This document shows positions 1-64,000 of a stretch of DNA of 64,000 nucleotides, in pieces. Below the pieces are notes generated by a model, which ran no database searches, had not been told where the DNA came from, and saw only the letters and a program-made list of their open reading frames with translations. The position numbers and the translations under genes were made by a program. Numbering within the stretch: the stretch's first letter is position 1; each line of letters begins with the position of its first letter. The DNA lies in IMG/VR virus record IMGVR_UViG_3300001782_000005, positions 1 through 64,000 of that record. One strand, given 5' to 3'. The DNA comes from a virus.

Positions 1-714
1 AAAAAGCTGTCTCATTGGAATGCTAAAAATTTTGGTATCATTCATTCAAAGTCTCCCTATCTATTCTTTTGTGATGCTCATTGTATTATTGGTAGGGACT
101 GTCTTTTCAATATGTTCATATATTACAAGAAGAATGAAGAAGAGTTACACGGGTCGCTTCACCTTCCGATCTCGTACATGATGGAACGCCCCGGTATGGA
201 GTTGATTTATAAACCTAAACTTGATCTTGAGAAAGGAGCGCTACACTATTCATTTAGTAGGTATAGACGACCGTCTGATGGAAAACCTTATAAAGTTCCC
301 TGTATGTCAACCTGCGGGATGTTAATGAGTAGGAAGATAATGGTTGATGAACTTCAAATGTGGCCGAGTGAACTTGGAATCTACGGAGGTGGAGAAAACT
401 TTGTAAACTATTGTTTAGCAGTAATGGGTTATAACGTAAATATTTTTCCAAGACCTGCAATTTATCACTATGCAGAGCAGAGAGGGTATCATTGGAATTA
501 TAATGATTGGTTGAGAAATCGAATCATAGCCTTATATCTTGCTTGTGGTAGAGAGATAGCACAAAGGCTAGTTGATAATGCGAGGGGCCACCAGCAAGTA
601 AAACAAGACATGCTGGAGGATGTAGTAATCAAGTGCAACCCCCAACGAGAACATATTAAAAAGAGAACGTGTGTGGATATTTACGAATGGGTTGAACGCT
701 GGAAAGATTTTTAG
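1..714 (+). CDS. Glycosyltransferase, polypeptide GalNAc-transferase-like (5' end outside window)
   Basis: The reading frame is open from base 1, so the gene starts upstream; 237 residues are visible. The visible part resembles the catalytic half of GT-A fold polypeptide GalNAc-transferases. FFCDAHC (residues 22-28) matches their DxH metal/UDP motif, and GIYGGGENF (about 126-134) matches their WGGEN acceptor-loop motif. A His-Tyr follows at about 156, where the family has a conserved His. The family transfers a sugar from a nucleotide sugar to Ser/Thr of a polypeptide. There is no lectin domain; the protein ends soon after the catalytic region. The next gene encodes a protein full of poly-Thr linkers, which suggests (inference) that the phage glycosylates its own fibres. 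It could instead be a generic GT2 enzyme acting on host glycans. Confidence 0.72.
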   Translation, partial: KKLSHWNAKNFGIIHSKSPYLFFCDAHCIIGRDCLFNMFIYYKKNEEELHGSLHLPISYMMERPGMELIYKPKLDLEKGALHYSFSRYRRPSDGKPYKVPCMSTCGMLMSRKIMVDELQMWPSELGIYGGGENFVNYCLAVMGYNVNIFPRPAIYHYAEQRGYHWNYNDWLRNRIIALYLACGREIAQRLVDNARGHQQVKQDMLEDVVIKCNPQREHIKKRTCVDIYEWVERWKDF

Positions 715-721
715 TTTATTG

Positions 722-782
722 TATAAATACCTACAAGAGTTTGTACAAATAGATACAAGACCAGTTAATAGGGGGAACAGTT
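722..782 (+). promoter_or_regulatory. AT-rich leader before fibre 1, with T4-late-like TATAAATA and a degenerate GAACAAA-type motif
   Basis: The short gap before the first fibre gene holds TATAAATA at 722-729, identical to the T4 late -10 box, and GTACAAATAGATACAAG about 20 bases later. The second resembles the RGAACAAA motif seen before other structural genes here but lacks the GA. Either could drive the fibre cluster. The TATAAATA box is not repeated at other gene starts, so it may be chance. Confidence 0.3.
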
Positions 783-3700
783 ATGCTTGCAACTTATATA
801 TCCAGCAATCAGTTTCGGGTCTCTGGTGATCGAAGTGCTGAATTTCAAACAGATAGAAGGGTCCGAGCTAATTGCGGGATTGATGGATATAAATATGGTA
901 CGGTACAGTCCGCTAGTTTTAGCGCTGGTTACACAACTGTAACCCTCTTAGAAAGTGAACTAACCTCAAATTTAACTGCAGTTCACTATGGCGTTGTATC
1001 ACCATTTCCTCCTGGTAGTATGCCAAGGATCCCTGGTTTAGCAATTGTCTATGACCAAGAGGTTTCAGCAGTTGAGTTTATTGAAATAACTGGTCTAGCC
1101 TCTGGTCAAATTTATGACCTTTCATTATTACTTACTACCTCTGAAGTAACTGAACTTCGTCTTCAATTTAATGGTGACACTGGTAACAACTATCAGTATG
1201 CTTATCACGATGGTGGAGTTGCTGGTGGTGCGCCATCTCACTCAACTAATCAGAGTGGAGCAATAGATTATATTCAATTTAGTCATAAGTGTGATGTAGG
1301 TACGGGTCGGGTTCAATTTGGAGCAAAACCAATTGATTCAACAGCAGTTATTGTGCACTCATCCTTTTCTACATATCAAGATAGTAATGATTTTATGAAA
1401 AGAGAGTTAGTAGGTTATTACGCTGGTGGTCTTAGTAGTATTAAGATTTATGCTGCTCCAGGTAGCACTAGTTATTTAAGTGGCCGTGTAACCTTAACTG
1501 CACAGGAAGAAGCTATTCCAACCGAGACAACTACGACTACAACGACTGTTTCAACTACACTTCCACCTACTCCTACTACTACGACAAGTACAACTACAAC
1601 GTCAACTACAATTACTCCTGCTCCAACAACCTCTACAACTACGACAACCACTACATCAACTACAGTTACAGTTCCTACGACAACTACAACTACAACGACT
1701 GTAACTACGACGACTACTACTACAACCGCACTTATTACGACTACGACTGCTCCTTCGTGTATCTGGGAAGATCATATGGATGATGGAATAGTAACACCAC
1801 CTTGGACACCAATGGGCGCTCCAGTTGAAGCAGGTACAACTGTGATATTCCAAGGTGTTGGTACAGGTTATATGGATTCAGGACCTGTTCCGTTTGATTG
1901 TTCAAGTTACTACCAGACACAAGCTAGAGTAAGAAATAATGAAAGTGTCTCAAGTCATATTATGAGTCTACTTGATATGAGCAGTGGTCCTCCATATCAA
2001 ACTGTTGTACGAATATGGTCAAATACAACTGGTACATATATTGAATATCAAGATTCATTTGGAACCACTTACTGGTGGGATGGTCTTGCTTGGACAATTG
2101 TTGGACTGACGCCTGCTGGACCACCTATTCCAGATAATATTTACTTTAGATTTGAATTTCAATTTGTCAAAGGGAATTTGATAGTTAATATTTATGACTG
2201 CACTATGGGTATTTTTATATCTACTGGTGCTTCTCCTGTGCCATGTGCTACTCTCATGGGTGGTGGCGGTCCACTTACTGGAGTCTATCTTGGAGCATAT
2301 GCTGGATTCGGACCTACTAATACTTTCTATACAGAAGTTGATTGGTTTGGCTTTGGTTGTATACCAGGTTCTTGGCCGCCTTGTATACCGTACACGACTA
2401 CAACAACCACTACGACTACTACAGCTGCTCCGACTACGACTACGACTCCTCCCGGCGAGTGGGTATCGAAATTTGGTTCTCCGAATTTCTGGGTTTGTGC
2501 TGTTAACTGTACTTGGGATGGAGATTCATATAATGTTGCAGGTCCTGGTCTACAGATTAATGCCGCCGGTACTTGGTATGTCGGTTACAGACCAACAAAG
2601 ATTAGAATTACTGCGACGAACAATGCTTCGAAAGGTTGGACCCTTAGGTTAAGAGATTCTGGAAATTCAACTATAGCAACACTTCTTATACCTAACGGTG
2701 CTTCTCAGGTTGCTGAGGCTGATATTGGTTGGTTTACTAAGAATTTAAATAATATTGTAGATGATACTGCTCCTGGTATTGGTCAAATTGAGAATATTGA
2801 ATTCTGGGAAGTTGGAGCAACGACAACCACCACAACTACTACAACTACAACTACGACATTTATTACTACTACCACAGCTCCTTGGGCGTGGGGCGATCAC
2901 TTTGATAATGGCATAGTGGATACTCCTCCCTGGTCAGTAACAGGTGCTCCGGTTGAAGCAGGAACGACTGTTGTAATAGATGATATTAAGACTAATGAGT
3001 GTCTAGTTACTATGTTTGCTTATGAAACTGGTATGTGGGCGAGATGTCAAGCAAGAGTAAGAACACCTGGATCATCTAGAACTACAGTTATGGGTCTTAC
3101 TGATCCTGGTGGGGCTGGTCCTGTTTTAAGAATTGAGGTAGATCAAGGTTTGTGCTACGTCTCATACTACAGTATGGGAGCAGGACCTGCTTGGCTCTAT
3201 TGGGATGAGAAGAGTATGGGTTGGATACCACCTCCAACTCCTCTTACATCTTTTGTTCCAACTATGAATATGTATTATCGTTATGAACTTCAGTCTGATG
3301 TGAACACAATTTGGGTTAATATTTATAATTGTGCTGGTATACTGTTGTTCACAATTCCGCCATTAGCTGGTGCACCGTGGGCAGATTTACCTCCTGCATA
3401 TCTCTATGTGATGTTGGGTGATTGTGATCCAGTATTCTTTGATAATTACACTGAGGTTGATTGGTTCGGGTTTGATTTGAGGTACTGGCCACCATGTCTG
3501 CCATATACGACTACAACGAGTACAAGTACGACCACTACAACAACTACTGCTATTCCTACTACAACGACAACTTCTCCCCCAGGTGAGTGGGAAGAGAAAT
3601 TTGGATCACCAAGTTTCTGGACATGCGCAGCTAACTGTACTTGGGATGGAGATTCGTATAATGTTGCAGGTCCAGGTTTAGTAATTCAAGCAGCAGGAAC

Positions 3701-4646
3701 TTGGGCAAATGGTTATCGACCAACAAAGATTAGAATTACTGCAACCAATAATGCTTCAAAGGGTTGGAACTTACAGTTAAGAGATAGTGGTGGAACTCCA
3801 CTTGCAACTACGGTGGTTCCGAATGGAGCTAGTCAAGTTGGTGTGGCTGATATAACTTGGGGCGCTAAAGATATGTATAGGATTTATGATTTAGATGCAC
3901 CAGGTACTGGAGAGATTGAGAATATTGAATTCTTCGTAGTTGGGGCTACTACAACCACAACAACAGCTCCTCCGGCTACAACGACTACAACTACCACGAC
4001 ATCTGCTCCAACCACAACGACTACTCCTGTTAGTCCCCTTGTGGCTTGTGATGGTTCTGTTTTTACTGATAATTTCTCAAGTATTACGGCTGATTGGTCT
4101 GAAACAGATGCAAGTAACATTGCATCACCAGGAGCTAACGGTTATGAGCATATTGTTCACGCAATAGATTTTGCTAGATTAATTGGTCAATTTGATATAG
4201 GTGGTGATTTCGATATCTGTCTGGAAGTAGATATATATGACCTTGGTTCAGCTCCCACTATCAGTACTTATATGCAATTTGCCTTGACTGAGGGTGTTAA
4301 AGGTGGTGCAGAAGCTTATGTCTGGATAAGAGGTGACGGAGCTGGTGGATTTGAGTATTATCTAGACGGAACTGATAATTTCAATTCTTGGGGTTCATAT
4401 GGGACAATAGATGCAACCAGTACTCACTATATCAGATTTACTAGAAGTGGAACTACTGTAACTGTTTATGTATGGAACCCAGCTATAGGATGGGAGTGGA
4501 ATGGAGTTCCTGGTGGTCTAGCAAGCACTAGTACATGGGATGTTGACCCCACTCCTACATTACAGTGGAGAGATAATAATCCTCCTACTGATCAAATATC
4601 TGGTACTATGGTCTCATTTAAGATCAATGTTGGAACCAAAATCTAG
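783..4646 (+). CDS. Modular Thr-rich tail fibre/adhesin 1 (1287 aa)
   Basis: The N-terminal domain (about 1-245) resembles phage fibre attachment domains, with the phrases FRVSGDRSAEF and GTVQSASF. A Thr/Ser linker follows (about 249-323). Then comes a tandem duplication of two beta-sandwich-like modules. Module A begins WEDHMDDGIV in copy 1 and WGDHFDNGIV in copy 2. Module B begins GEWVSKFGSP in copy 1 and GEWEEKFGSP in copy 2. Poly-Thr linkers separate the copies. The C-terminal domain (about 1090-1287, starting VFTDNFSS) is concanavalin-like and recurs at the ends of two other fibres in this window. No catalytic motif is visible; binding to host surface glycans is inferred. The start has an AGGGGG ribosome site. 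The stop overlaps the next small gene by 20 bases. Confidence 0.8.
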   Translation: MLATYISSNQFRVSGDRSAEFQTDRRVRANCGIDGYKYGTVQSASFSAGYTTVTLLESELTSNLTAVHYGVVSPFPPGSMPRIPGLAIVYDQEVSAVEFIEITGLASGQIYDLSLLLTTSEVTELRLQFNGDTGNNYQYAYHDGGVAGGAPSHSTNQSGAIDYIQFSHKCDVGTGRVQFGAKPIDSTAVIVHSSFSTYQDSNDFMKRELVGYYAGGLSSIKIYAAPGSTSYLSGRVTLTAQEEAIPTETTTTTTTVSTTLPPTPTTTTSTTTTSTTITPAPTTSTTTTTTTSTTVTVPTTTTTTTTVTTTTTTTTALITTTTAPSCIWEDHMDDGIVTPPWTPMGAPVEAGTTVIFQGVGTGYMDSGPVPFDCSSYYQTQARVRNNESVSSHIMSLLDMSSGPPYQTVVRIWSNTTGTYIEYQDSFGTTYWWDGLAWTIVGLTPAGPPIPDNIYFRFEFQFVKGNLIVNIYDCTMGIFISTGASPVPCATLMGGGGPLTGVYLGAYAGFGPTNTFYTEVDWFGFGCIPGSWPPCIPYTTTTTTTTTTAAPTTTTTPPGEWVSKFGSPNFWVCAVNCTWDGDSYNVAGPGLQINAAGTWYVGYRPTKIRITATNNASKGWTLRLRDSGNSTIATLLIPNGASQVAEADIGWFTKNLNNIVDDTAPGIGQIENIEFWEVGATTTTTTTTTTTTTFITTTTAPWAWGDHFDNGIVDTPPWSVTGAPVEAGTTVVIDDIKTNECLVTMFAYETGMWARCQARVRTPGSSRTTVMGLTDPGGAGPVLRIEVDQGLCYVSYYSMGAGPAWLYWDEKSMGWIPPPTPLTSFVPTMNMYYRYELQSDVNTIWVNIYNCAGILLFTIPPLAGAPWADLPPAYLYVMLGDCDPVFFDNYTEVDWFGFDLRYWPPCLPYTTTTSTSTTTTTTTAIPTTTTTSPPGEWEEKFGSPSFWTCAANCTWDGDSYNVAGPGLVIQAAGTWANGYRPTKIRITATNNASKGWNLQLRDSGGTPLATTVVPNGASQVGVADITWGAKDMYRIYDLDAPGTGEIENIEFFVVGATTTTTTAPPATTTTTTTTSAPTTTTTPVSPLVACDGSVFTDNFSSITADWSETDASNIASPGANGYEHIVHAIDFARLIGQFDIGGDFDICLEVDIYDLGSAPTISTYMQFALTEGVKGGAEAYVWIRGDGAGGFEYYLDGTDNFNSWGSYGTIDATSTHYIRFTRSGTTVTVYVWNPAIGWEWNGVPGGLASTSTWDVDPTPTLQWRDNNPPTDQISGTMVSFKINVGTKI
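1528..1752 (+). repeat. ACN low-complexity tract encoding Thr/Ser linker
   Basis: About 225 bases of almost pure ACN codons with interspersed Ser and Pro codons encode a mucin-like linker. All four Thr codons are mixed, so the protein is repetitive while the DNA avoids perfect short repeats. Confidence 0.9.
1756..3945 (+). repeat. Tandem duplication of a ~1.06-kb A+B module pair inside fibre 1
   Basis: Copy 1 is about 1756-2820 and copy 2 about 2880-3945. Each copy holds module A, a short poly-Thr linker and module B. Copies share GAPVEAGTTV in A and NCTWDGDSYNVAGPGL and GYRPTKIRITATNNASKGW in B. Module A has diverged more than module B. Confidence 0.85.
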
Positions 4647-4854
4647 ATGCTTGATATATGAAGATAGACCAAAAATCTGTAGGGATTTTCCGACTCTACA
4701 GACAAAACTTAAGAAACATTATCTATCTTGTACATATTGGTTTGATGAATTAGAGAGAAAAGGAGAATGTAGCAGATGTGGTGAATGTTGTGAACTTAAT
4801 AAAGTATTTACAGATAAGATTGGACCATGTCCATATCTAAGGAAGTTGACATAG
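4627..4854 (+). CDS. Small Cys-rich YkgJ-like protein in permuted order
   Basis: The reading frame encodes the pieces of a YkgJ-type Zn/Fe-chelating protein in swapped order. CLIYEDRPKICRDFP (residues 8-22), normally C-terminal, comes first. CSRCGECC (48-55) and CPYL (68-71), normally N-terminal, come after it. Cys residues are at 8, 18, 35, 48, 51, 54, 55 and 68. The chosen ATG lies inside the end of fibre 1 and has no clear ribosome site, so the start is uncertain. It may be a real permuted protein or the remnant of a tandem array broken by recombination into the fibre gene's 3' end. A strong terminator follows directly. Confidence 0.55.
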   Translation: MLEPKSRCLIYEDRPKICRDFPTLQTKLKKHYLSCTYWFDELERKGECSRCGECCELNKVFTDKIGPCPYLRKLT

Positions 4855-4893
4855 GGCGGTAACTTATTAGAGGGTTGCCGCCTTTCTTTTTTT
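4855..4893 (+). terminator. Rho-independent terminator after fibre 1 / YkgJ-like gene
   Basis: A 9-bp stem, GGCGGTAAC (4855-4863) with GTTGCCGCC (4874-4882, one G-U pair), is followed by TTTCTTTTTTT. Confidence 0.85.
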
Positions 4894-4913
4894 AAACTGC
4901 CAGAGGAGTTAAG

Positions 4914-5810
4914 ATGAACCTAATCATAAATTTCACTCCTACCGGCATGATTCCTACCAAGGAAATGACTCCTTATGTACCTATTACAATCAATGAAATT
5001 ATTGAAGATGTACACGAAGCGTACGAAATTGGTATTACTGTTGTTCACCTTCACGCAAGAGACAAGAAGACGGGTGAACCTACATATAAAGCAGAAGTTT
5101 ATCAAGATATTATTGAGGGAATTAGAAAATTTTCAAAAGATTTGGTTATTTGTGTTTCCTTGAGCGGTCGTACATTTAAAGAATTTGAAGAACGATCAGA
5201 GGTTTTACAACTTAATGGTAATGTAAAACCAGATATGGGAAGTTTAACTTTGAGTTCTGTAAATTTTAATTACCAAGCAAGTGTTAGCTCTCCAAAGATG
5301 ATACAGGACCTTGCAAGAGTGATGAAAACTCGTGGCATCCTGGCCGAACTTGAAGCATTTGACTCGGGTATGATCAATTATGCTAAATACTTGGAGAGAA
5401 AAGACTTATTAGATCCCCCTCACTATTTTAATTTATTATTTGGTAATATTGCGTGTGCTCAGGCAACTCTATTACATATGGGAGTTATGATAAATGATTT
5501 ACCCAATTGGTCTTATTGGAGTGCGGCTGGTGTAGGTGATGCACAATCTATGGTAAATTCAATTGCTATTGCCTACGGTGGTGGAGTAAGAGTTGGCCTT
5601 GAAGATAATATTTGGTACGACAAAGGCAGGACTAAACTTGCTAAAAATTCTGACCTATTAAAACGTGTTCATAATTTAGCTGAGGCAAATGAAAGAGAAC
5701 TTATGACTTCTGAAGAATTTAGAAGATTCCTAGTTCTTCAACAAGATGGGAATTATGGAAGAATTTGTGGTGGAGTGAAACTAGAAGGTTCTGATCAAAT
5801 AGGTTGGTAA
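4914..5810 (+). CDS. Beta-keto acid cleavage enzyme (BKACE, DUF849 family)
   Basis: The 298-aa length and sequence fit the DUF849/BKACE family. These TIM-barrel enzymes cleave beta-keto acids with acetyl-CoA, giving acetoacetate and a new CoA thioester. Family signatures are visible: VVHLHARD (43-50, metal-binding His45 and His47), ELEAFDSGM (145-153) and RVGLEDNIW (226-234, Glu230 being the third metal ligand). All key residues look intact, so activity is likely, although the substrate cannot be read. AGAGGAG lies before the ATG. It follows a terminator and is tightly followed by a GNAT gene, suggesting a two-gene unit. BKACE is unexpected in a phage structural region. It could supply a CoA-linked building block for modification of fibres or host glycans; that is speculation. 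Confidence 0.88.
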   Translation: MNLIINFTPTGMIPTKEMTPYVPITINEIIEDVHEAYEIGITVVHLHARDKKTGEPTYKAEVYQDIIEGIRKFSKDLVICVSLSGRTFKEFEERSEVLQLNGNVKPDMGSLTLSSVNFNYQASVSSPKMIQDLARVMKTRGILAELEAFDSGMINYAKYLERKDLLDPPHYFNLLFGNIACAQATLLHMGVMINDLPNWSYWSAAGVGDAQSMVNSIAIAYGGGVRVGLEDNIWYDKGRTKLAKNSDLLKRVHNLAEANERELMTSEEFRRFLVLQQDGNYGRICGGVKLEGSDQIGW

Positions 5811-5811
5811 A

Positions 5812-6783
5812 ATGATATACGGAGATTATGAGATTTTTCACTATCATCCTAATATGATAGATCAGGTTGCAAAAGTGATAAAATACCTTTGGGGCGGAAA
5901 ACGCGATTTTAGAATTGACCATCTCAAATGGAAACATTATGAAAATCCTTATTCAAATTTTCCACACGGAATAGTTGCTTTATATAATAGAGAAGTGGTT
6001 GGTTTTAGAGGATATTCTCCTATGAAATGGAGAGTTAAAGGACAAGAGTTTAAAACTTTAATTGCTGGAGATACAGTTGTAGATCAGAAACATCGTATGA
6101 AAGGTTTATCAGTGGCGATGGGTCAAGCAGCAAATAAATATCAATCAAACTATAAGTTCCTTCTAAATTTTACCTCAGGAGGTACTTCAACACCAGGTTA
6201 TTTAAAATTGGGTTTTAGAAAATTTTTGGAGAAAAGTTATTATACAAGGCGTGCTTTTAAAGAAGATATAGAGATAAAAGGCGATTTTAGTGGGGTACTC
6301 TTTTTTGAAATTCCAGACCTAAAGAAAATTTGTGATCTTATTTTGAAAGAGGATAACTTTGATAAGATTACTCCAGTTCGTACTGAAGAATACTTCCAAT
6401 GGAAGATGAGAAATTCTAAAAATAAATATTTATTTTTTGGTTATAAAGACAGAAGCTACGTTATTTTCTCAACTCAACCAAATGGTAATAATGGTTATAT
6501 AGTTGATTACGTAGTTGAAAATGTTGAAGACCTCGACAATATTCTTCGTTTTATACTAAAGACAAAACCGTTTAATTTCACTATGGTTTATAATTATGGA
6601 GTTTGTAATAAGCTCTCTAAAGTTTTGAAAGGACTGAATTTTGAAGAATCAAGTATGACATGGCATTTACTAATACGACCTGTGAAAAAAGATTTCAGTG
6701 AAAGAGATTGGTTTGTTGAAGGAGTTGATACCCGAAAGATCGAGAACTGGAACATGAGAGCTATCTGTTCAGATGATGCTTAG
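5812..6783 (+). CDS. GNAT-type N-acyltransferase
   Basis: The 323-aa protein has an acetyl-CoA-binding GNAT segment at about 80-110 (LIAGDTVVDQKHRMKGLSVA). The core HRMKGLS replaces the usual R/QxxGxG/A, so the motif is slightly atypical. A second region (about 150-320) has more GNAT-like character, so it may be a double-domain acyltransferase. It starts one base after the BKACE stop, so the two are probably translated together. A BKACE makes a CoA thioester and a GNAT uses one, so they could act in series (inference). It is AT-rich like its neighbours. Confidence 0.65.
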   Translation: MIYGDYEIFHYHPNMIDQVAKVIKYLWGGKRDFRIDHLKWKHYENPYSNFPHGIVALYNREVVGFRGYSPMKWRVKGQEFKTLIAGDTVVDQKHRMKGLSVAMGQAANKYQSNYKFLLNFTSGGTSTPGYLKLGFRKFLEKSYYTRRAFKEDIEIKGDFSGVLFFEIPDLKKICDLILKEDNFDKITPVRTEEYFQWKMRNSKNKYLFFGYKDRSYVIFSTQPNGNNGYIVDYVVENVEDLDNILRFILKTKPFNFTMVYNYGVCNKLSKVLKGLNFEESSMTWHLLIRPVKKDFSERDWFVEGVDTRKIENWNMRAICSDDA

Positions 6784-6787
6784 ATTT

Positions 6788-6804
6788 AGAACAAATTTAA
6801 AATA
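6788..6804 (+). promoter_or_regulatory. RGAACAAA-type late motif before fibre 2
   Basis: AGAACAAATTTAAAATA lies 32 bases upstream of the giant fibre gene start. It is one of ten copies of the same motif in front of mostly structural transcription units. Confidence 0.55.
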
Positions 6805-6835
6805 ATCCGGAGGAAAATTATTAAAGGGAGAATAG

Positions 6836-9800
6836 ATGGCTTGGGATAATGTTATAAATCTGTTTATAGATTCTTCTAAGGTTGATGAGAATCTTACAGA
6901 TTTTCCAGTTGCAATTGACTTAAGTAATTTTCCAGAGGTTTTTGTAGAGTTAACGGAAGCTGACCGAAAGAAAATTAAAGTCACAACTGATGCCTCCGGA
7001 AACAACCAATGTTATGTTGAGATTGAGTATTTTGATTCCACCGCTCAGGTTGGAATAATTCACACAAAACTTCCTGCCATTGATTCCACTGCAGATACTT
7101 CCTTCTATTTCTGGTATGATAAGGATGAAGCAGATAATACAACCTACGTTGGTGATATTAGTGAATCTCCTGCTCAAAATGTCTGGGATAATAATTTTGT
7201 TATGGTTATTCATCCACAAGATCCAAGTGGTAATGGAGTGGATGATATTAAAGACTCAACTAGTAACTCTAATGACGGAACTCCATTTAATTTTGAAGCT
7301 GGAGATCTTGTTGAGATTGGTGGAGGGATTCCTGGTCGAGCAGTTGTTTTTGAAGAAACTAAAAATCAACGTATTGGAGTGCCACACCACTCCACTTTAG
7401 CACCCACTCGCCTTTGCTTAGAGGTATTTGCAATCAATGAAAATCCAGCGTGGGATGGGCCTAATTGGAATACTAGATCAGACCATTTAGTTTCAAAAAC
7501 AGAAGCTGGTGGATATGCAGTAGGTTTGAATGAGTCAGGTTCGTATTGTACTGACCATTTATACTTTGACGTTTATAGAAACGGAACTTATGGTCGAGCG
7601 TGTGAACCATCATCCAATATTTCAGATGGGTGGCACTATGTTGCTTGTGATTATGATGGAAGATACGGTGTCCTTCAGATTGATGATACTGAGGTTCAGA
7701 TAAATGATGCTGGAGGAACTTATGATATTACTTATTCTAATAGTAATATGCTTCAAATAGGTTGTGAAGCTGGTCCAGGAACTAGTCCTCCAAGTCCAGC
7801 TCTGCTCTGGGAGGGCAAGATTGGTGAAGTCAGAATTTCTAATGCTTCCCGACCTGATGCTTGGAGAAAGGCAACATATCACAATTTATTTGGAACTCTT
7901 TTAAGGCAAACATGGACAACTACCACTACTACAACCACTACAACGACTACTACATCAACAACGACTTCTACAGCGAGTACTACCATTCCTTATTTTCCAA
8001 CAACAACTACGTCTACTACTACGACAACTTCTACCACAACCACTACAACTACGACAACAACAACTAGTACAACTACAACAACTTGTCCTCCTTTAGAGTA
8101 TGCCCTTGATCCTTCTTATACTAGTGCCGATATAACTCTATCTAACTGTAATTTAACAGCCACAAGTACTGGTTGGGATGGTGGTTGGGATACTACTTAT
8201 GCCGCTCCAGGTTTCCCTGTAGCAAGTGGCGGCAAATGGTATTGGGAAATTCACATTGATGTTGGCGGTGGCCAAATGCTTGGAGTTGAGAAGCTCCGAG
8301 AGACAAACAATCATGTAGGATCGAGCGCTGCTGGTTATGGAATACTCAACAATGGTAGTATATGGAATGGTAATTCTCAAGCTGGTGATTTGGGAGCTGA
8401 TTACGTTACTAACGATATAGTTATGATCGCACTAGATCTTAATAATCTTAAGCTCTGGTTTGGTCGTAATGGTAGTTGGTATGGAGCTGGTGCTAATCCA
8501 GCAACTGGTACTAATCCTGCATTTACTATCGCAAGTGGTGGGACTTACTATGCCGGATTTAGTTTGGGCGGCGGCACCGATAGACAGATAACGGTCAATT
8601 TCGGGGAGACATCATTTACCCATACTCCACCTTCTGGGTTTAATGCTCCTGAAGATTATACTACCACCACTACTACAACTACAACTAGTACAACTGTACC
8701 ACCAACGACTACATCTACGAGCACGACTACTAGTACAACTACAACTAGTACGACAACAACTACACTTCCTCCAACTACTTCAACAACGACTACTACAACC
8801 ACCACAACAACCACTACAACGACAACCTCTGCAACTACGACCACCAGTACGACTACCACAACGACAACCTCTACGTCGACTACTACTACGTATCCTCCTG
8901 GTCAACTAACGTGGGACCCAACCTGGAAGGCTGCACAGTTACAGTTATTCAATAGTAACCTTACTGTTAAATCAAATGCGAGTGGTTGGAAATCTGTGGG
9001 TGGAACACTTGGAAGAGCGTTTGGTAAGTGGTATTGGGAGATCACAATAGATGTTATGGCTAGCGGAAATAGCCATATGACGGGTATTGCTCAAAGTGGC
9101 CACCTTGTTGAAAACCGCTACCCTGGTCAAGAAACTACTAGTTATGGTTATTTTGATAACGGTCAGAAGTATCACAGCGGTGGTGGTTCTGTTTATGGAA
9201 ATAGCTATAGTGAGGGAAATATAATTGGAGTTGCTCTTGATTTGGATAGCGGTAAAATTTGGTTTGCTGTTAATAATGTCTGGCAAAATAGTGGTGATCC
9301 TGCTGCCGGAACAAATGCGGCTTTTAGCGGGATAGCTTCAGCAACTTGGTATCCATTTCAAGGAATTTACGACTCAGGTGACCAATCCTCAATAAACGGG
9401 GATTCTGTGACTCTAAACTATACCCCACCAACTGGATATTCGGCCCTAGGTGGAGAAAGTGTAACAACGACCACGACTACCACTAGTACGACTACGACAA
9501 CTTCCACTTCAACAAGCACGACTAGTACAACAACCACAACAAGTACGAGCACAACTACGACAACTCCTCCTCCGACTACTACCACAACAACTACTACAAC
9601 GACAACTAGTACGACAACAACGACAGCAACGACAACAACTAGCACGACAACTACCACTACATCTACAACTACAACTACCACAACTAGTACGACAACAACA
9701 AGTACTAGTACAACAACGACTACACCTCCTCCAACCACAACCTCAACTTCTACGACGACGACTACAACCAGTACGTCAACATCAACTTCTACCTCGACAT

Positions 9801-12800
9801 CTACAACTACTTCAACGAGTACGTCGACTTCTACAACTAGTACGACTACAACTTCTACAAGCACGTCTACCACAACTACTACTAGTCCTCCACTCTTTGA
9901 AATTAATGAAAGTTGTACTGATTTGTACGGTTCAACTCGTGTGTGTCAAAGTGTTACTCCAGATAGAACTTTCGAGATTACTAGTATAGTTATAGGATCG
10001 TGTCGAATTGTAGGTACTTCTGGTACAGCTAGACTAACTATATATACCTACCATCCTACTAATCCATATAGTGGAGTACTTTTAGGTACTTCGGATGATG
10101 TAGCTATTACAACTACTCCCACTACTCTTACATTCACTTTTGCTTCTCCTGTACAGATAGGAGCAAAATTCTGGGTGGTCATGGAGCCATCTGGAACAGC
10201 AACAAATGCTTATACGTATAGGACTAATTTTAATGCATACGCAGGTGGTTCTATAGGTTACTCATGGGATGATGGTGTAAATTGGGCTTTTGATGCCTTC
10301 GATATGTGTGATATTAAGATCTATGGTAATGATCTTGGCCCAACTACAACAACTACTACAACTTCTACTACTACAACTACAACTACAACCAGCACAACTA
10401 CAAGTACGACAACCTCTACGTCGACCTCGACAAGCACAACTACTACAACTACAACCAGCACAACTACAAGTACGTCAACTACAACCAGTACGACTACAAC
10501 CACAACAACTTCAACTTCTACAACTACAACCTCAACTTCCACTAGTACGACTACAACTTCTACAACAACTAGTACTACGACGAGTACTTCAACGACTTCC
10601 ACTAGTACGACTACAACAACAACTTCTACTAGCACGACGACGAGTACTTCAACGACTTCCACTAGTACGACAACTACAACCAGTACGACAACAACTTCTA
10701 CTAGCACGACGACTACTACAGTTCCTCCAACTACTACAACGTCAACCACAACATCGACTACCACTACTTCAACGACCTCTACTACGACAAGCACTACGAC
10801 AAGCACGACTACCACAACTACGACAACTACAACTTTACCAATTGTCTCGTTTGTAGATGACTATTTTGATAACGCTGTCATTGATGCTTGGTGGCACCAA
10901 GAGCCTGGTTCTACTGGTTCGTTCGTCGAAGCATCGTTAACTATAAATAGTAGTCAAGAGAATATTTTAGCTGGTGGTACAGCAGACTTTAACTGGCTAT
11001 ACCAGGGTATGATTGCTGGAGATTTCGACGTAGTTGCTAAGTTGATTAGCCTTACAAACTTCAATCAAAATCAACAGATAACTGGTTTAGTTGCTTATGT
11101 AGATAATAATAATTGGGCAGCAGTAGGAAAGAAATACTACTTTGGTCAACAAGCGTGGGTTACTCACAGGGTAGGTGGTCCTTACCATGAGAACTATACT
11201 GCTGACACAAACCTACCGTTCTTCTTGAGGATTAGAAGGATCGGTTCTCTATTTGAGACTTTCTACTCAACAAATGGAATAACTTGGACTCCGTATGATC
11301 CTGTTGCTGGTAGTCTTGATAGTACAGCTAATGTTAAGATAGGTCTATTTGCTAATGATCAATATACTACACAATTTAGTGCAGAGTATGACTTTACTCT
11401 TAATAGTGGTTCATTTATAAGTACAACTACAACGACGACAACTAGCACGACAACTACTACGACCTCGACATCTACGACTACAACCACTGCTCCTTGTCCA
11501 GAGTATACTTATTGTGATTCTACTTGTGCTCCTTGCTATGAATTAACTCTCAGTGGTTGGTCTGGATCTTGTGATTTAGCTGATTGCTCAGCTCTTAATG
11601 ATACTTATATCTTAGAACCATATCATGGCCCAGGTGGATGTAAGTGGGCACATTATCTTGGTGTTCTATATGACGATGATAATGAGATAAAGATAACTTG
11701 TGATTATGGAATCTGGGAACTTAGAGTAACAGTAGATGCAACCGCTTGCCTGATATTTGAGGCTGATGCAGTTGTAAATACGTGTCCTCCAGAAGATTAC
11801 ATTTCTTGGACACAAGTGGGTGGAGATTGTGTAGGTGGTTCGTTTACTCTTGTTGGACAACCTTGTCCAACTACTACTACGACTACGACTACGACAACTA
11901 GTACAACTACAACCACAACAACTAGTACAACGACTACTACGACTACTACGACTACTTCAACCATCACTACGACTACACCGCCTGGCATTCCATATGGAAT
12001 CTGTGCTGATACGTCATTCGGTGGAGCGATGTATCGAGCTAATCAACTGACTTGGTCTGATGCACGTGACTCAACTGCTGCTATTGGTCAAGTATTACTA
12101 AATGCAATTGCTACTGGCAATGCAATTAATGTTGTTCACTATCAAAGTAAGGGTACTGATTATTACAATCTTTGGAGGTTCTACTTTAGATTTGATTTAA
12201 GTAATATTCCACTCGGAACGACTATTACAGATGCAAGAATTGGTTTGTATTGGCCCACAGATATTCCTGTAACTACCCCTGCACGCTGGGTAGTTCAGCA
12301 AGGCCCAACAACATTTGATCTTGACGATTTTGGTGGGTTTACTGGACCTGAATTTGGTCATATGCTTTTTGATCCAGATCAGAAATATAATTATGTTTAT
12401 TTAAATTCTGCTGGAAGAGCATATTTAGAGAGCCAAATCGGTGGATATGCGTATCTTTGCCTCCGTGAGTATCATCACGATTATTTAGATGTGCCGCCAG
12501 TTTTCGAGAACCTTAAAACTTATTCAACTTTTTCAGAACCACCACTTGCTAAGGTGGATGTTTATTATGATCCTGATTTAGTCCCGTGTACTTGGTTATC
12601 AAGTTATGAATACGATGTAATTGATAGGTATAAACCAGGTACAATACATGATTTACACTCTGTTGCTTATGGTAATGGCAGATATGTTGCAGTTGGTGAT
12701 GGTGGGAAGGTAATTACCTCTACTGACGACGGAGAAACTTGGATTCAGTTATCTACTTTTACATCTGAAGATCTATTTGTTGTAAGGTATCTGAATTGTA

Positions 12801-15181
12801 CTTGGTTTATTGGCGGACGAAATGTAATTTATACTTCTCAAAATGGTACTAATTGGTCATATAGAGTAAACCCTGCAAATGGTTCAGGTAGAATTGTCCG
12901 AGGATTTGCTTGTAATGAAGGCGGATTAATTGTTGCTGCTGCATGGTCTCATACTATTGAAGAACGCTCTTCTTATTCTACTGACGGAGGACTTACGTGG
13001 ACTGCCCTTCCTAATGGGTGTCCAGATATGTTTAACTTCACTGATTTAGTTTATGGTGATGGAATATTTGTTGGTTGTGGTGGCTCCGGAGTTACTGTGC
13101 CAAGATTTACATATTCATATGATGGACTTAATTGGAGCGCTGCTGATGAGTGGCTTGCTGATAATGCCGTTTATGGACTTGCTTTTAACGGTAGCAGATT
13201 CTTTGCTGTCGGTTCACCAGGTCGTGCTTGGATATCAGATGATGGTGTAAATTGGACTAGGACTTCTCAAGCAGAGGGTGCTCCACGTCTAGATTATGAA
13301 GATGCTTGTTATGGTGTGGTATGGAATGGATGTCAATTTGTAATTGCAGCACATGATACCAGTTCTTCAGATCGTCAAAAGATTATAACAACCTTAGATG
13401 GTTATCAACCATTTACATATGAATATGACCAAGATAGTGGAGAAAGCGGATTAACTGCCATTGCATTTGATGGTATAAGTCGTCACGTACTTGTGGGTTA
13501 CGATGGCCAGGTTTTAACTGCTGATATTCGTACAATAACCACGACTACAACTACAACTATTACTATACCGCCAATAACTACAACTACAATTTGTCCACCT
13601 GATCTAACTGAGGATGATTTTAATGATGGAGCAATAGGTTCTTGGTGGACTCTTAGGGACAAACAAGGTGGAGATTTTGTTGAATCCGGTGGGTATATGA
13701 ATATACTCTCTGGCCCAGATGGATGTGATGCAATAGATCCATGTACTCCAACTTACATTGCTCAGTGTATTGACCCAAATAGACCGTATGACTATTGGGT
13801 TAAAGTTCTCACTCCAACCCTTACTTATGATGGTCAAGAGTATGGTGTGATGTCTAGAAATCTTGCTAGTCTTGATATCTATACTAAAATTGGAGTAAGA
13901 CGAGAAGGTGGGTCTTTATATGTTTATGGTTTGTATTCTGAAACTGGAACTTTAATTGACCAGATAATTCCTCTTCCTCTTGGTATCCCACAAGTTTGGT
14001 TAAGAATATCTAGAGATTCGGGAGGGCTCTTTAGATTTTACTATGCTTTGAGTCAACCTTATTCTATATCTGATTGGACAATACTTAGTTTGGTTAGTGG
14101 GGTATTTACCGATAGTGATAGGCAGAGAGTTGGTCTGTTTGCTACGAACCCATTTCACACAACTACAACGACAACTACAACAACTACAACTACAACAACT
14201 AGTACACTTACAACAGTTAGTACGACAATACCACTCACACCAAGTACAACCACAGTTACATATGCAAGTACTACCACAACGATTACGGATTTTGGTTTAT
14301 GGCAACCTGACTGTACTGGAACTCCTGGTTATCATACTGGTTTACAAGTCTCACAAAGTGTCTATGTTGATCCAGGCACTTGGAAATTTGACGCAATTGA
14401 AATTGGTGATATGGTTAGCACGAGCGGTTATGCTAAAGTTATAATTTATCGAGATACTGGAGGAAATCCAGCCAGTGGAATCTATGTGGGTCAGACAGGA
14501 GTACAGCCAATTTCAGGAGGTTTAGAACCCTATACTTTTTATCTTACTGTTCCTCGACCTATTGTCATTAGTCAAGGGTATGATTATCACCTTGTTGTTA
14601 CTGCTACTGATGCTGGAGGAAATATTGCATACGGACAGACAGTAACCCTATACGCATCTGCAGAGCACTATCCACCAGGTCTAATGTGGTATTATGACGA
14701 GGGAGGTGGTGGTTGGATACAAGACTCTTCTTCAGATGCCTTATGTATTTTTGCACGTGGAATATTAGTTTATACACCTGATCCACCTAGCGGGAATCAG
14801 TGTGAAGATAGATGTGCTTACAGATATTATGTAACGGTATCTGGTTTAACTGGAACTTGTGGATCTTATGATTGTAGCGTATTTAATGGTACCTATGTTT
14901 TGGATCGTCGTCCGAGTCTTTGTGAGTGGAGGCAAACAATAGAAACCGAAATTATGGGGAATCCAATCACAATAACTGCGTCTATAACTATTGGTTATTG
15001 TGGAATTAATTGTTATCTATGGTTATTTAGTATTGGCACCTCTGGATCTGGAACTTGTGGTCTCGCTACTCAATTTGTAACATTACGTGAAGAAGGTGAG
15101 AATTGTCCTCCATTAACCGGATGGTGGAGTGATCCCGGAGCTTGTAATTATGGGGGAACAATTATAGTGTCGCATAGCTAG
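6836..15181 (+). CDS. Giant modular Thr-rich fibre/adhesin 2 (2781 aa)
   Basis: The largest gene in the window. Modules in order, with approximate residues: DUF2341-like (1-125); LamG/concanavalin-like (130-355, SDGWHYVACDYDG); Thr linker; SPRY-like 1 (420-607, GKWYWEIHIDV); linker; SPRY-like 2 (689-875, GKWYWEITIDV); a linker of about 140 residues; beta-sandwich D1 (1020-1167); a linker of about 165 residues; concanavalin-like E1 (1335-1528); linker; Cys-rich F1 (1554-1675); linker; DNRLRE-like (about 1717-1920); BNR/propeller-like (about 1935-2235, ITSTDDGETW); E2 (about 2255-2440); linker; D2 (about 2487-2650); Cys-rich F2 (2654-2781). The modules are typical of carbohydrate or protein binding; no enzyme active site is evident. 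AAAGGGAG precedes the ATG. It is probably a distal fibre or receptor-binding protein. Confidence 0.85.
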   Translation: MAWDNVINLFIDSSKVDENLTDFPVAIDLSNFPEVFVELTEADRKKIKVTTDASGNNQCYVEIEYFDSTAQVGIIHTKLPAIDSTADTSFYFWYDKDEADNTTYVGDISESPAQNVWDNNFVMVIHPQDPSGNGVDDIKDSTSNSNDGTPFNFEAGDLVEIGGGIPGRAVVFEETKNQRIGVPHHSTLAPTRLCLEVFAINENPAWDGPNWNTRSDHLVSKTEAGGYAVGLNESGSYCTDHLYFDVYRNGTYGRACEPSSNISDGWHYVACDYDGRYGVLQIDDTEVQINDAGGTYDITYSNSNMLQIGCEAGPGTSPPSPALLWEGKIGEVRISNASRPDAWRKATYHNLFGTLLRQTWTTTTTTTTTTTTTSTTTSTASTTIPYFPTTTTSTTTTTSTTTTTTTTTTTSTTTTTCPPLEYALDPSYTSADITLSNCNLTATSTGWDGGWDTTYAAPGFPVASGGKWYWEIHIDVGGGQMLGVEKLRETNNHVGSSAAGYGILNNGSIWNGNSQAGDLGADYVTNDIVMIALDLNNLKLWFGRNGSWYGAGANPATGTNPAFTIASGGTYYAGFSLGGGTDRQITVNFGETSFTHTPPSGFNAPEDYTTTTTTTTTSTTVPPTTTSTSTTTSTTTTSTTTTTLPPTTSTTTTTTTTTTTTTTTSATTTTSTTTTTTTSTSTTTTYPPGQLTWDPTWKAAQLQLFNSNLTVKSNASGWKSVGGTLGRAFGKWYWEITIDVMASGNSHMTGIAQSGHLVENRYPGQETTSYGYFDNGQKYHSGGGSVYGNSYSEGNIIGVALDLDSGKIWFAVNNVWQNSGDPAAGTNAAFSGIASATWYPFQGIYDSGDQSSINGDSVTLNYTPPTGYSALGGESVTTTTTTTSTTTTTSTSTSTTSTTTTTSTSTTTTTPPPTTTTTTTTTTTSTTTTTATTTTSTTTTTTSTTTTTTTSTTTTSTSTTTTTPPPTTTSTSTTTTTTSTSTSTSTSTSTTTSTSTSTSTTSTTTTSTSTSTTTTTSPPLFEINESCTDLYGSTRVCQSVTPDRTFEITSIVIGSCRIVGTSGTARLTIYTYHPTNPYSGVLLGTSDDVAITTTPTTLTFTFASPVQIGAKFWVVMEPSGTATNAYTYRTNFNAYAGGSIGYSWDDGVNWAFDAFDMCDIKIYGNDLGPTTTTTTTSTTTTTTTTSTTTSTTTSTSTSTSTTTTTTTSTTTSTSTTTSTTTTTTTSTSTTTTSTSTSTTTTSTTTSTTTSTSTTSTSTTTTTTSTSTTTSTSTTSTSTTTTTSTTTTSTSTTTTTVPPTTTTSTTTSTTTTSTTSTTTSTTTSTTTTTTTTTTLPIVSFVDDYFDNAVIDAWWHQEPGSTGSFVEASLTINSSQENILAGGTADFNWLYQGMIAGDFDVVAKLISLTNFNQNQQITGLVAYVDNNNWAAVGKKYYFGQQAWVTHRVGGPYHENYTADTNLPFFLRIRRIGSLFETFYSTNGITWTPYDPVAGSLDSTANVKIGLFANDQYTTQFSAEYDFTLNSGSFISTTTTTTTSTTTTTTSTSTTTTTAPCPEYTYCDSTCAPCYELTLSGWSGSCDLADCSALNDTYILEPYHGPGGCKWAHYLGVLYDDDNEIKITCDYGIWELRVTVDATACLIFEADAVVNTCPPEDYISWTQVGGDCVGGSFTLVGQPCPTTTTTTTTTTSTTTTTTTSTTTTTTTTTTSTITTTTPPGIPYGICADTSFGGAMYRANQLTWSDARDSTAAIGQVLLNAIATGNAINVVHYQSKGTDYYNLWRFYFRFDLSNIPLGTTITDARIGLYWPTDIPVTTPARWVVQQGPTTFDLDDFGGFTGPEFGHMLFDPDQKYNYVYLNSAGRAYLESQIGGYAYLCLREYHHDYLDVPPVFENLKTYSTFSEPPLAKVDVYYDPDLVPCTWLSSYEYDVIDRYKPGTIHDLHSVAYGNGRYVAVGDGGKVITSTDDGETWIQLSTFTSEDLFVVRYLNCTWFIGGRNVIYTSQNGTNWSYRVNPANGSGRIVRGFACNEGGLIVAAAWSHTIEERSSYSTDGGLTWTALPNGCPDMFNFTDLVYGDGIFVGCGGSGVTVPRFTYSYDGLNWSAADEWLADNAVYGLAFNGSRFFAVGSPGRAWISDDGVNWTRTSQAEGAPRLDYEDACYGVVWNGCQFVIAAHDTSSSDRQKIITTLDGYQPFTYEYDQDSGESGLTAIAFDGISRHVLVGYDGQVLTADIRTITTTTTTTITIPPITTTTICPPDLTEDDFNDGAIGSWWTLRDKQGGDFVESGGYMNILSGPDGCDAIDPCTPTYIAQCIDPNRPYDYWVKVLTPTLTYDGQEYGVMSRNLASLDIYTKIGVRREGGSLYVYGLYSETGTLIDQIIPLPLGIPQVWLRISRDSGGLFRFYYALSQPYSISDWTILSLVSGVFTDSDRQRVGLFATNPFHTTTTTTTTTTTTTTSTLTTVSTTIPLTPSTTTVTYASTTTTITDFGLWQPDCTGTPGYHTGLQVSQSVYVDPGTWKFDAIEIGDMVSTSGYAKVIIYRDTGGNPASGIYVGQTGVQPISGGLEPYTFYLTVPRPIVISQGYDYHLVVTATDAGGNIAYGQTVTLYASAEHYPPGLMWYYDEGGGGWIQDSSSDALCIFARGILVYTPDPPSGNQCEDRCAYRYYVTVSGLTGTCGSYDCSVFNGTYVLDRRPSLCEWRQTIETEIMGNPITITASITIGYCGINCYLWLFSIGTSGSGTCGLATQFVTLREEGENCPPLTGWWSDPGACNYGGTIIVSHS
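8656..8898 (+). repeat. ACN low-complexity tract encoding Thr/Ser linker between SPRY-like modules
   Basis: About 240 bases of ACN codons with a few Ser and Pro codons join the two SPRY-like modules of fibre 2. Confidence 0.9.
9461..9890 (+). repeat. Long ACN tract encoding a ~140-residue Thr/Ser linker
   Basis: Thr and Ser codons with three internal Pro-rich breaks (TTTTPPPTTT type). The breaks look like joins between fused shorter linkers, perhaps where modules were lost. Confidence 0.9.
10338..10837 (+). repeat. Longest ACN tract, encoding a ~165-residue Thr/Ser linker
   Basis: The tract includes internal near-repeats at the DNA level, for example CTTCCACTAGTACGACTACA near 10536 and again near 10596. 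This suggests expansion by slippage or unequal recombination. Confidence 0.9.
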
Positions 15182-15183
15182 TT

Positions 15184-15203
15184 GGAACAAACTAACAAAG
15201 GAG
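15184..15203 (+). promoter_or_regulatory. RGAACAAA-type motif before fibre 3
   Basis: GGAACAAACTAACAAAGGAG lies in the 34-base gap between fibres 2 and 3. The motif runs directly into the Shine-Dalgarno sequence, so if it is a promoter, GAACAAA must sit near -10 with a very short leader. Confidence 0.5.
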
Positions 15204-15215
15204 AATTATTCATAA

Positions 15216-18194
15216 ATGTCATGGGTAGACAGAACCTCTGATGAGTATTGGGTAGCCGCTCGTGGGGCCGCCTGGAATGCAGGTGGTTGGTGGGATGTAC
15301 CTGGTACGGATACTGTAGAATTGCAGGACAAGGGCAATTGGGCAGAGGGGTTCCGTCCGACTCTTATTAGAATGACTTTTAGTGGAGGTGCAGTTAATCA
15401 ATTCAGAGGTGAGGACGCCTCACCAAATACAATTTGGTATAATGGTTCGTATACTAGCGGAACTTCAGTAGCAATTTCTTGGTCAACAAATGATTTATTC
15501 GCATTATTGTGGTATGCACTTAAAGATCCTCCAGCACAGATAACGAAGATTGAATTCTTTGATCCTGTTATAACCACTACTACTACGACTATGCCTCCTT
15601 GCGGTATAGATGAACCACAATCTGACGATTTTAATAATAGTTCTTTAGAGCCATTTTGGACTTGGCAAGATGTATCTGCTGTAGGAAGTTACGTTGAGGA
15701 AAATACTTATTTAAAAATAACTGCTGGAGATTGGAATAAAGACGATGATCCAATTCCACCAGCTCCTACTTGGGTTTACCAAGATTGTACTTGTGCTTTT
15801 GATATTAACACAAAGGTTCTATGGCCTGAATCACCTCTTGCTAATTATCAGGAATTTGGGATAACTGTTTCAAATTATTACCCGGGCGCCACAAGTTATT
15901 ACCATGCTTCAGTAGAATTTTACTATATAGCTAAACCAGGCGAATACAGAGTAAGAGCAAGTATAATAAGTCAGGTTGGCACTTCTAGTCCGTCAGTTAC
16001 TTGGACTGGCACGCCCGGTGATCCAATATATCTTAGACTTACTCGAGATCCTAGTGGTTTAATAAAATTTTATTGGAGATTAGAAGGTTCTCCTACTTGG
16101 TCAGAGATATCTGTTTTTGACCCACCTTATATAAATGGTTGGTCACAAGTTGGTCTTAATGCTCAATATGCTTCAAGTTTTGGCGCTGCACAATATGATA
16201 TTAGATTTGATTACTTCTTATCTGAACTGCCATCTACTACTACTACCACGACTTCAATAACTACGACAACTACATCAACTCTACCTGAGCAATTTTATGC
16301 ACAGTTTGATTTCTTTGAAGAGTGGACAGAGGCGAGCACTACAACTACAACTACAGTTACTTGGCCACCTGGAGTTTGTCCAGAGCCTGAGAGATATGAT
16401 CCAAGATGGACTGAGAATTATTTTCATGTCGATTGGCCACAAGAATTTGTATTCCAGTCTAATCATAATACTAAATTAGATCACTGTGGTACTTTTAAAC
16501 CTCATGGATTCTTAGGTTATTATCCTGGTGATTTCTCAGTTGATATGAGATTTGAATTATCTAGACCCATGAGAAATGATGGAGTAGATAGAGATTATAT
16601 TGGACTTGCAGTTAATATTGAGAATCTAAGAACCGTCACTATTGTCTTAACGTCAGATACTCAGCAGAAGGCAAGACGACTTGACAGCGATGGTTGTGTA
16701 TTCTCTGAAAGTTTTGGAACTGTCTATAAACCAACTGAAGTATGGTTAAGGGTTTCAAGAACTGATTCAGATTTTAATACCTACTTTTCATATGACAGGA
16801 TTAAATGGTATGAAATTACAGTCGCAAGTCCTCAAACTTATTCTGGTTTAGTCACAGTTCATTTCGGGGCCTATCATCGTACTGGTGGCCAGAAATTTGA
16901 AGCTAGATACCAATTCTGGACTTTATGGCCAGATGGCCCAAGTTGGTTAAAGTCGGGAGCATATTTACCTCATTTAATTGAGTCTGATGACTTTAATGAT
17001 AATATTCTTGATGATCGTTGGTTTAAGAGACATGGTACTTATTTCAGACCAACTTCTTATTGGGCCGAAGGATGTATCTGGGAAGATGATCAGGTATTAA
17101 AAGTTCAGACAAGTCCAGAAGAATTTTATGGTCCCTATAATGAATTTAATGGAACTTGGGCATGGCAAGATGTAAAAGGATTCTTCAACCTTACTGTGAA
17201 AATCAACGTTATTCCTGGCCTTATTGTTGATGGTTCAGAAATGGGTATTATTGCAAGAGAATTGCCTACTGAAGGGGAACCAACTTGTAGAGTTATTTAT
17301 ACAAAACAGGGTGGGAATTTTTACTTCAAACGTGTTGATGTTCAAGGAAGTGGTTCTAGCAGTGAAACGGTAGTAGCGGCTGGTTCTCTTAGTACATTCT
17401 GGTTGGGATTAAGGTGGTATAAAGATGGTTTCACAGCAAGTTATTCTTTGAATGGAATTAATTGGAATCCAATAGCTGCTCCAACTTCTCCAATTACTCC
17501 AACCAACTGGTTACAAGTTGGCTGTGCAGCGAAAGGTTGGACTGAAGTGGGTCCGACCACGACGACAATTACTGTGACAACTACTACTCTATCGACTACT
17601 ATACCTCCTACCCCAACTACGACAAGCACAACTACCACAACTGGTACGACAACATCTACTAGTATAATGACTACTACTAGTACAGTTTGGTATGAGTCGT
17701 TTAATGGTAGTGATGGGGATCCACCGAATCCGGCATACTGGGTAGAGCATGACTCGGGTGGAGTTATGTCAATTCAGAGTAATAAATTAAATTTTGATTC
17801 TTCTTCAATTTTTGCAGAGCATTCTTGGGTTGAAGGAACTTTCCTTATTAGTGGAGATATTGATATAACACTTGAATATGATTGGGATACATTTATGCCA
17901 GCTGTAAGTGGAGATAGTTTTGCTGCTAGATTATTACTTTATAAGGTTCCGGCAGAACCTACAACTCCAAGAGTAGTCATTGGAGTGTACTGGGGAGCTG
18001 GAGATCCTAGTCCAGTATTTAGAGCACATAGTTGGCCAGATGGTAATATAGATTCTATTCAAGTTGCACCGTCTTCGGGGAAATTTAGGATAACAAGAGT
18101 TGGTGCTGTGTGGAAGGCATACTACGAAATTGGATCTGGTTGGGAGTGGGATGGAAATCCAGCAGGGTTAACTTTTTTTAGAGACTTATATTAA
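15216..18194 (+). CDS. Modular Thr-rich fibre/adhesin 3 (992 aa as read; 3' end probably frameshifted)
   Basis: Modules: B-type beta-sandwich (1-118, GYRP-like NWAEGFRPTLIRMTF and ITKIEFF); concanavalin-like E modules at about 127-345, 385-580 and 588-780; a Thr linker; and a terminal C-type module (about 828-992). The frame stops at FFRDLY in the middle of the C-type module. Removing one T from the T7 run at 18173-18179 restores an open frame to 18291 ending VSRVEIEFLQGNAG...NNLILYQGAIL, a natural end for this domain type. So the gene is either truncated by an extra T, or the extra T is a sequencing or assembly error, or the frame is shifted during translation. Thr linkers here are fewer and shorter than in fibre 2. 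Confidence 0.8.
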   Translation: MSWVDRTSDEYWVAARGAAWNAGGWWDVPGTDTVELQDKGNWAEGFRPTLIRMTFSGGAVNQFRGEDASPNTIWYNGSYTSGTSVAISWSTNDLFALLWYALKDPPAQITKIEFFDPVITTTTTTMPPCGIDEPQSDDFNNSSLEPFWTWQDVSAVGSYVEENTYLKITAGDWNKDDDPIPPAPTWVYQDCTCAFDINTKVLWPESPLANYQEFGITVSNYYPGATSYYHASVEFYYIAKPGEYRVRASIISQVGTSSPSVTWTGTPGDPIYLRLTRDPSGLIKFYWRLEGSPTWSEISVFDPPYINGWSQVGLNAQYASSFGAAQYDIRFDYFLSELPSTTTTTTSITTTTTSTLPEQFYAQFDFFEEWTEASTTTTTTVTWPPGVCPEPERYDPRWTENYFHVDWPQEFVFQSNHNTKLDHCGTFKPHGFLGYYPGDFSVDMRFELSRPMRNDGVDRDYIGLAVNIENLRTVTIVLTSDTQQKARRLDSDGCVFSESFGTVYKPTEVWLRVSRTDSDFNTYFSYDRIKWYEITVASPQTYSGLVTVHFGAYHRTGGQKFEARYQFWTLWPDGPSWLKSGAYLPHLIESDDFNDNILDDRWFKRHGTYFRPTSYWAEGCIWEDDQVLKVQTSPEEFYGPYNEFNGTWAWQDVKGFFNLTVKINVIPGLIVDGSEMGIIARELPTEGEPTCRVIYTKQGGNFYFKRVDVQGSGSSSETVVAAGSLSTFWLGLRWYKDGFTASYSLNGINWNPIAAPTSPITPTNWLQVGCAAKGWTEVGPTTTTITVTTTTLSTTIPPTPTTTSTTTTTGTTTSTSIMTTTSTVWYESFNGSDGDPPNPAYWVEHDSGGVMSIQSNKLNFDSSSIFAEHSWVEGTFLISGDIDITLEYDWDTFMPAVSGDSFAARLLLYKVPAEPTTPRVVIGVYWGAGDPSPVFRAHSWPDGNIDSIQVAPSSGKFRITRVGAVWKAYYEIGSGWEWDGNPAGLTFFRDLY

Positions 18195-18291
18195 TGTCTC
18201 AAGGGTTGAGATTGAGTTCTTGCAAGGCAATGCAGGAATAATTAATTCTAATGTTAATAATCTAATTCTATACCAAGGAGCAATACTGTAG
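18172..18291 (+). other. Out-of-frame 3' continuation of fibre 3
   Basis: The frame one base forward of fibre 3 continues the terminal module for about 39 residues (from LLETYINVSRVEIEF) to a TAG at 18289-18291. The RGAACAAA motif of the next gene starts only three bases later, at exactly the spacing seen after the other fibre stops. That supports 18291 as the ancestral gene end. Confidence 0.7.
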
Positions 18292-18293
18292 TT

Positions 18294-18313
18294 GGAACAA
18301 ATCAATAAAGGAG
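18294..18313 (+). promoter_or_regulatory. RGAACAAA-type motif before fibre 4
   Basis: GGAACAAATCAATAAAGGAG is followed by the fibre 4 start 11 bases later. The stretch through the start codon is nearly identical to that before fibre 5 (23026 onward). Confidence 0.55.
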
Positions 18314-18324
18314 ATAGGATCTAG

Positions 18325-18420
18325 ATGAAGATTTACAAAAAGGTAGTCATAGACATTGAATCAAGTAAGATCTTGGAAGAAGTGTCTTACGACTACAACG
18401 GTCCTATCGCTCAAATGCAG
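18325..18420 (+). repeat. Duplicated leader plus 32-codon tag, copy 1 (copy 2 at 23059-23154)
   Basis: The two 96-base tag-coding segments differ at only a dozen or so positions. The preceding 30 bases, including GATAGGATCTAGATGAAGAT, are also nearly identical, so leader and tag were duplicated together. Confidence 0.9.
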
Positions 18421-21400
18421 GGTTCCTGGGTATCACATTTTCTTAATGATGCAAGTGGATGGCAGTGTTATTTTCAGTGTAGTTGGACTGGTTCTTCTTG
18501 GGTACCAAATACTGTCAACATGGGTATTAGAACCAATGTTAGTGCAGTATGGCAAATAGGTTATAGACCTGAGAAATTTAGAGTAACAGTTACTAATATT
18601 ACAGATACTCCAGTACAGTTCTCTCTTACAGATACTGGTTTTACTCCTATTGGTACAACCCCTTCGATTACTGTACCAGGAACGTATGAAGGTACTATTA
18701 GTTGGGCAGGAAATGATATATACCACCTAGACGAGATTCAGTCATCTACTGGTTTTGAAATAACAAATATAGAATTTTTCGAGGGAGCTACAACTACAAC
18801 TACAACAGTAGATCCTTGTTTGTTTCCCCCTGAGTTGATAGTTGATGGAACTGCAGCTCAGGGTAATATAGAGTTTCTAGGAGAACTTGATTGTTGGTAC
18901 TTTGATGCTACGTCAGCTAACAGATATATAATTGAGACGCATTTTGATGGCGGAATTAGTGATACAGTAATAAGTTTAAATGGGCCAGATGACCCAGACC
19001 TTTTTATAGAAGAAAATGATGACGGTGGCGTGGGGACTATGTCCAAGATTGATAGATACTTGGGCATAGGGCGCTATTATGTAAAGGTCTGGGACTATGA
19101 CAACGATGATACTGGTACGTATTTAATTGACATCCGGACTGGTGTTTGGCCAACAACAACAACTACCTCAACTACAAGTACTAGCTCAACGACGACCACA
19201 ACTACTTATCATCAATCGTATCCATATGACGATGGTTGTGGTTGCTTAGCTTCTACTCCACCAGGATTTGGAAATACTTCGGCCCCTAAACCTTGGCACT
19301 TCTATGAACCAGGTTTTGACAGACATTGGGTAGGTAATCCTCCACACTATGCATACTCTGATGATCAAGGTAGAACATGGACTGATTTTCATTTAACTGG
19401 TCCTGAAACTGCTACTGGTTGGGCCATGGTTGATCTTAGTCCAGCTAATGCTTATTTCTATATTTCAAATGCAACAGATGGAATTAATTTTGGCTGGATG
19501 GCCATAAGCAAAGCAACTGGTGCAGCTACTTTTATGGCGGCCGGTACAGCAGCAGGCACAAGAAGTTCATCTATTGTTCAAATTGCTGCTCCTGCTGGAG
19601 TTCAATTTATAACGATGGGGTTAATACCTGGGCCGGCCTTCTCACTGGGAGAGCATAATGATATATTTGGCGCTTACTGGTACGCTAGTAGGGGGACAAT
19701 AGCAGCGCCATATTCTGGTCAAACTGAGTTAATTAGACTTGATTACGATAGAGCAATGTCGTTTGCAAGAACGACTAATGGAGTATATAGCGCAATAGCC
19801 CATATTGTGAGCGATCCACCAGGAGGTCCACCCGTGTGGGGTATTGACGGCCTTACTGGAGTTCAACATATTACAGAGACTGCTGGAATGGACTTTACTG
19901 ATCCTGGTGGGTGGCCAAATAGAGTAAGCGCCTCTGTAGATCCAACTGGCAATGTTCACGTCTTTTTCAGCAAGTTTACTCCTCCTGAAGGTATATACTA
20001 TTCTCGGTGGTCATTTGTATCAGGATGGAGCACGGCGGTTAGAGTTTATGATGATACTCCAGGAAATGTCTTCTCTTTCTATAACCAGCGTTTAGCTCCT
20101 CCAGGTAATGTTGTAGGTTTTGTCACTATCGTAAGCGCCCCTTCTGGATGTCCCGATGATCCCTTCAATCCACCATATTATACCAACTATGTAGGGAGAG
20201 TAAGTACAACTGGAGGGTTTACTTGGAATGAAGGTTGGTTCTGCGGTCAATGCTGGGGTGGAGAATTAGTACCACCTTCTCTTCCTTACCCCTTAACAGC
20301 AGTAGATCAAGTGTCAAGTCTCAACCACTATGGGTGGGATACTAGATGCCCAGCATATGCATATTTAGACGGTTTAACTAGTAGATTTATACATTTTGGA
20401 GAACTTACTTATGGTATAACAACTACTACTATTACTACCACTACGTCAACTACTACTACAAGCACAATAACAACTACCACTAGTACGACAACTACTACAA
20501 CTGCACCGTGTCTAGGTTTAGAGCAAGACGAATTTAATGATACTGTAATAGATCCCAGGTGGGCACTCCAAGATGAAAGAGGAGGAACATTCTCTGAATC
20601 TGGCGGGACACTTCATGTCCATTCAGGTGCAGATGGTTGTAATGCAATAGATCCATGTACTCCAACTTATATTGCTCAATGTGAACCAGCAGGAACAGAA
20701 TTTGATGTTTGGACTAAAATTATAGTTCCTTCATTTACGGGTCAATTTCAAGAGTTTGGTCTCATGTTCAGAGTTTGGGATCAGGAAGATGTCTATGCGA
20801 AAGTTGGAGGTAGAATTTACGGCGGTAATTTATATGCGTTTGCTCTATATTCAAACGTAGGTACTATTAACGATGAAGAGATCCCAATTGTAGCATCTGA
20901 ATTTTGGGTGAGGATACGCCGTAAGTATATTCTTGGGACTCCCCATTTCTCTTATTTTTATTCACTAACTGAACCTATAGTGGAAGGCGATTGGACTCTC
21001 TTTAGTACTATTGATCTATTATTCTATAATGGTTCTAAAGGTTGGGTTGGTCACTATGCTTCATATCCTCTGCCTGCAACAACAACAACGACAACAACGA
21101 CTACTACATCTACATCCACAACAGGTACGGTTATAACCACGACTACTTATTTTGAATTTATAGGAGATTGTCCATGTGGTCAAACTGAGATGCCGCCATA
21201 TGATAGTAATTTTGGTGTCACACATAGGCTGTACAATAGTAATTGGGGACACACTTACTGGGTTGGTTATGACTCTTCTGGTAATGAAAATCCAGGAATA
21301 ATGAGGGATTACACAGACTTAGGCCAGACTTGGCTGATGGACGGTACTGATGCTAAGATTATTAGGTGGTCCTCTCTAGATCTTGGTATTACTATTACTG

Positions 21401-23019
21401 ATACTTATAGTTTTCACCTATCTTATAATAAAGCAAGGGGAGAGTTCTTTGTTAGAGATACGCTTAATAATTACTATCTCTTTCAAATTTTTATGATTGG
21501 TGAGTGTTATTTTGCTGGAACGATTATACCAGTTACTGTATTACCTGGAGGTTCAGCGGATAAATCTGATATTTGGGTTTCTCCCACTCTTAATAATTGG
21601 TTAGTTTACAAAACTTCAACTAATAGAATTTATCATGCGCCATTAGATACCGCTGATCCATTTACATATCCTCATGGTAGAATAACCAACTGGACGTTAG
21701 TTAAAGATTTTGCTAATGGTGCTAATGGAGATAATATAATTGTTCGGAGCAATACTCAACTAGTTGCTATATCTCTAAATAGTGGAATTACCGGTCGTAA
21801 AGAATATTCTTATACAAATGACATAACCACATGGTCAGCTAATGCAGATATTATACCTCAAACGCCATGGTATGACCCTTCTGATTATCCAACTTCGTGG
21901 AGATTTGTGGTTGATACTAGAGGTTATGTACATGGGTTCTTTGCTTATCAAGGTTCAGGCACTAACCCAATACCAGGATCTCAGATTTATCACACGAGAT
22001 TTACAAGTTCTAGTTGGTCAAGTCCTCAATTAATCGGTACAGTAAATATTGGTTTAGCAACTATTGATGGTTCTTTTGCTCAATTCTTACATAGGCAAGT
22101 ATGGGATCCGGAGAAATATCCTGGTTGCTTAGTTTATAGATATCATGGCGGACCTGGCGATTATCACGCAGGTTTCTGGAGTAATGATTTTGGAGATACA
22201 TGGCATTCATATGGTCCTGGTGATATTTGTTTAGATCTAGATTATAATCATACTCAATGGTATGAAACTCGTGAGAGAGAACACATTCCTCCATGTGGTA
22301 TAAATTACAGTTTTCCAGTTGGTATTGAGCATACTGAAAGAATGCCATGCCATAGTTTAGTTGAAGAGTGGTGGACTAGTACTACTTCAACAACTACTAC
22401 AACTTCTACTACTACGACTTCGGTAACTTGGTTTACTACGACAACTACCACAACGTCGACAACTACTACTATTACCACGACAACAACTACTACTACTTCA
22501 ACTACTACTACTTCTATAACTTGGTTTACTACAACAACTGCTCCTCCATCAATCGAAACGATTGATCCTAATGGAGAATATATAGATTATGATTGGTCGG
22601 CAGATCCTGGTCCTGGTCATTATACAATGGTAAATGATTATGGTTCTCCGACACAAGATAATAGTAGGGTTTATCCAACTTATTATGATGCAGGTGAAGG
22701 TTGGGAATTTGAAAACCCAACTTTGGGTACAACTATTGTTGCTATTAAAGTAAAATTAAGAATTAGAACTGACAATGCTCCAACGACTTTTAAAGTCAGA
22801 TGTAGAATATGGGATGGAGCTATACAAATAGGTTCTAATTGGGATATCGAGACTGATAGCACCGGTAATTATGCAGAGTATAGTAACACATGGTCTAGTT
22901 TAAGTTTGACTCCGGCACAACTTTCAGATTTTAGAGTTACACTAACTAATGGTCATGCAGCACCCGGAAATCATTTGGGATCAGTTTCTGCTGCACAAGC
23001 TGACTTATATTATGTTTAG
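18325..23019 (+). CDS. Modular Thr-rich fibre/adhesin 4 (1564 aa) with conserved N-terminal tag
   Basis: Residues 1-32 (begins MKIYKKVVIDIESSKILEEV, ends GPIAQMQ) form a tag shared with fibre 5, probably an assembly or anchoring segment. Next come: B-type beta-sandwich (about 33-153); PPC-like domain (about 160-272, ending YYVKVWDYDNDDTGTYLIDI); sialidase/BNR-like propeller (about 300-695, AYSDDQGRTWTDF); Thr linker; E-type concanavalin module (about 732-910); a second propeller-like region (about 945-1345, DYTDLGQTWLMDG); two Thr linkers each carrying a TWFTTTT phrase; and a C-terminal beta-sandwich (about 1412-1564). No full Asp-box series or catalytic residues can be confirmed, so binding rather than hydrolysis is the safer reading. 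AAAGGAG precedes the ATG. Confidence 0.82.
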   Translation: MKIYKKVVIDIESSKILEEVSYDYNGPIAQMQGSWVSHFLNDASGWQCYFQCSWTGSSWVPNTVNMGIRTNVSAVWQIGYRPEKFRVTVTNITDTPVQFSLTDTGFTPIGTTPSITVPGTYEGTISWAGNDIYHLDEIQSSTGFEITNIEFFEGATTTTTTVDPCLFPPELIVDGTAAQGNIEFLGELDCWYFDATSANRYIIETHFDGGISDTVISLNGPDDPDLFIEENDDGGVGTMSKIDRYLGIGRYYVKVWDYDNDDTGTYLIDIRTGVWPTTTTTSTTSTSSTTTTTTYHQSYPYDDGCGCLASTPPGFGNTSAPKPWHFYEPGFDRHWVGNPPHYAYSDDQGRTWTDFHLTGPETATGWAMVDLSPANAYFYISNATDGINFGWMAISKATGAATFMAAGTAAGTRSSSIVQIAAPAGVQFITMGLIPGPAFSLGEHNDIFGAYWYASRGTIAAPYSGQTELIRLDYDRAMSFARTTNGVYSAIAHIVSDPPGGPPVWGIDGLTGVQHITETAGMDFTDPGGWPNRVSASVDPTGNVHVFFSKFTPPEGIYYSRWSFVSGWSTAVRVYDDTPGNVFSFYNQRLAPPGNVVGFVTIVSAPSGCPDDPFNPPYYTNYVGRVSTTGGFTWNEGWFCGQCWGGELVPPSLPYPLTAVDQVSSLNHYGWDTRCPAYAYLDGLTSRFIHFGELTYGITTTTITTTTSTTTTSTITTTTSTTTTTTAPCLGLEQDEFNDTVIDPRWALQDERGGTFSESGGTLHVHSGADGCNAIDPCTPTYIAQCEPAGTEFDVWTKIIVPSFTGQFQEFGLMFRVWDQEDVYAKVGGRIYGGNLYAFALYSNVGTINDEEIPIVASEFWVRIRRKYILGTPHFSYFYSLTEPIVEGDWTLFSTIDLLFYNGSKGWVGHYASYPLPATTTTTTTTTTSTSTTGTVITTTTYFEFIGDCPCGQTEMPPYDSNFGVTHRLYNSNWGHTYWVGYDSSGNENPGIMRDYTDLGQTWLMDGTDAKIIRWSSLDLGITITDTYSFHLSYNKARGEFFVRDTLNNYYLFQIFMIGECYFAGTIIPVTVLPGGSADKSDIWVSPTLNNWLVYKTSTNRIYHAPLDTADPFTYPHGRITNWTLVKDFANGANGDNIIVRSNTQLVAISLNSGITGRKEYSYTNDITTWSANADIIPQTPWYDPSDYPTSWRFVVDTRGYVHGFFAYQGSGTNPIPGSQIYHTRFTSSSWSSPQLIGTVNIGLATIDGSFAQFLHRQVWDPEKYPGCLVYRYHGGPGDYHAGFWSNDFGDTWHSYGPGDICLDLDYNHTQWYETREREHIPPCGINYSFPVGIEHTERMPCHSLVEEWWTSTTSTTTTTSTTTTSVTWFTTTTTTTSTTTTITTTTTTTTSTTTTSITWFTTTTAPPSIETIDPNGEYIDYDWSADPGPGHYTMVNDYGSPTQDNSRVYPTYYDAGEGWEFENPTLGTTIVAIKVKLRIRTDNAPTTFKVRCRIWDGAIQIGSNWDIETDSTGNYAEYSNTWSSLSLTPAQLSDFRVTLTNGHAAPGNHLGSVSAAQADLYYV

Positions 23020-23025
23020 ACAGTT

Positions 23026-23045
23026 GGAACAAACTGATAAAGGGG
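23026..23045 (+). promoter_or_regulatory. RGAACAAA-type motif before fibre 5
   Basis: GGAACAAACTGATAAAGGGG sits in the 39-base gap between fibres 4 and 5, with the same context as the motif at 18294. Confidence 0.55.
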
Positions 23046-23058
23046 AGATAGGATCTAG

Positions 23059-26000
23059 ATGAAGATTTACGAAAAGGTAGTCATAGATATTGAATCTGGT
23101 AAAATACTGGATGAAGTGTCCTACGACTATGAAGGTCCTATCGCTCAAATGCAGACAACTACCACTACTATGACTTGCCCACCAACCACAGCAGATTGGA
23201 GCACCTGTTTTAGCGAGTATCCTCTTGGAGCTCAACCATCTGATTGGACGGAGCGCTGGTATCCCGCTAGCGTAGAATATAGAGTAGTTGATGGTTCGGC
23301 TGGTCGTATTGGTGGTCAGTCGATGCGTGAACGCATTTCAGTAGCACCATTTGAGAAATCTATTTCTTGGGATACGCCAGGATTTTTAACTGACGTTGAA
23401 GTGCTTGCTAGGGTTAAGTGTTTAAGTACGACTGGAGATCCAGCTGTTATTGTTAGAGGTTCGGGTGCAGATAGTGGTAAATATGGTTTCTATGCTAAAC
23501 TTAATGATGGATTAAATTTAGAAGTTGGCTATTGGAATAATTCTGCTTTATGGGGGATTCCTTTAGCAGATAAGAGATTCTATCATTACGTTCAGACATG
23601 GTATTGGATCAGATTTAGAGTATATGATAATACTATATTAAAAGCAAAGGTATGGGAAGATGGAGATCCGGAGCCTTCTGACTGGATGATAGAATTATCG
23701 ACTGGATCTGGTCCATCCTTCTCTGGTTGGGTAGGAGTAGGTGGAGTTGGAGCTACTGATAATTTCTATGATGTTTATGAGGTTTGGGATTTAAGTTCAC
23801 TAACGACTACTACAAGTACAACTACTACAACTACAACGAGTACAACTGGAAGCACAACAACTTCAATTACATATTTTACAACCACCACAACTATGCCTCC
23901 ATTTCCAACTACCACAACTGCTCCTCCATTTGAGTGGCTCTGTTGTGATAGATGCCTTCAAAGATCAATGCCGGGGTCAGATGGTTCATGGTCAAGTCTA
24001 AATTTTATAACTTATATTCCTCCAATACAGAGATTCTTTTACTGGTTTTATTATTCACCAGGTTTTAGAGTTCTTAAATATTCAGATGACTTTGGTTTGA
24101 CATGGACTAGTCAAGCGACAAAAGTTTCTTCTGGTCGTTTTTGTGTTGATCCCTATGGTTTGGAATTATACGTAATAGCAGGAACTACACTATGTAAAAT
24201 CCTATCTGGAAACCCTGAACTCTTTTGGCAAACTACACAGACAATACCTGCGGCTCCGGCAGGAACTCAGCATTTAATACTGACAAGACCTAGTGGCGAT
24301 CCTCTTATTGGAGGTTTTCTCATTGCTAATGCTGGAGGGGGGAATGTTACTGTTTATCAACTTGCCGATGAAAATATCTCTATAGCATGGCAATTACGTC
24401 TTAACTGGGCGCATGATCCTCTTGAGACTGTTACTAATAGTGATATTGCATGGTGTCAGACTGGAAGTGGAGGAGCAACCCTCATTATCAAAGAGGGCAA
24501 TAGATTTATGTACGCTGAGTGGGCTGGAAGTTTCTTCCAACCAGTTATACATCCAGCAGAGGTTTCAGATTCAGATTCAACATCAATTCAGAATTGGCAA
24601 GTAGTCGCAGATGACTATGGTCAAACTCACCTTTTCTGGAGAGATGAAGTTGATGGGAATTTACACTATCAAAGATATAGCGGGTCAACTTGGTTAGTAA
24701 ATAAAGTTACTATAGGTCCTATAAGTAATAAGTGGGAAGCTCAATATATAAATAGTGAGTTATTTGGAGTCTCTTATGGTATTCTATTTGCTAGGGAAGC
24801 AACGGTTGGAGGTAAAGGGTACTATATTGATACCGAATTTTCTACTGATTTTATAGAGGGGATTAATTGTTGTGATATAGACTTTAGCTTTATAGATCCA
24901 CCTCAACAACTTACTTTAAAACATAGTCATGTTGTTCCGCCGTGTGGGTATATGATTGTACGAGAGAACATATTTAGTACATCCCACGAATTTCAAATAT
25001 TTGATCCTGTTAGTCAGGAGCAGGCACTAACTACAACAAGTACAACTACGACCACAACTACTACTACAACAACTACAACTACAACTACTACAACTACTAC
25101 AACACCTCCACCTGATTTCGAAGTTGAGTTTGATTTCTTTAGATTTTGGAGTCCTGCGACTACAACCACAATAACAGTTACTACTCCTGCTACTACGACT
25201 ATTCCGCCTCTTCCAACAACTACAACTACTATACCACCATATATTCAATTTATTGTTGAGTTTGATGATTTTGAAGGAACTCCGCTAACCACTACAACTA
25301 CTACTACTACAACACTTACTACTACTACAACCACCTTTACTACCACTACGACAGCAACAACAACTACCGTAACAAGTACTGTAACGACAACTACTCCACC
25401 TCCAAGGAACTTAGAGTATAATAAAGATATAATTGGGACGATTGAAGAAGCAGATGCTGAATTTGAAGAATTGGTTAATACACCTCCAGAATCGAGAGAT
25501 GATAGAAAAGCTAAACTTGAGATATTTAGAGAGAATTGGTCTAGACTATTCAATAGCCCACCTTACCAAGTCGATCCAGATGCTGCTGAGACAATTCTAG
25601 CTGCAATAAATCCAGATTTAAAGAATGATATTGATAGCTGGTTTGATGCCGGAGATGATGCAACCCTAATTGAATATCTATTTACAGATTTACACCAGTG
25701 GATACTTGAGCATTTTGGTGCATATCCAAATCTTGGTTCAATTGCTGCGGGCATTCCATTCTTAATTAAGCAAGTTATTGATTTCTTTAAACCTTATAGA
25801 GCAAGACTCGCTTTCTTTGAATCAGCAGCAATTTTCGATGATGCTCTGTTAGATTCTATTAGACTTGACGACGCATCTTCGATGATTATTTATCAGACGG
25901 TTGTTGATACCCCAGTTGCTGATAGTATTCCATGTTGTCCATATCCAGAGACGTCTCCTTGTGATTCAACAGCTGCTCTATATTATGCAAGAGAATATTA

Positions 26001-27273
26001 TGACTGTGGTTCATATTATGATAGTGGAATTGTAGATGATTTAGACGACGTACGTCTTACAGTGCGTCAGGATGTACACGATTTCTACTCCTGCCTACCA
26101 GATGGTTCAGCAGTAATTGACTACAACTTCGATACAACAGCAACAATAACTTTGAGTACTACACTGCCTCCGGAAATTTGTCAGTGGACTGGTCAAGAAG
26201 AACAGTGGGTTGAAGAAGAAGGACAGTGGATAGATGATGAGAGTCAATGCGTCCCAATTGAGGTACTGTTAACCCAATGGATTAACAATAGTCCGCATTG
26301 GCAGACCCAGTGGGTCGATGAATCTCTCCAATGGGTAGATCAAGAATATACAACTCTGACATTACCTCCTATCCCGGATCCAACACCTCCGGATGAACCT
26401 TTCTATCTATATGGTTATATGGCAGGTGGTTGGCAAGATTTTGATGAAGAAGGTTTATTTGATTGTATGGGTAGTAAGGATATTGTTCAAATTTATATAC
26501 AAGATTCGACCGCGATAATTACCACGACTACAACAGTTACGTCAACAACCTCTACTACAAGTACAGTTACTACTACAACTACTACGACTACTACTACAAC
26601 CTCCACAACATCAACAACTACAACTACCTGCTGGGGTCCTATTGGAGACTCATTTGCTGGACCAGACTATAGTCCGCCTAATCCAGCACTTTGGACTGAC
26701 GTGACGTTTGGCGGAACTGGTAATGAAGTTAGAATTCTAAATAATAAACTCAATCTATACATGTCTGGAACTCCTAACCCGGAAGTTGACTCTGTCTTCA
26801 ATCTTGGAGTTGGAGACTTTGATGTTCAAGTCGATTATGAGATACTCCAAAGTACAATTTCAGAAGACTGGTATATAATTATGTCGGGTTGGGATCAAGC
26901 TGCTATTGGATTCTGTAATGGTACTTATGTTGGAGTAATGAGAGGTGTCTGGAGTGGAGTGCATGAATATCGCCTTTACTACTGTAGTGGCAGTTCGTTT
27001 GGATATTTAGGTGCTGTTGCTACTGCTGATATGTCAGGAAAGTTACGTTTAGCAAGAGTAGGTAGTATATGGTCGACTTATTATTGGAGTGGCGGATCTT
27101 GGGTTCTAATTGCTCAGTGGACACAAGTAACACACCCAGTAGGCAATGTGGTTTATCCATTGACGTTCCAACTTAGAAATTTAACTGGTTCTGCTCCGAT
27201 ACTTGAGATTGCGCTTGATAACTTCTGTTTAGTTAGTTATATAACCACGACAACTACAACTACACCGCCATAG
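23059..27273 (+). CDS. Modular Thr-rich fibre/adhesin 5 (1404 aa) with helical and Gln-Trp segments
   Basis: Tag at 1-32 as in fibre 4; LamG-like module (about 40-250); propeller-like region (about 293-650, KYSDDFGLTWTSQ); four Thr linkers separated by short acidic/aromatic pieces (FEVEFDFFRFW, FIVEFDDFEG); a predicted helical domain (about 786-1000, phrases FFKPYRARLAFFESA and DDALLDSIRLDDASS); a Trp/Gln-rich repeat segment (about 1040-1105, QWVEEEGQWIDDESQ and QWVDESLQWVDQ); a Thr linker; and a C-type concanavalin module (about 1193-1396). The protein ends in a poly-Thr-Pro-Pro linker with nothing after it, as if a further module had been lost. Its mixed architecture sets it apart from the purely beta-rich fibres. 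Confidence 0.82.
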   Translation: MKIYEKVVIDIESGKILDEVSYDYEGPIAQMQTTTTTMTCPPTTADWSTCFSEYPLGAQPSDWTERWYPASVEYRVVDGSAGRIGGQSMRERISVAPFEKSISWDTPGFLTDVEVLARVKCLSTTGDPAVIVRGSGADSGKYGFYAKLNDGLNLEVGYWNNSALWGIPLADKRFYHYVQTWYWIRFRVYDNTILKAKVWEDGDPEPSDWMIELSTGSGPSFSGWVGVGGVGATDNFYDVYEVWDLSSLTTTTSTTTTTTTSTTGSTTTSITYFTTTTTMPPFPTTTTAPPFEWLCCDRCLQRSMPGSDGSWSSLNFITYIPPIQRFFYWFYYSPGFRVLKYSDDFGLTWTSQATKVSSGRFCVDPYGLELYVIAGTTLCKILSGNPELFWQTTQTIPAAPAGTQHLILTRPSGDPLIGGFLIANAGGGNVTVYQLADENISIAWQLRLNWAHDPLETVTNSDIAWCQTGSGGATLIIKEGNRFMYAEWAGSFFQPVIHPAEVSDSDSTSIQNWQVVADDYGQTHLFWRDEVDGNLHYQRYSGSTWLVNKVTIGPISNKWEAQYINSELFGVSYGILFAREATVGGKGYYIDTEFSTDFIEGINCCDIDFSFIDPPQQLTLKHSHVVPPCGYMIVRENIFSTSHEFQIFDPVSQEQALTTTSTTTTTTTTTTTTTTTTTTTTTPPPDFEVEFDFFRFWSPATTTTITVTTPATTTIPPLPTTTTTIPPYIQFIVEFDDFEGTPLTTTTTTTTTLTTTTTTFTTTTTATTTTVTSTVTTTTPPPRNLEYNKDIIGTIEEADAEFEELVNTPPESRDDRKAKLEIFRENWSRLFNSPPYQVDPDAAETILAAINPDLKNDIDSWFDAGDDATLIEYLFTDLHQWILEHFGAYPNLGSIAAGIPFLIKQVIDFFKPYRARLAFFESAAIFDDALLDSIRLDDASSMIIYQTVVDTPVADSIPCCPYPETSPCDSTAALYYAREYYDCGSYYDSGIVDDLDDVRLTVRQDVHDFYSCLPDGSAVIDYNFDTTATITLSTTLPPEICQWTGQEEQWVEEEGQWIDDESQCVPIEVLLTQWINNSPHWQTQWVDESLQWVDQEYTTLTLPPIPDPTPPDEPFYLYGYMAGGWQDFDEEGLFDCMGSKDIVQIYIQDSTAIITTTTTVTSTTSTTSTVTTTTTTTTTTTSTTSTTTTTCWGPIGDSFAGPDYSPPNPALWTDVTFGGTGNEVRILNNKLNLYMSGTPNPEVDSVFNLGVGDFDVQVDYEILQSTISEDWYIIMSGWDQAAIGFCNGTYVGVMRGVWSGVHEYRLYYCSGSSFGYLGAVATADMSGKLRLARVGSIWSTYYWSGGSWVLIAQWTQVTHPVGNVVYPLTFQLRNLTGSAPILEIALDNFCLVSYITTTTTTTPP

Positions 27274-27274
27274 T

Positions 27275-27294
27275 AGAACAAATAAATAGAGTAG
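27275..27294 (+). promoter_or_regulatory. RGAACAAA-type motif after fibre 5
   Basis: AGAACAAATAAATAGAGTAG lies two bases after the fibre 5 stop and 93 bases before the next gene. Confidence 0.5.
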
Positions 27295-27315
27295 TCGCTC
27301 GTTACTTAAACTCCA

Positions 27316-27346
27316 ATCGTCTTTAAACATTGAGGGTTTAGACGAT
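27316..27346 (+). promoter_or_regulatory. Hairpin in the leader of the Cys-rich gene
   Basis: ATCGTCTTTAAAC pairs with GTTTAGACGAT (two bases bulged) about 20 bases upstream of the start codon. No U-tract follows, so it is not a terminator. It may protect the mRNA or control translation. Confidence 0.5.
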
Positions 27347-27367
27347 GCCCTGTAAAAGGAGGTAGTC

Positions 27368-28279
27368 ATGGTGTACAAAGATCGCTTCGTTGCCGTTGTC
27401 AAATGTAACGGTAAAGTCTTGAGAGAAAAAGACGATACTGTTACCCTACCATTTGGTTCAGAGTATTCCCTTCTATTGAAAAACCTTGAGTCAAGAAAAG
27501 CAGTCGTGAATGTTTCGATTGACGGTCAGGACGTAGTCGATGGATCTCTAATTCTTGATCCAAATTCGGAAGTAGAACTCGAAGGTTTTTTAAAGGGATA
27601 TCAAGTCAAGAATAAATTTAAGTTTATTCAGAAGACTGAAGAAATAACCAAACATCGTGGTGATAGAATTGATGACGGAGTTATCAGAATTGAGTACAGG
27701 TTTGAAAAGAAGATTGAAGAGGAGATAGTCTATAGGAGAAGATATAGACGGTGTTATCCACCCTATATTCCCTATTGGACGTGGACCTGTTCTAGGTGTG
27801 GTTGTTACCCTTGTTGTTGCCCTCCGTATTATTATTATGAATGTGGTTCATTTAGTAATAAGACGGATGATTCGTCTGTACAGTATACATTCACTAATTC
27901 AAATGGAGAAGTTGAAACGGGTACAATTGCACAGTCTAATGATGTTCAGGTGATGAATTGTGCTTTCTCTGATGGTCAATCAGGAACACCTAGATCGACT
28001 AGCCACTCAACGATCTTACATGAAAATTCTAAACCTGCTGAAGATGAGGGTATTACTGTTCCTGGGTCACATTCAGGTCAAAGGTTTAGTCAGGGACATT
28101 TCAGAGAACTAGAAAACAATTCTCACGTTATCACAATAAAACTAAGAGGAGTCAAATCTAATATGACTCCTGTTAAGAAACCTGTGACAACCAAAAGTAA
28201 GGTTAGTTGTCCAACTTGTGGAACCAAATCAAAGTCTAGTGCTGATTTCTGCTCTAAGTGTGGAACAGCTCTATTCTAA
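27368..28279 (+). CDS. Beta-rich protein with Cys/Tyr-rich middle and C-terminal zinc ribbon
   Basis: The first ~115 residues (KNLESRKAVVNVSIDGQDV, LILDPNSEVELEGF, HRGDRIDDGVIRIEY) belong to a beta-sandwich type I recall from many metagenomic phages, with no known function. The middle (about 120-160) is dense in Tyr, Arg, Pro and Cys, including CGCYPCCCPPYYYYEC. The C-terminus (about 279-303) is a zinc ribbon, CPTCG then CSKCG. AAAAGGAGG precedes the ATG. It lies between the fibres and the sheath and is enclosed by an inverted repeat. It is likely a virion or assembly protein, function unknown. Confidence 0.75.
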   Translation: MVYKDRFVAVVKCNGKVLREKDDTVTLPFGSEYSLLLKNLESRKAVVNVSIDGQDVVDGSLILDPNSEVELEGFLKGYQVKNKFKFIQKTEEITKHRGDRIDDGVIRIEYRFEKKIEEEIVYRRRYRRCYPPYIPYWTWTCSRCGCYPCCCPPYYYYECGSFSNKTDDSSVQYTFTNSNGEVETGTIAQSNDVQVMNCAFSDGQSGTPRSTSHSTILHENSKPAEDEGITVPGSHSGQRFSQGHFRELENNSHVITIKLRGVKSNMTPVKKPVTTKSKVSCPTCGTKSKSSADFCSKCGTALF

Positions 28280-28320
28280 TTAAACTGGTAATGAGCGACT
28301 ACTTAATTTGCATTTATATT

Positions 28321-28340
28321 AGAACAAATTAAAAACAATC
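28321..28340 (+). promoter_or_regulatory. RGAACAAA-type motif before the 28361 gene
   Basis: AGAACAAATTAAAAACAATC ends 20 bases upstream of the start codon and follows the right arm of the inverted repeat. Confidence 0.5.
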
Positions 28341-28360
28341 TCAGTAAAGAGGATTTGGAC

Positions 28361-29023
28361 ATGAGCAAAATAGAGACAATTCACGTCGAAGTAAAAGACG
28401 AATACGGAGAACACTGTTTCGGTGATGGAGTACAAGAGAAAGATACAATTCTCCGAAAACCCAAAGGTAGAGTCGATATTTTTGAAGAAAAGGATGGAGA
28501 AAGAAAGAAAATCTATTCAAGTGATAATCTTGTAGTTTATCTTGGGCGTGAATATGTAGCTGTGAGAGTTTTCAATGTTGATAACCCAAGCATAGTACCA
28601 GTTAAAGAGGATTTTATTGGATGGTTAGGTCTGGGCGATGGAGGAGTTACTCCAGGCGATCCGTTAGATCCGATTTTGCCGACTAATTATGATACCGATA
28701 TGGCTAGTGAAGTTCCAATAAGTGCAACTGATACTAGCTATGGAGATTTTCGTGGTGGTTTTTATTACAAGCACCCAATTGATACAGTTGTTTTTTACCA
28801 GGATGACGCAAATGACGATCAGTGGTTAATAGGACAAGTTACAACGACAATTGGAACCGCAGACGCCAATGGAGAATTATTGAGTGAGGCAGGTCTCTAT
28901 GTAGCCCCAAGCAAATCTGGAGGCGAATCGGGTCCATTTAGCTTATTTGCGAGAGTTACATTTCCAACAATTGTAAAAGATTCTACTCGTCAGCTAGTTA
29001 TTGTGTGGTATATCTATTTCTAG
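28361..29023 (+). CDS. Unrecognised phage structural-type protein (220 aa)
   Basis: The ATG at 28361 is chosen over a TTG six bases earlier because AAAGAGG is correctly spaced from it. The protein has a compact beta-rich look, with SSDNLVVYLGREYVAVRVF (about 50-68), WLGLGDGGVTPGDP (about 87-100) and a hydrophobic C-terminal strand (QLVIVWYIYF). Such GLGDGG-containing proteins appear next to tail genes in large phages, so a minor virion protein is plausible. No enzyme motif is visible. It directly precedes the tail sheath gene. Confidence 0.65.
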   Translation: MSKIETIHVEVKDEYGEHCFGDGVQEKDTILRKPKGRVDIFEEKDGERKKIYSSDNLVVYLGREYVAVRVFNVDNPSIVPVKEDFIGWLGLGDGGVTPGDPLDPILPTNYDTDMASEVPISATDTSYGDFRGGFYYKHPIDTVVFYQDDANDDQWLIGQVTTTIGTADANGELLSEAGLYVAPSKSGGESGPFSLFARVTFPTIVKDSTRQLVIVWYIYF

Positions 29024-29123
29024 AGAAGAAGACAAAAAAAGGGATTAAAAAAATATACACCTAGAGAAAGGAAGATTTCTATTAGAGCGTGCTAATTAGA
29101 GAGACAACTAGGAGGAATTTCAT

Positions 29124-31106
29124 ATGGCAAATATCTCTCCAGGTGTATATACTAAGATCATTGACCTGTCAACATACGTACAGGCGGTACCTGGAACAAT
29201 TGGTTTCTTCTGTGCGTTGACAGAGAAGGGTGAGGACAATAAATTCAAATTTATTGGTTCTCGTAGTGAATTAGTTGGTGAGTATGGCGAACCAAATATC
29301 GAAACGTATGGACAAAGTTATGGTCAAGGTCTATACTGTGCTTACAATTACCTAGGCGAATCTGGAGCAATGTACTTCATCCGAGCACTTCCGGATGATG
29401 CCACATTCGCAAACTTAAGAATTGATGCTGTTTATGCAGATGTAGATGCAACAGCTTCAGTCCAAATCACCTACAATGATTCACTTAACTCGAAAGCAGA
29501 AATCACTTCTAACCTAGAACCATCTGGTGATACCTATCCCCTTTGCTTTATCTATCCAATAGGGAGAGGTCAATGGTATAATAACATTGGCATCAGATTG
29601 GTCGAACACTCAAATCCGCTATTCAATGATGTTTATGTGCTAGATATTTATGAGAAACAATCAGATGGTGACGATGTTATTATAGAGTCTTTTGAGATAT
29701 CTTTTAGACCAGATGCATTGGACGATGCAGGAACTTCAATGTTTATTGTTGACGTTCTTGAAACTTATTCAACCCTCCTAAGAGCAAGTATGATGAGGGC
29801 CAATGGTGAATGGTCTGAGGGTTACAATATTCTCTCAAGACGTTATGATAAAGAAATTGGTACAGTATCCGTAGTTGAGACACCAGGATCTGCAACAATC
29901 ACTGATAACAAGCAAGACTTTAGCGATTGGCAAAATGCTGCAGAAACTGGAAATTCAACCTATATGGTTGTTGCAAAGGATGCTAGAGGTAATGTGCTTT
30001 ATGGTTGGTTGGGTGCTTCTGGTGGTTCTGAAAACGACACAGTCAATGTATTTGATTCTCGTAACCTCACGGGTGCAAGTCAGTCTTGGGTTGGTGACGT
30101 CTCAGTATTTGACGATGGCGTAGGCATCACTTATGAGATCAAACAGTCAAATACAAGTGTCGCAACTGCATTTACTTCAGCTGAACCTGTTCCATTGAAA
30201 TATGGTTCAGAGGGCGCTTTGCTAGATGCAACTGGGGATCTTGTCACAACAGAGGCAACTCTGCTATTAGCCCAAGCATATGCAGGAAATCTGACAAGTG
30301 CAATAGACGGTTCAAGTCTTGTCGATGAGGTTTTGGATACAGAGAATTTTTATATGAGCGCTGTATTTGACTGTGGTTATCCAACTGAAGTTAAACAGCA
30401 AATCTCATCTCTTGTCCAGACGAGGCGTGACTGTGTTGCTCTATTAGACAACGGAGACAATGCAACATTCAATGCTGCCATTTCACAGAGGCAGGATGTA
30501 CATACATTCAATACTTACTTTGTCGCGTTGTATGAGTCATATAACAAGGTCTACGACATATTTACTGGTAGGGATGTATGGTTCTCCCCAGTATTCCATA
30601 TTTCCTATCTATTGCCAAGAAATGATTCTGTAGCAGAAGTCTGGTTTGCTGTTGCAGGTTTCAATCGTGCGGCAATTGATGATATTAAGGAACTCCGCTT
30701 CAATCCGAAGTTGGGTCAGAGAGACCAAATGTATCTCAAACAACTAAACCCAATTGTGAAATTCAATCCGGGTTATGTTGTGTGGGGTCAGTTAACGAGT
30801 CAGGCAAAGGCAAGTGCTCTGCAAGATCTGAATATTGTACGCCTTGTTCTCTATATCAAGAGAGCTCTAGAGGAGTATTGCAGATACTTCATCTTTGAGC
30901 AGAATGATCAACTGACCTGGAGTCAAGTGTCAGGTGATATTGTTCTGTTCCTAGAGGATATTAAGAGGCGAAGAGGTCTGTATAATTTCAGTGTTGAAGT
31001 TGGTGCAACAGATTATGAGAGGAAGAGAAAGACCTTCCACGTCAATGTTATCCTTGAACCAACAAGGGTTGTTGAGAAGATCGAACTCAACTTCTTCATC
31101 GTCTAA
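29124..31106 (+). CDS. Contractile tail sheath protein
   Basis: The 660-aa protein shows the hallmarks of T4 gp18-type sheath proteins: N-terminal SPGVYTKIIDLSTYVQ (5-20), GTIGFF (24-29), and a C-terminal domain with YCRYFIFEQNDQLTWSQVSG (about 589-608) followed by DYERKRKTFHVNVILEPTRVVEKIEL. The C-terminal sheath domain wraps the tail tube, and the variable middle faces outward. AGGAGG is well placed before the ATG. It is usually adjacent to the tail tube gene, but here about 13.5 kb of mostly minus-strand DNA separates them. A bidirectional terminator follows. Confidence 0.93.
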   Translation: MANISPGVYTKIIDLSTYVQAVPGTIGFFCALTEKGEDNKFKFIGSRSELVGEYGEPNIETYGQSYGQGLYCAYNYLGESGAMYFIRALPDDATFANLRIDAVYADVDATASVQITYNDSLNSKAEITSNLEPSGDTYPLCFIYPIGRGQWYNNIGIRLVEHSNPLFNDVYVLDIYEKQSDGDDVIIESFEISFRPDALDDAGTSMFIVDVLETYSTLLRASMMRANGEWSEGYNILSRRYDKEIGTVSVVETPGSATITDNKQDFSDWQNAAETGNSTYMVVAKDARGNVLYGWLGASGGSENDTVNVFDSRNLTGASQSWVGDVSVFDDGVGITYEIKQSNTSVATAFTSAEPVPLKYGSEGALLDATGDLVTTEATLLLAQAYAGNLTSAIDGSSLVDEVLDTENFYMSAVFDCGYPTEVKQQISSLVQTRRDCVALLDNGDNATFNAAISQRQDVHTFNTYFVALYESYNKVYDIFTGRDVWFSPVFHISYLLPRNDSVAEVWFAVAGFNRAAIDDIKELRFNPKLGQRDQMYLKQLNPIVKFNPGYVVWGQLTSQAKASALQDLNIVRLVLYIKRALEEYCRYFIFEQNDQLTWSQVSGDIVLFLEDIKRRRGLYNFSVEVGATDYERKRKTFHVNVILEPTRVVEKIELNFFIV

Positions 31107-31124
31107 AACCAAAAAAAATAGTAA

Positions 31125-31165
31125 CAAAAATAACCCTCCGGGTAAATCTCGGGGGGTTATTTTTT
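31125..31165. terminator. Bidirectional terminator between sheath and accessory island
   Basis: AATAACCCTCC (31129-31139) pairs with GGGGGGTTATT (31151-31161) as an 11-bp stem with one wobble. There is a U-tract on the + side and an A-run (U-tract on the - side) to the left, so it serves the converging genes on both sides. Confidence 0.85.
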
Positions 31166-31176
31166 CGACTTTCATC

Positions 31177-31623
31177 TTAAAGGAGAAGATTCTCTTTCCT
31201 GAGTAAGATATAAGTATTTACAGGTTTCTCCCTTATCCATTTATCAATCGTAGTTTCAAAGGCATCACTACTTTTAGTTTGGACATTCCAAGGTAAAACA
31301 TAGTTTGCACCAAATCCTCCTGCTCCTGTTTTTATAGCATCGAGGACCTCATCGAGTCTACACTCCTGCGTGGCCACTATTTCCATTGAACCTAATACGA
31401 TATAATCAGCTGGGCGAGGAAGTTCTTTCTGACTTCCGATAACTGTAACCTTTGCATCCTCTACAGGTTCATAGTCTTGGGTTGTGGCCTTGAAACGCTT
31501 GACTATAATCCTGCACTGTATCTTTTCCTCAGGGGGAAGATTCGTTTGGTAGTTCTGTCCAGCATTTGTGGTTTTGCAGGATAGAATTACCAAACCTATT
31601 ATTATGATTAAAAGTTTCTTCAT
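31177..31623 (-). CDS. Putative lipoprotein (148 aa)
   Basis: The N-terminus MKKLLIIIIGLVILSC is a lipoprotein signal with lipobox VILSC (Cys16), so the mature protein should be lipid-anchored in the host envelope. The mature part has a small alpha/beta look with VEDAKVTVIGSQ and a stretch TQECRLDEVLDAIKTGAGGFGANYVLPW resembling host lipoproteins that carry a conserved GANYV segment. AGAGGAG precedes the ATG. Followed by another lipoprotein gene, it belongs to an envelope-directed set and may act as a superinfection or receptor-masking factor (inference). Confidence 0.75.
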   Translation of the reverse strand: MKKLLIIIIGLVILSCKTTNAGQNYQTNLPPEEKIQCRIIVKRFKATTQDYEPVEDAKVTVIGSQKELPRPADYIVLGSMEIVATQECRLDEVLDAIKTGAGGFGANYVLPWNVQTKSSDAFETTIDKWIREKPVNTYILLRKENLLL

Positions 31624-31626
31624 TCT

Positions 31627-32181
31627 CTACTCCTCTCTCGTTTTCTGATCCTCCTCCAATTTATACCACGGAACTCGTAGTACATTGTGTAGAGCAATTG
31701 TGCTGTAAATTGCATATTCTAAGTCACCATTACCGCCTGCATCATCTATCGTCTTAAAATCATTATATTTAGAGTTATGCATGACGGGATAAAACCAAGT
31801 ACCAATTGCTGCTGTACCAACATATCCCTTGGTGAAATAGGAATATCTTGTTGCCTCAAAACTGGTTAGAGCAAGGCCAACACTGTGTTGAAGGACAAAC
31901 CCTCCACGTGCAAACCATCTCAAATCACTATCGCTATCGTGGTCATCTACGTGTTCAGCTCTATAACCGTTTTCGAAGTGCCAATCAACACCCCAAATCT
32001 CTCCTGCTAACCAGTGACCAGCAGTGTGTACTCCTATACTTGTTACAATTCCAGCACCGACGTATGCCCAATCTTTCGGTTTTGCCTCTGTGACTATATC
32101 CATATCAATTCCGAAGAAATAGAACTTCGTTCCTCCACAACCACAGAGTAATAACAGAAGAACAAGCATAATTTTCTTCAT
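31627..32181 (-). CDS. Putative lipoprotein (184 aa)
   Basis: The N-terminus MKKIMLVLLLLLCGC has a lipobox (LLLCGC), giving a lipidated Cys at 13 or 15. The remainder contains several moderately hydrophobic segments (WAYVGAGIVTSIGVHTAG, GGFVLQHSVGLALTSF, GYVGTAAIGTWFYPV). It looks like a small host periplasmic or membrane-associated protein with His residues near the segment ends (HTAGHW, HVDDHD). Only three bases separate its stop from the next gene's start, so it is cotranscribed. No family is recognised. Confidence 0.7.
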   Translation of the reverse strand: MKKIMLVLLLLLCGCGGTKFYFFGIDMDIVTEAKPKDWAYVGAGIVTSIGVHTAGHWLAGEIWGVDWHFENGYRAEHVDDHDSDSDLRWFARGGFVLQHSVGLALTSFEATRYSYFTKGYVGTAAIGTWFYPVMHNSKYNDFKTIDDAGGNGDLEYAIYSTIALHNVLRVPWYKLEEDQKTREE

Positions 32182-32205
32182 CCAATATTCACTCCTTTGA
32201 AGATA

Positions 32206-32244
32206 AAAATAACCCTCCGGAGAATCTTAACGGGGGTTATTTTT
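32206..32244 (-). terminator. Terminator after the PilZ transcription unit
   Basis: AATAACCCTCCG pairs with CGGGGGTTATT (one bulge), with T-runs on both outer sides. It sits 12 bases past the small 32256 gene. The stem shares AATAACCCTCCGG with the terminator at 31129, so the two are copies of one cassette. Confidence 0.75.
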
Positions 32245-32255
32245 GGATGAGGTTT

Positions 32256-32435
32256 CTACTTGATGACGGGATCGAAAGGATCGCCCATATCTTCTATGAT
32301 TATGATGGCATCCATATCCAATTTCTCAAGTTCTTCTTCAGTTGCCTTGAGACCTTCGATAGGATCATCCTTTCTCTTCTTGTACTTGTCTGCCGCCATT
32401 GCCCCTTCTCTGATAATTCTCTCGTAATAATTCAT
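32256..32435 (-). CDS. Small acidic/basic protein (59 aa)
   Basis: A short open frame begins MNYYERIIREGAMAADKYKK and ends MGDPFDPVIK. The ATG is preceded by AGGAGG at 10 bases, and the gene fills the gap between the second PilZ gene and a terminator. The sequence is helical and charged with an acidic C-terminal half (TEEELEKLDMDAIIIIEDM). No family recognised. Position suggests it is expressed with the PilZ proteins. Confidence 0.7.
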   Translation of the reverse strand: MNYYERIIREGAMAADKYKKRKDDPIEGLKATEEELEKLDMDAIIIIEDMGDPFDPVIK

Positions 32436-32449
32436 GAGGTAACATCCTC

Positions 32450-32809
32450 CTATGGTGTTACTGCTATTTTCCTGATCAGAGTTCTGACTCTAGACTTGTC
32501 CTTTGGATCTAAGGACACAAATTTGATCCCGAACCCGTAGCGGTTAGTCCAGACAACCTTTCCATAAACCAGTATTGGTGAATCATTTGGCAGATCAATA
32601 CATAAATTAGTGAAGACGCCAACTGGCATACTCACATTCCCTGCGGAGATGAATACACCACCAACACTAATGTTTCTGGTTTTTCCGTGTCTGAATTGAC
32701 CATTTAGGTCTGTAAACCTAACGGGTAGTGCTACCTCAACCCTTACTGATCTCCTCTTTGAAACATACAACTTGGCTGTTTGATTCTCTTTTGTTAGTAA
32801 TTCTTCCAC
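32450..32809 (-). CDS. PilZ-domain protein 2
   Basis: The 119-aa protein has both PilZ signatures: RRSVR (19-23, the RxxxR loop that grips c-di-GMP) and NISVGG (46-51, the D/NxSxxG motif). It ends with KVVWTNRYGFGIKFVSL, the usual terminal strand of the PilZ barrel. The GTG at 32809 is chosen because AGGAAGGAG is six bases before it; the TTG six bases further upstream abuts the ribosome site. The gene starts two bases after the stop of PilZ protein 1. c-di-GMP binding is likely, and the role in a phage may be to sense or sequester the host's second messenger. Confidence 0.85.
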   Translation of the reverse strand: MEELLTKENQTAKLYVSKRRSVRVEVALPVRFTDLNGQFRHGKTRNISVGGVFISAGNVSMPVGVFTNLCIDLPNDSPILVYGKVVWTNRYGFGIKFVSLDPKDKSRVRTLIRKIAVTP

Positions 32810-32811
32810 GG

Positions 32812-33267
32812 TCAACTCCTTCCTGACCCTAGACTTTCGTTTACGAATTTGAAAAGGAGCTTTATGTGATCCTGACTTAAGTTTTCAAATTCGACTGCAA
32901 AACCAGCCTCCTCTCGTCCGGCAACTTCATTAGAGCGGACAACTCGTGCACCAATCATTCCAATATCCGCTCTGAACGGACTAATTACTCGAACTGTCAG
33001 AGCGATCTTTGTACCAACTGGTGGGGGGTCAGAATCCAAAATATATGCTCCACCCACACTGAGGTCTCTAGTGAGTGCACAGGCATGAGTTGCCTTATGG
33101 GTATAAACCAGGGGAAGACTAGCTCTAACCCTCACCTTGAGTCGCTTGAGGACTTCAGTCTGACCTGCGTCGACTACTTGACACTCCATTAAACTTGTTG
33201 CTAACTCCATTTCCTTCGTATCAAGAAACTTCCTTAGCTCCTGTTCTGTGGTAATTTCAATCGCCAT
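32812..33267 (-). CDS. PilZ-domain protein 1
   Basis: The 151-aa protein carries an N-terminal helical extension (about 1-38) and a PilZ barrel with RLKVR (42-46) and DLSVGG (68-73), both c-di-GMP-binding motifs. It ends EEAGFAVEFENLSQDHIKLLFKFVNE, typical of PilZ proteins of myxobacteria-like hosts. GGAGG lies 8 bases before the ATG. It is first in a minus-strand unit (PilZ1, PilZ2, small 32256 gene) and lies just downstream of a CTATATATATTAATT element, suggesting early expression. Confidence 0.87.
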   Translation of the reverse strand: MAIEITTEQELRKFLDTKEMELATSLMECQVVDAGQTEVLKRLKVRVRASLPLVYTHKATHACALTRDLSVGGAYILDSDPPPVGTKIALTVRVISPFRADIGMIGARVVRSNEVAGREEAGFAVEFENLSQDHIKLLFKFVNESLGSGRS

Positions 33268-33309
33268 GTAAATAACCTCCTTTCATTTAAAATCAAAAAC
33301 TATTATCCA

Positions 33310-33326
33310 GTAATTAATATATATAG
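33310..33326 (-). promoter_or_regulatory. CTATATATATTAATT element, copy 1 (putative early promoter)
   Basis: Read on the minus strand it is CTATATATATTAATTAC, identical over 17 bases to the copy at 59491. It lies 43 bases upstream of the first PilZ gene, in a divergent gap. Confidence 0.6.
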
Positions 33327-33359
33327 AGAATGATTTTTAACTGATCTGTTCTCATATCT

Positions 33360-33377
33360 AGAACATATATAAAATAG
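33360..33377 (+). promoter_or_regulatory. RGAACAAA-type motif before the Hc1-like gene
   Basis: AGAACATATATAAAATAG is a variant (ACATA for ACAAA) 31 bases upstream of the 33409 start, on the other side of the same divergent gap. Confidence 0.4.
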
Positions 33378-33408
33378 AGACACAGAACCAAAAAAAGGAG
33401 TTAGAAAA

Positions 33409-33630
33409 ATGCTGATTAATTATGACGCGAAATGTCAAGAAGTGAAGGCGAAGTTTGACGAATTTTTGGAAGCTGCTGAAAAGGGGAGAGAAGGGCATGG
33501 AAGTAAAACGCATGCCCTGAAAGCAAGGAAGTTAAGTACAGAGATAGCGATGTTATTGAAAGATTTCCGTGCTATCTCAATTGCCAATGATAAGGCAAAA
33601 CCAGTTAAGAAAAGAAATCCTCAAGCCTAA
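33409..33630 (+). CDS. Small basic Hc1-like (histone H1-like) protein
   Basis: The 73-residue protein has the pattern of bacterial histone-Hc1-like proteins. There is an N-terminal helix KAKFDEFLEAAEKG, a Gly/Lys turn (GHGSKTHALKARK), a second helix ending IAMLLKDFRAISI, and a Lys-rich tail (KAKPVKKRNPQ). Hc1-like proteins bind DNA without strict sequence preference. It is the only plus-strand gene in the island and has its own promoter-like motif and terminator. It could compact phage DNA or modulate the host nucleoid. The family match is from memory of the pattern and is moderate. Confidence 0.55.
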   Translation: MLINYDAKCQEVKAKFDEFLEAAEKGREGHGSKTHALKARKLSTEIAMLLKDFRAISIANDKAKPVKKRNPQA

Positions 33631-33665
33631 AACAGGCTGTCCGTTCACTCTCCTTCCACCCTTGG

Positions 33666-33710
33666 CCCCACTCAGGATTATTAGTCCTGAGTGGGGTTAT
33701 TTTTTTATTC
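33666..33710 (+). terminator. Strong terminator after the Hc1-like gene
   Basis: CCCCACTCAGGA (33666-33677) pairs perfectly with TCCTGAGTGGGG (33685-33696) and is followed by TTATTTTTTTATT. Confidence 0.92.
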
Positions 33711-33804
33711 ACTATCTACACCTTTATACCTTGTTGGATTGCTCATCCAGTCTACAATTTCATCTGTCAGAATCCTATCTTGAGTTGGTTCTTCTTGTAG
33801 AGAT

Positions 33805-33999
33805 CTAACTGAACTTTGTGGGGTTTCCAAGTGATTTCTGAATAGATGAAAAAGATCTTCCTAGCAAATTAGGAATGTCAAATAACGTCTTGATCTCTTG
33901 AGTTTCTCTACTTTCTATTTTATTTTCTTCTGTTGAAGAACTACAAGAATATACTGCAACTATAGAAAGTAAAAGAATACTAATTATTATCCTCTTCAT
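33805..33999 (-). CDS. Short putative lipoprotein (64 aa)
   Basis: The N-terminus MKRIIISILLLSIVAVYSC is a signal peptide with lipobox AVYSC (Cys19), followed by a Ser/Glu-rich spacer and a C-terminal segment FDIPNLLGRSFSSIQKSLGNPTKF. That last segment resembles the start of BamE/SmpA-like small lipoprotein domains (short helix, then an LGxPT turn), but the protein stops there, so it may be truncated. It overlaps the upstream gene by 20 bases, with GGAGG before the ATG. Confidence 0.65.
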   Translation of the reverse strand: MKRIIISILLLSIVAVYSCSSSTEENKIESRETQEIKTLFDIPNLLGRSFSSIQKSLGNPTKFS

Positions 34000-34423
34000 T
34001 TTTCCACCTCCCCCACTCCTGTGGATTCGTAGTATCTGGCAAACAAAGATATCTACTGCTTGTAAACCATTGATCTTTCACAGAAGTGTTTATAGCACAG
34101 CATTTTTCAGGTGAGATTTGAGGTTTATCCTCATCTTCTTCAATGGCTTCAGATATCATTTTGTATTTCTTTCTCCACAATTTAACTTTAGCCTCATCAC
34201 ATGATTTAAGAGATGGATAAACCTCAATTAATCTGTATACTTGACTAGATTCTTTTTCAATATAGTCAATACTTTCATACCTCACCCACAAAACCCAATA
34301 GACCTCTTCGTCCTCGATGACTTCACTTTCTCTGGTTAATACCAATACCATTACAGCTGTCATTACTAGAAGAGCGGATAAAACTAGAAGAGAAAGTATA
34401 GTTGTAATTTTCCTTGCTGTCAC
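33980..34423 (-). CDS. Single-pass membrane protein (147 aa)
   Basis: One N-terminal membrane helix (ILSLLVLSALLVMTAVMVLV, about 9-28) precedes a soluble domain with four Cys (SCDEAK, EKCCAIN, RYLCLP), consistent with an exported, disulfide-bonded domain. The GTG start overlaps the TGA of the upstream gene (GTGA), so the two are translationally coupled. No family recognised. Confidence 0.65.
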   Translation of the reverse strand: MTARKITTILSLLVLSALLVMTAVMVLVLTRESEVIEDEEVYWVLWVRYESIDYIEKESSQVYRLIEVYPSLKSCDEAKVKLWRKKYKMISEAIEEDEDKPQISPEKCCAINTSVKDQWFTSSRYLCLPDTTNPQEWGRWKNEEDNN

Positions 34424-35199
34424 TTCTTGCCACCTCTCTCTTTCATAATTTTCAAATTGTTTTCTCGTACTTGTCTTATAATCTCCCTCTCTTTCTTTAA
34501 ATTCTCTTCTGCCTTTTTATAGTCAAAAGGTCTTTTCTTGAGAGCATAGGGAGCAGAACTCTTAGTTTCCCACAAATAGTCATATCTCTTCCAATACTCA
34601 ATGAATTTTATCCACTCATCATCACACCAACTAGGAGTCCACCCCGATGACCTACAAGTGAAAACGATCTCGAATTTTCTAGGGTAAATCATTGTTGGAA
34701 TTTCATAGAATACTTGATGGACAAAATTCGGTTCGCCATCCTCTGGACTCTCTCTTCTCCAAGGAGGGTAGATAACTGTATAACCAAATAATCTTTTATT
34801 CTCACGTAAGTGACGAACCCAATTATCACAGTTCAATTTTTCCATATCATAACCAGCATCGTGGTGCTGATCAAAATTCCATATTGAAAATTTCACACTA
34901 GATTCGAAAAAGTTTTCAAGAACCATCAAGATATCTTTATGAGATTCTGCAATGCAAAGGTGCATTGATGGTTCTAAGGGGCACGCTCTTTGCCAAAAAT
35001 TCTTCAAGAGTTTCTGATCTGGTTTGACAATATCTTTTGCCTCTTCTCCAGTTTTCATATGAACGTTGCCATATCTAAGAGGCCAAAGATACTCTAAGAA
35101 GACCATACTCTCTTCTTTTTGACTCCAGTCAAACCAGTATACATCAGGAAAAAAGTAATCCCAGTCAACTGAAAGAACCCTCGCTACGGTTTCGTGCAT
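34420..35199 (-). CDS. Arginase/UPF0489-like protein (259 aa)
   Basis: Two motifs suggest the ureohydrolase fold: LSVDWDYFFPD (9-19) and IWNFDQHHDAGYD (about 106-118). They resemble the SxDxDxxDP and DAHxD metal-binding motifs of arginases, deacetylases and UPF0489 proteins. NCDNW and CRSSGWTPSWCDDEW follow. If the fold is right, the Asp/His set could hold two metal ions; no substrate can be named. The C-terminus (about 215-259) is a charged helix. AAAGGAG precedes the ATG. It may instead be an unrelated phage family. Confidence 0.45.
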   Translation of the reverse strand: MHETVARVLSVDWDYFFPDVYWFDWSQKEESMVFLEYLWPLRYGNVHMKTGEEAKDIVKPDQKLLKNFWQRACPLEPSMHLCIAESHKDILMVLENFFESSVKFSIWNFDQHHDAGYDMEKLNCDNWVRHLRENKRLFGYTVIYPPWRRESPEDGEPNFVHQVFYEIPTMIYPRKFEIVFTCRSSGWTPSWCDDEWIKFIEYWKRYDYLWETKSSAPYALKKRPFDYKKAEENLKKEREIIRQVRENNLKIMKERGGKK

Positions 35200-35390
35200 A
35201 ATTTAGTAATCTCCTTTAGTACTAGTTTAAAGGTTATAAAAGAATTAATAAGGATAAATCCGCCAAATACTAATGGAAACCAAATCTTTAATGTTTTCCC
35301 TCCTGCGATAGAGATCCCTAGACACAGGAGGAAAAACATTAAAGGGATTAATACTGATATTAATAAAAAGCATTTAAGTCTTTCACTCAT
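35184..35390 (-). CDS. Small two-helix membrane protein (68 aa)
   Basis: The start is placed at 35390 (MSERLKCF) because GGAGGGG lies just upstream; a longer frame reaches into the preceding gene. Two hydrophobic segments (LLISVLIPLMFFLLCLGISI and WFPLVFGGFILINSFITF) form a helical hairpin, followed by a short Lys-rich tail. Size and shape would fit a holin-like or envelope protein, but nothing specific supports either. It overlaps the next gene's start by 16 bases. Confidence 0.65.
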   Translation of the reverse strand: MSERLKCFLLISVLIPLMFFLLCLGISIAGGKTLKIWFPLVFGGFILINSFITFKLVLKEITKLCTKP

Positions 35391-35401
35391 TTGCCCCTCC
35401 G

Positions 35402-35803
35402 TTAAAGTTTTACAATTATATATGGCATACCGCCAGGCAGTATATTCCACATATCTCTTGGTAAAGTGTAGGAGACTAAATCTATTGCCATACCAAGACA
35501 GAATAATTGGTCCATTGTCATATGGAGACCAGTCCACTGCTCTCCATCTTTGGTCATACAAGCATTTAAGAAGGTCCACCCGCCTCCTCCTGATTTCTTA
35601 AATTCATCAGGCAATTGGTTAAGCATCTCAGTAATTTCTTTTCGATGACCTTCGATTCGATCTTTATTAAATCCAAAGCGGTTTAGAATACCTTCTACTT
35701 CAATCATTCCATCAAGATCTTTAGGCATTCCATGAATTGTAAGTTCACTCTGTTTGTACAGGCAATCTTTGAAAATAAATTCAACTCTCCCAGCATCAAT
35801 CAT
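35402..35803 (-). CDS. Unrecognised soluble protein (133 aa)
   Basis: The ATG overlaps the stop of the upstream zinc-ribbon gene (ATGA), with AGAGGAG preceding it, so the two are coupled. A central Gly-rich turn (KKSGGGGWTFLNAC, about 70-83) precedes a helical part (LHMTMDQLFCLGMAIDLV). No known motif. It sits among small genes typical of phage accessory regions. Confidence 0.6.
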   Translation of the reverse strand: MIDAGRVEFIFKDCLYKQSELTIHGMPKDLDGMIEVEGILNRFGFNKDRIEGHRKEITEMLNQLPDEFKKSGGGGWTFLNACMTKDGEQWTGLHMTMDQLFCLGMAIDLVSYTLPRDMWNILPGGMPYIIVKL

Positions 35804-36012
35804 TTGCCTTTCTCCTCTTTAAATCTTGGGTCATTGGCTATCTGTCTTCCTGCGATATCCATGAAGTCTGCCATACCACAATATGGACATTGGGGAATTT
35901 TTTCACCCGGATCAACTCCTTGAATATACATATTATCTGGAAGAACAGTGTTATGCTTCGCTGGATCGTACTCCTTTTTACACTTATAACACTCAGTTAG
36001 ATTTGACACCAT
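35800..36012 (-). CDS. Small zinc-ribbon protein (70 aa)
   Basis: Two Cys pairs, CYKC near residue 8 and CPYC near 42, make a single zinc ribbon. The C-terminus is charged (DPRFKEEKGK). The start is taken at the ATG at 36012 inside the end of the previous gene; a GTG three bases on is also possible. Function unknown. Confidence 0.6.
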   Translation of the reverse strand: MVSNLTECYKCKKEYDPAKHNTVLPDNMYIQGVDPGEKIPQCPYCGMADFMDIAGRQIANDPRFKEEKGK

Positions 36013-36280
36013 CAACCTCCATCCTTGTAATTGTTAGTATGATTTTTGGAGCATCCTCTGGTTTTTCGTCTATCACTTCTCGAATCACTTTGAGGATTAC
36101 CTCAATCTCGGAACTATACTTCTTATCCAAGAAAGATTCTGGACAGACATCACATTTAAATGATTCGTACCCCTCAAAAACCTGTTCATGACCTTTATAG
36201 GTAAAGTTTATAGGATCAATGGTTAACAATAATCTTCCTTTAAGACACACTGGGCATAACATACCGTGTTTATATTCCAT
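35993..36280 (-). CDS. YgiT/MqsA-type zinc-finger protein (95 aa)
   Basis: CPVCLKGRL (9-17) and FKCDVCPESF (41-50), with a YKGHEQVFEGYESF strand between, match the YgiT-type zinc finger of MqsA-like antitoxins. The remaining 45 residues form a helix and strand but no visible helix-turn-helix, and no MqsR-like toxin gene is adjacent. It may be a standalone zinc-finger regulator. GAGGTAG precedes the ATG. Confidence 0.55.
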   Translation of the reverse strand: MEYKHGMLCPVCLKGRLLLTIDPINFTYKGHEQVFEGYESFKCDVCPESFLDKKYSSEIEVILKVIREVIDEKPEDAPKIILTITRMEVDGVKSN

Positions 36281-36282
36281 AT

Positions 36283-36615
36283 CTACCTCAATGATTCGTG
36301 AAAACGAATATGAAATTTAGGACTATCAAATCCACTTCTAAGACAATAGTCAAAAACTTCTCCAGCAGGGTCATAGTTTTCATCTCCAAAGATAAGATTG
36401 TGTCTTCCCTTACTTAGCGGGAATCCATAACTTTTATTCAGAGAATCAATTATTTGCTGTTGTGAGTGTCTAAAATCATAATATATCATCTGGGCAGGCA
36501 AATCGCCCATCCATAAGTGTTTTACAAATTCATCTGCTGTCAAGATATCAACGTAGACATCAATCATATAAGACGTTGATGAACTATTTGTTACGAAATC
36601 TGCTTTTGCTTTCAT
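36283..36615 (-). CDS. DFVTNSSS-family protein 1 (110 aa)
   Basis: The protein starts MKAKADFVTNSSSTSYMI, sharing the DFVTNSSS leader with four other proteins encoded at 39.9-41.8 kb. The remainder (DVYVDILTADEFVKHL, GEVFDYCLRSGFDSP) is alpha/beta and only loosely similar to the others. TAGGAGTG precedes the ATG. I recall similar N-termini on many uncharacterised bacterial and phage proteins; no function is known to me. Confidence 0.75.
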   Translation of the reverse strand: MKAKADFVTNSSSTSYMIDVYVDILTADEFVKHLWMGDLPAQMIYYDFRHSQQQIIDSLNKSYGFPLSKGRHNLIFGDENYDPAGEVFDYCLRSGFDSPKFHIRFHESLR

Positions 36616-36982
36616 TTACTTCCATCACTCCTAGATTTATGAGTAGTACTAATGCTTCTCTGAATCTAAGTGTAATCCAAAGAGCGGCCATATTAGCTAC
36701 AAAGTCCCCAAACATTGAAGCGAGTACAGATAGAGTTGCAGTCAACATAATTGTGGTAATTGTAAGATTAATATGTGTTGATTCATATGGTCGCCTAAAT
36801 ACAGTAAGCGCAATTGTAGAATAAAAGATCACAAGTAGTAGATAACCAAATTGGCCCTTAAATACTACAGGATAAAGGAAAAGTACAGCAATACTAATAA
36901 GATATATTGGTGTATCTTTCACAAAGGCCGCCGCTATATCTCTACGATCTATTGACTTCAACCAATATTGTCTGAGGTTCAC
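36584..36982 (-). CDS. Integral membrane protein with about four helices (132 aa)
   Basis: The GTG at 36982 is chosen because AAGGAGG lies 8-9 bases before it; an earlier GTG touches the ribosome site. Hydrophobic stretches include TPIYLISIAVLFLYPVVF, FGYLLLVIFYSTIALTVF, ITTIMLTATLSVLASMF and MAALWITL...ALVLLINLGV. Its end overlaps the next gene by 32 bases. A terminator-like hairpin sits directly upstream of its ribosome site, so its expression may be conditional. No family recognised. Confidence 0.65.
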   Translation of the reverse strand: MNLRQYWLKSIDRRDIAAAFVKDTPIYLISIAVLFLYPVVFKGQFGYLLLVIFYSTIALTVFRRPYESTHINLTITTIMLTATLSVLASMFGDFVANMAALWITLRFREALVLLINLGVMEVNESKSRFRNK

Positions 36983-36999
36983 TAATATCACCTCCTTAG

Positions 37000-37083
37000 A
37001 AAAAAAAGTGCCCGGGCAGGCGATCAGTTAGGACGAACCTCCGTAGAGGCCTGGGGCCTGACCAATCACACCACACCGGGCAC
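37000..37083 (-). terminator. Long rod-like hairpin with U8 tract (terminator or attenuator)
   Basis: On the minus strand GTGCCCGG and CCGGGCAC close the element. GATTGGTCAGG pairs with CCTAACTGATC further in (two wobbles, one mismatch), and a CCTC-TACG-GAGG tip carries a stable UACG loop. Eight U residues follow immediately, then the AAGGAGG of the membrane-protein gene. It separates the OmpA-like gene from the next gene as a terminator, possibly one allowing regulated read-through. Confidence 0.8.
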
Positions 37084-37109
37084 ACCATAACTACCAGATA
37101 GGTAGTCTT

Positions 37110-37823
37110 CTACTTGTATTGAATGATCTCAACACGACGGTTTTTCTGCCTGTTGAATGGACTGTCTTTCCCGCCCACTAGGTTGGGAAATAGTGGGAAG
37201 AGTTCACCCTTGGCCTTGATTGAGTGAATCTGACTGGGGTTTACACCCTGCTTGATAAGATGGTTCTCAGAAGACCTAGCACGCCTTTCAGATAGTCCTT
37301 GGTTGTACTCTTCCGAACCAAAGGAGTCAGTATGACCAATAATAACAACTTTGACGTCCGGGTTAGCTTTTAGGTCCTCAGCTACCCTATCAAGAACCTC
37401 GGCCGCATCTGGTCTGATGTTTGATTTGTCGAAGTCGAATAGTGCGTTATCCCATTTGAGGACAACAGGTTTGACTTCTTCAACAACAGGAGCCGCCTGA
37501 CAATCACAGGCCTCTTGTGCTTTTGCAAGTGCCTGCTTAATCAGATCCCAGGCTTCTGCACTATCACATCTTACCCATGCATCATAAGCGGCGGCCTTCA
37601 ACCTCTGTGCCTCGTTGTAGATATCGGGGCAATTCTTCATTCCGTTCTTCTCACATTCTTTTAGTTTTGCCTCGACCTCCATTAAGGCATCAGAAAAACC
37701 TTGGTTCTCCATTTCGGTCGAATAGACCTGAAGTGGTTGTTCCGGGGCCTTTGCCTTTTTAGCACATGCTACTGGAAGTACCAGAAAGAGTGCTAGTGAG
37801 ATTAACAATAATTTCCTCGCCAT
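37110..37823 (-). CDS. OmpA/Pal-like peptidoglycan-binding lipoprotein (237 aa)
   Basis: A signal peptide with lipobox LPVAC (Cys20) is followed by a Cys-containing helical spacer (about 40-110) and an OmpA-like domain (about 125-237). The domain shows FDFDKSNIRPDA, the core GHTDSFGSEEYNQGLSERRA and the terminal NRRVEI. The Asp and Arg used to bind diaminopimelate in the peptidoglycan stem are present in the core. It should be anchored in the host outer membrane and bind the cell wall. Its codon use is visibly richer in G and C than its neighbours', which suggests recent acquisition from a bacterial host. AAAGGAGG precedes the ATG. Confidence 0.87.
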   Translation of the reverse strand: MARKLLLISLALFLVLPVACAKKAKAPEQPLQVYSTEMENQGFSDALMEVEAKLKECEKNGMKNCPDIYNEAQRLKAAAYDAWVRCDSAEAWDLIKQALAKAQEACDCQAAPVVEEVKPVVLKWDNALFDFDKSNIRPDAAEVLDRVAEDLKANPDVKVVIIGHTDSFGSEEYNQGLSERRARSSENHLIKQGVNPSQIHSIKAKGELFPLFPNLVGGKDSPFNRQKNRRVEIIQYK

Positions 37824-37842
37824 GTCTTAATTCCTCCTTTCA

Positions 37843-38970
37843 CTATTTGCTTTCTCCGAATAAAAACCTGAATTTGATTTCACCTGATACATTAAGATTC
37901 AGATCAAATCTTCTGTCCACAGAATTAAGAATGTCAGCAATAGCTTTAGTTATTCCTTCAGCTACATCTTCGACTCCCTTCTTAACTTCTGCTTCTAATT
38001 CTTTTAGTTTCCGTTCCGTATCGTCAACCACTTCCTCAGGTTTCGGTTCTACCTTTGGAACTTCAACTTTTGGTTTATCGAATTTTGGGCCACGAGTGTA
38101 GAATTCTTCAGCAAAATCAGATGGAGAACTGAAAAGCTCTTTTCCAAACTCAACTTTACGTCTCAGTCTCCTTGCTCCTCCCACCCCGATATTTTCAATA
38201 ACTAATAGATCTCTCATTCGATTATCAATTCTTGAGAGTAGGGAAGATGCTGAACGCTTAGATATTCCAAGAGTGCCTGCTACATCTTCAGTCACGGCCC
38301 ACGCCTCATCTCCTTCTAACTTACTTTTTGCGTAGAGATACATTAAAGCACCACGCATCAAATCTTTTGATCTGGGTTGTTTCGTTACTTTTGTTGGTTT
38401 TGGTTTCATCCGTGGTTTGACTGGCCTTACTTTCTTTTTCTTCCTCTCATCTCGACGATAATACTCTTCAACAAATTCTTTTGCGTTGTCAAATGGAATA
38501 TCGTCTTTCACACGCCGTAAGATCTTCTTTTCATCAAACTTTCTCTCAAGAAGATCCCCCATCTTTCTGTCGATGGCAGTCATTACTGACGATGACGTAG
38601 TTTTTGGAACTTCTAAGTGAATAGATAACTCCTCCGTACCTATCCATTTTTCGGTTCCATAAGTTTGATCAAAAAGGAAAGCTAAGGCCACCATGGTCCT
38701 ATCCGATCTCCTTTTTTTCACCATTTTTAACATCCTCTCAAATTCAATTTGTTTAATTTCATCTTTTGAAAATTGTCTAACTGGTCCGTGTTTTCCCCTC
38801 CTTTCTGAATTTCTAATTTTTACAAATTTTCTTTTACACTTAGACATCTTAATTAGATCTTCAAGAATTGACTCTCTAGTTTCCGGACACTCAATTCCAA
38901 GGTTTGTGGGATCTAATGGGATGCCTTCAAGAGTAATGCCTCTGAGATTTGGAACTGTAGTAGTTGTCAT
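37843..38970 (-). CDS. Protein with two winged-helix-like repeats (375 aa)
   Basis: A basic N-terminal part (about 40-90) precedes a duplicated domain. Copy 1 (about 92-170) contains ALAFLFDQTYGTEKWIGTEE and TTSSSVMTAIDRKMGDLL. Copy 2 (about 205-285) contains ALMYLYAKSKLEGDEAWAVT and RSASSLLSRIDNRMRDLL. Both end with F-EEFY/VEEYY. The pattern looks like a winged helix that reads DNA. Between them is a Lys/Pro/Arg linker. The C-terminus (about 315-375) is a coiled-coil helix plus a short beta tail. A DNA-binding or nucleoid role is likely; the regulon is unknown. GAGGAGAG precedes the ATG. Confidence 0.6.
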   Translation of the reverse strand: MTTTTVPNLRGITLEGIPLDPTNLGIECPETRESILEDLIKMSKCKRKFVKIRNSERRGKHGPVRQFSKDEIKQIEFERMLKMVKKRRSDRTMVALAFLFDQTYGTEKWIGTEELSIHLEVPKTTSSSVMTAIDRKMGDLLERKFDEKKILRRVKDDIPFDNAKEFVEEYYRRDERKKKKVRPVKPRMKPKPTKVTKQPRSKDLMRGALMYLYAKSKLEGDEAWAVTEDVAGTLGISKRSASSLLSRIDNRMRDLLVIENIGVGGARRLRRKVEFGKELFSSPSDFAEEFYTRGPKFDKPKVEVPKVEPKPEEVVDDTERKLKELEAEVKKGVEDVAEGITKAIADILNSVDRRFDLNLNVSGEIKFRFLFGESK

Positions 38971-38989
38971 TTCCCACTCTCCTCTGATA

Positions 38990-39192
38990 TTTGGGAAGAA
39001 ATAGGGGGTTACAATCCTTTTTCGTCAGGGCATGGACCCCCGGCCATATCTATCCCTTAGCCAAATAAAAGACCATTCCGAAAGGGTTTTCCGGCACGTC
39101 AGAATCTAGTCTTATACCACAGGATTGCAGGTGGCCAGAGGAGTTTCGTGCCAACCACCATATCTGCTAGTGAGGTGGCGACTGGGGGGATA
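38990..39192 (-). ncRNA. Possible structured RNA in a 228-base non-coding gap
   Basis: The gap has no good open frame but much self-complementarity on the minus strand: CCCCCC near 39185 with GGGGGT near 39043; GGTGG (39164) with CCACC (39134); GGCACG with CGTGCC; and CAATCC (39128) with GGATTG (39018). Base composition is richer in G and C than the flanks. No tRNA, tmRNA or known riboswitch pattern was recognised. It could be a phage small RNA or the leader of the winged-helix gene. Orientation is assumed from neighbours. Confidence 0.45.
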
Positions 39193-39198
39193 AACTAT

Positions 39199-39981
39199 TT
39201 AATCAAGGAAGGTTACACCTGCACTCCAACGTCCCTCGAACTCACGGTTCATTACAACCAGGTGCCATCCTTGTAACTTAAGGGTCTTGTGATCTGGATG
39301 ACTGATTGTCCCTCTTGCATAAACACTTTCAACTCGGGACATTTCTCGCATAATTTCATTACCTTCTTTATCATAACGACCAGTACCAACAAGTGTTGTC
39401 CGTGAACCAGTCCTTATGACTTCAGAAGCTATATGCGGTCTACCTGCCATACGACCACGAACCATTCTAACTAGAGGTTCATTAGTATGAATGTGATTTC
39501 CTTCTTCCTCAAAATCTGGTTGAGGGATAAAATACCACTCTCCCTGCCTTAAAACCTTTTCTCCCCTCCTTTCTGCTTCTATGACAGGGTCTCTTTTTAG
39601 ACTATCAATAGCTTGCTCGACTGTAGTTACACGAGCATCACTTGGAAGATTTGCAATGAAATATTCTCTCTCGTCATGACCACATAGGAGACGATCAATA
39701 ATACCCGGTTCATTTTCAACTCCCAATAGAATATGACGAGTCTCAGGTCGATAAGAAAGAACCTTTATACGCTCATGGTTATCAATGAAAAGGATGAATT
39801 TCTCACCCTTACGAGTACGGAGAATATCAAATGCAAAATCTGGATCTGGCTCTCTAGTAAAACTTCTTATCCTCCTATTCCAAACGCTCTCAGCCTCTTG
39901 CCTATCATTACGAACATCAATCTCAAGATTGCACCGACTGAAGTGCTTTTTCAGAACTTTCTTCCAATGGTCGTACTGCAT
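39199..39981 (-). CDS. Unrecognised soluble protein (260 aa)
   Basis: The ATG at 39981 (MQYDHWKK) is chosen because GGGAAGGA precedes it; an upstream in-frame GTG lacks a ribosome site. The N-terminal ~100 residues look alpha/beta (FAFDILRTRKGEKFILFID). The middle carries VLRQGEWYFIPQPDF (about 146-160) and the C-terminus ends GTISHPDHKTLKLQGWHLVV and NREFEG. The His/Asp pairs (SHPDH) could bind metal, but no family is recognised. It overlaps the upstream DFVTNSSS gene by 59 bases, implying cotranscription. Confidence 0.65.
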   Translation of the reverse strand: MQYDHWKKVLKKHFSRCNLEIDVRNDRQEAESVWNRRIRSFTREPDPDFAFDILRTRKGEKFILFIDNHERIKVLSYRPETRHILLGVENEPGIIDRLLCGHDEREYFIANLPSDARVTTVEQAIDSLKRDPVIEAERRGEKVLRQGEWYFIPQPDFEEEGNHIHTNEPLVRMVRGRMAGRPHIASEVIRTGSRTTLVGTGRYDKEGNEIMREMSRVESVYARGTISHPDHKTLKLQGWHLVVMNREFEGRWSAGVTFLD

Positions 39982-40375
39982 CTGAAATCCTTCCCTTCTG
40001 TTTGTCACTAAATTTAGCTAATTTTTCTTTGATCTTATCAATGTGTGCACCAACATTTAAGATAATATATGGCGCACCAGCAGGAGTATCAATCCTTTCA
40101 ACAATTACTCCTAACTCGTTAAGAACCCTTAGAGTATAATCAAAAACCTCTGGGCAGTCGTAAAAGTCCTCCGAACTTACACTCCCATCCATTAAAAGCA
40201 TATCAAAACTCGTGATAACATCATCTATGTGAACTCGTGAATTATCGAGAATATTAGCGTGTTCACGTATACTAAGAAAATTCCTAACATCAAAACAGTT
40301 AGGTAAAACAACTATGTAATTGATAGAGGAACTATTTGTTACAAAATCTGATTTGATCTTCAACTTTTCCCCCAT
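39923..40375 (-). CDS. DFVTNSSS-family protein 2 (150 aa)
   Basis: The sequence begins LKIKSDFVTNSSSINYIVV. The ATG overlaps the previous stop (TAATG), but a TTG four codons on, with GGGGGA before it, would give the same MKIKSDF start as the paralogues. The body (PNCFDVRNFLSIREHANILD, VIVERIDTPAGAPYIILNVG) closely parallels protein 5 at 41383-41805 (PSEFKLQDHLSMLEKGGIF, NLIVNIG), so these two are recent paralogues. The final ~25 residues overlap the next gene. Function unknown. Confidence 0.75.
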   Translation of the reverse strand: MGEKLKIKSDFVTNSSSINYIVVLPNCFDVRNFLSIREHANILDNSRVHIDDVITSFDMLLMDGSVSSEDFYDCPEVFDYTLRVLNELGVIVERIDTPAGAPYIILNVGAHIDKIKEKLAKFSDKQKGRISDAVRPLEESSEKALQSVQS

Positions 40376-40743
40376 TATTGGTTGGATATTACTTCAAATT
40401 TGATACTCTTAACCTTCTGTAAGAAGAAATGTGTCATATCCGGTCTTACATTAATATGTTCCATAATTATATGACCCATGTAATACGGAACATTACTATA
40501 ATCGTTGAACATTGAAGTTCCATCCTCCAACCTAAAATTTTTGGAATTAAGCATTGTAATTGTTGGTTGAAAGAATCTGAGATTTTTAAAATCATCTCGA
40601 TAACTATATACATTCTGCATCTTATTCATATAATCACCGAAAAGATTAAAGAAATCATCAAGAGTAAAATCCTCTGTCATCTCTAGAAATAAATAGAAAC
40701 TCGCAGAGCTGCTATTGGTTACGAAATCACTTTTTATCTTCAT
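40375..40743 (-). CDS. DFVTNSSS-family protein 3 (122 aa)
   Basis: Begins MKIKSDFVTNSSSASFYLFL, with GAGG before the ATG. The rest (FTLDDFFNLFGDYMNKM, MGHIIMEHINVRPDMTHFFL) is alpha/beta with little similarity to the other family members outside the leader. It overlaps the upstream zinc-ribbon gene by 17 bases and the downstream start by one, so it is translated within a tightly packed operon. Confidence 0.75.
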   Translation of the reverse strand: MKIKSDFVTNSSSASFYLFLEMTEDFTLDDFFNLFGDYMNKMQNVYSYRDDFKNLRFFQPTITMLNSKNFRLEDGTSMFNDYSNVPYYMGHIIMEHINVRPDMTHFFLQKVKSIKFEVISNQ

Positions 40744-41035
40744 GAAACCTCATCCATTCTTGACCATTATCAGAGATAATTCTCGTAAATAAACGACTAC
40801 AACGTTTACATTTAAAGGTTGTCACATTCCTCATAAATCTTGCTGGCCTTGGTTTCCCTCCACAATCTGGACATATTTGTTTCTCCATTATTAGATAAGT
40901 AAGTTTATCATGGTTTACTTCAAGTTTACCACATATGCTTGAGCAATTAGGAAAAACTATACACTCAACACAAGGGAAACCGTCTGGAAGTAATAATTCA
41001 ATTGGAAGATCGGCCTTAAAGGTGAGGGAACTCAT
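40727..41035 (-). CDS. Zinc-ribbon protein (102 aa)
   Basis: The ATG at 41035 is used (MSSLTFKADLP) because ATGAGGAG lies eight bases upstream. Cys pairs CVEC (about 22-25), CSSIC (31-35), CPDC (about 56-59) and CKRC (about 76-79) predict two zinc sites. It lies between two DFVTNSSS genes and overlaps both by under 25 bases. Function unknown. Confidence 0.65.
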   Translation of the reverse strand: MSSLTFKADLPIELLLPDGFPCVECIVFPNCSSICGKLEVNHDKLTYLIMEKQICPDCGGKPRPARFMRNVTTFKCKRCSRLFTRIISDNGQEWMRFHEDKK

Positions 41036-41417
41036 GACCACACTCCTCATAGTAACTATTCTCTCCATAACTTGCAGGAAATATATCATGGTCCATGTCT
41101 GAGAGAGATTCATCTCTTAATACCCACACAATCCATCTACTATTTGATTCTTTAGCGTAGTGGAGTACGTGTGAATATAATAATGACTGGTATTCATTTG
41201 CGAGTACATGATCTTTAGTATGGACAGCAGCATCTATATATTTATGTATTGTTTCTCTAATATGATCTGCACTATCCCACTCCCTACCATACGACTGTAA
41301 ATAAGCTATCGCCTCTTCTTTTGTAAATTTGGTTTCTGGATCTTTCTCGTATTTTTTCCAGTTGATTACAAAAGCAGTTGAGCTACTGTTTGTCACGAAG
41401 TCTTGTTTTATCTTCAA
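41016..41417 (-). CDS. DFVTNSSS-family protein 4 (133 aa)
   Basis: Starts at TTG with GGAGG six bases before it, giving MKIKQDFVTNSSSTAFVINW. The body is helical (FTKEEAIAYLQSYGREWDSA, TIHKYIDAAVHTKDHVLANE) and ends in a Cys/His pair (YYEECGHEF). It overlaps the upstream paralogue by 35 bases. Confidence 0.75.
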   Translation of the reverse strand: MKIKQDFVTNSSSTAFVINWKKYEKDPETKFTKEEAIAYLQSYGREWDSADHIRETIHKYIDAAVHTKDHVLANEYQSLLYSHVLHYAKESNSRWIVWVLRDESLSDMDHDIFPASYGENSYYEECGHEFPHL

Positions 41418-41805
41418 TTAATCCTCCAATCTCCTTTATTCTATTAAAGATATCAGCTAATCCAATATTCACTATGAGGTTATTACCTTCATAAGGTAAA
41501 TCGTAATCTGCTATTATAAAGTTGAGATCTCTGCAGATATCTATTACAATCCACATATATAATCGACTGCTATCAAACAAAAGGTTTTCAATTATGTTTC
41601 CCTCTTCAAGGAGTTTGTCGAAAAAATTCTCTATCATATTGACTTGCATTCCATCATCACTGAATTCCATATAGCTCTCGAAACGATTAAAGATTCCTCC
41701 CTTTTCTAACATTGATAGATGATCTTGTAATTTAAATTCTGATGGAATCATAACGACATAACAAGTAGAAGAACTGTTAGTTACAAAGTCAGATTTAACC
41801 TTCAC
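41383..41805 (-). CDS. DFVTNSSS-family protein 5 (140 aa)
   Basis: Starts at GTG with GGAGAAA before it, giving MKVKSDFVTNSSSTCYVVMI. Its body resembles protein 2 (39923-40375) along its length, including the DHL/NFL segment and the closing LIVNIGLADIFNRIKEI. The start overlaps the upstream GNAT gene's stop by four bases, so the GNAT and this family are cotranscribed. Confidence 0.75.
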   Translation of the reverse strand: MKVKSDFVTNSSSTCYVVMIPSEFKLQDHLSMLEKGGIFNRFESYMEFSDDGMQVNMIENFFDKLLEEGNIIENLLFDSSRLYMWIVIDICRDLNFIIADYDLPYEGNNLIVNIGLADIFNRIKEIGGLIEDKTRLRDKQ

Positions 41806-42176
41806 TCTTTCTCCTTTGGAAATCTAATAACTACAGATTCAGTTACTTCGATAAACCCGTATTTTCCAAACCACACTTTCAACTCTTCTAAATTCATTCT
41901 TCCATACGGATTTATTGGGTTGATAATTGCGATACCCTTCTCATCACAAAGTTCAACCAAACGCTTCATTAAGACTGTACCATGACCCTTCCCTTCTTCC
42001 ATCGACTTTATTCTATGAAAGAAGAACAAAGGATGTGAACATTCTATATTATAACCTGATAGAAATTCTTTGTGTTTTTGCATTCCAAATGCTGATAACT
42101 CGCAAATTGCTCCTCTGTTAGTCATTAGGCAGATAACTTCATCAGTGATGGTTTCATGCATTATCCTTGGCTCCAT
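41802..42176 (-). CDS. Small GNAT-like acetyltransferase (124 aa)
   Basis: EEGKGHGTVLMKRLVELCDE (about 60-79) is the acetyl-CoA pyrophosphate-binding motif (Q/RxxGxG/A form: GKGHGT). LKVWFGKYGFIEV (about 100-112) is the typical GNAT C-terminal YGF segment. The start at 42176 follows AAGGAG. It lies between a radical SAM gene and a DFVTNSSS gene in one operon, so its substrate may be one of these proteins (inference). Confidence 0.8.
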   Translation of the reverse strand: MEPRIMHETITDEVICLMTNRGAICELSAFGMQKHKEFLSGYNIECSHPLFFFHRIKSMEEGKGHGTVLMKRLVELCDEKGIAIINPINPYGRMNLEELKVWFGKYGFIEVTESVVIRFPKEKE

Positions 42177-42186
42177 TGCCAACTCC

Positions 42187-43188
42187 TTAGAATCCAAATG
42201 GACACTTTTCTCTATTTTGTTTTAGTGTCAACCTAGTTGATACAAAACCACGACTATTATTCCATGCCCTTTTGATAGACATTTTACGCAGGGAAATACC
42301 GCGTCTGCTGTGATCTGCAAATGAACATGGAACTAACATCATATCCGGACTTATATAGCATGACATACGAGCAGCCTCGCATGTATCAAGGAACATCTCC
42401 TCACTCTTGGTCAGACTTGTAATTTGCACAAGTCTATTAACGAGACATGAATCCATGCCTATTTTGAATTTTGTTTTACCTGCCAACCTTAGATCAACAA
42501 ACTCTTTCAACTCACCGTTTGTTAGACTCCAATTCTTCAAATCTTTTCCTCTGCCCTGCGGTTTGAACAATAGGAAAATGACAGCATTTAATTGATCTAG
42601 ATCAATCTTTCCGCTCCAAACATCTTCACCTTTGAGAATATTTACTGCTTTTTCCAAGGATTTTTTAGACAATAGAAAATGTAGATTTGTCTTTATATCA
42701 GAATCCATGAGTTTTTGTAAAGCTCCAAATGTGAAGTCTTGACCATAGTCCGATACTGCAACGGCCCCACACATCTTTGATATCTCGATGTGTTTGCTTG
42801 TCAGACCTAGACCTGATGTTGTGTAATTGGGGACTACGATATTTTCCCGAGCATAACCAACAATCTCTCCAAAGTTTTCGTGTAAATTTGGATCCCCCCT
42901 TCCTCCTAAGGCCACTTGATTTGTGAAGGTTTTAGATTCATTTATTATCCTCTTAAAATCTTCTAACTTCATATTTGGTTGTTTTTGACTACCTTGATAA
43001 CAAAACTTACACTCATTAGGACAATGGCCCATAATCCCAATATCAATTAAATTTGGGTAGTCAAGCATGAATGGATCAGGAAAACCATGTTTTCCAAAAA
43101 TGATCTCTTTGCCATTTGCCACATTAAAAATAATCACATAGCGATCCGTCTCAACGATCTTTTTCATTCCGACCATTCGTGCGACCAT
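42187..43188 (-). CDS. Radical SAM protein with Cys-rich C-terminus (333 aa)
   Basis: The CxxxCxxC cluster is at C56, C60 and C63 (HCPNECKFCYQG), which binds the [4Fe-4S] that cleaves S-adenosylmethionine. A GGRGDPN segment (about 94-100) matches the SAM-binding GGEP-like motif. The C-terminal part has DTCEAARMSCYISPDMMLVPCSF and a final KCPFGF, arranged like a SPASM/Twitch auxiliary cluster domain. Such enzymes often modify peptides or proteins. AGGAGGG precedes the ATG. It heads the operon leading to the GNAT and DFVTNSSS genes, which makes those proteins candidate substrates; this is a hypothesis. Confidence 0.85.
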   Translation of the reverse strand: MVARMVGMKKIVETDRYVIIFNVANGKEIIFGKHGFPDPFMLDYPNLIDIGIMGHCPNECKFCYQGSQKQPNMKLEDFKRIINESKTFTNQVALGGRGDPNLHENFGEIVGYARENIVVPNYTTSGLGLTSKHIEISKMCGAVAVSDYGQDFTFGALQKLMDSDIKTNLHFLLSKKSLEKAVNILKGEDVWSGKIDLDQLNAVIFLLFKPQGRGKDLKNWSLTNGELKEFVDLRLAGKTKFKIGMDSCLVNRLVQITSLTKSEEMFLDTCEAARMSCYISPDMMLVPCSFADHSRRGISLRKMSIKRAWNNSRGFVSTRLTLKQNREKCPFGF

Positions 43189-43196
43189 CTTCCCTC

Positions 43197-43412
43197 CTAA
43201 AATCTAGGTATGGTTAATATGAGTAACAATGCCGTTGAAATTGAAACAAAAATGAAACCAATGAAATATGCAACCCGCTTAAGTGTTTTTTTATATGCTC
43301 TAATAATTAGATAAAGACCAAACCAAAATCCAGACACTATCATTAGGAGAAGGAAGAATCTAACAAGTAACATAATATCAAAATTTGGCATTTTAGTACC
43401 TCCCCTCGGCAT
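43197..43412 (-). CDS. Small membrane protein (71 aa)
   Basis: Two hydrophobic segments (IMLLVRFFLLLMIVSGFWFG and VAYFIGFIFVSISTALLLIL) are joined by a basic loop (IRAYKKTLKR). A start at the Met at residue 8 is also possible. Located between the leader-RNA-controlled small gene and the radical SAM gene. Function unknown. Confidence 0.65.
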   Translation of the reverse strand: MPRGGTKMPNFDIMLLVRFFLLLMIVSGFWFGLYLIIRAYKKTLKRVAYFIGFIFVSISTALLLILTIPRF

Positions 43413-43425
43413 ACCTCCTTTCTCG

Positions 43426-43602
43426 CTACCAATTTATTGTGGCCCCAAGTTCTTGAAGAAATAATACACTTTCAATAATTTGTTTCTTTGCTACAATTCG
43501 TAATTCCTCCGTATCTGCTAGATTTTTGCTAATTAGAATCTCACACAATTTCTCAACTGCTTTCTGAGGAACCTCAGGAAAAATATTATTAACATCATTC
43601 AT
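43426..43602 (-). CDS. Small helical protein (58 aa)
   Basis: The ATG at 43602 is chosen because AGGAGAT is six bases before it; an upstream TTG frame overlaps the U-tract of the leader terminator. The sequence (MNDVNNIFPEVPQKAVEKL, then LRIVAKKQIIESVLFLQELG) is helical. It is the first gene after the structured leader RNA at 43647-43767. Confidence 0.65.
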   Translation of the reverse strand: MNDVNNIFPEVPQKAVEKLCEILISKNLADTEELRIVAKKQIIESVLFLQELGATINW

Positions 43603-43639
43603 TTTAAATCTCCTATCAGTTTTTTGTTCCAAAATTACT

Positions 43640-43767
43640 AAAAAAATTCCCGGCTTCTAGACAAGGAGGTTATACTGAAGTCCATGCCGTCGCCTACAGC
43701 ATTAGACCTCTTTACTCTTCTTGCTTTTGGGTCTAGGGCCATGTTTTGGAGGTCCAGGAGCCGGGAA
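43640..43767 (-). ncRNA. Structured leader RNA ending in a U7 terminator
   Basis: On the minus strand TTCCCGGCTCCTGGAC pairs with GTCTAGAAGCCGGGAA across ~120 bases (one wobble, one mismatch in 16) and seven U residues follow directly. Inner helices are possible: GACCTC with GAGGTC, and GCTGT-AGGCG-ACGGC. It sits between the CTATATATATTAATT element (43809) and the first gene of the radical SAM operon (43602). It could be an attenuator, a riboswitch-like control or a stable small RNA. No known class was recognised. Confidence 0.65.
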
Positions 43768-43808
43768 ATTGAAAAACTAATTAAAAAGACACAACCACAT
43801 TACTTTAA

Positions 43809-43823
43809 AATTAATATATATAG
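43809..43823 (-). promoter_or_regulatory. CTATATATATTAATT element, copy 2 (putative early promoter)
   Basis: Identical over 15 bases to the copies at 33310 and 59491. It faces the leader RNA and minus-strand island. Confidence 0.6.
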
Positions 43824-43871
43824 TTATTCATCTTATTAATGAATCCTCCCATCCAATTTATTCTGGTATAA

Positions 43872-43889
43872 AGAACAAATTATAAATGC
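43872..43889 (+). promoter_or_regulatory. RGAACAAA-type late motif before the HAD-tail tube operon
   Basis: AGAACAAATTATAAATGC lies 24 bases upstream of the 43914 start, on the structural-gene side of the divergent gap. Confidence 0.6.
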
Positions 43890-43913
43890 CAACTATCCAT
43901 GGAGATAGCGCGA

Positions 43914-44612
43914 ATGAAATTAAGCAAGATAGTAGAGCAATTAACTTCTGGTGGACCGAGAGCTGGTGCAGGTAGGACTGAAGCATGTGCTTGTGAGAAC
44001 AAGACATGTGAGTTATTTGGAAAACCAGTTAAACGACAGAATGATATACTTTGTTCAACTATGAAGTGTACATCGTGTGGTTTAACGCTAGCAAATATTG
44101 AGGATGTTGGAAGTAAATATGAGCAAAAGGTTTTAACCAAAATAGTATCAAAAATTAAAGAGTACGAATCTATTTTTCCTATCGACTGGCCTCACAAAAA
44201 GAAAAAAGTTCTTCGTGTTCCCTATCCCAATGAGCAGGTTAATATGAATGGTAAGAAGATATTGGTTGACCTTGATAGAACACTACACCGATATTCTGAA
44301 GGTTGGTCGGACGGGACAGTTTATGATCCTCCAATACCGGGAGCACGAGAGGCAATGACAGAATTGAAAGAAAGGGGATATCAAATTGTAATTTTTTCGG
44401 CAAGGACAGGAAAGTCTAAGCCCGACTGGAGAGAACAAGAAAGAATGGTGAATGAGTGGCTTATCAAACATGATATTCCATTCGATATGATAACATCTGA
44501 AAAATTACCAGCCGAATTTTATATTGACGATAGAGCAGTCAGATTTGAAGGCAACTGGGCTGCGACTTTACAGGTAATAAAACAATTAGAATCAATGATA
44601 CAGGCCAATTAA
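43914..44612 (+). CDS. HAD-superfamily phosphatase with Cys-rich N-terminus (232 aa)
   Basis: The ATG at 43914 follows GGAGATAG at six bases; an ATG 15 bases earlier lacks a site. The first ~60 residues hold a GGPRAGAGRTEACACENKTC segment and CSTMKCTSCG, a likely zinc site. After a helical linker comes a HAD domain: ILVDLDRTL (motif I, nucleophile Asp119 and Asp121), IFSARTG (motif II) and EFYIDDRA (motif IV). It resembles the phosphatase half of T4-type polynucleotide kinases and small nucleotide/sugar phosphatases. It is immediately upstream of the tail tube gene, an odd position for an enzyme. Confidence 0.75.
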   Translation: MKLSKIVEQLTSGGPRAGAGRTEACACENKTCELFGKPVKRQNDILCSTMKCTSCGLTLANIEDVGSKYEQKVLTKIVSKIKEYESIFPIDWPHKKKKVLRVPYPNEQVNMNGKKILVDLDRTLHRYSEGWSDGTVYDPPIPGAREAMTELKERGYQIVIFSARTGKSKPDWREQERMVNEWLIKHDIPFDMITSEKLPAEFYIDDRAVRFEGNWAATLQVIKQLESMIQAN

Positions 44613-44623
44613 GGAGGATTTTT

Positions 44624-45349
44624 ATGAAATACTCGTTCGCAGAGTTAGGCCAGAATATACTCACCAGACGGTTTGGCGGGACGACAGTTGGTGTTGCTGA
44701 CCCATACGTTACCGGTTACCATTTTATCTGGTTTGATAAACTTCCGGCCACACTCCCAAACTATACAAGACAAATGAATAGTGGACTGGAGAACCTAAAT
44801 GATATTAGGTATGTACTAGCTGCCTCATGTCTATCGGTTACTCCTCCAGGTGGAACTTTAGCTAAAGTCGAGTTTACCGGACTAGGCGGAGTTAAATGGG
44901 CAGTTCCTGGGAACATCGACTATGGCAACACTGTTTCAATTAAGTTCCTAGAGTTCAACAAAACTCCAATCCTTGATATTTTTCATGGTTGGACTAAACT
45001 GATCCGCGATTATAGGACGGGTGTTACCGAACTAGAAGACGGTGATGATGGTTCTGGTTACACTAAGGCCACTTATGGTTCTCTTATTTACTATTGGACC
45101 ACGGCCCCGGATGCCCAGACAGTTGAATATTTTGCATGCTTTGATGGATGTTTCCCAGCAAAGGATCCACAAGATTTATATACCAGTGATGTTGAAACCG
45201 TTGGAAAACTTGAAGTTGAGATTGAATTTAATGTTGATTACCAATGGCATGAACCGTGGGTTAAATCAAAAATAGTAGACACGTTTATTCCAGCTATCAC
45301 TCAAAGCAGGATTACTGTTGAAGGATATGGTGAGAGACAATCAACATAA
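44624..45349 (+). CDS. Tail tube protein (T4 gp19-like)
   Basis: The 241-aa protein begins with a basic segment and GVADPYVTGYHFIWFDKLP (about 23-41), a phrase typical of tail tube proteins of large myoviruses. It ends with a beta-rich part (KLEVEIEFNVDYQW and a VKSKIVDTFIPAI helix). It would form the inner tube that the sheath contracts around. AAGGAGG precedes the ATG. It is followed by the chaperone pair and baseplate genes, the usual late order. Confidence 0.82.
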   Translation: MKYSFAELGQNILTRRFGGTTVGVADPYVTGYHFIWFDKLPATLPNYTRQMNSGLENLNDIRYVLAASCLSVTPPGGTLAKVEFTGLGGVKWAVPGNIDYGNTVSIKFLEFNKTPILDIFHGWTKLIRDYRTGVTELEDGDDGSGYTKATYGSLIYYWTTAPDAQTVEYFACFDGCFPAKDPQDLYTSDVETVGKLEVEIEFNVDYQWHEPWVKSKIVDTFIPAITQSRITVEGYGERQST

Positions 45350-45369
45350 GTTTAATTTAGGAGGAAGTT

Positions 45370-46626
45370 ATGTTCACTGAAAAAGTAAACGTTCAAAACT
45401 CTATACTCTTCCTTGGGACTGCAAGAGAAACACTTGCTAACCTAGTGGAGTCAAGTAGCATTAAAGAGAAAGAGAGTCTCGTAAATCATATTATGAACGA
45501 AGCGTCAGACTACGAGGTTCTTTATGCTCTTGTCCATGAGGAATTCCCAGCATCGGATGTTAAATATGATGTTTTTGACGAGATGTTTCTCTTTGATCAA
45601 CTAAAAGATGCCATGTTAGGTAACTACCATGAAATGTGTGATATTCTAAAAGAGGATGTTGTAACAGAGTTTGTCTCAACTGTAGATACAGTCACTCCCT
45701 TTGGAATCTCCACTGCATTACCGATAATGGAACACTCAGCAAAAACTCAATTTGCATTTGACAGATTAGCTTTCTGGCAAAGACTTGAGGGACACTATAG
45801 CAGACTACTAGAGCAAGGTGCAGAAGATCCATTTACCGCTGCAGATGTAGCCATTCCCGGCAAAGAAAAAATTGCACAAATGGGAGCAGAGGCGACTAAG
45901 AAGGCGATGGCCGCAGCAAATGTTGCTATTGAGAAGGGAAAGAAACTTCTTGATGCGCATAAGGGAAAGATGAACGATCTTGCGGCCGATATAGATAAGA
46001 AAAGACAGGCTATAAAGAAATATATGACCGCAGGCGAGACAGAAAGAGCAGATCTAGCAACAAAAGCGCTACAGAAATCAAATCAAAAGATGAAAGCTAT
46101 TAAAGGTGAACTCGCATCTACCCAGTCCAAACTCAAAGATCTAACAGCCAAGCAAGGTCAACTCAGATATCACCTTTCCCAAGTAATGAAGAAAGGGAAA
46201 GAAGCAGTAGGAACCGCTGCTGCTGGTGCAGTTGCAAAGGGTACTGCTGCTTTGCAAGCAATTGGAACAAAAACTGGAGCTGCTGGTATTGCAAAAGCTG
46301 CTGGTCTTAAAGGTACAGCAGCTGGTGTAGCTGGTGGGGCTGGTGTTGTTTTAGCTGGTGCTGCTCTTGCTGCTCTATTGGCGTGGGGTGCTGTTAAGAC
46401 TTATAAGCGATTCTTCTCTAAGTGGGCAAAAATGTGTGCTGGTAAATCTGGCGCAGAGAAGACCGCCTGTATGAAAGAAGCTAGGTCAAAAGCACTTCAG
46501 GCACAAATTGCGGATCTTCAAGCAGGACTTAGAGGATGTGCTGATTCAAAAGATCCACAAAAGTGTTCCAAAGCAATCGCTGGAAAACTCACAAAACTAA
46601 AAGGCAAGTTAGCAAAAATCAAATAG
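45370..46626 (+). CDS. Unrecognised tail-region protein with coiled coil and hydrophobic Gly/Ala segment (418 aa)
   Basis: The N-terminal ~150 residues form a helical domain (SILFLGTARETLANLVESSS, ASDYEVLYALVHEEFP). A long charged coiled coil follows (about 160-275, rich in K, A, Q). A Gly/Ala-rich hydrophobic stretch (about 318-342, GTAAGVAGGAGVVLAGAALA) could cross a membrane. A basic C-terminus has paired Cys (KMCAGKSG, TACMKEA, RGCADSKDPQKCSK). The layout recalls proteins that insert into the host membrane or act as internal virion proteins. GGAGGAAG precedes the ATG. Confidence 0.6.
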   Translation: MFTEKVNVQNSILFLGTARETLANLVESSSIKEKESLVNHIMNEASDYEVLYALVHEEFPASDVKYDVFDEMFLFDQLKDAMLGNYHEMCDILKEDVVTEFVSTVDTVTPFGISTALPIMEHSAKTQFAFDRLAFWQRLEGHYSRLLEQGAEDPFTAADVAIPGKEKIAQMGAEATKKAMAAANVAIEKGKKLLDAHKGKMNDLAADIDKKRQAIKKYMTAGETERADLATKALQKSNQKMKAIKGELASTQSKLKDLTAKQGQLRYHLSQVMKKGKEAVGTAAAGAVAKGTAALQAIGTKTGAAGIAKAAGLKGTAAGVAGGAGVVLAGAALAALLAWGAVKTYKRFFSKWAKMCAGKSGAEKTACMKEARSKALQAQIADLQAGLRGCADSKDPQKCSKAIAGKLTKLKGKLAKIK

Positions 46627-46656
46627 TCTATAGAGATTAAGAAAGGAGATCGAAGT

Positions 46657-47439
46657 ATGCCATTTCAAGGATTTGGTGTGTCGTATCCTGAATACGAGGT
46701 TATCACACCTCAGACGAAAATGTCTTTTCATGTGAGATCACTGAATGTTTCCGAAGAAGAAAGATTAAAAGGAAGTCTAATCACACCACAGAAAGTTACA
46801 GAGCACCTGAATAGATGTCTTTTTGATGCAATTGTTAAGAAACCGGAAACAATTAGTGACTACAAATCATTTCTCCAAAACGTAACTCTAAAAGATAGGG
46901 ACGCAATTCTTTACGGTCTCTATCATATTACTTATGAAGAAATAAGAAATTATGATATTAGATGCCTTGCTTGTAGGAAGATGTACCCAGTAACAATCAA
47001 AGCATCAAGTACATTCAACATTAACCTTTATCCAAATAACGATATATTAGCTAAAAAGGTCAGAGTTCCGCTTCCAGTTACAAAGGGTGTTTTCGCGGTA
47101 ATTAAACAGCCAAAATTGATTGACGAGGAAACTCTGATGAAGCAACTTGCTGGAGTTAGTGTTGATACAATTACTGAACTCCTAATTCTTGATGCCTTTG
47201 AGCAGGACATTCCAGAGGCTAAAGAACCTAAAGTATACAGAGAACCTCAGGATATAAGAGATGCATATTTAAGTCTTCCTGCAAAAGACAAAAGAGAAAT
47301 ACATGATAGATATATGGAAGAGTTTGGAAAATATGGACTTGATCTAAAAATGAGAACTCACTGTACATTCTGTGGCCAAGATGATGAAGTTGATATTGAT
47401 TTAGTTGACAACTTTTTTCGGATGGTATTCGGAGCATGA
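46657..47439 (+). CDS. Tail assembly chaperone / gp26-like protein with zinc site (260 aa)
   Basis: The layout fits the gp26-like (tail hub/chaperone) proteins of large myoviruses: N-terminal SFHVRSLNVSEEERLKGSLI, Cys pair C103/C106 (CLAC), helical middle, second Cys pair C236/C239 (CTFC) and an ending VDNFFRMVFGA. The four Cys probably hold zinc. The last 35 bases overlap the next frame at a T6 run, as expected for a programmed frameshift that joins the two products. AAAGGAG precedes the ATG. Confidence 0.7.
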   Translation: MPFQGFGVSYPEYEVITPQTKMSFHVRSLNVSEEERLKGSLITPQKVTEHLNRCLFDAIVKKPETISDYKSFLQNVTLKDRDAILYGLYHITYEEIRNYDIRCLACRKMYPVTIKASSTFNINLYPNNDILAKKVRVPLPVTKGVFAVIKQPKLIDEETLMKQLAGVSVDTITELLILDAFEQDIPEAKEPKVYREPQDIRDAYLSLPAKDKREIHDRYMEEFGKYGLDLKMRTHCTFCGQDDEVDIDLVDNFFRMVFGA

Positions 47440-47626
47440 TCAAATTACAGAGTATCGTAAACTTTTAGCTGATAATATTTTTGCCTGCATAGAAATGAGC
47501 GGCATGTCATACTCCGAAATCGCTGCCATGCCCCTAAAAAGATTTTTTGATTACCTCAAGTGGAAGACTGACTTGGAGGATGAAAAGAGGAAGTTAGTAC
47601 GAGAAGAATCCAAAAAATTGAGGTAG
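47405..47626 (+). CDS. Frameshift extension of the tail assembly chaperone
   Basis: The frame opens just after a TAG at 47402-47404 and its first ATG is about 90 bases in, with no ribosome site near the upstream TTG. The product (YSEHDQITEYRKLLADN, MSYSEIAAMPLKRFFDYLKW, then a charged helix) looks like the C-terminal part of tail chaperones. It is therefore most likely made by a +1 or -2 shift at AACTTTTTTCGG (47410-47421). Tail chaperone frameshifts are conserved in long-tailed phages; -1 is usual, and -2 is known in Mu. Confidence 0.65.
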   Translation: MTTFFGWYSEHDQITEYRKLLADNIFACIEMSGMSYSEIAAMPLKRFFDYLKWKTDLEDEKRKLVREESKKLR

Positions 47627-47637
47627 AAGGAAATTAA

Positions 47638-48072
47638 ATGTCCACATTAATGGAGAAGTTTAGAAAGTCTGTAATTGGTTCAAGTGGGAAGATTGCAGAT
47701 TTCACAGCTAAGATAGCTCCATATGGTGACTTCTATAGAGTTGAAAATTTACAGACTATCTTAACTTCTTGGAATAATATATTACTCACTCCAACTAGGA
47801 CATATACATATGACCCTGAGTTTGGTAGTGATTTATATAAATATGTATTTGACCCTCAAGATGATGATACAAAAGATGCAATTCAAGATGAAATTCTTTA
47901 TAAATTAAAAAGGTATGATGATCGTGCTGAAATCGTTAGCCTCGACATTGAATATCTTACAAATAGAAAAGGTTTTACAGTTAGCATAGTTGTTGATTAT
48001 GAAGGCGAAAGAGGTGGTGTTTCATTTGAGGTTGACGAATCTCTTTACTTTAACATTACTGGGATTGAATAA
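47638..48072 (+). CDS. Baseplate wedge protein, T4 gp25-like
   Basis: The 144-aa protein fits the gp25/IraD fold family: ENLQTILTSWNNILLTPTRT (about 37-56), YDPEFGSDLYKYVFDP (about 60-75), then DEILYKLKRYDDRAEI and a closing beta strand. gp25 is a core wedge protein present in contractile systems including T6SS (TssE). GGAAATT precedes the ATG, and the stop overlaps the next ATG. Confidence 0.87.
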   Translation: MSTLMEKFRKSVIGSSGKIADFTAKIAPYGDFYRVENLQTILTSWNNILLTPTRTYTYDPEFGSDLYKYVFDPQDDDTKDAIQDEILYKLKRYDDRAEIVSLDIEYLTNRKGFTVSIVVDYEGERGGVSFEVDESLYFNITGIE

Positions 48073-48596
48073 TGAGACTATATTACGCAGTCTATAAAAA
48101 TTATAAGGGATTGTTTAGAAAGAAGCATAAAGGTAATACTCAAATGTTTTCTCTTCCTGCAATTCCTGCCAGTCAATATTTTACTTATGGTGTCATAGTT
48201 GGAAGGATGACAGCACCAGGCGAGGAGTATGATGGTGCTCTCACTTTCATGACTATATCAATGGCCGAAATGTCTAAAATGAAACCTTTTATGGATGGGA
48301 TTGGTGCAGAATTGGGAAAGAATTATGAACTGATTGAAGACCTTCCAGTTAATGTGGCAGACACTGGAGAACTAGATTACACAATAAAACTTCTGAAGAA
48401 GGGTGAATTTATCAAATCTGATATCCAAGTAATTTACGCTGACCATTTAACTAAAGAAATGGGCAGGAAGATATTTCTATTCAAAGGAGATATTGATCTC
48501 TTCACTGATAAAGTAAGAACTAATCAGATGAAGATGGTAGCAATGAAAAAGATGGCGTTTCTCAGACGACCAAAAGTCGGGATGCCGAGGGCATAA
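48072..48596 (+). CDS. Unrecognised baseplate-region protein (174 aa)
   Basis: Starts at an ATG overlapping the gp25 stop (TAATG). Beta-rich N-terminal half (MFSLPAIPASQYFTYGVIVG, GALTFMTISM), then strands and a basic helical C-terminus (KMVAMKKMAFLRRPKVGMPR). Its position between gp25-like and gp6-like genes makes it a likely baseplate component. No family recognised. Confidence 0.6.
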   Translation: MRLYYAVYKNYKGLFRKKHKGNTQMFSLPAIPASQYFTYGVIVGRMTAPGEEYDGALTFMTISMAEMSKMKPFMDGIGAELGKNYELIEDLPVNVADTGELDYTIKLLKKGEFIKSDIQVIYADHLTKEMGRKIFLFKGDIDLFTDKVRTNQMKMVAMKKMAFLRRPKVGMPRA

Positions 48597-49279
48597 TGAC
48601 AGACTATCTACAAAATTATCAAAGAATATATGACTATATTCATGAGTACCAGAAACTTGTATATGATGTCTATAGTAAGCATGCCCCCAGATTCCTTATA
48701 ACTTATTATAATATAAATAAAGAAACTACAATTTGGGAAGATGAATATGTCTTCGGTGGTTCTTATGAGAGAATTGGTGATTTAACTGGAATGAGGTGGG
48801 ACAAATATCTTCTCCTTCCAATATACTGGATAGATGAAGTTTCGACAGCATTTTCTGGTGAAGATATAGGTTATATAAAGGAAGGGGAAACATTTATTAC
48901 AATTCCAAGCACTTATAATATTCAACCGTATCCTGGTGATTTGGTTAAATTTGAGCAGGAATTCCTAAGGCCGACTAACGACATCTACCCTCTTTTTATA
49001 GTCACAAATGCTGAAATATCAGCTAATACAGACAGAAGATATTGGAAACTGAAAATCGAAGTTAGAGAAAGCGAAACAACTGCGAATGCTGACCAACAAG
49101 TTTCTCGAACCTTTGCATTCTTTGAGTATACGAAAAAAATTTACGAAATTTCTGATGCAGCTTTTTTGACAAAGATGCTTACAAAAAATGAATCACTTAG
49201 AGAAAGGTTAAAAAGTCTTTTTGATGAAAATAGTGGATTCTATTTTGTTGGAGATGGAGAGAATCCAGGAGACTGCTAA
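48596..49279 (+). CDS. Unrecognised baseplate-region protein (227 aa)
   Basis: Starts at an ATG overlapping the previous stop (TAATG). Aromatic-rich N-terminus (YLQNYQRIYDYIHEYQKLVY), a central beta region (PYPGDLVKFEQEFLRPTNDI, YWKLKIEVRES) and an acidic C-terminal tail. The order gp25, this pair, gp6-like is consistent with a wedge or tail-completion component, but no motif identifies it. Confidence 0.6.
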   Translation: MTDYLQNYQRIYDYIHEYQKLVYDVYSKHAPRFLITYYNINKETTIWEDEYVFGGSYERIGDLTGMRWDKYLLLPIYWIDEVSTAFSGEDIGYIKEGETFITIPSTYNIQPYPGDLVKFEQEFLRPTNDIYPLFIVTNAEISANTDRRYWKLKIEVRESETTANADQQVSRTFAFFEYTKKIYEISDAAFLTKMLTKNESLRERLKSLFDENSGFYFVGDGENPGDC

Positions 49280-49294
49280 GGGGATAAATTAAAT

Positions 49295-51895
49295 ATGGCT
49301 AATAATACGGTTTCTTCTATTGGTTCAGCACAAAGTTCAGTTTCTAGTCAGGTATACCTTTCGAGAGATAACACAAGAAATCAAATTGCAAACCACTTAA
49401 AGACATACCTTGAGTTAGAAAATGTTGATCTGACCAAATCCTCATTCCTTTCTTTCATCATAAATATAATGTCCACATTAACTGGTAATATAATGTTTTA
49501 CCAGATCTCCGCATATAAAGAGTTCTTCTTAACTACCGCTCAGCTAGATGAATCCATCTTCAATCTTTCAGCATTTCTTGGTTATAATACGAAAGAAGCT
49601 CAATATGCAACCGCTAATGTTTTAATTACAATACCCTTTGGTTTTCCAGATGCTAATACTACATTCACAATTCCAGAAGGTTTTGTATTTAAAGCGCAGC
49701 AAACAGAATTTCTTACATATTATAGAACAGATATTACTGTATTAAATAATCAGTTTGCCGGTGTAAAAGTAACAGAAGGAACTGATATCTATAATCTTCC
49801 AGTTGATGTTGATACAACTGCAAATTTTAACTTTAGTTTTGTACTTCCTCTTAGACAGTACAAGGATGTAGTTCAAGAGTTTCAAGTTGATGAAGATTTG
49901 AAAACCTACCAATTCTCGACAATTGACGTACCTGTTGAAGGAAAAGTTGCTGGGCAGGTTGTAGAGGTAAGAGAACCAGGCAGTTCCGGGTTTGATTTAT
50001 GGACTGAGTTTGAAAGTATATATTTAATGTCATCAATAGATAAGGGGTACGTTTCTAGAAGGACTGGGTTTGGTAGAAGGTTATATTTCGGAAATGGTTT
50101 AATGGGAGTACAGCCAGAACCGGGATCTACTATTAGAGTTACTGTACGAGAAACTGAAGGTGCAGATGGAAATGTCATAGCCGGATCAATAAAATCTGGT
50201 CAAAGGATTTATAATATAACCGATTCAGGTGTACAACAAATAGTCAATTATACAGTTACAAATCCTTCTCCAGCTATAAATGGGGAAGATGAAGAAGATA
50301 CAGAAGAAATTAGAAGCAATGCTATTGCTAACCTAACAGCTCTTGGGAGACTTGTAACATATAATGACTACACCAATACTGATGTTGTTCTCACAAGCAC
50401 TGATGAAGATGCAGTTTCTCCAATCGCGCCCAATTCCTTAGCAATATTAAAGAGGTCTGATATTAAAGTTAACGAAATAATGCTATTTACTACTCTCCTA
50501 TATGGGACAGAAAATGGTGAGACAGAAGATTCTCCTCAAACTGTTCTTGAGCAACTTGTTCCAATGAGAAATGCCTGGATAACTATTGACTCAACTGCTC
50601 CCATAACTACATATTATTTAGAGAGGGGTTCTGTTGTAAATATTGATGGAGTAGACTATTATACCCTATTCGATATAACTACTGATAATATCTATAATAA
50701 AACCGCGTATTATCATTATATTATGTATCAGATAACACAGAACCCATTACTAGTAACTGGTTATGGTGTAGATTATAATTTAATTGCAACAACATTATCT
50801 GTCCAAAGGTCTGGTAGCCAAGCAATCTTTAGACTTCTATACTCAACAACTGAACTTGATTATGCTACAACATCCTGCGAAATGAAGATTATTCAGAATG
50901 ATGCAACTTATGCGATGGTAAATGATTCTCTTAATCAATACTATGAACTTATTGTTGATCCATATACTGATCTTCCAGAAGATACTTTAACTCTACAATT
51001 TACTCTTAGTACAGTAACTGAGACATTTGCAAGATATGAAAATGAGTTTGTTTTTAGACAATCATTAGACGATTTTATGATCTCGAACCTAACAGCAAAT
51101 GATGCTACTTCACCAACTCAAATTGTAATCTATGATGTTCCAGTTATTCAAGCAGAATACTATGACTCAATTGATCAAGGAAATTTTGAATTAGTAGTTT
51201 TACAGAATATGTTAGCTACAATGGAATTTGAAAATTACAGAATGTTGACGGACTTCACAAATGTTAAATTTGCACATACAACTGGAGTAATGAGTGGTAT
51301 GCAACGAAATACAGTATCCAAGTCTCCAGTTATTGATATTGGATTGAAGGATGTGCCCGTTGCGCCGTCACGTGGAGATAGGTATATTGTTAGTGGTTTA
51401 GAAGGTGGAGCATGGGAAGGTCAGCAAAATAATATAGCTGAATGTACAGATGCTACTGCTGTCACATGGATCTTTATTGAACCTGTTACAGACGATATAG
51501 TATATGTGACAAATAAAGGTTTAAAGTATATTTATACAGGACGTGGTGGTTGGGTTGCTCCAATATATGAAATTCCTTTACAAATCGAGATGGAGGTACA
51601 CAGAGATCCACTTTACCCAGATTCAGCAGTGAAATTATCGAACGACATCAAAGATGCGTTGCTTGAAGAGTTTAGTGAAAGATTTGGAGTTAATGCAACA
51701 ATTTATAGGTCTGAGATTATAGATGTGGTGCAAGAAGTTGAGGGAGTAGATCACGTTCATTTACTTAAACCAGAATCAAATATCTTTTTTGAGTTTGATC
51801 CTTATAAAGATTTTACACAACAAGAATTACTTGAGTATGGTCCAGAATATATTTTCTTTACTGAAGATGATATTTCAATAGCTATATACGGTTAG
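49295..51895 (+). CDS. Baseplate wedge protein, gp6/J-like (866 aa)
   Basis: The N-terminal region (SRDNTRNQIANHLKTYLELE, SFLSFIINIMSTLTGNIMFY) and LSAFLGYNTKEAQYATANV (about 92-110) match baseplate_J/gp6 proteins, which begin with an IxxxL...Y helical bundle followed by a beta domain (TFTIPEGFVF). The DEEDTEEIRSNAIANLTALG segment (about 331-350) followed by TYNDYTN is the J-domain arm that dimerises around the baseplate. AAGGGG precedes the ATG. This would be the largest inner-baseplate ring component. Confidence 0.82.
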   Translation: MANNTVSSIGSAQSSVSSQVYLSRDNTRNQIANHLKTYLELENVDLTKSSFLSFIINIMSTLTGNIMFYQISAYKEFFLTTAQLDESIFNLSAFLGYNTKEAQYATANVLITIPFGFPDANTTFTIPEGFVFKAQQTEFLTYYRTDITVLNNQFAGVKVTEGTDIYNLPVDVDTTANFNFSFVLPLRQYKDVVQEFQVDEDLKTYQFSTIDVPVEGKVAGQVVEVREPGSSGFDLWTEFESIYLMSSIDKGYVSRRTGFGRRLYFGNGLMGVQPEPGSTIRVTVRETEGADGNVIAGSIKSGQRIYNITDSGVQQIVNYTVTNPSPAINGEDEEDTEEIRSNAIANLTALGRLVTYNDYTNTDVVLTSTDEDAVSPIAPNSLAILKRSDIKVNEIMLFTTLLYGTENGETEDSPQTVLEQLVPMRNAWITIDSTAPITTYYLERGSVVNIDGVDYYTLFDITTDNIYNKTAYYHYIMYQITQNPLLVTGYGVDYNLIATTLSVQRSGSQAIFRLLYSTTELDYATTSCEMKIIQNDATYAMVNDSLNQYYELIVDPYTDLPEDTLTLQFTLSTVTETFARYENEFVFRQSLDDFMISNLTANDATSPTQIVIYDVPVIQAEYYDSIDQGNFELVVLQNMLATMEFENYRMLTDFTNVKFAHTTGVMSGMQRNTVSKSPVIDIGLKDVPVAPSRGDRYIVSGLEGGAWEGQQNNIAECTDATAVTWIFIEPVTDDIVYVTNKGLKYIYTGRGGWVAPIYEIPLQIEMEVHRDPLYPDSAVKLSNDIKDALLEEFSERFGVNATIYRSEIIDVVQEVEGVDHVHLLKPESNIFFEFDPYKDFTQQELLEYGPEYIFFTEDDISIAIYG

Positions 51896-51901
51896 GAGAA
51901 T

Positions 51902-53014
51902 ATGGAAGAACTATATAAGCAATCAAAAATTGATATCTCCAGACTGAGGAGATATATGCTTCGTACTGCCGGAGAAGAGTTGAGTAAGTTGGTAGAACCA
52001 TGTTACTACCCCCCGGTGAAAAAACATTTCTATGAAATACTCAACATGGTTGGATTGAAGGAAAAAGACATAAAGGAATTTCGTAATAGGTTCTATAAGG
52101 AAATAGGTCCAAAGGCTGGTTTACTGGTTAGAGAACTCCAAACTAATTTACTCATCTTTACTATGTTTGTTGCCTTGAGAAAGAGGGATAGGGTTTTATA
52201 TCAAGCAACAATAAATTATATGGGTATAAGATACTATTCAAATTTAATGCATAAGCAAATTCCATATTGTAATCCTGAGGTCTTTAAATATGCCCTTGAA
52301 CATCTAACAAAAACTCACCTATTTGCTCGTGAAAAGACAATTCCAAATGCTATAATGTTTTTATCTAGAGAGATGGTTAAGAGACACACTCCATCTATTC
52401 AAGCAGCAGATCCAGATAAAATAGCTGATTTTATATTAGTCTATCGTCACAGAATTTCGCAAAGTATAAAGAGTTTTGCTGAGTTATATTATCGTGCTGC
52501 AAAAGAAGGGGTTGCAATAAAGAAACCTTATGAACCTGAAGAAGGTATGGAAGATCCTGCTGAATTGCAGAAAGTGGAAAAAGCTAGTCGGGTAATTGAT
52601 CAAATTGTTAAGAAAATAACAGTCTACAAAGAAGTAGATAAAAAAGCAATTGACGAAGCTAAGAAATTAACGAAGATAAGTGCTGTGCTTGCCCAGCAAA
52701 TTGCGAATACTATAGCTGATTTGAAATATTCAGATGATATTAAGATGATATTACATCTCTTTCTAAAAAATGTGACGAGTGTAAAACAAATCTGTGGTAA
52801 GGATTATTATGATTACGTAAAGAAATTGATGGCCATTAAAAGACTTGGGAATCGTGTAAGTTTCAAGCAGGTAGTTGGTGATACTTTAATGAAGGTGGCT
52901 GTTGATTTGGATTATGTAGATAGATATGACAGATTCACTACCCAAACCAAATTTGTTATCAACTTATATCTTGCCTATTATATCACAATGGTTCTAAGAA
53001 ATTCTGTCTGCTAG
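51902..53014 (+). CDS. Unrecognised helical protein (370 aa)
   Basis: Almost fully helical and rich in Lys, Tyr and Arg (KQSKIDISRLRRYMLRTAGE, YRHRISQSIKSFAELYYRAA). It ends the plus-strand baseplate operon; AGGAG is close before the ATG. Its stop codon shares the CTAG with the stop of the converging minus gene. The location suggests a structural or assembly role, but no family is recognised. Confidence 0.65.
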   Translation: MEELYKQSKIDISRLRRYMLRTAGEELSKLVEPCYYPPVKKHFYEILNMVGLKEKDIKEFRNRFYKEIGPKAGLLVRELQTNLLIFTMFVALRKRDRVLYQATINYMGIRYYSNLMHKQIPYCNPEVFKYALEHLTKTHLFAREKTIPNAIMFLSREMVKRHTPSIQAADPDKIADFILVYRHRISQSIKSFAELYYRAAKEGVAIKKPYEPEEGMEDPAELQKVEKASRVIDQIVKKITVYKEVDKKAIDEAKKLTKISAVLAQQIANTIADLKYSDDIKMILHLFLKNVTSVKQICGKDYYDYVKKLMAIKRLGNRVSFKQVVGDTLMKVAVDLDYVDRYDRFTTQTKFVINLYLAYYITMVLRNSVC

Positions 53015-54198
53015 AACCCCAGAAATCTTCTCGCCCTAGAAACTAAATCATCATAAGTATTTCTTGCTGCCTGTTGTACCCTTGGTGAGACTTGAGTAGT
53101 AGGATCAGATCGAGTAGGAGCTTGTTGTTGAGTAATAGGTCTTGTTACGGGTGGACTAGGAGTATATCCCTCTGGATCTACATAGACGTCTTCATGAGGC
53201 CCTTCCAATGCTAGAACCTCTGCATAATTTTTCAATGTGGGGCGACTTTTATTTGAGAGGTTTACTCGACCAGCAACCATACTATTGTATAAACTTCCAA
53301 TATCCAACCTAATATCCATAATTCCCATTCGCTGGTTATATGAAATTGACTGCTGATCTCCGCCCTTAATAACTGCGACACTTCCAATAAAGGAGGGGGT
53401 TAAATTAAAGATACCTGGACATTCAATGTGTTGTAAGAAAGGCCAATTATAAGTATCTCCGTCCGAAGTTTGTGGGGTTGCCAAAAGTAGAAGAGCAACC
53501 ATTGGACCGATAATATATTTTTGAGTAGAGGTTTTATTTCCAGGTTTAGGATTGTAGAGTCTTATTGTTAATTGATATGAAGGTGTGAAACCGCTGTTTT
53601 TCCACACTTGTGGAAAATCAACTCTAGCACCAGCTAGCATTTTATTAATGATATCTATAGTTCTTGCTGCGCCAGCACCAAGACCCCTTTGACCTCTGAG
53701 TTCTGATAGTGCTCTTCTAGTTTCTGTAGCACCCTTAGCAACACCTCCACCAAGTTGCTGTAAAAGTGTACCTGCTCCACCACCTAATTTCTCGCCAACG
53801 GCACTAAGTAATCTTCCAGAAGCACCAATTCCACCAAGAGCTGTTCGCTGACCCATTACTTGAGCGATTTCGCCTGCACCCTGACTAGCAATATCAGTAA
53901 TTTTATTTATGAAACTCTCTCCATACTCATTTTGAAAATTGTCTGTTGGGAAATTCTCAGCAAGAAATGCTACTTTAATATTATCACTTTGAAGTTTGAA
54001 ACCATGATAATTCAAAAGTTTATTGTACTCTGTCCATGCTTTTCTAGTTGTATATAGTCCTAAACCCAAAGAGAATTGCGGAACAGCTGGAGTTATATTT
54101 GCGATAGGCATTGTATTAATAATCATATTATTACTAACAAAAGTCCTTGGCGGTAAACCCCAAATTGGATCTAGGGTTATCAGATCTCTCTCTGCCAT
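53011..54198 (-). CDS. Baseplate tail-tube cap protein, gp48/gp54-like (395 aa)
   Basis: N-terminal strand domain (VPQFSLGLGLYTTRKAWTEY), a Gly/Ala-rich middle (about 108-190), and a C-terminal region with LTIRLYNPKPGN, IIGPMVALLLLATP, SVAVIKGGDQQSISYNQRMG and MDIRLDIGSLYNSMV. The tail-tube-like terminal region is the pattern of T4 gp48/gp54, which cap the baseplate and start tube polymerisation. A Pro/Thr/Gln-rich tail (about 345-380) is extra. AGGAGG precedes the ATG. It is last in the terminase-led minus operon. Confidence 0.6.
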   Translation of the reverse strand: MAERDLITLDPIWGLPPRTFVSNNMIINTMPIANITPAVPQFSLGLGLYTTRKAWTEYNKLLNYHGFKLQSDNIKVAFLAENFPTDNFQNEYGESFINKITDIASQGAGEIAQVMGQRTALGGIGASGRLLSAVGEKLGGGAGTLLQQLGGGVAKGATETRRALSELRGQRGLGAGAARTIDIINKMLAGARVDFPQVWKNSGFTPSYQLTIRLYNPKPGNKTSTQKYIIGPMVALLLLATPQTSDGDTYNWPFLQHIECPGIFNLTPSFIGSVAVIKGGDQQSISYNQRMGIMDIRLDIGSLYNSMVAGRVNLSNKSRPTLKNYAEVLALEGPHEDVYVDPEGYTPSPPVTRPITQQQAPTRSDPTTQVSPRVQQAARNTYDDLVSRARRFLGF

Positions 54199-54228
54199 CT
54201 AAATCCTCCTATAGCCACAACACTCTAT

Positions 54229-56880
54229 TTAGATAGCACCCATAAGAGTTCTATCTAGTTGTGGATCAAAATCACCTGTCTGCTGTTGACCACCCATTTG
54301 TGAGACAACATTTTGGGTATTGTTTTGTATCGTGTTGGTTAATTCAGAAACCACCGCAACTGTTTGCTCTTGACCTCTCTTAGCCATCTCCTCAACTGAT
54401 TTCTTGCCCGCCTCAACTATTGGTTCAGTCTGCATAATAAAGTCCATAGCTGCGCCACGAGCAAGGGCCATTCTATCAGTAACAACTCCCCTAGCTTTCT
54501 CCATAGCAACTCCACCAGCTATGGCAGCTTTATCTAGAAGGTCTCTACTCTTAACAGTCCTAGCAAGAGCTTCGAGTCCAACGGGTTTATATTGAGATTT
54601 AAGAAAAGTTAAAAATCTCTTTTCTCTTTCAACACCATATTTTTCTGGGTCAGCAAATGGCATTTTCTTCCCAGCTACTTTAGCAAACTCAATTCTGGCC
54701 ATTTGAACTTGATCAAAACCATATGGTATATACTCGCCAATATGTTCTTCCATATATTTCTGTTGAGCAGCCTGTATGGCCAAATAAGTCTCACTACCGC
54801 CCATGCCACCAACATAATATCTCTCTCTTAATTCTTCAGCTCTTCCACCAACCGTTGTAGCAATTCTAGCAGCATGTACTGCTTCAACTCTTTCCCTTCC
54901 ACGACCAGCAGCAGCTTCCCGCCTTGCTCTCATTCCTGCTTCAACAGTCTCCCAATTCTTTGCAACTTTAGCTTGTAGTTCCCTTGATCTCTTCTCCATC
55001 CACGGATCAACTATGTACTTATTTATTAAACTACCAATAGCAAAACCACCAGCACCAGCGAGTATAGGTCCCAAGACAGCTGGACTAAGTAGTGGTCTTA
55101 ACAAAGCAGGTAGAGTCCTTGTTATTACAGGCAGTACAGTACCCGAAAGGAATCTCGCCGCCATACCTCCTATACCGCCAATAAGGTTCTTAACAAAACC
55201 AATAGCCATTACAATCCATCTTAGTGCACTTCTAGCCATACTTCTAATTCTTCGAGCAGTTCGTTGAGTCGCATCTTTTATATCTTCAGTCTTTGAGAGT
55301 AATTTTTTCCACCAAGGTCGTTGGTCCTCTATAGCATCAGTTTGATATTCTAATTGCTTCAGAATTGATATTTCTCTATCTTCTTGTGGTTTAATCCTAT
55401 CTATTATTGCTTGTAGGACAAAATCTAATTTCTGCATAGTTCCAGTTGGTAGAACTGCTTTCTTTTCTTCTTCAGGAAAAACTGTCCTCCAAGCATCAAC
55501 CATAAGACTCTTAAATGTCCTTGGTTTTGTCCAAAATAAAGCTTCTTCTTCTCCTCTTGCTTTCTTTGTTAACCATTCAATTGGCCAAGAAACTGCTCTC
55601 AAAGATTTTCTTAAAATGGACCAGCGTTGTCTCTCTACCTCTTGAACTTGTTCATAACCCTTACCAGTAAAAGCACCAGAAATATCTCTTAGATATTCAC
55701 TTTGTGCCCGAGCATGACCAACTATCTTATCAAATTGATACATCATTCCAGTATAGATGAGACCAGAAGTCTGTACCAAATTTTCGAATGGATTTCTCGA
55801 AGTTGGAAGATCAGCTTCATACCCTCCTCTTGCCTTAATAAGAAATCTAAAAGGTGCGGTAAGGGCCTTTGAGAATTCACCTATACTCCAGAAAAGGTTT
55901 CTTAGAAGCGGATGCTCATAAAGCATAGTTGAGAAAGCAATTCTAAACCTATTGCCAAGTCCAATAAGGCTAAAAACTAATCGCCTTGTAAGTCTAACCA
56001 TCTGTTCTTGATGAGGTAGTGTATGCTCTTCAAAAGTCTCTCTATATGCACCCATAAAAGATCTTATTAAACTTCTTCTCTCAGCAGGGATTCGTCGAAG
56101 GGTATATTGCTCAATCATATGTTGCCGTCTTGACATTCCAGATATTAGAGCACTGAACATCCTCATAGGTTTAACGGCAACTTCAGCGGCTTCTTCAGTA
56201 GGTTTCTTTAGTTCATCAAGTTTTTGCAGCAATTTTTCAATTGGCATTATGACTTCAGCTTTATGAACTTCCGCTAACCCCCCCTTACCGATTACACCAC
56301 CCGCTTGGAGTTTTGGAATTTCCTCAGTTTCCGCTCTTTTAGCCTTACCAAACAAACCTCTTACTTTTTCCCAACCTGCAGTAAATAGATTTCTAAATTT
56401 TCCACCAACTGCAGAAATAGCATTACTAAGGGTAGATTTAATTTTTTCTGCAGCAGATTTAAATACATCAGTTTCCATAAACTTGGATGCAAAATATCCA
56501 AATAATGGAGTTGCTCTGGCAAGGGACATTGCTACAATGTTTTGCTTATTGAAACTTATATCTTCACTTATCGCTTTTCCATATTGACCAATAGCTTCTT
56601 TTGTTGCTAGAGCAGTTCCTATAGTAATCCTCTTTGTGCCTACGGCAATTTCTCTAATAACTGCACTAAGGCTCCTAAGTACTGAACTAGTTGCTTTCGA
56701 AACTTGCTCAATACCTTCTTGAGTACCTATACCTTTTATCTCGTCAATTCTTTCCTCAATGCTCGCTTGCATTTTTGCAGCAGCGGCATTGACTCCGCCG
56801 ATGTTCTTTAACCTTTCTTCATATTCTTCTTCGGCAGTTTTTGCTAACTCCTCGCCAGATTTCATTTCCTCATCGGGCAT
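54229..56880 (-). CDS. Tape measure protein (883 aa)
   Basis: Long, mostly helical, with an acidic N-terminus, a helical body and a hydrophobic Gly/Ala-rich stretch (about 590-645, IGGIGGMAARFLSGTVLPVI, AVLGPILAGAGGFAIGSLIN), as in tape measure proteins. A phrase LQAGGVIGKGG...EVIMPI near 190-215 is common in tape measures. It sets tail length and may later enter the host membrane. AAGGAG precedes the ATG. Unusually for its class it lies beside the terminase and metallopeptidase genes on the minus strand rather than after the chaperones. Confidence 0.75.
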   Translation of the reverse strand: MPDEEMKSGEELAKTAEEEYEERLKNIGGVNAAAAKMQASIEERIDEIKGIGTQEGIEQVSKATSSVLRSLSAVIREIAVGTKRITIGTALATKEAIGQYGKAISEDISFNKQNIVAMSLARATPLFGYFASKFMETDVFKSAAEKIKSTLSNAISAVGGKFRNLFTAGWEKVRGLFGKAKRAETEEIPKLQAGGVIGKGGLAEVHKAEVIMPIEKLLQKLDELKKPTEEAAEVAVKPMRMFSALISGMSRRQHMIEQYTLRRIPAERRSLIRSFMGAYRETFEEHTLPHQEQMVRLTRRLVFSLIGLGNRFRIAFSTMLYEHPLLRNLFWSIGEFSKALTAPFRFLIKARGGYEADLPTSRNPFENLVQTSGLIYTGMMYQFDKIVGHARAQSEYLRDISGAFTGKGYEQVQEVERQRWSILRKSLRAVSWPIEWLTKKARGEEEALFWTKPRTFKSLMVDAWRTVFPEEEKKAVLPTGTMQKLDFVLQAIIDRIKPQEDREISILKQLEYQTDAIEDQRPWWKKLLSKTEDIKDATQRTARRIRSMARSALRWIVMAIGFVKNLIGGIGGMAARFLSGTVLPVITRTLPALLRPLLSPAVLGPILAGAGGFAIGSLINKYIVDPWMEKRSRELQAKVAKNWETVEAGMRARREAAAGRGRERVEAVHAARIATTVGGRAEELRERYYVGGMGGSETYLAIQAAQQKYMEEHIGEYIPYGFDQVQMARIEFAKVAGKKMPFADPEKYGVEREKRFLTFLKSQYKPVGLEALARTVKSRDLLDKAAIAGGVAMEKARGVVTDRMALARGAAMDFIMQTEPIVEAGKKSVEEMAKRGQEQTVAVVSELTNTIQNNTQNVVSQMGGQQQTGDFDPQLDRTLMGAI

Positions 56881-56890
56881 TTAGATCTCC

Positions 56891-57781
56891 TTATTTAAAT
56901 GCTTTATAAATACTTGATCTTATCTTTATTTCAGTTGATACTGCTATAACCTCAGAACACAAAAACAATTCCTGAATTGGAATAGTATCAGTTGTACTTC
57001 CAAATGTTTTCCTGTAGGCTTCTTGAAGAGGACCCAAAATATGAGTATATTTATCCCTTATATTTAGGAAGATAGTTATATCCTTTGAGTAATATTTCAA
57101 TACAGCAATATAATCATTTAATCTTTTCTCGAATTCTTTACCCTTCAAATTCGAATACTTTCTAAGATTTTCATTTAGATAAGTATGATAACGTTTCAAG
57201 AGAGAATTAGTTATTCCCCCTCCAGAAGCAACTTTCCTTTCGATACCCATAAATATAAATCTTACAATATTGTCCATCTCTTTTACTGGTTTATTCCCAA
57301 GATCAAATACAATATTAAAATACTCATAATAAAACTTCTTTAAATCATCATTGAATATAGAGAAAAATTTAGTTGGTTTTCTATCAGCAAACATATGAAT
57401 ACATTCATGCATTGTCAGATCAGAGAGAACTTTATTTGATGCAAACCCCCACTTGTTTATCTGATTATCAATTAGAATATAGACCCGCTTCGACCGTGGA
57501 TCATAAAATCCTGCTATATGTCTTATCGCTCCCTTCTCATTAATTATAAATTTTCTGACTTTTAAAACTCCCCTTTGTAACCAACAAGGAACGATTATCT
57601 GTTTATCAACTAATTCTTTTAGTTCTTCTTTAACTGCTTTTGTCTTTTGAACTTTTCCTAAAGATAATAAGAACATAAAATTTAGAGATTTTGATCCATA
57701 TAATGGAATACCATCTATTTTCGCAACCATTCTGGGTGCTACAGGAAGTGCAAAGAACTCTTGTTGAATAACATCACTCAT
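56891..57781 (-). CDS. Zinc metallopeptidase-like protein with HECIH motif (296 aa)
   Basis: LTMHECIHMF (122-131) is a clear HExxH zinc motif. The neighbouring region (VYILIDNQIN strand and helix KVLSD) fits a zincin fold. A third ligand cannot be assigned with confidence. It lies between tape measure and terminase genes, so it may process virion proteins, though T4-type prohead proteases are serine enzymes, so this would be a different activity. TAGGAGAG precedes the ATG. Confidence 0.62.
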   Translation of the reverse strand: MSDVIQQEFFALPVAPRMVAKIDGIPLYGSKSLNFMFLLSLGKVQKTKAVKEELKELVDKQIIVPCWLQRGVLKVRKFIINEKGAIRHIAGFYDPRSKRVYILIDNQINKWGFASNKVLSDLTMHECIHMFADRKPTKFFSIFNDDLKKFYYEYFNIVFDLGNKPVKEMDNIVRFIFMGIERKVASGGGITNSLLKRYHTYLNENLRKYSNLKGKEFEKRLNDYIAVLKYYSKDITIFLNIRDKYTHILGPLQEAYRKTFGSTTDTIPIQELFLCSEVIAVSTEIKIRSSIYKAFK

Positions 57782-57792
57782 ATTTTACTCTC

Positions 57793-59421
57793 CTAGCCGA
57801 AATATGTACCAACTATATCAACAAAAGGATCATCAACCTCTCCGTCATCTAACCTTTTTCTCACATCATCTATGATAGCTTGATTCCTAAATGGAGTAAT
57901 ATTATCTTGAAAGTTAAGGTCCATAATACTTGTTAATGAATCTTCTCTGAACTGTGGCATATCAATCATTATTGGTGGATCATATTTACGAACATAATAT
58001 GCGCACGCTGCTGCAAGAGACAAGTCATCATTACAACCAGTATCGGCCTCCACTCGACCACTTGGTTTGCTTATTAAACCAATTAATTCAAGAATCAACC
58101 TCTTTGATCTAATACACTCTGGAAATTCACTTACATAAGAATATAGAGCATCAATCATTAGAGGTCTTGTTCTAGAGTTTGTGTTTAAACCCGGAACTAT
58201 CTGATCTTTTCCTTTCTTTTCTTTATACATCATTATAGATAGTTCAGTATTATTAATTGCTTCAGCAACCTGATTACCATAAGAATTATTTTCAATAACC
58301 ATGCAACCGGGGTACTGAATGCCTGCCATTTTCACAACTTCTGTGAAATCAGTTACTGAACACTTCCCTTGATATTCCCAAACCTGCTCTAAAGTTTCAT
58401 AATCAAAAACTTCAATAGCAGATTTATTATCTCCAAACTCAGGAGCAGTATCTACACCAAGAATATAATATCTACCCGGGATAGGGTCTGAGAATTTCCA
58501 AATCTCGCCATTGTATAGTTTCATAGTTCCAACAGGATCAGCATTTATATCTTGTAGCAACTCAATCGTTTCAGCATCAAAGAAGGAACCTGTCGACGCA
58601 ATGAACTTAAGCTCCAGCTCCTGTTGTATTTTTCTTAAATCATTGCCCCAAAGTTCACACTGAGTTTTATACCAACTTGGATCATTAGCTAATTGAGGTA
58701 TATCTCCCCAATGAATCTTTACTGGTTTGAAAATATCGTCCCTGCTAACTGCTTTTTGATATCTTTCATAAAACCATTTTCCAACTCCTTGAGTTTTATT
58801 TGGAGTAGAAAGTATTACTGTTCCAAATGGGACTTTCTTTTCCCTCGCATTTTTCTGATTCGTAGATAAAGCAGGAACCATTCCAGTCCACGCTTCGTCG
58901 ATAAATTTAATGAAGGCCGCCTCATCAATGACAAGAAAAGTGACGGATTTACCACGTAAAGTTTTTTCAGGAGCGTTCGGGGCAACTGGCGATGCGTAGC
59001 ATTTGCAACCATTGCTTAGTATAAACGTCCTCTCTGTTCTTTTAGTAAATCTTGGTGCCATCCAACTAGGCAACTTATCAATCATACTCATAATGTGACG
59101 AGCAAAATCGGTTGCCTCTGGTGCGTCCTTTGAAATTACCCCAATTACTACGTTCTTATAAAATGTTACTAACCAACAAACTAGTGCTTGAATTATTGTT
59201 GAGATGCCTATTTGTCTAGATTTCAATACAAAAACAAAGTGATTTCGAATTATCTCCATTACTAATTTTTCTTGAGCACCGTAGGGAATTAACGGAACAT
59301 CTCCACCAGGTAGTTCAATTTTTACGTACTTCCTACAGAAATAGATGAAGTCTCTTTTACACTTCAAATATTCAACTACGTATTTCTGAGCATGGTCTTC
59401 AAGTCTCTCTGCACTTATCAT
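57793..59421 (-). CDS. terL: Terminase large subunit (T4 gp17-like)
   Basis: All hallmarks are present: Walker A-like SRQIGIST (68-75), Walker B LVIDEAAF (163-170), coupling motif STPNK (205-209), and an RNase H-fold nuclease with Asp324 (GVDTAPEFGD), Glu377 (MVIENNS) and Asp465/466 (CNDDLSLA). This enzyme cuts and pumps DNA into the prohead. AAGGAG precedes the ATG and an RGAACAAA motif lies upstream. It heads a minus-strand operon with the HExxH protein, tape measure and tube cap. Confidence 0.95.
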   Translation of the reverse strand: MISAERLEDHAQKYVVEYLKCKRDFIYFCRKYVKIELPGGDVPLIPYGAQEKLVMEIIRNHFVFVLKSRQIGISTIIQALVCWLVTFYKNVVIGVISKDAPEATDFARHIMSMIDKLPSWMAPRFTKRTERTFILSNGCKCYASPVAPNAPEKTLRGKSVTFLVIDEAAFIKFIDEAWTGMVPALSTNQKNAREKKVPFGTVILSTPNKTQGVGKWFYERYQKAVSRDDIFKPVKIHWGDIPQLANDPSWYKTQCELWGNDLRKIQQELELKFIASTGSFFDAETIELLQDINADPVGTMKLYNGEIWKFSDPIPGRYYILGVDTAPEFGDNKSAIEVFDYETLEQVWEYQGKCSVTDFTEVVKMAGIQYPGCMVIENNSYGNQVAEAINNTELSIMMYKEKKGKDQIVPGLNTNSRTRPLMIDALYSYVSEFPECIRSKRLILELIGLISKPSGRVEADTGCNDDLSLAAACAYYVRKYDPPIMIDMPQFREDSLTSIMDLNFQDNITPFRNQAIIDDVRKRLDDGEVDDPFVDIVGTYFG

Positions 59422-59448
59422 CCTTACTCCTTAACATGGTCGTACTCT

Positions 59449-59466
59449 ACCTTTATTATTTGTTCT
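59449..59466 (-). promoter_or_regulatory. RGAACAAA-type late motif before the terminase operon
   Basis: On the minus strand AGAACAAATAATAAAGGT lies 28 bases upstream of the terminase start and is among the best matches to the RGAACAAA...ATAAAG pattern. Confidence 0.6.
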
Positions 59467-59490
59467 CAAAATTTGGAATGCAAAAACTTT

Positions 59491-59507
59491 CTATATATAT
59501 TAATTAC
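59491..59507 (+). promoter_or_regulatory. CTATATATATTAATT element, copy 3 (putative early promoter)
   Basis: CTATATATATTAATTAC, identical to the copy at 33310, faces the short plus-strand gene cluster. Confidence 0.6.
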
Positions 59508-59628
59508 TAGTAGAGGGTTTTTATGTTTTTCAGTCAGTATGTTGGTTTTACTAATCTTAGGTTCCTCGTTGGGATCTTTTGCCCTCTCCCAAATGAGGCA
59601 ATAAAAGGAGGTGGTAAGGTAGAAAAAA

Positions 59629-59715
59629 TTGAGGGTCGTACCATTTTTTTCTTTAGATGATGTTACCGAAAGGGGGTTGAAAAAACTTCAACAGAGAGGT
59701 AGAAACATTGAGTAA
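59629..59715 (+). CDS. Tiny protein (28 aa)
   Basis: A TTG-initiated frame (residues include VVPFFSLDDVTERGLKKLQQ, ending GRNIE) has AAGGTAG upstream. Its stop overlaps the TTG start of the next gene (TTGAGTAA), indicating coupled translation. Too short to classify. Confidence 0.4.
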   Translation: MRVVPFFSLDDVTERGLKKLQQRGRNIE

Positions 59716-59983
59716 CTTGGCATGCAAACTGGGGCCTGCCCTTGAAAAAGATGACATTACCAAATGCGGAAAGAACGCACATAATCCAGTGTTGGTACTT
59801 GAAAACTTTGTTTACGAGGAATCAACACCATGCCCTGTTTGTGAGAAAGGTATCATAATGATACCGCCGAGTCTGGAGAAGCACACCCTTCCCCTTGAGG
59901 GACTATACTGCATTTTGTGTGGCCAACGGTACGAGGTCGCTAGTGTTAACCACATCCGAAAAAGGAGGAAGTGGAAATGTTGA
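59708..59983 (+). CDS. Zinc-ribbon protein (91 aa)
   Basis: Begins at TTG with GAGAGG upstream. CPVC (about 42-45) and CILC (about 68-71) make one zinc ribbon. The C-terminus is very basic (HIRKRRKWKC), so nucleic-acid binding is plausible. Two further Cys lie in the N-terminal part (ACKLG, TKCGKN). Its TGA overlaps the next ATG. Confidence 0.65.
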   Translation: MSNLACKLGPALEKDDITKCGKNAHNPVLVLENFVYEESTPCPVCEKGIIMIPPSLEKHTLPLEGLYCILCGQRYEVASVNHIRKRRKWKC

Positions 59984-60123
59984 GTAGCTTGAAAGGAGAA
60001 CTCAGCAGTATAGGTAATGGAGGCGCGAAATCGCCTGACGACACAGACTCAGACATGGTTTACGAAAAGGAGGTGGTAAAGTACTTTCCGATGTCTTTGT
60101 GTGTTTTACAACAAATAACCTAA
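59977..60123 (+). CDS. Small protein (48 aa)
   Basis: ATG preceded by AAAGGAGGAA at good spacing, overlapping the previous stop. The sequence starts MLSSLKGELSSIGNGGAKSP and contains DDTDSDMVYEKEVVKYFPMS. No family recognised. Confidence 0.6.
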   Translation: MLSSLKGELSSIGNGGAKSPDDTDSDMVYEKEVVKYFPMSLCVLQQIT

Positions 60124-60148
60124 CCGAAAAGTTGTATTTTTTCATTTC

Positions 60149-60190
60149 GGTGTGGAGGCTGTAGGCCTCCTAACACCATTCTTTTTGGTT
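60149..60190. terminator. Terminator between converging transcripts
   Basis: GGTGT (60149) pairs with ACACC (60173) and GGAGGC (60154) with GCCTCC (60165). ATTCTTTTT follows on the + side and an A-rich stretch lies on the left. Confidence 0.8.
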
Positions 60191-61423
60191 TTATAGACTC
60201 TGATGAGTTCTCATTAATCTGACAGTTGCAACCGCCTGCCACTCACCTGCTCTATTAAAATGTAAATCAGTAGACCTAAGAATGTACTTTCCACTTAAAT
60301 CTTTATTTTCCATAATATTGACACTTAACTGTACTGGGTGACCAACATTAGATAGATTTAGAATACGAAGATTTCTTTCAATATTAAACCTTATAGTTGC
60401 CATATTCTTTACTGGTGCAGAAACTCTAGAAATAGCAAAAGTATCATTAGTATCATAACCAGTATGGTCAACGTGATATTTAGTCCTATTTAATACCGGA
60501 TTGAAAAATATTGTAGCATCTCTCTTTGAAAGTAAACCATAAGTTTTGCATACATTCTCCAGATCTAAATTAACATTTCCATATAGAGTATCTCTAGGTT
60601 TCACAATATGATTTATCGTTTTTCCTTCATTAGTAAATCTAGTATTGGCACTATAATCGCTTCTTATCAACTCATAAGTATAAAATCTCTTTCCATCATT
60701 ACACTTTTCTATTACCTCTGAATTATCATCCCCAGAAACAAGTTGGTATATTATGAACGTATCGGCTTTATTCATCCTCTTGGTTAGATTATACATCTTT
60801 ATTTTATTTTCTGAAATAGTCCATCCCATTGTACCTTTATAAAAACCAAATATACTATCTAGATATCCAATGGCTCTATTCAGAGATATTGGTGGAATGA
60901 CAACCTGATCAAGTATCTCTGTATTTAAATCATCGGTATCAATTTCGAGTTCTGCGTATGCATCATTAGCTAAATCTGTTAATATTTCTTGCAAAGTTTT
61001 TCCATAGTATATTTTATTTACAAGGGTTGATAATGAAAACATTTCCTTCTCAGGAATACATACTATACTAATCGCAGTTCTATCTGGTTGATCTGTCTGA
61101 GATGCTGATTTTTGTAAAGGTAGCGGGAAACCAGATTTAAAATGTATAAGATTATACTGTATCTGTTCTTTTGGAACTTCAGGTTGTGTCTGACCAATAT
61201 ATCTTATCTTCAATTTGATTGGATCTTGCCCATAGATATGATCTAGAACAATGTCTCGAGGATCAACAAATAAATCTAAAATAAATTGGGTAAAGGGATT
61301 ATCCAAGGAGTTGACAATACGCACACGACTCAAATCATTCGAGTAATCTTTATCTCTTATTATCATCTCAATATCGTAACTTCTAGATGGAACAAATGGT
61401 CTTTTCGCCGGTTCATCTGGCAT
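60191..61423 (-). CDS. Baseplate hub-like protein (gp27 / late-control-D-like) (410 aa)
   Basis: Mixed beta structure: an early barrel strand set (RSYDIEMIIRD, DHIYGQDPIKLKIRYIGQ), a helix pattern LQEILTDLANDAYAELEID (about 144-162) like the hub insertion, GYLDSIFGFYKGTMGWTISEN (about 187-207), and a closing beta part (YILRSTDLHFNRAGEWQAVA) of the hub barrel. This fits the hub that holds the spike. TTGGAG precedes the ATG and an RGAACAAA motif lies upstream. Also possible: another baseplate beta protein. Confidence 0.55.
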   Translation of the reverse strand: MPDEPAKRPFVPSRSYDIEMIIRDKDYSNDLSRVRIVNSLDNPFTQFILDLFVDPRDIVLDHIYGQDPIKLKIRYIGQTQPEVPKEQIQYNLIHFKSGFPLPLQKSASQTDQPDRTAISIVCIPEKEMFSLSTLVNKIYYGKTLQEILTDLANDAYAELEIDTDDLNTEILDQVVIPPISLNRAIGYLDSIFGFYKGTMGWTISENKIKMYNLTKRMNKADTFIIYQLVSGDDNSEVIEKCNDGKRFYTYELIRSDYSANTRFTNEGKTINHIVKPRDTLYGNVNLDLENVCKTYGLLSKRDATIFFNPVLNRTKYHVDHTGYDTNDTFAISRVSAPVKNMATIRFNIERNLRILNLSNVGHPVQLSVNIMENKDLSGKYILRSTDLHFNRAGEWQAVATVRLMRTHQSL

Positions 61424-61438
61424 GTTTAAACTCCAATA

Positions 61439-61457
61439 TGATTTTTAAATTTGTTCC
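61439..61457 (-). promoter_or_regulatory. RGAACAAA-type late motif before the hub-like gene
   Basis: On the minus strand GGAACAAATTTAAAAATCA ends 15 bases upstream of the start codon. Confidence 0.5.
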
Positions 61458-61467
61458 TAATATTAAG

Positions 61468-61500
61468 ACAAAAAAATAGACCTGACTTTCACCAGGCCCA
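61468..61500 (-). terminator. Weak terminator after the 61519 gene
   Basis: On the minus strand GGCCTG pairs with CAGGTC-like bases (4-6 bp) and TATTTTTTTGTC follows. The stem is short. Confidence 0.5.
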
Positions 61501-61518
61501 TTTTTTTTGGATTTGTAA

Positions 61519-62418
61519 CTAAGCAGCTTGCCTTGCCGCTTGTAATGTAGCAACAGCATTCATCATTTGTGCCGGTACGGTTAGAACACTCTCCGCTACA
61601 TCTTCCATTAATATTCTTGCATTGAGGTTTTTCTCAATTGAACTGAATCTACAAATAGAGTGGAAAAGATTCCATGAAGTAACATTGTTCGCACCAATCT
61701 CCTCTAGATACATTGAAAGAGTATTTCTACGTCTCTTGCCAACAGAACTCTCAATTGCATCTAAGACTGTAAGCATATCCTCTTCAGAAACTCTCCTATT
61801 GAAATTTGCCTCAATAAGGTGAATGATATTCTGAGAGAATACGTCGATATAAGACCCGACAGCAGTAGACATCCTTGATCTTGAATGCTCATAGTGAACC
61901 TGCCTCATCTGACCAAATTTTTGTCGGAAACCAAATCCTATACGAGGATTGTTTTCAGATTCATTGATGCAGATCCCAAAGGCAACTTCAACTGCTCTTG
62001 ATCCATTATAACTATTTGCAACAATAAGGTTAGGGTAGATGTCTCCCACCTGGGGATAATTTGTAACATTTTGTATTAGAATCTCCCCGAGCATCATCGT
62101 ATACTGATAATTCATAAATACATGCTCTGTAAATATTGGAGATCCAACTTCAGAAACTGATTCTCTAATTGACGAAAGAACAATCTCATTACCAACGAAT
62201 TGATATCCGTCAGAAACATAACCGGCATAGTCCCATTGCCCTGCTTCTTGATTCTCACGAGTAGGCGGACGTGTGAAAATTGCGAGCAGGGGTACTTGAA
62301 CCTCAGTATTTGTTTTCAACTGCTGATACATTACTTCACTATACCTATCTGAATACTGATACACGCCTGTACTATGGACAGTTAATCCCATGTCCAACGC
62401 ACGATCTAAAAATGCCAA
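61519..62418 (-). CDS. DUF932-like phage protein (299 aa)
   Basis: Starts at TTG with AGGAGG seven bases upstream. The protein has the pattern IVANSYNGSRAVEVAFGICI (about 132-151), QVHYEHSRSRM, VGSYIDVFSQNIIHLIE (about 188-204), SWNLFHSICRFSSIEKNLNA (about 249-268). This recalls DUF932-type proteins of phages and plasmids, which show a conserved NSYDGS-like turn followed by a helical half. No function is known for that family. It ends with a Met/Ala-rich helix (PAQMMNAVATLQAARQAA). Confidence 0.5.
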   Translation of the reverse strand: MAFLDRALDMGLTVHSTGVYQYSDRYSEVMYQQLKTNTEVQVPLLAIFTRPPTRENQEAGQWDYAGYVSDGYQFVGNEIVLSSIRESVSEVGSPIFTEHVFMNYQYTMMLGEILIQNVTNYPQVGDIYPNLIVANSYNGSRAVEVAFGICINESENNPRIGFGFRQKFGQMRQVHYEHSRSRMSTAVGSYIDVFSQNIIHLIEANFNRRVSEEDMLTVLDAIESSVGKRRRNTLSMYLEEIGANNVTSWNLFHSICRFSSIEKNLNARILMEDVAESVLTVPAQMMNAVATLQAARQAA

Positions 62419-62497
62419 ATTTTACCTCCTATAGTAATAGTTATTGTTGTAATACTACAACTAGAACAAATATTTAACCAAAGTATCTAGAGGGTAG

Positions 62498-62524
62498 AGA
62501 GGAGGCACATCTTTTACCTCCTCT
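62498..62524. other. Hairpin in the gap before the 62532 gene's 3' end
   Basis: AGAGGAGG pairs with CCTCCTCT (8 bp, loop of 11). TTATTTT follows on the plus strand, but the flanking genes run on the minus strand. Its role is unclear; it may end the 62532 transcript or stabilise its 3' end. Confidence 0.4.
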
Positions 62525-62531
62525 TTATTTT

Positions 62532-63068
62532 CTATGTTAGTAAATTTTCAGTCCGTAGGGTAGTTATCAAATTATTAACATAAGATTGCATATCTTGGGG
62601 CCTCAATTGCTTCACAAACTCAACATCTTTTATTATTTTCATTCTGATAGCTCCGTTGCTACCAAATATAGCTTCATTCTCCCTAAATATTCTATATTCA
62701 TATTTCTTCTGTCTATCCCTCATTTTATTCTGGATATCCTCCAGTTTAGATGGGTCCGCCGCTCGACTATGTCGGATACCAACCGTTCTATAACCCTCTC
62801 CTCTATCAATTGCGTAACCTTCCATTCTAAGTTTACGGAGGGTAACACTACAACAATACTCAACCTGACGAAGAAAATAGTCTTTCTGGTCTTGCCGGTT
62901 AAAGAAAGACGGAAGACCCCTCTCAACGCCATTTTGCCATAGTGCTTCACCAACCTGCACTGGAAAAGTTGGAGGTGGAACTATAGTTAGATCGTGATTA
63001 CTACTTTCTAACCAGTTCCTGACATAGCTATCTACTACAGTTTGCAATGGATCTTCAAAAGGGTTCAT
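62532..63068 (-). CDS. Unrecognised phage protein (178 aa)
   Basis: Start taken at ATG 63068 (MNPFEDPLQ) because GAAGGAGAG precedes it. The protein is mostly helical with a Tyr/Arg-rich middle (YFLRQVEYCCSVTLRKLRME, RGEGYRTVGIRHSR) and a basic helical stretch (MRDRQKKYEYRIFRENEA). No family recognised. It follows the Cys-rich acidic gene in the same operon. Confidence 0.6.
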   Translation of the reverse strand: MNPFEDPLQTVVDSYVRNWLESSNHDLTIVPPPTFPVQVGEALWQNGVERGLPSFFNRQDQKDYFLRQVEYCCSVTLRKLRMEGYAIDRGEGYRTVGIRHSRAADPSKLEDIQNKMRDRQKKYEYRIFRENEAIFGSNGAIRMKIIKDVEFVKQLRPQDMQSYVNNLITTLRTENLLT

Positions 63069-63143
63069 ATTTTCTCTCCTTCTCAATGATTTCTAAAAAA
63101 TCAGAAAAACAAAACCTAGTAAATTTCAATTTCTTTTAGGATC

Positions 63144-64000
63144 TCACCTCCCCTCTTCTCTCACCAGACCTACATTTTCCATAAGTTCACTTATTTCACT
63201 ATAAAGTTGACGGTTTGATGTATGTAACAAAGTTAGACGGTGAGTAAAATACATTAGTGAACCAGAAGGAAGTTTCTCTATAATATCTCGATGTCTCCCT
63301 ATTCTGGTTTTACACTTATCTATAGCATTAGTTATAGACTCTAAATCTTTATCAATTATTTTGTGAGTATGTTGACGGCGAGAACATGAAGTACAAAGTT
63401 TTTCTCTAAAATCCACTATTGGTTGTGATTTACAATCTATACATATACAACTCGCACAATATGGAGAATCTGCTCCTTTTGGATTTCTCTTACAGTTTAT
63501 ACAAGCACAACCGCCACATATAATATTTTCTTGTGCAACTCGTGATGTATTACAAACTGGACATAGAAAAATCTCAACCACTTCCTCTTCTCTTCTCTCA
63601 GCCTCTGCTTCTTGTTCAGTTACCTGCTCCTCAGAAGTTTCAATTACTTCTTCACTTACCTCTTCACCCTCACTCTTATCTTCCTCTTCAGTATCTTCAT
63701 CCTGCTCAACAATCGCTTGTTCATCTTCTACAACCTGTGTCATATCTTGAGTTTGTGATATATCATGATCTGTAGATTCTTTATCTCTAATAGTCTCTAC
63801 ATATTGTAGAAGAATTATATCACGAAAGGAACTATACTCCATCGTTGGAACTTTTTCCCTAATTAAATAACTAATCAGGTCTTCTAAAACTCCAGAAGGA
63901 ACATTAAGAGAGTCTACTGCATTTATAAAATACTCAATATGACTCATTGTTGGAAGTCTAGACAGAGTCTTTATATCAAAACCTTCCTCTTCCCGCCTAA
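63144..64000 (-). CDS. Acidic, Cys-rich protein running off the window (5' end missing)
   Basis: The frame stays open to the window edge and the internal Met at 63947 has no ribosome site, so the gene very likely begins beyond 64000. Visible parts: a helical stretch (GVLEDLISYLIREKVPTMEY), a strongly acidic run (about 60 residues rich in Glu and Asp), and a Cys-rich block with at least six CxxC pairs (CPVC, CGGC, CINC, CASC, CIDC, CTSC) that should bind several zinc ions. A helical C-terminus follows. Function unknown; multiple treble-clef or ribbon-like zinc sites are likely. Confidence 0.7.
   Translation of the reverse strand, partial: RREEEGFDIKTLSRLPTMSHIEYFINAVDSLNVPSGVLEDLISYLIREKVPTMEYSSFRDIILLQYVETIRDKESTDHDISQTQDMTQVVEDEQAIVEQDEDTEEEDKSEGEEVSEEVIETSEEQVTEQEAEAERREEEVVEIFLCPVCNTSRVAQENIICGGCACINCKRNPKGADSPYCASCICIDCKSQPIVDFREKLCTSCSRRQHTHKIIDKDLESITNAIDKCKTRIGRHRDIIEKLPSGSLMYFTHRLTLLHTSNRQLYSEISELMENVGLVREEGR

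What the first reader, a model, noticed from the sequence alone, without database searches (positions are those of the whole stretch)
1..4646. Mucin-type glycosyltransferase encoded next to mucin-like phage fibres
The protein at 1-714 has DAHC and GGGEN signatures of polypeptide GalNAc-transferases, which glycosylate Thr/Ser. The following genes encode proteins with hundreds of Thr/Ser residues in linkers. A phage that O-glycosylates its own fibre linkers, for rigidity, protease resistance or antigen masking, would be a new arrangement. Seen: motifs and adjacency. Inferred: substrate.
Basis: partly seen in the sequence, partly recalled or inferred. Interest (0 to 1): 0.85.

Follow-up and report, generated by a model that had tools for sequence, protein, structure and literature searches.

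The report
Mucin-type sugar-transferase beside phage fibres
A large bacterial virus carries an enzyme shaped like the animal enzymes that attach the first sugar to mucins, inside a sugar-building gene cluster next to genes for very threonine-rich tail fibres, and the same pairing recurs in dozens of other uncultured phages, so these phages probably coat their own fibres with sugar.

Summary
The gene at 1-714 is cut by the record end. Joined across the 94-bp end overlap it encodes 313 aa, and two independent records contain the whole gene. Its predicted structure (pLDDT 93.6) matches polypeptide GalNAc-transferases (GT27) over nearly the full chain: Z 23.9-28.5, against 20.1 or less for every other family. 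A second GT-A enzyme from the same cassette gives about 13. DxH, GGE and the distal His/Arg/Tyr are invariant, but the GalNAc-contact segment differs (AGG becomes STCG) and the ricin domain is absent: a GT27-fold relative, not a proven member.

In about 54 uncultured phage loci it sits in a co-directional cassette of glycosyltransferases and methyltransferases, often directly after a Thr-rich fibre gene. Runs of 8 Thr codons occur in 30/52 such records against 0/44 controls. Best reading: a virion-glycosylation cassette that O-glycosylates tail fibres, probably including Thr-rich linkers. Against: some records, one isolated phage and one prophage carry the enzyme without Thr runs, and most Thr-run phages lack it. 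Substrate and sugar are untested. Mycobacteriophages are the precedent, with unrelated enzymes acting on capsid and tail tube.

The parts
1..714 (+). 3' 237 codons of the GT27-fold glycosyltransferase gene (full gene 313 aa; 5' part at record 276810-277131 = L009:19679-20000)
73..84 (+). DAHC: DxH metal-binding motif (D101, H103 of the full protein)
   Evidence: alignment to GALNT DSHC
382..399 (+). YGGGEN: equivalent of the GALNT WGGEN segment (E208 invariant)
466..489 (+). HYAEQRGY: H232 (third metal-ligand position), R237, Y239, all invariant
783..4646 (+). first Thr-rich fibre-like gene, 1287 aa, 3 long T/S linker segments (222 Thr, 91 Ser); starts 68 nt after the enzyme's stop codon
6836..15181 (+). 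Thr-rich fibre-like gene, 2781 aa, 7 linker segments (613 Thr), SPRY domains
15216..18194 (+). Thr-rich fibre-like gene, 992 aa, 1 linker segment, concanavalin-like domains (weak GH43_C2 and DUF1349)
18325..23019 (+). Thr-rich fibre-like gene, 1564 aa, 4 linker segments
23059..27273 (+). Thr-rich fibre-like gene, 1404 aa, 4 linker segments
29124..31106 (+). tail sheath gene, placing the whole block in the tail module

Best explanation
The gene encodes a soluble, single-domain glycosyltransferase with the catalytic fold of eukaryotic polypeptide GalNAc-transferases. With several further glycosyltransferases and methyltransferases it forms a phage virion-glycosylation cassette. During late infection, in the cytoplasm, it most likely transfers a sugar from a nucleotide sugar onto Thr/Ser of the tail-fibre proteins encoded beside it, chiefly their exposed Thr-rich linkers. 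The other cassette enzymes then extend and methylate the glycan. Shown: fold, catalytic residues, operon position, recurrence with Thr-rich fibre genes. Inferred: acceptor, sugar, order of action, timing, and benefit (stiffening, protease protection or masking).
For: The profile of 20 homologues finds GT27 chains first among all PDB sequences (E 5e-11). The model superposes on 29 GT27 entries at Z 23.9-28.5 over 273-289 of 313 residues; the next family is at Z 20.1. Negative control: the neighbouring GT-A enzyme of the same cassette reaches only about Z 13 against GT27. DxH, GGE and His/Arg/Tyr are invariant. T8 runs occur in 30/52 enzyme-bearing records against 0/44 controls (Fisher 4e-11). 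27/33 records of 40 kb or more are Thr-rich by T8 or by ORF test. Reciprocally, 4 of 80 records picked only for a 12-Thr run carry the enzyme; 3 of these 4 are among the 54 found in 2.9 million contigs. Thr-rich genes in the loci are co-directional with the enzyme apart from one antisense frame and end 16-423 nt before the cassette's GT4 gene in nine loci. Excluding cassette genes, the loci fall into 21 backbone groups, 15 with a Thr-rich gene. Within one portal family, T8 is present in 5/15 records with the enzyme nearby and 0/14 without.
Against: No chemistry was tested. 15/52 records show no Thr-rich gene (many are fragments, but six are 40 kb or longer). The prophage homologue in G358 (55% identical) sits after a fibre gene without Thr runs, and the isolated phage Tunturi_4 has a distant homologue but no Thr-rich gene. 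76 of 80 phages with 12-Thr runs lack the enzyme on the contig held. The segment that contacts GalNAc in GT27 is different (STCG), so the donor may differ. Backbone groups are not fully independent: at a looser cut-off they merge. The portal-family contrast is small and includes short fragments.
Confidence: 0.6

Rival explanations
1. The cassette decorates the virion, but on folded fibre, baseplate or capsid domains; the Thr runs are only stiff or flexible spacers that happen to be common in the same fibre lineages, and are not the acceptor.
For: Enzyme and cassette persist beside a fibre without Thr runs, and a homologue lies between terminase and portal in Tunturi_4, which has no Thr-rich gene. 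Thr-run fibres usually occur without the enzyme. In mycobacteriophages the acceptors are capsid and tail tube (PMC12363180).
Against: The strong enrichment of Thr runs in enzyme-bearing records, across different backbones and against controls, needs another cause.
Confidence: 0.2
2. The enzyme and cassette alter host surface polysaccharide (O-antigen or capsule) during infection, for superinfection exclusion or serotype change.
For: PHROG matches of some members are to GtrB-like O-antigen conversion; the cassette includes a GT9 heptosyltransferase-like gene and epimerase and acetyltransferase genes in some loci.
Against: The fold is GT27-like. No flippase or polymerase was seen among the families recognised in the cassette. 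The genes sit inside the tail and fibre block and track Thr-rich fibres.
Confidence: 0.12
3. The glycosyltransferase modifies phage DNA or a small molecule.
For: Phage glycosyltransferases often glucosylate modified bases (general knowledge; reviewed in PMC12619734).
Against: Fold and residues match protein O-glycosyltransferases; the enzyme lies with tail genes in diverse phages.
Confidence: 0.04

Closest known systems
GT27 UDP-GalNAc:polypeptide N-acetylgalactosaminyltransferases (GALNTs), e.g. GalNAc-T2, T4, T10, T12, PGANT9, Toxoplasma GalNAc-T3
   Same: Whole catalytic-domain fold (Z 23.9-28.5), DxH metal motif, GGE segment, distal His ligand region
   Different: About 17% identity; no ricin lectin domain, stem or membrane anchor; STCG instead of AGG in the GalNAc-contact segment; YGGGE where GALNT has WGGE; encoded by a phage
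Mycobacteriophage virion glycosylation (Che8, Corndog; Freeman et al. 2023, cited in PMC12363180 and PMC11600133)
   Same: Phage-encoded tandem glycosyltransferases (with an O-methyltransferase in cluster O) that glycosylate the phage's own structural proteins
   Different: Che8 gp109 and gp110 show no detectable homology to this enzyme. Proven acceptors are capsid and tail tube, not Thr-rich fibres.
Tunturiibacter phage Tunturi_4 gp2
   Same: Full-length homologue (hhalign E 2.5e-22) with a DNH motif, inside the structural operon
   Different: About 24% identity to a family member, located between terminase and portal, and no Thr-rich gene in that genome
GT2-type O-antigen or wall glycosyltransferases (GtrB-like PHROGs, TarP, TarS, SpsA, K4CP)
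   Same: GT-A core and PF00535 match
   Different: Lower structural similarity (Z 20 or less); they lack the combined DxH, GGE and His/Arg/Tyr set (general knowledge of those families)

Membership tests
GT27 polypeptide GalNAc-transferase | GT-A catalytic domain of the GALNT type over its full length | tested here: met
   VIA Z 23.9-28.5, 273-289 of 313 residues, next family 20.1; control GT-A about 13
GT27 polypeptide GalNAc-transferase | DxH metal motif plus distal His ligand | tested here: met
   D101, H103 and H232 invariant; role of Asp209, His211 and His344 in GALNT1 from PMC4202792
GT27 polypeptide GalNAc-transferase | GalNAc-binding AGG(L/F) segment and WGGEN tryptophan | tested here: not met
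   MSTCG and YGGGE(N/S/H) instead; the contact role of AGG in GALNTs is from general knowledge
GT27 polypeptide GalNAc-transferase | C-terminal ricin-type lectin domain | tested here: not met
   The protein ends where the catalytic domain ends (313 aa; model maps to GalNAc-T2 136-437)
GT27 polypeptide GalNAc-transferase | Transfers GalNAc from UDP-GalNAc to Ser/Thr | not testable with these tools
   needs enzymology
Glycosyltransferase family 2 superfamily (PF00535) | Pfam Glycos_transf_2 match above cut-off | tested here: met
   E 1.2e-8, 35.5 bits against 23.3; all 20 members. This broad GT-A model does not separate GT2 from GT27.
Phage virion-glycosylation systems (mycobacteriophage type) | Phage-encoded glycosyltransferases acting on own structural proteins | not testable with these tools
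   Genomic context only
Phage virion-glycosylation systems (mycobacteriophage type) | Homology to Che8 gp109/gp110 | tested here: not met
   hhalign probability 0.2% or less
GtrB-like O-antigen conversion | GtrB-like sequence with GtrA and serotype-specific Gtr partners | tested here: inconclusive
   Weak PHROG matches for some members, none for the window protein; no Gtr partner among the cassette genes scanned, but not every gene was scanned

The most novel reading that the evidence does not exclude
A widespread class of uncultured phages makes mucin-like virions: a GT27-fold enzyme starts O-glycan chains on poly-Thr linkers of tail fibres, and a dedicated cassette extends and methylates them. 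This would be a viral counterpart of mucin-type O-glycosylation and would place GT27-type chemistry in phages.
Probability: 0.4. Interest if true: 0.88.

Novelty: new variant of a known kind. Interest (0 to 1): 0.74.

Why it matters
If true, phages from many samples glycosylate their fibres with an enzyme of the mucin type, which would change how fibre stiffness, host recognition and phage persistence are understood. It would also provide a small, soluble, single-domain relative of GALNTs that acts on Thr-rich sequences, and bears on where mucin-type O-glycosylation has relatives outside eukaryotes. An earlier annotation of GT27 in a Bacillus was called surprising and left unexplained (PMC3178493).

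Tried and rejected
Generic lipopolysaccharide GT2: rejected as the best description on fold and profile ranking. Chance Thr runs or simple microsatellites: rejected, because the linkers use all four Thr codons (293 ACT, 251 ACA, 119 ACG, 74 ACC) and control records have none. Artefact of the record end: rejected by two contiguous records. Homology to proven mycobacteriophage virion glycosyltransferases: not found. Close homologue in cultured phages: none for the window protein itself; only distant Tunturi_4. A cellular, non-phage home: a genome-contig scan found one relative (L031), which lies in a phage tail region, and 297 genomes of its phylum gave one more (G358), in a prophage-like tail region. 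The full-text library gave no paper describing a phage GALNT-like enzyme with Thr-rich fibres; most subscription papers are not held. Absence of a Thr run in a record is weak evidence, since most records are fragments.

Full report
Checking the observation. The reading frame 1-714 runs off the window's left end. The window is bases 1-64000 of a 277,131-bp virus record whose last 94 bases repeat its first 94. I joined the two ends and obtained one 313-aa gene, MPELSIVIPF...RWKDF, starting at record 276810. Two other IMG/VR records contain this gene in one piece at 100% identity and a third at 86%, so the joined gene is real. DAHC and GGGEN are present at 73-84 and 385-399. The next gene, 783-4646, begins 68 nt after the stop and encodes 1287 aa with long Thr/Ser blocks; four more such genes follow to 27273, together holding 19 linker segments with 737 Thr and 149 Ser in 1166 residues. 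A tail sheath gene follows at 29124, related to sheaths of phiR1-37 and AR9-like jumbo phages.

What the enzyme is. Pfam gives only the broad GT-A family PF00535 above its cut-off. A family alignment of 20 homologues searched against all PDB sequences places polypeptide GalNAc-transferases first (GALNT10 E 5e-11, PGANT9, GALNT4), ahead of TarP and of other GT2 enzymes. The AlphaFold model is confident (pLDDT 93.6). The top 50 Foldseek matches in the PDB are all GT27, and VIA-align gives Z 23.9-28.5 over 273-289 of 313 residues, against 20.1 or less for every other family. As a specificity control I folded another GT-A enzyme of the same cassette: its GT27 matches reach only about Z 13 and are not its best. 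The residues that matter are kept: DxH (in all members that cover it, as DAH, DSH or DGH), GGE, and a distal His/Arg/Tyr motif. Two features depart from GT27: the AGG segment that contacts GalNAc is STCG here, and there is no ricin lectin domain. I therefore call it GT27-fold and GT27-like in likely chemistry (Thr/Ser acceptor), not a GT27 member, and I do not commit to GalNAc as the sugar.

What surrounds it. Fifty-four loci were collected from IMG/VR and one MAG. Clustering their neighbours shows a recurrent, mostly co-directional cassette: a GT4-like gene in 41 of 54 loci, a 360-aa protein and a GT-A of about 250-290 aa (28 each), methyltransferases, further GT2 and GT1-type genes, and sometimes an acetyltransferase, epimerase or GT9. 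In the present phage the same block lies upstream at the far end of the record: tailspike, unassigned GT-like genes, radical SAM, GT4, GT9, two methyltransferases, a protein with a weak DUF4915 match, then this enzyme. In many loci the order is tail genes, Thr-rich fibre, GT4, others, this enzyme; the Thr-rich gene ends 16-423 nt before the GT4 gene in nine loci. In the window and its close relatives, and in L014 and L024, the Thr-rich gene instead directly follows the enzyme.

Is the pairing more than chance? A run of eight Thr codons occurs in 30 of 52 enzyme-bearing records and in 0 of 44 controls, 28 chosen by a DxD glycosyltransferase motif and 16 by a random 15-mer; Fisher p is 4e-11, and 1.5e-7 when limited to 10-100 kb. 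The controls are fewer in bases (1.9 against 2.6 Mb). By either the run or the ORF test 37 of 52 records are Thr-rich, and 27 of 33 of those at least 40 kb. Reciprocally, of 80 records chosen only for a 12-Thr run, 4 carry the enzyme, and three of these are among only 54 found in 2.9 million contigs. Excluding cassette genes the loci form 21 backbone groups, 15 with a Thr-rich gene, although a looser cut-off merges them, so the p-values overstate independence. Within one portal family the runs occur in 5 of 15 records with the enzyme nearby and none of 14 without, a small contrast with many short fragments.

What speaks against a simple story. One control record (G043) proved to carry the cassette without an eight-Thr run. 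A prophage in genome G358 has a 55% identical enzyme and the GT4 after a fibre gene that has no Thr runs, although that fibre is homologous to a Thr-rich one in L081. The isolated phage Tunturi_4 has a distant homologue between terminase and portal and no Thr-rich gene. Most Thr-run phages lack the enzyme on the contig held. So the constant partner is the tail-fibre module, and the Thr-rich linkers are the frequent but not obligatory companion.

Mechanism. My best account is a virion-glycosylation cassette: the soluble enzyme transfers a sugar to Thr/Ser of the neighbouring fibres in the cytoplasm before or during assembly, most often on Thr-rich linkers, and the other enzymes extend and methylate the chain. 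Fold, active-site residues, operon position and co-occurrence are shown; acceptor, donor, order and benefit are inferred. Mycobacteriophages Che8 and Corndog show that phages do glycosylate their own capsid and tail tube with phage glycosyltransferases; cluster O has three in tandem after an O-methyltransferase gene (PMC12363180, PMC11600133). Che8 gp109 and gp110 are not detectably related to this enzyme. That makes this a new variant of a known kind, with an unexpected, mucin-type enzyme and a new likely target.

Noticed in passing
window 4914-5810: A beta-keto acid cleavage enzyme (BKACE, PF05853, E 6e-77), with a GNAT-like gene (5812-6783) directly after it, lies between two fibre genes; conserved in the 86% relative L013. 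A metabolic enzyme in a tail-fibre block is unusual and unexplained.
   Followed up: partly
   Followed up: partly
L009:7081-8193: A gene with weak trypsin-like and NAL1-like Pfam matches lies upstream of the tail genes in the same block.
   Followed up: no
L009:13007-13930 and L009:2623-3600: Two radical-SAM-type genes near the glycan cassette and tail genes (SPASM match for the first; the second judged by its Cys motif only); role unknown.
   Followed up: no
L009:18740-19669: 309-aa protein with a sub-threshold DUF4915 match, directly before the enzyme and conserved in L013; possibly a beta-propeller (my reading, no structure run).
   Followed up: no
window 29124-31106: Tail sheath is nearest to phiR1-37, AR9 and staphylococcal jumbo phages (about 28-30% identity). 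AR9 and phiR1-37 carry uracil DNA (general knowledge); whether this phage does was not checked.
   Followed up: no
PP885687.1 1567-2565 (L264): Isolated phage Tunturi_4 of an acidobacterium carries a distant homologue between terminase and portal: a cultured handle for the family.
   Followed up: yes
G358:C2:344500-364400 (L276): Prophage-like tail region in a bacterial genome with a 55% identical enzyme and the GT4 gene after a fibre without Thr runs.
   Followed up: yes

Follow-up and report, generated by a model that had tools for sequence, protein, structure and literature searches.

Genes and N-terminal tag in the phage window

The stretch analysed here (the window; 64,000 nucleotides, positions 1 to 64,000 of the 277,131-bp huge-phage record IMGVR_UViG_3300001782_000005) carries a run of minus-strand genes that starts with a predicted radical SAM (rSAM) enzyme and includes five genes whose products share an N-terminal tag. 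The genes, in order of transcription, are:

42187..43188, minus strand: class I radical SAM / twitch-SPASM protein, proposed to modify the tag; the run opens with this gene; CX3CX2C motif and auxiliary-cluster cysteines
41802..42197, minus strand: untagged protein, 131 aa; lies between the rSAM gene and the first tagged gene and overlaps both; weak match to phrog_14082
41383..41805, minus strand: tagged protein, 140 aa; GTG start at 41805; tag codons 41752-41805; family of 26; AlphaFold model
41016..41417, minus strand: tagged protein, 133 aa; TTG start at 41417 with GGAGG upstream; tag codons 41364-41417
40727..41113, minus strand: zinc-ribbon protein inside the cluster, assigned from sub-threshold zinc-ribbon matches and its sequence
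40375..40743, minus strand: tagged protein, 122 aa; ATG start at 40743; tag codons 40690-40743
39923..40363, minus strand: tagged protein, 146 aa; TTG start at 40363; tag codons 40310-40363; body paralogous to that of the protein at 41383
36283..36615, minus strand: tagged protein, 110 aa; ATG start at 36615; tag codons 36562-36615; family of 15

The sequence-only reading had reported five proteins that begin with DFVTNSSS. A pattern scan recovered all five sites, on the minus strand and as the sole occurrences in the 277,131-bp record, over which the reversed pattern gave 0 matches. A looser scan of the whole record found no sixth in-frame tag; three candidate sites (106.6, 183.0 and 63.7 kb) were rejected because they are not in-frame N-terminal tags. 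The gene at 36283..36615 lies 3.3 kb beyond the main cluster. The five proteins share the start MK[IV]KxDFVTNSSSxx[FY], and across 337 non-redundant proteins the conserved segment spans 18 residues (MK[IV][RK]xDFVTNSSSxS[FY][IV][IV]), so that the motif first described is real but shorter than the part that is conserved. A purine-rich, Shine-Dalgarno-like sequence precedes all five starts. This sequence is strong at 36283, 41016 and 41383 and weaker at 39923 and 40375. At 39923 the tag starts at TTG 40363 and not at ATG 40375 of the mechanical ORF list; the true start of the zinc-ribbon gene is probably also downstream of the one listed.

The bodies behind the tag had been called mostly unrelated. 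This is correct for those at 40375 and 41016, which show no relation to the remaining tagged bodies, but not for those at 39923 and 41383, which are paralogues (21% identity, E=9e-6); similarity between 36283 and 39923 is marginal at best (E=0.03). Pfam, NCBIfam and PHROGs assigned no domain to any of the five bodies, and the untagged 131-aa protein had no Pfam match.

The rSAM protein matches phrog_7293, the phage rSAM family (E=2e-31), and Radical_SAM (1.5e-6). Its Pfam Radical_SAM score of 28.9 bits compares with a cutoff of 29.5 and with 37.9-57.7 bits for its relatives, and the Pfam SPASM model is likewise above cutoff in relatives and below it in the window protein. Its cluster motif, CPNECKFC, is a canonical CX3CX2C, and the first and third cluster cysteines are conserved in all 26 aligned class I enzymes; spacing is non-canonical in some relatives (approximately CX7CX6C in L140, L155 and L168; CX7CX2C in phage phi5, D479). 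In the same class I alignment the SPASM/twitch auxiliary cysteines C239, C261 and C279 are invariant and C320 is present in 24 of 26. A profile search of the PDB returned SuiB, SkfB and PqqE, all peptide-modifying enzymes, as the nearest solved relatives. No sequence model of an RRE matched the protein, which has about 45 residues ahead of the cluster motif.

Association of the tag with a dedicated rSAM

The sequence-only reading took the shared leader for a recognition or processing tag and proposed a motif search across phages and bacteria with a list of co-occurring genes. With the 20-residue tag alone as query, and rSAM genes counted within 10 kb, we recovered the same rSAM family beside the tag. 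A class I rSAM lies near the tag in 49 of 73 viral loci and in 68 of 78 bacterial and archaeal loci. It is the commonest other gene family at tag loci, both viral (53 of 78, the next family reaching 22) and cellular (68 of 78). Of 31 cases with no rSAM in the flank, 15 had one in another part of the record, and these include all six viral records of at least 90 kb. A separate class II rSAM accompanies a sister tag, VFETNSSSxHS, in 64 of 75 loci, and we found no cross-pairing between class I and class II tags and enzymes. The FETNSSS tag was absent from 393 bacterial genomes of one class (0 found), and tblastn of the short tag against phages gave no match, possibly owing to low-complexity filtering of the Ser runs.

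The association is also seen from the side of the enzyme. In a random sample of 393 genomes, seven encode the rSAM and all seven have the tag; four have the tag under the strict definition and all four have the rSAM. Starting from viral rSAM genes, we found a tag in 50 of 75 loci, compared with 2 of 75 in a reversed-sequence control. The whole records of the other 25 contain no tag; all are fragments below 42 kb, and in two of them untagged homologues of the 41383 body lie beside the rSAM. Two cellular genomes, both MAGs (G028 and G031), have the tag and no class I rSAM. Among Pseudotevenviruses, 173 phage records encode the rSAM and 175 a tagged protein, with near-identical counts by genus. 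Tag and rSAM form a single polypeptide on a Methylobacterium plasmid (L263) and in Salmonella phage Arash (L264). Three earlier fusion candidates (L056, L090, L063) were rejected: they are inteins and, by eye, a GIY-YIG-like upstream extension. The residue at tag position 4 (K/R) tracks the rSAM tree, on which it changes 7 times compared with a shuffled mean of 36, and is uniform in 31 of 33 loci with at least three tags (4.3 expected).

Presence of a dedicated rSAM beside the tag in phages, bacteria and archaea, and fused to it in two genomes, supports the recognition or processing role first suggested. Of the three functions then put forward, export, modification and assembly, sequence comparisons favour modification because the dedicated enzyme accompanies the tag and is joined to it in those two genomes; neither export nor virion assembly was supported. 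A signal for export, virion assembly or compartment targeting that acts independently of the rSAM would fit a short N-terminal tag on varied phage proteins, but we regard it as very improbable, given that bacterial and archaeal loci carry the tag in a two-gene operon with the rSAM, that tag class is matched to rSAM class, and that most tagged proteins have no hydrophobic signal core.

The commonest cellular layout, one tagged gene overlapping one rSAM gene in a two-gene operon, resembles that of a two-subunit enzyme. The tagged proteins might thus bind the rSAM through the tag as its adaptors, activators or substrate carriers, while the target of the enzyme lies elsewhere, and the natural fusions are compatible with such a role. 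However, the number of tagged proteins per rSAM ranges from one to at least eleven, from unrelated body families; 11 or more for one enzyme in a single phage would be unusual for subunits, and phage loci offer no other common candidate substrate gene. We consider an arrangement of this kind improbable.

Conservation of the tag and its proposed modification

The tagged bodies fall into about 79 families, mostly of 100-860 aa, one of which is phrog_7397. Within body families the invariant columns are those of the tag only, and in profile comparisons between families the tags align (99%) and the bodies do not (1.8%). Tag conservation is partly biased in these figures, as the scans required [DG]FV[TS]N; among tags reached through the rSAM alone, T, N, S and S are present in 134 of 134, although the regular expression used there still demanded N. 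For two body families that are unrelated to each other, AlphaFold gave mean pLDDT values of 51 and 56 over tag residues 1-10. Both models lack secondary structure over residues 1-12 and place the start of the first strand at residue 13, and the tag is thus predicted to be a disordered tail ahead of a folded body. Foldseek found no fold match in the PDB for either modelled body.

The sequence-only reading was to be given up if the segment were simply a core beta strand and turn of one fold in all five structure models. The two models do not show this: the tag end, [FY][IV][IV], does sit in the first strand (residues 13-20), but the most invariant residues, 1-12, are predicted to be disordered, the bodies cannot be aligned by profile, and conservation follows the enzyme and not the body. 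We give almost no weight to a strand and turn of one common fold, kept for folding.

Taken together, we think it likely, from sequence comparisons, that the 18-residue segment is a portable tag which is read by a dedicated, co-encoded rSAM that binds and modifies it. The enzyme would bind the disordered tail, and a 5'-deoxyadenosyl radical would abstract a hydrogen from somewhere in the invariant TNSSS stretch and install a permanent change, which may be a crosslink, Ser oxidation or epimerisation. Tagged proteins would then need this change for their function or recognition. The class II rSAM keeps only the SAM-cluster cysteines and, unlike RiPP maturases, has no auxiliary-cluster cysteines; an auxiliary cluster should therefore be dispensable for the chemistry, provided that both classes share it.

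Alternatively, the tag may be a recognition leader only, at which the rSAM docks to modify residues of the body in the manner of a RiPP leader. The closest relatives of the enzyme are leader-dependent peptide maturases, and one enzyme with many bodies in phages resembles sets of leader-sharing RiPP precursors. Against this, the roughly 79 families offer no common residue or motif for one enzyme to modify, invariance within families is confined to the tag, the bodies are predicted to be folded, no RRE is recognised by sequence models, and no leader peptidase family is common to the loci. We therefore view a leader-only role as rather unlikely and favour modification of the tag itself.

Related systems and a possible role in conflict

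The tag rSAM belongs to the same superfamily as the radical SAM/SPASM RiPP maturases (SuiB, SkfB, PqqE, PapB, WgkB, KxxxW cyclase), with matches far below cutoffs for NCBIfam maturase models and profile matches in the PDB. In both cases the enzyme gene adjoins that of its presumed protein partner. Unlike the maturases, one tag rSAM has many unrelated partners, which are folded proteins of 100-860 aa whose invariant part lies at the very N-terminus; we found no short precursor of leader plus core, the bodies being mostly of that length and modelled as folded domains. No RiPP-type peptidase or transporter family is prominent among the common genes of the tag loci, save for the trypsin-like effector domains that some STAND proteins carry. 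In the prochlorosins, one enzyme, ProcM, makes many products with a common N-terminal segment and a differing remainder, a design that the tag system shares. The prochlorosin remainder is a short modified core peptide, whereas that of the tagged proteins is a folded body, and the likely target is the common segment itself. The proposed chemistry also resembles that of anSME, an rSAM which acts on Ser in a peptide motif of a folded protein. The anSME target motif, C/S-x-P/A-x-R, is absent from the tag logo of 337 non-redundant proteins, and the tag, unlike that target, is a terminal tail common to unrelated folds.

Similar to the tag system, VMAP ternary conflict systems, which are predicted to depend on NTP, pair an rSAM-SPASM enzyme with a motif-bearing peptide of FxSxx type (Kaur et al. 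2020, PMC7159879). There the motif is in a C-terminal peptide and a metallopeptidase is present, whereas the tag is N-terminal and of TNSSS type and occurs with STAND NTPases or in phages. In cells, the tag-rSAM pair adjoins an Avs-like STAND NTPase in 27 loci, with matches to Avs2 models up to E=1e-45. As in Avs proteins, exchangeable N-terminal effectors are joined to the nSTAND3/NACHT part: trypsin-like, alpha/beta hydrolase, PNP, DUF4062 and deoxyribosyltransferase-like, some of them below Pfam cutoffs. To our knowledge, described Avs systems include neither an rSAM nor a tagged protein. The window phage differs from these loci in having tag and rSAM and no adjoining STAND gene, and none was found in the window or in any viral class I locus.

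These gene neighbourhoods suggest a role in immunity in cells and possibly in counter-immunity in phages. In cells the labelled protein would work with the Avs-like STAND NTPase; in phages the labelled small proteins may act in host-phage conflict, for example by serving as decoys or by inhibiting such systems. More speculatively, the rSAM-written N-terminal mark could be a molecular language common to phages and prokaryotic immunity: cells would control the NTPase through a marked protein, and large phages would jam or exploit it with batteries of marked unrelated proteins, some of them homologous to the cellular one. We put this forward as a tentative idea.

Overall, the tag-rSAM pairing points to an undescribed protein-labelling system. 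Pfam, NCBIfam and PADLOC contain no model that describes it and a full-text literature search found no description; phrog_7293 and phrog_7397 are unannotated, body-defined families, neither of which describes the tag or connects the two. Should the tag prove to be modified, a single enzyme would use a transplantable N-terminal peptide to label many folded proteins unrelated to one another, by a new radical chemistry that would provide an easy handle for protein engineering. The pairing is widespread in phages, including the E. coli phages RB43, RB16 and Lw1, and offers an initial clue to the function of dozens of phage protein families now annotated as 'hypothetical'. In bacteria and archaea it predicts undescribed STAND immune cassettes composed of an NTPase, a small untagged protein, a tagged protein and the rSAM.

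The five tagged proteins and their gene run

All five minus-strand proteins picked out in the sequence-only reading for a DFVTNSSS N-terminus (the tag) were recovered, and the whole 277,131-bp virus record holds no further DFVTNSSS copy. Four of the five genes belong to a series of tightly overlapping genes, the first of which encodes a radical SAM protein (rSAM).

42187-43188, minus strand: rSAM, first gene of the run
41802-42197, minus strand: 131-aa protein between the rSAM and the first tagged gene; GNAT acetyltransferase look by eye (EGKGHGTVLMKRL), no match in Pfam
41383 (low coordinate), minus strand: tagged protein
41016 (low coordinate), minus strand: tagged protein
40375 (low coordinate), minus strand: tagged protein
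39923 (low coordinate), minus strand: tagged protein, starting at the TTG at 40363
37110-37823, minus strand: phage-encoded lipoprotein-like protein between tagged genes; by eye, its C-terminal domain resembles OmpA/Pal
36283-36615, minus strand: fifth tagged gene, ~3.3 kb past the overlapping run
35993-36280, minus strand: MqsA/YgiT-type zinc-finger protein, two bases after tagged gene 36283-36615

The tags start at ATG, TTG or GTG with a Shine-Dalgarno-like sequence upstream; the claim that ribosome sites fix these starts holds best for 36283, 41016 and 41383, where that sequence is strong, and less well for the other two, where it is weaker. The bodies beyond the tag had been called mostly unrelated, which is true of two; 39923 and 41383 are paralogous and 36283 is marginal. 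No domain from Pfam, NCBIfam or PHROG was found in the window bodies, the tagged proteins fall outside every model of Pfam, NCBIfam and PADLOC, and a match to phrog_7397 falls mainly on the tag.

Across 337 non-redundant proteins of 51 to 862 aa, the tag reads MK[IV][RK]xDFVTNSSSxS[FY][IV][IV], with N10, S11 and S12 invariant (a figure partly biased by the search pattern), on bodies that form 79 families, 41 of them singletons. In the 41383 family, most members of which share just 17-32% identity with the window protein, all 10 fully invariant columns lie inside the tag, and the invariant columns of a 43-member cellular family likewise fall there. When the two families were compared profile to profile, the tag aligned at 99% probability and the bodies at 1.8%. 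The alternative that the segment is a core strand and turn of one fold does not agree with two AlphaFold models (mean pLDDT 84 and 91), in which tag residues 1-10 have pLDDT 51 and 56 and no secondary structure and the first strand starts at residue 13; the tag is thus predicted to be disordered. Neither model found a match in a PDB fold search. Two unusually long tagged bacterial proteins (L173:1696-3864, 717 aa; L174:5549-6988, 477 aa) carry, right after the tag, a small/hydrophobic stretch with possible membrane activity.

Pairing of the tag with a radical SAM enzyme

The 20-residue tag alone served as query, leaving flanking genes free of selection. A search of viral contigs gave 73 loci, and the rSAM was the commonest family besides tagged proteins (53 of 78 viral loci analysed; runner-up, 22). 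Among bacterial and archaeal genomes, one per species, 78 loci were found in Bacillota, Deltaproteobacteria, Bacteroidota, Actinobacteria and archaea, and 67-68 contain the same rSAM family, mostly as the adjacent gene. Whole-record searches recovered the rSAM in 15 of 31 records lacking it in the flank, including 6/6 viral records of at least 90 kb, with scores splitting cleanly (E <1e-57 vs >1e-15). In the reverse direction, starting from the rSAM, the tag was present in the flank of 50/75 new viral loci, compared with 2/75 in a reversed-sequence control; the 25 loci without a tag are fragments <42 kb. In two tagless viral fragments (L236:1689-2118, L248:8614-9130), the gene immediately following a class I rSAM encodes an untagged protein that is, by eye, homologous to the 41383/39923 body.

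In an unselected, evenly drawn sample of 393 genomes belonging to one class, seven contained the rSAM. The strict tag pattern matched five, one of them a false frame with an internal stop codon, and the four genuine tag genomes all encode the rSAM. With the seed genome excluded, 3/3 tag genomes fall among 6 rSAM genomes of 392 (chance probability ~2e-6, our calculation), and the remaining three rSAM genomes have variant tags (GFVTNSSS, DYVTNSSS, GYVTNSSS) near the rSAM. Among phage isolates, the rSAM occurs in 173 Pseudotevenvirus records, including RB43, RB16 and Lw1, and the phi5_28-family tagged protein in 175 phage records with near-identical genus counts; in phage phi5 the two genes are ~20 kb apart. 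This co-occurrence in viral and cellular loci supports the proposal that the tag is a recognition or processing signal.

Tag position 4 (K/R) changed 7 times on the rSAM tree versus 36 in shuffles and is uniform in 31/33 loci with three or more tags (expected 4.3), and both letters occur within the same body families. Base composition alone does not explain this pattern, since position 2 stays K in 98%. At the sequence level, these data show an association between the variant of the tag and its enzyme, by co-inheritance or adaptation.

Enzyme classes, sister tags and fusions

A 26-sequence profile of the rSAM paired with this tag (class I) matched the solved structures of the peptide-modifying enzymes SuiB (3e-11), SkfB (1e-10) and PqqE (2e-6). 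The stretch ahead of the cluster motif is ~45 residues, and no RRE, the recognition element of RiPP enzymes, was recognised in class I. PqqE requires its RRE as a separate protein, and in SuiB the leader occupies the active site (review, PMC8326336), a precedent for RRE-independent entry of a tag into the active site. By eye, two rSAM genes (L056:5261-7606, L090:7130-9496) are each split by an intein-like insertion that includes homing-endonuclease-like sequence; both insertions occupy the same conserved position, immediately ahead of the ALGG/AMGG motif. Unusual cluster spacings (~CX7CX6C in L140, L155 and L168; CX7CX2C in L001 and L002) replace CX3CX2C in some class I enzymes.

Scanning for a sister tag, VFETNSSSxHS (tag II), yielded 75 loci; in 64 of them there is a cognate rSAM, which forms a distinct class (II). 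No cross-pairing was seen; two loci of the first tag additionally hold a class II rSAM, and the overlapping stretch of one such contig bears tag II. Rhodothermus phage RM378, Microcystis phage LMM01 and Prevotella Lak phages encode the rSAM and a neighbour tagged GLSTNSSSSHS or VFETNSSSTHS as separate proteins. In a Methylobacterium indicum plasmid, a related tag lies within the rSAM polypeptide (N-terminus MPRIQNLRIGHATNSSSSHSIV), and Salmonella phage Arash gp146c (L264:5995-7425; N-terminus MYLTQIRYGFATNSSSSHSVI), wrongly annotated 'methyltransferase', joins a related tag domain to a radical SAM domain. Auxiliary cysteines are invariant in class I; class II retains only the three SAM-cluster cysteines (67/67), suggesting that any chemistry common to both should work without an auxiliary cluster. 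NCBIfam rSAM matches fall far below family cutoffs.

Immune-type neighbours and proposed role

A STAND/NACHT NTPase adjoins the pair in 27/78 cellular loci, 22 of them in the order NTPase, small untagged protein, tagged protein, rSAM. The same four-gene order, with a SMEK domain on the NTPase, is seen on Agrobacterium pAt and Rhodobacter plasmids. The NTPase core matches Avs2 models and the N-terminal effectors vary (trypsin-like, alpha/beta hydrolase, phosphorylase (PNP), DUF4062, deoxyribosyltransferase-like); a STAND core with swappable effectors is typical of anti-phage immunity. Downstream of one such cassette lies an AbiJ_NTD4 protein (PF18863; L128:11471-12349), consistent with a defence island. 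No NTPase was found in viral class I loci. Some phage tagged proteins, one of them from Vibrio phage D479, are homologous in their bodies to the cellular tagged protein, which suggests that phages may make use of counterparts to an immune component.

Closest in the literature is the proposal of an rSAM-SPASM that targets C-terminal FxSxx peptides in VMAP conflict systems (PMC7159879); it differs from the present system in motif, position and partners. In a survey covering mainly open-access literature, the tag strings turned up in no relevant paper (one match was to work on hemp-seed peptides), and an earlier description is possible. Sequence comparisons show the pairing, class matching, fusion and conservation pattern; from these we infer binding and modification of the tag. 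The rSAM would bind the tag and modify it, with the target in TNSSS. In cells the system would serve immunity, and in phages it would serve counter-immunity or host takeover.
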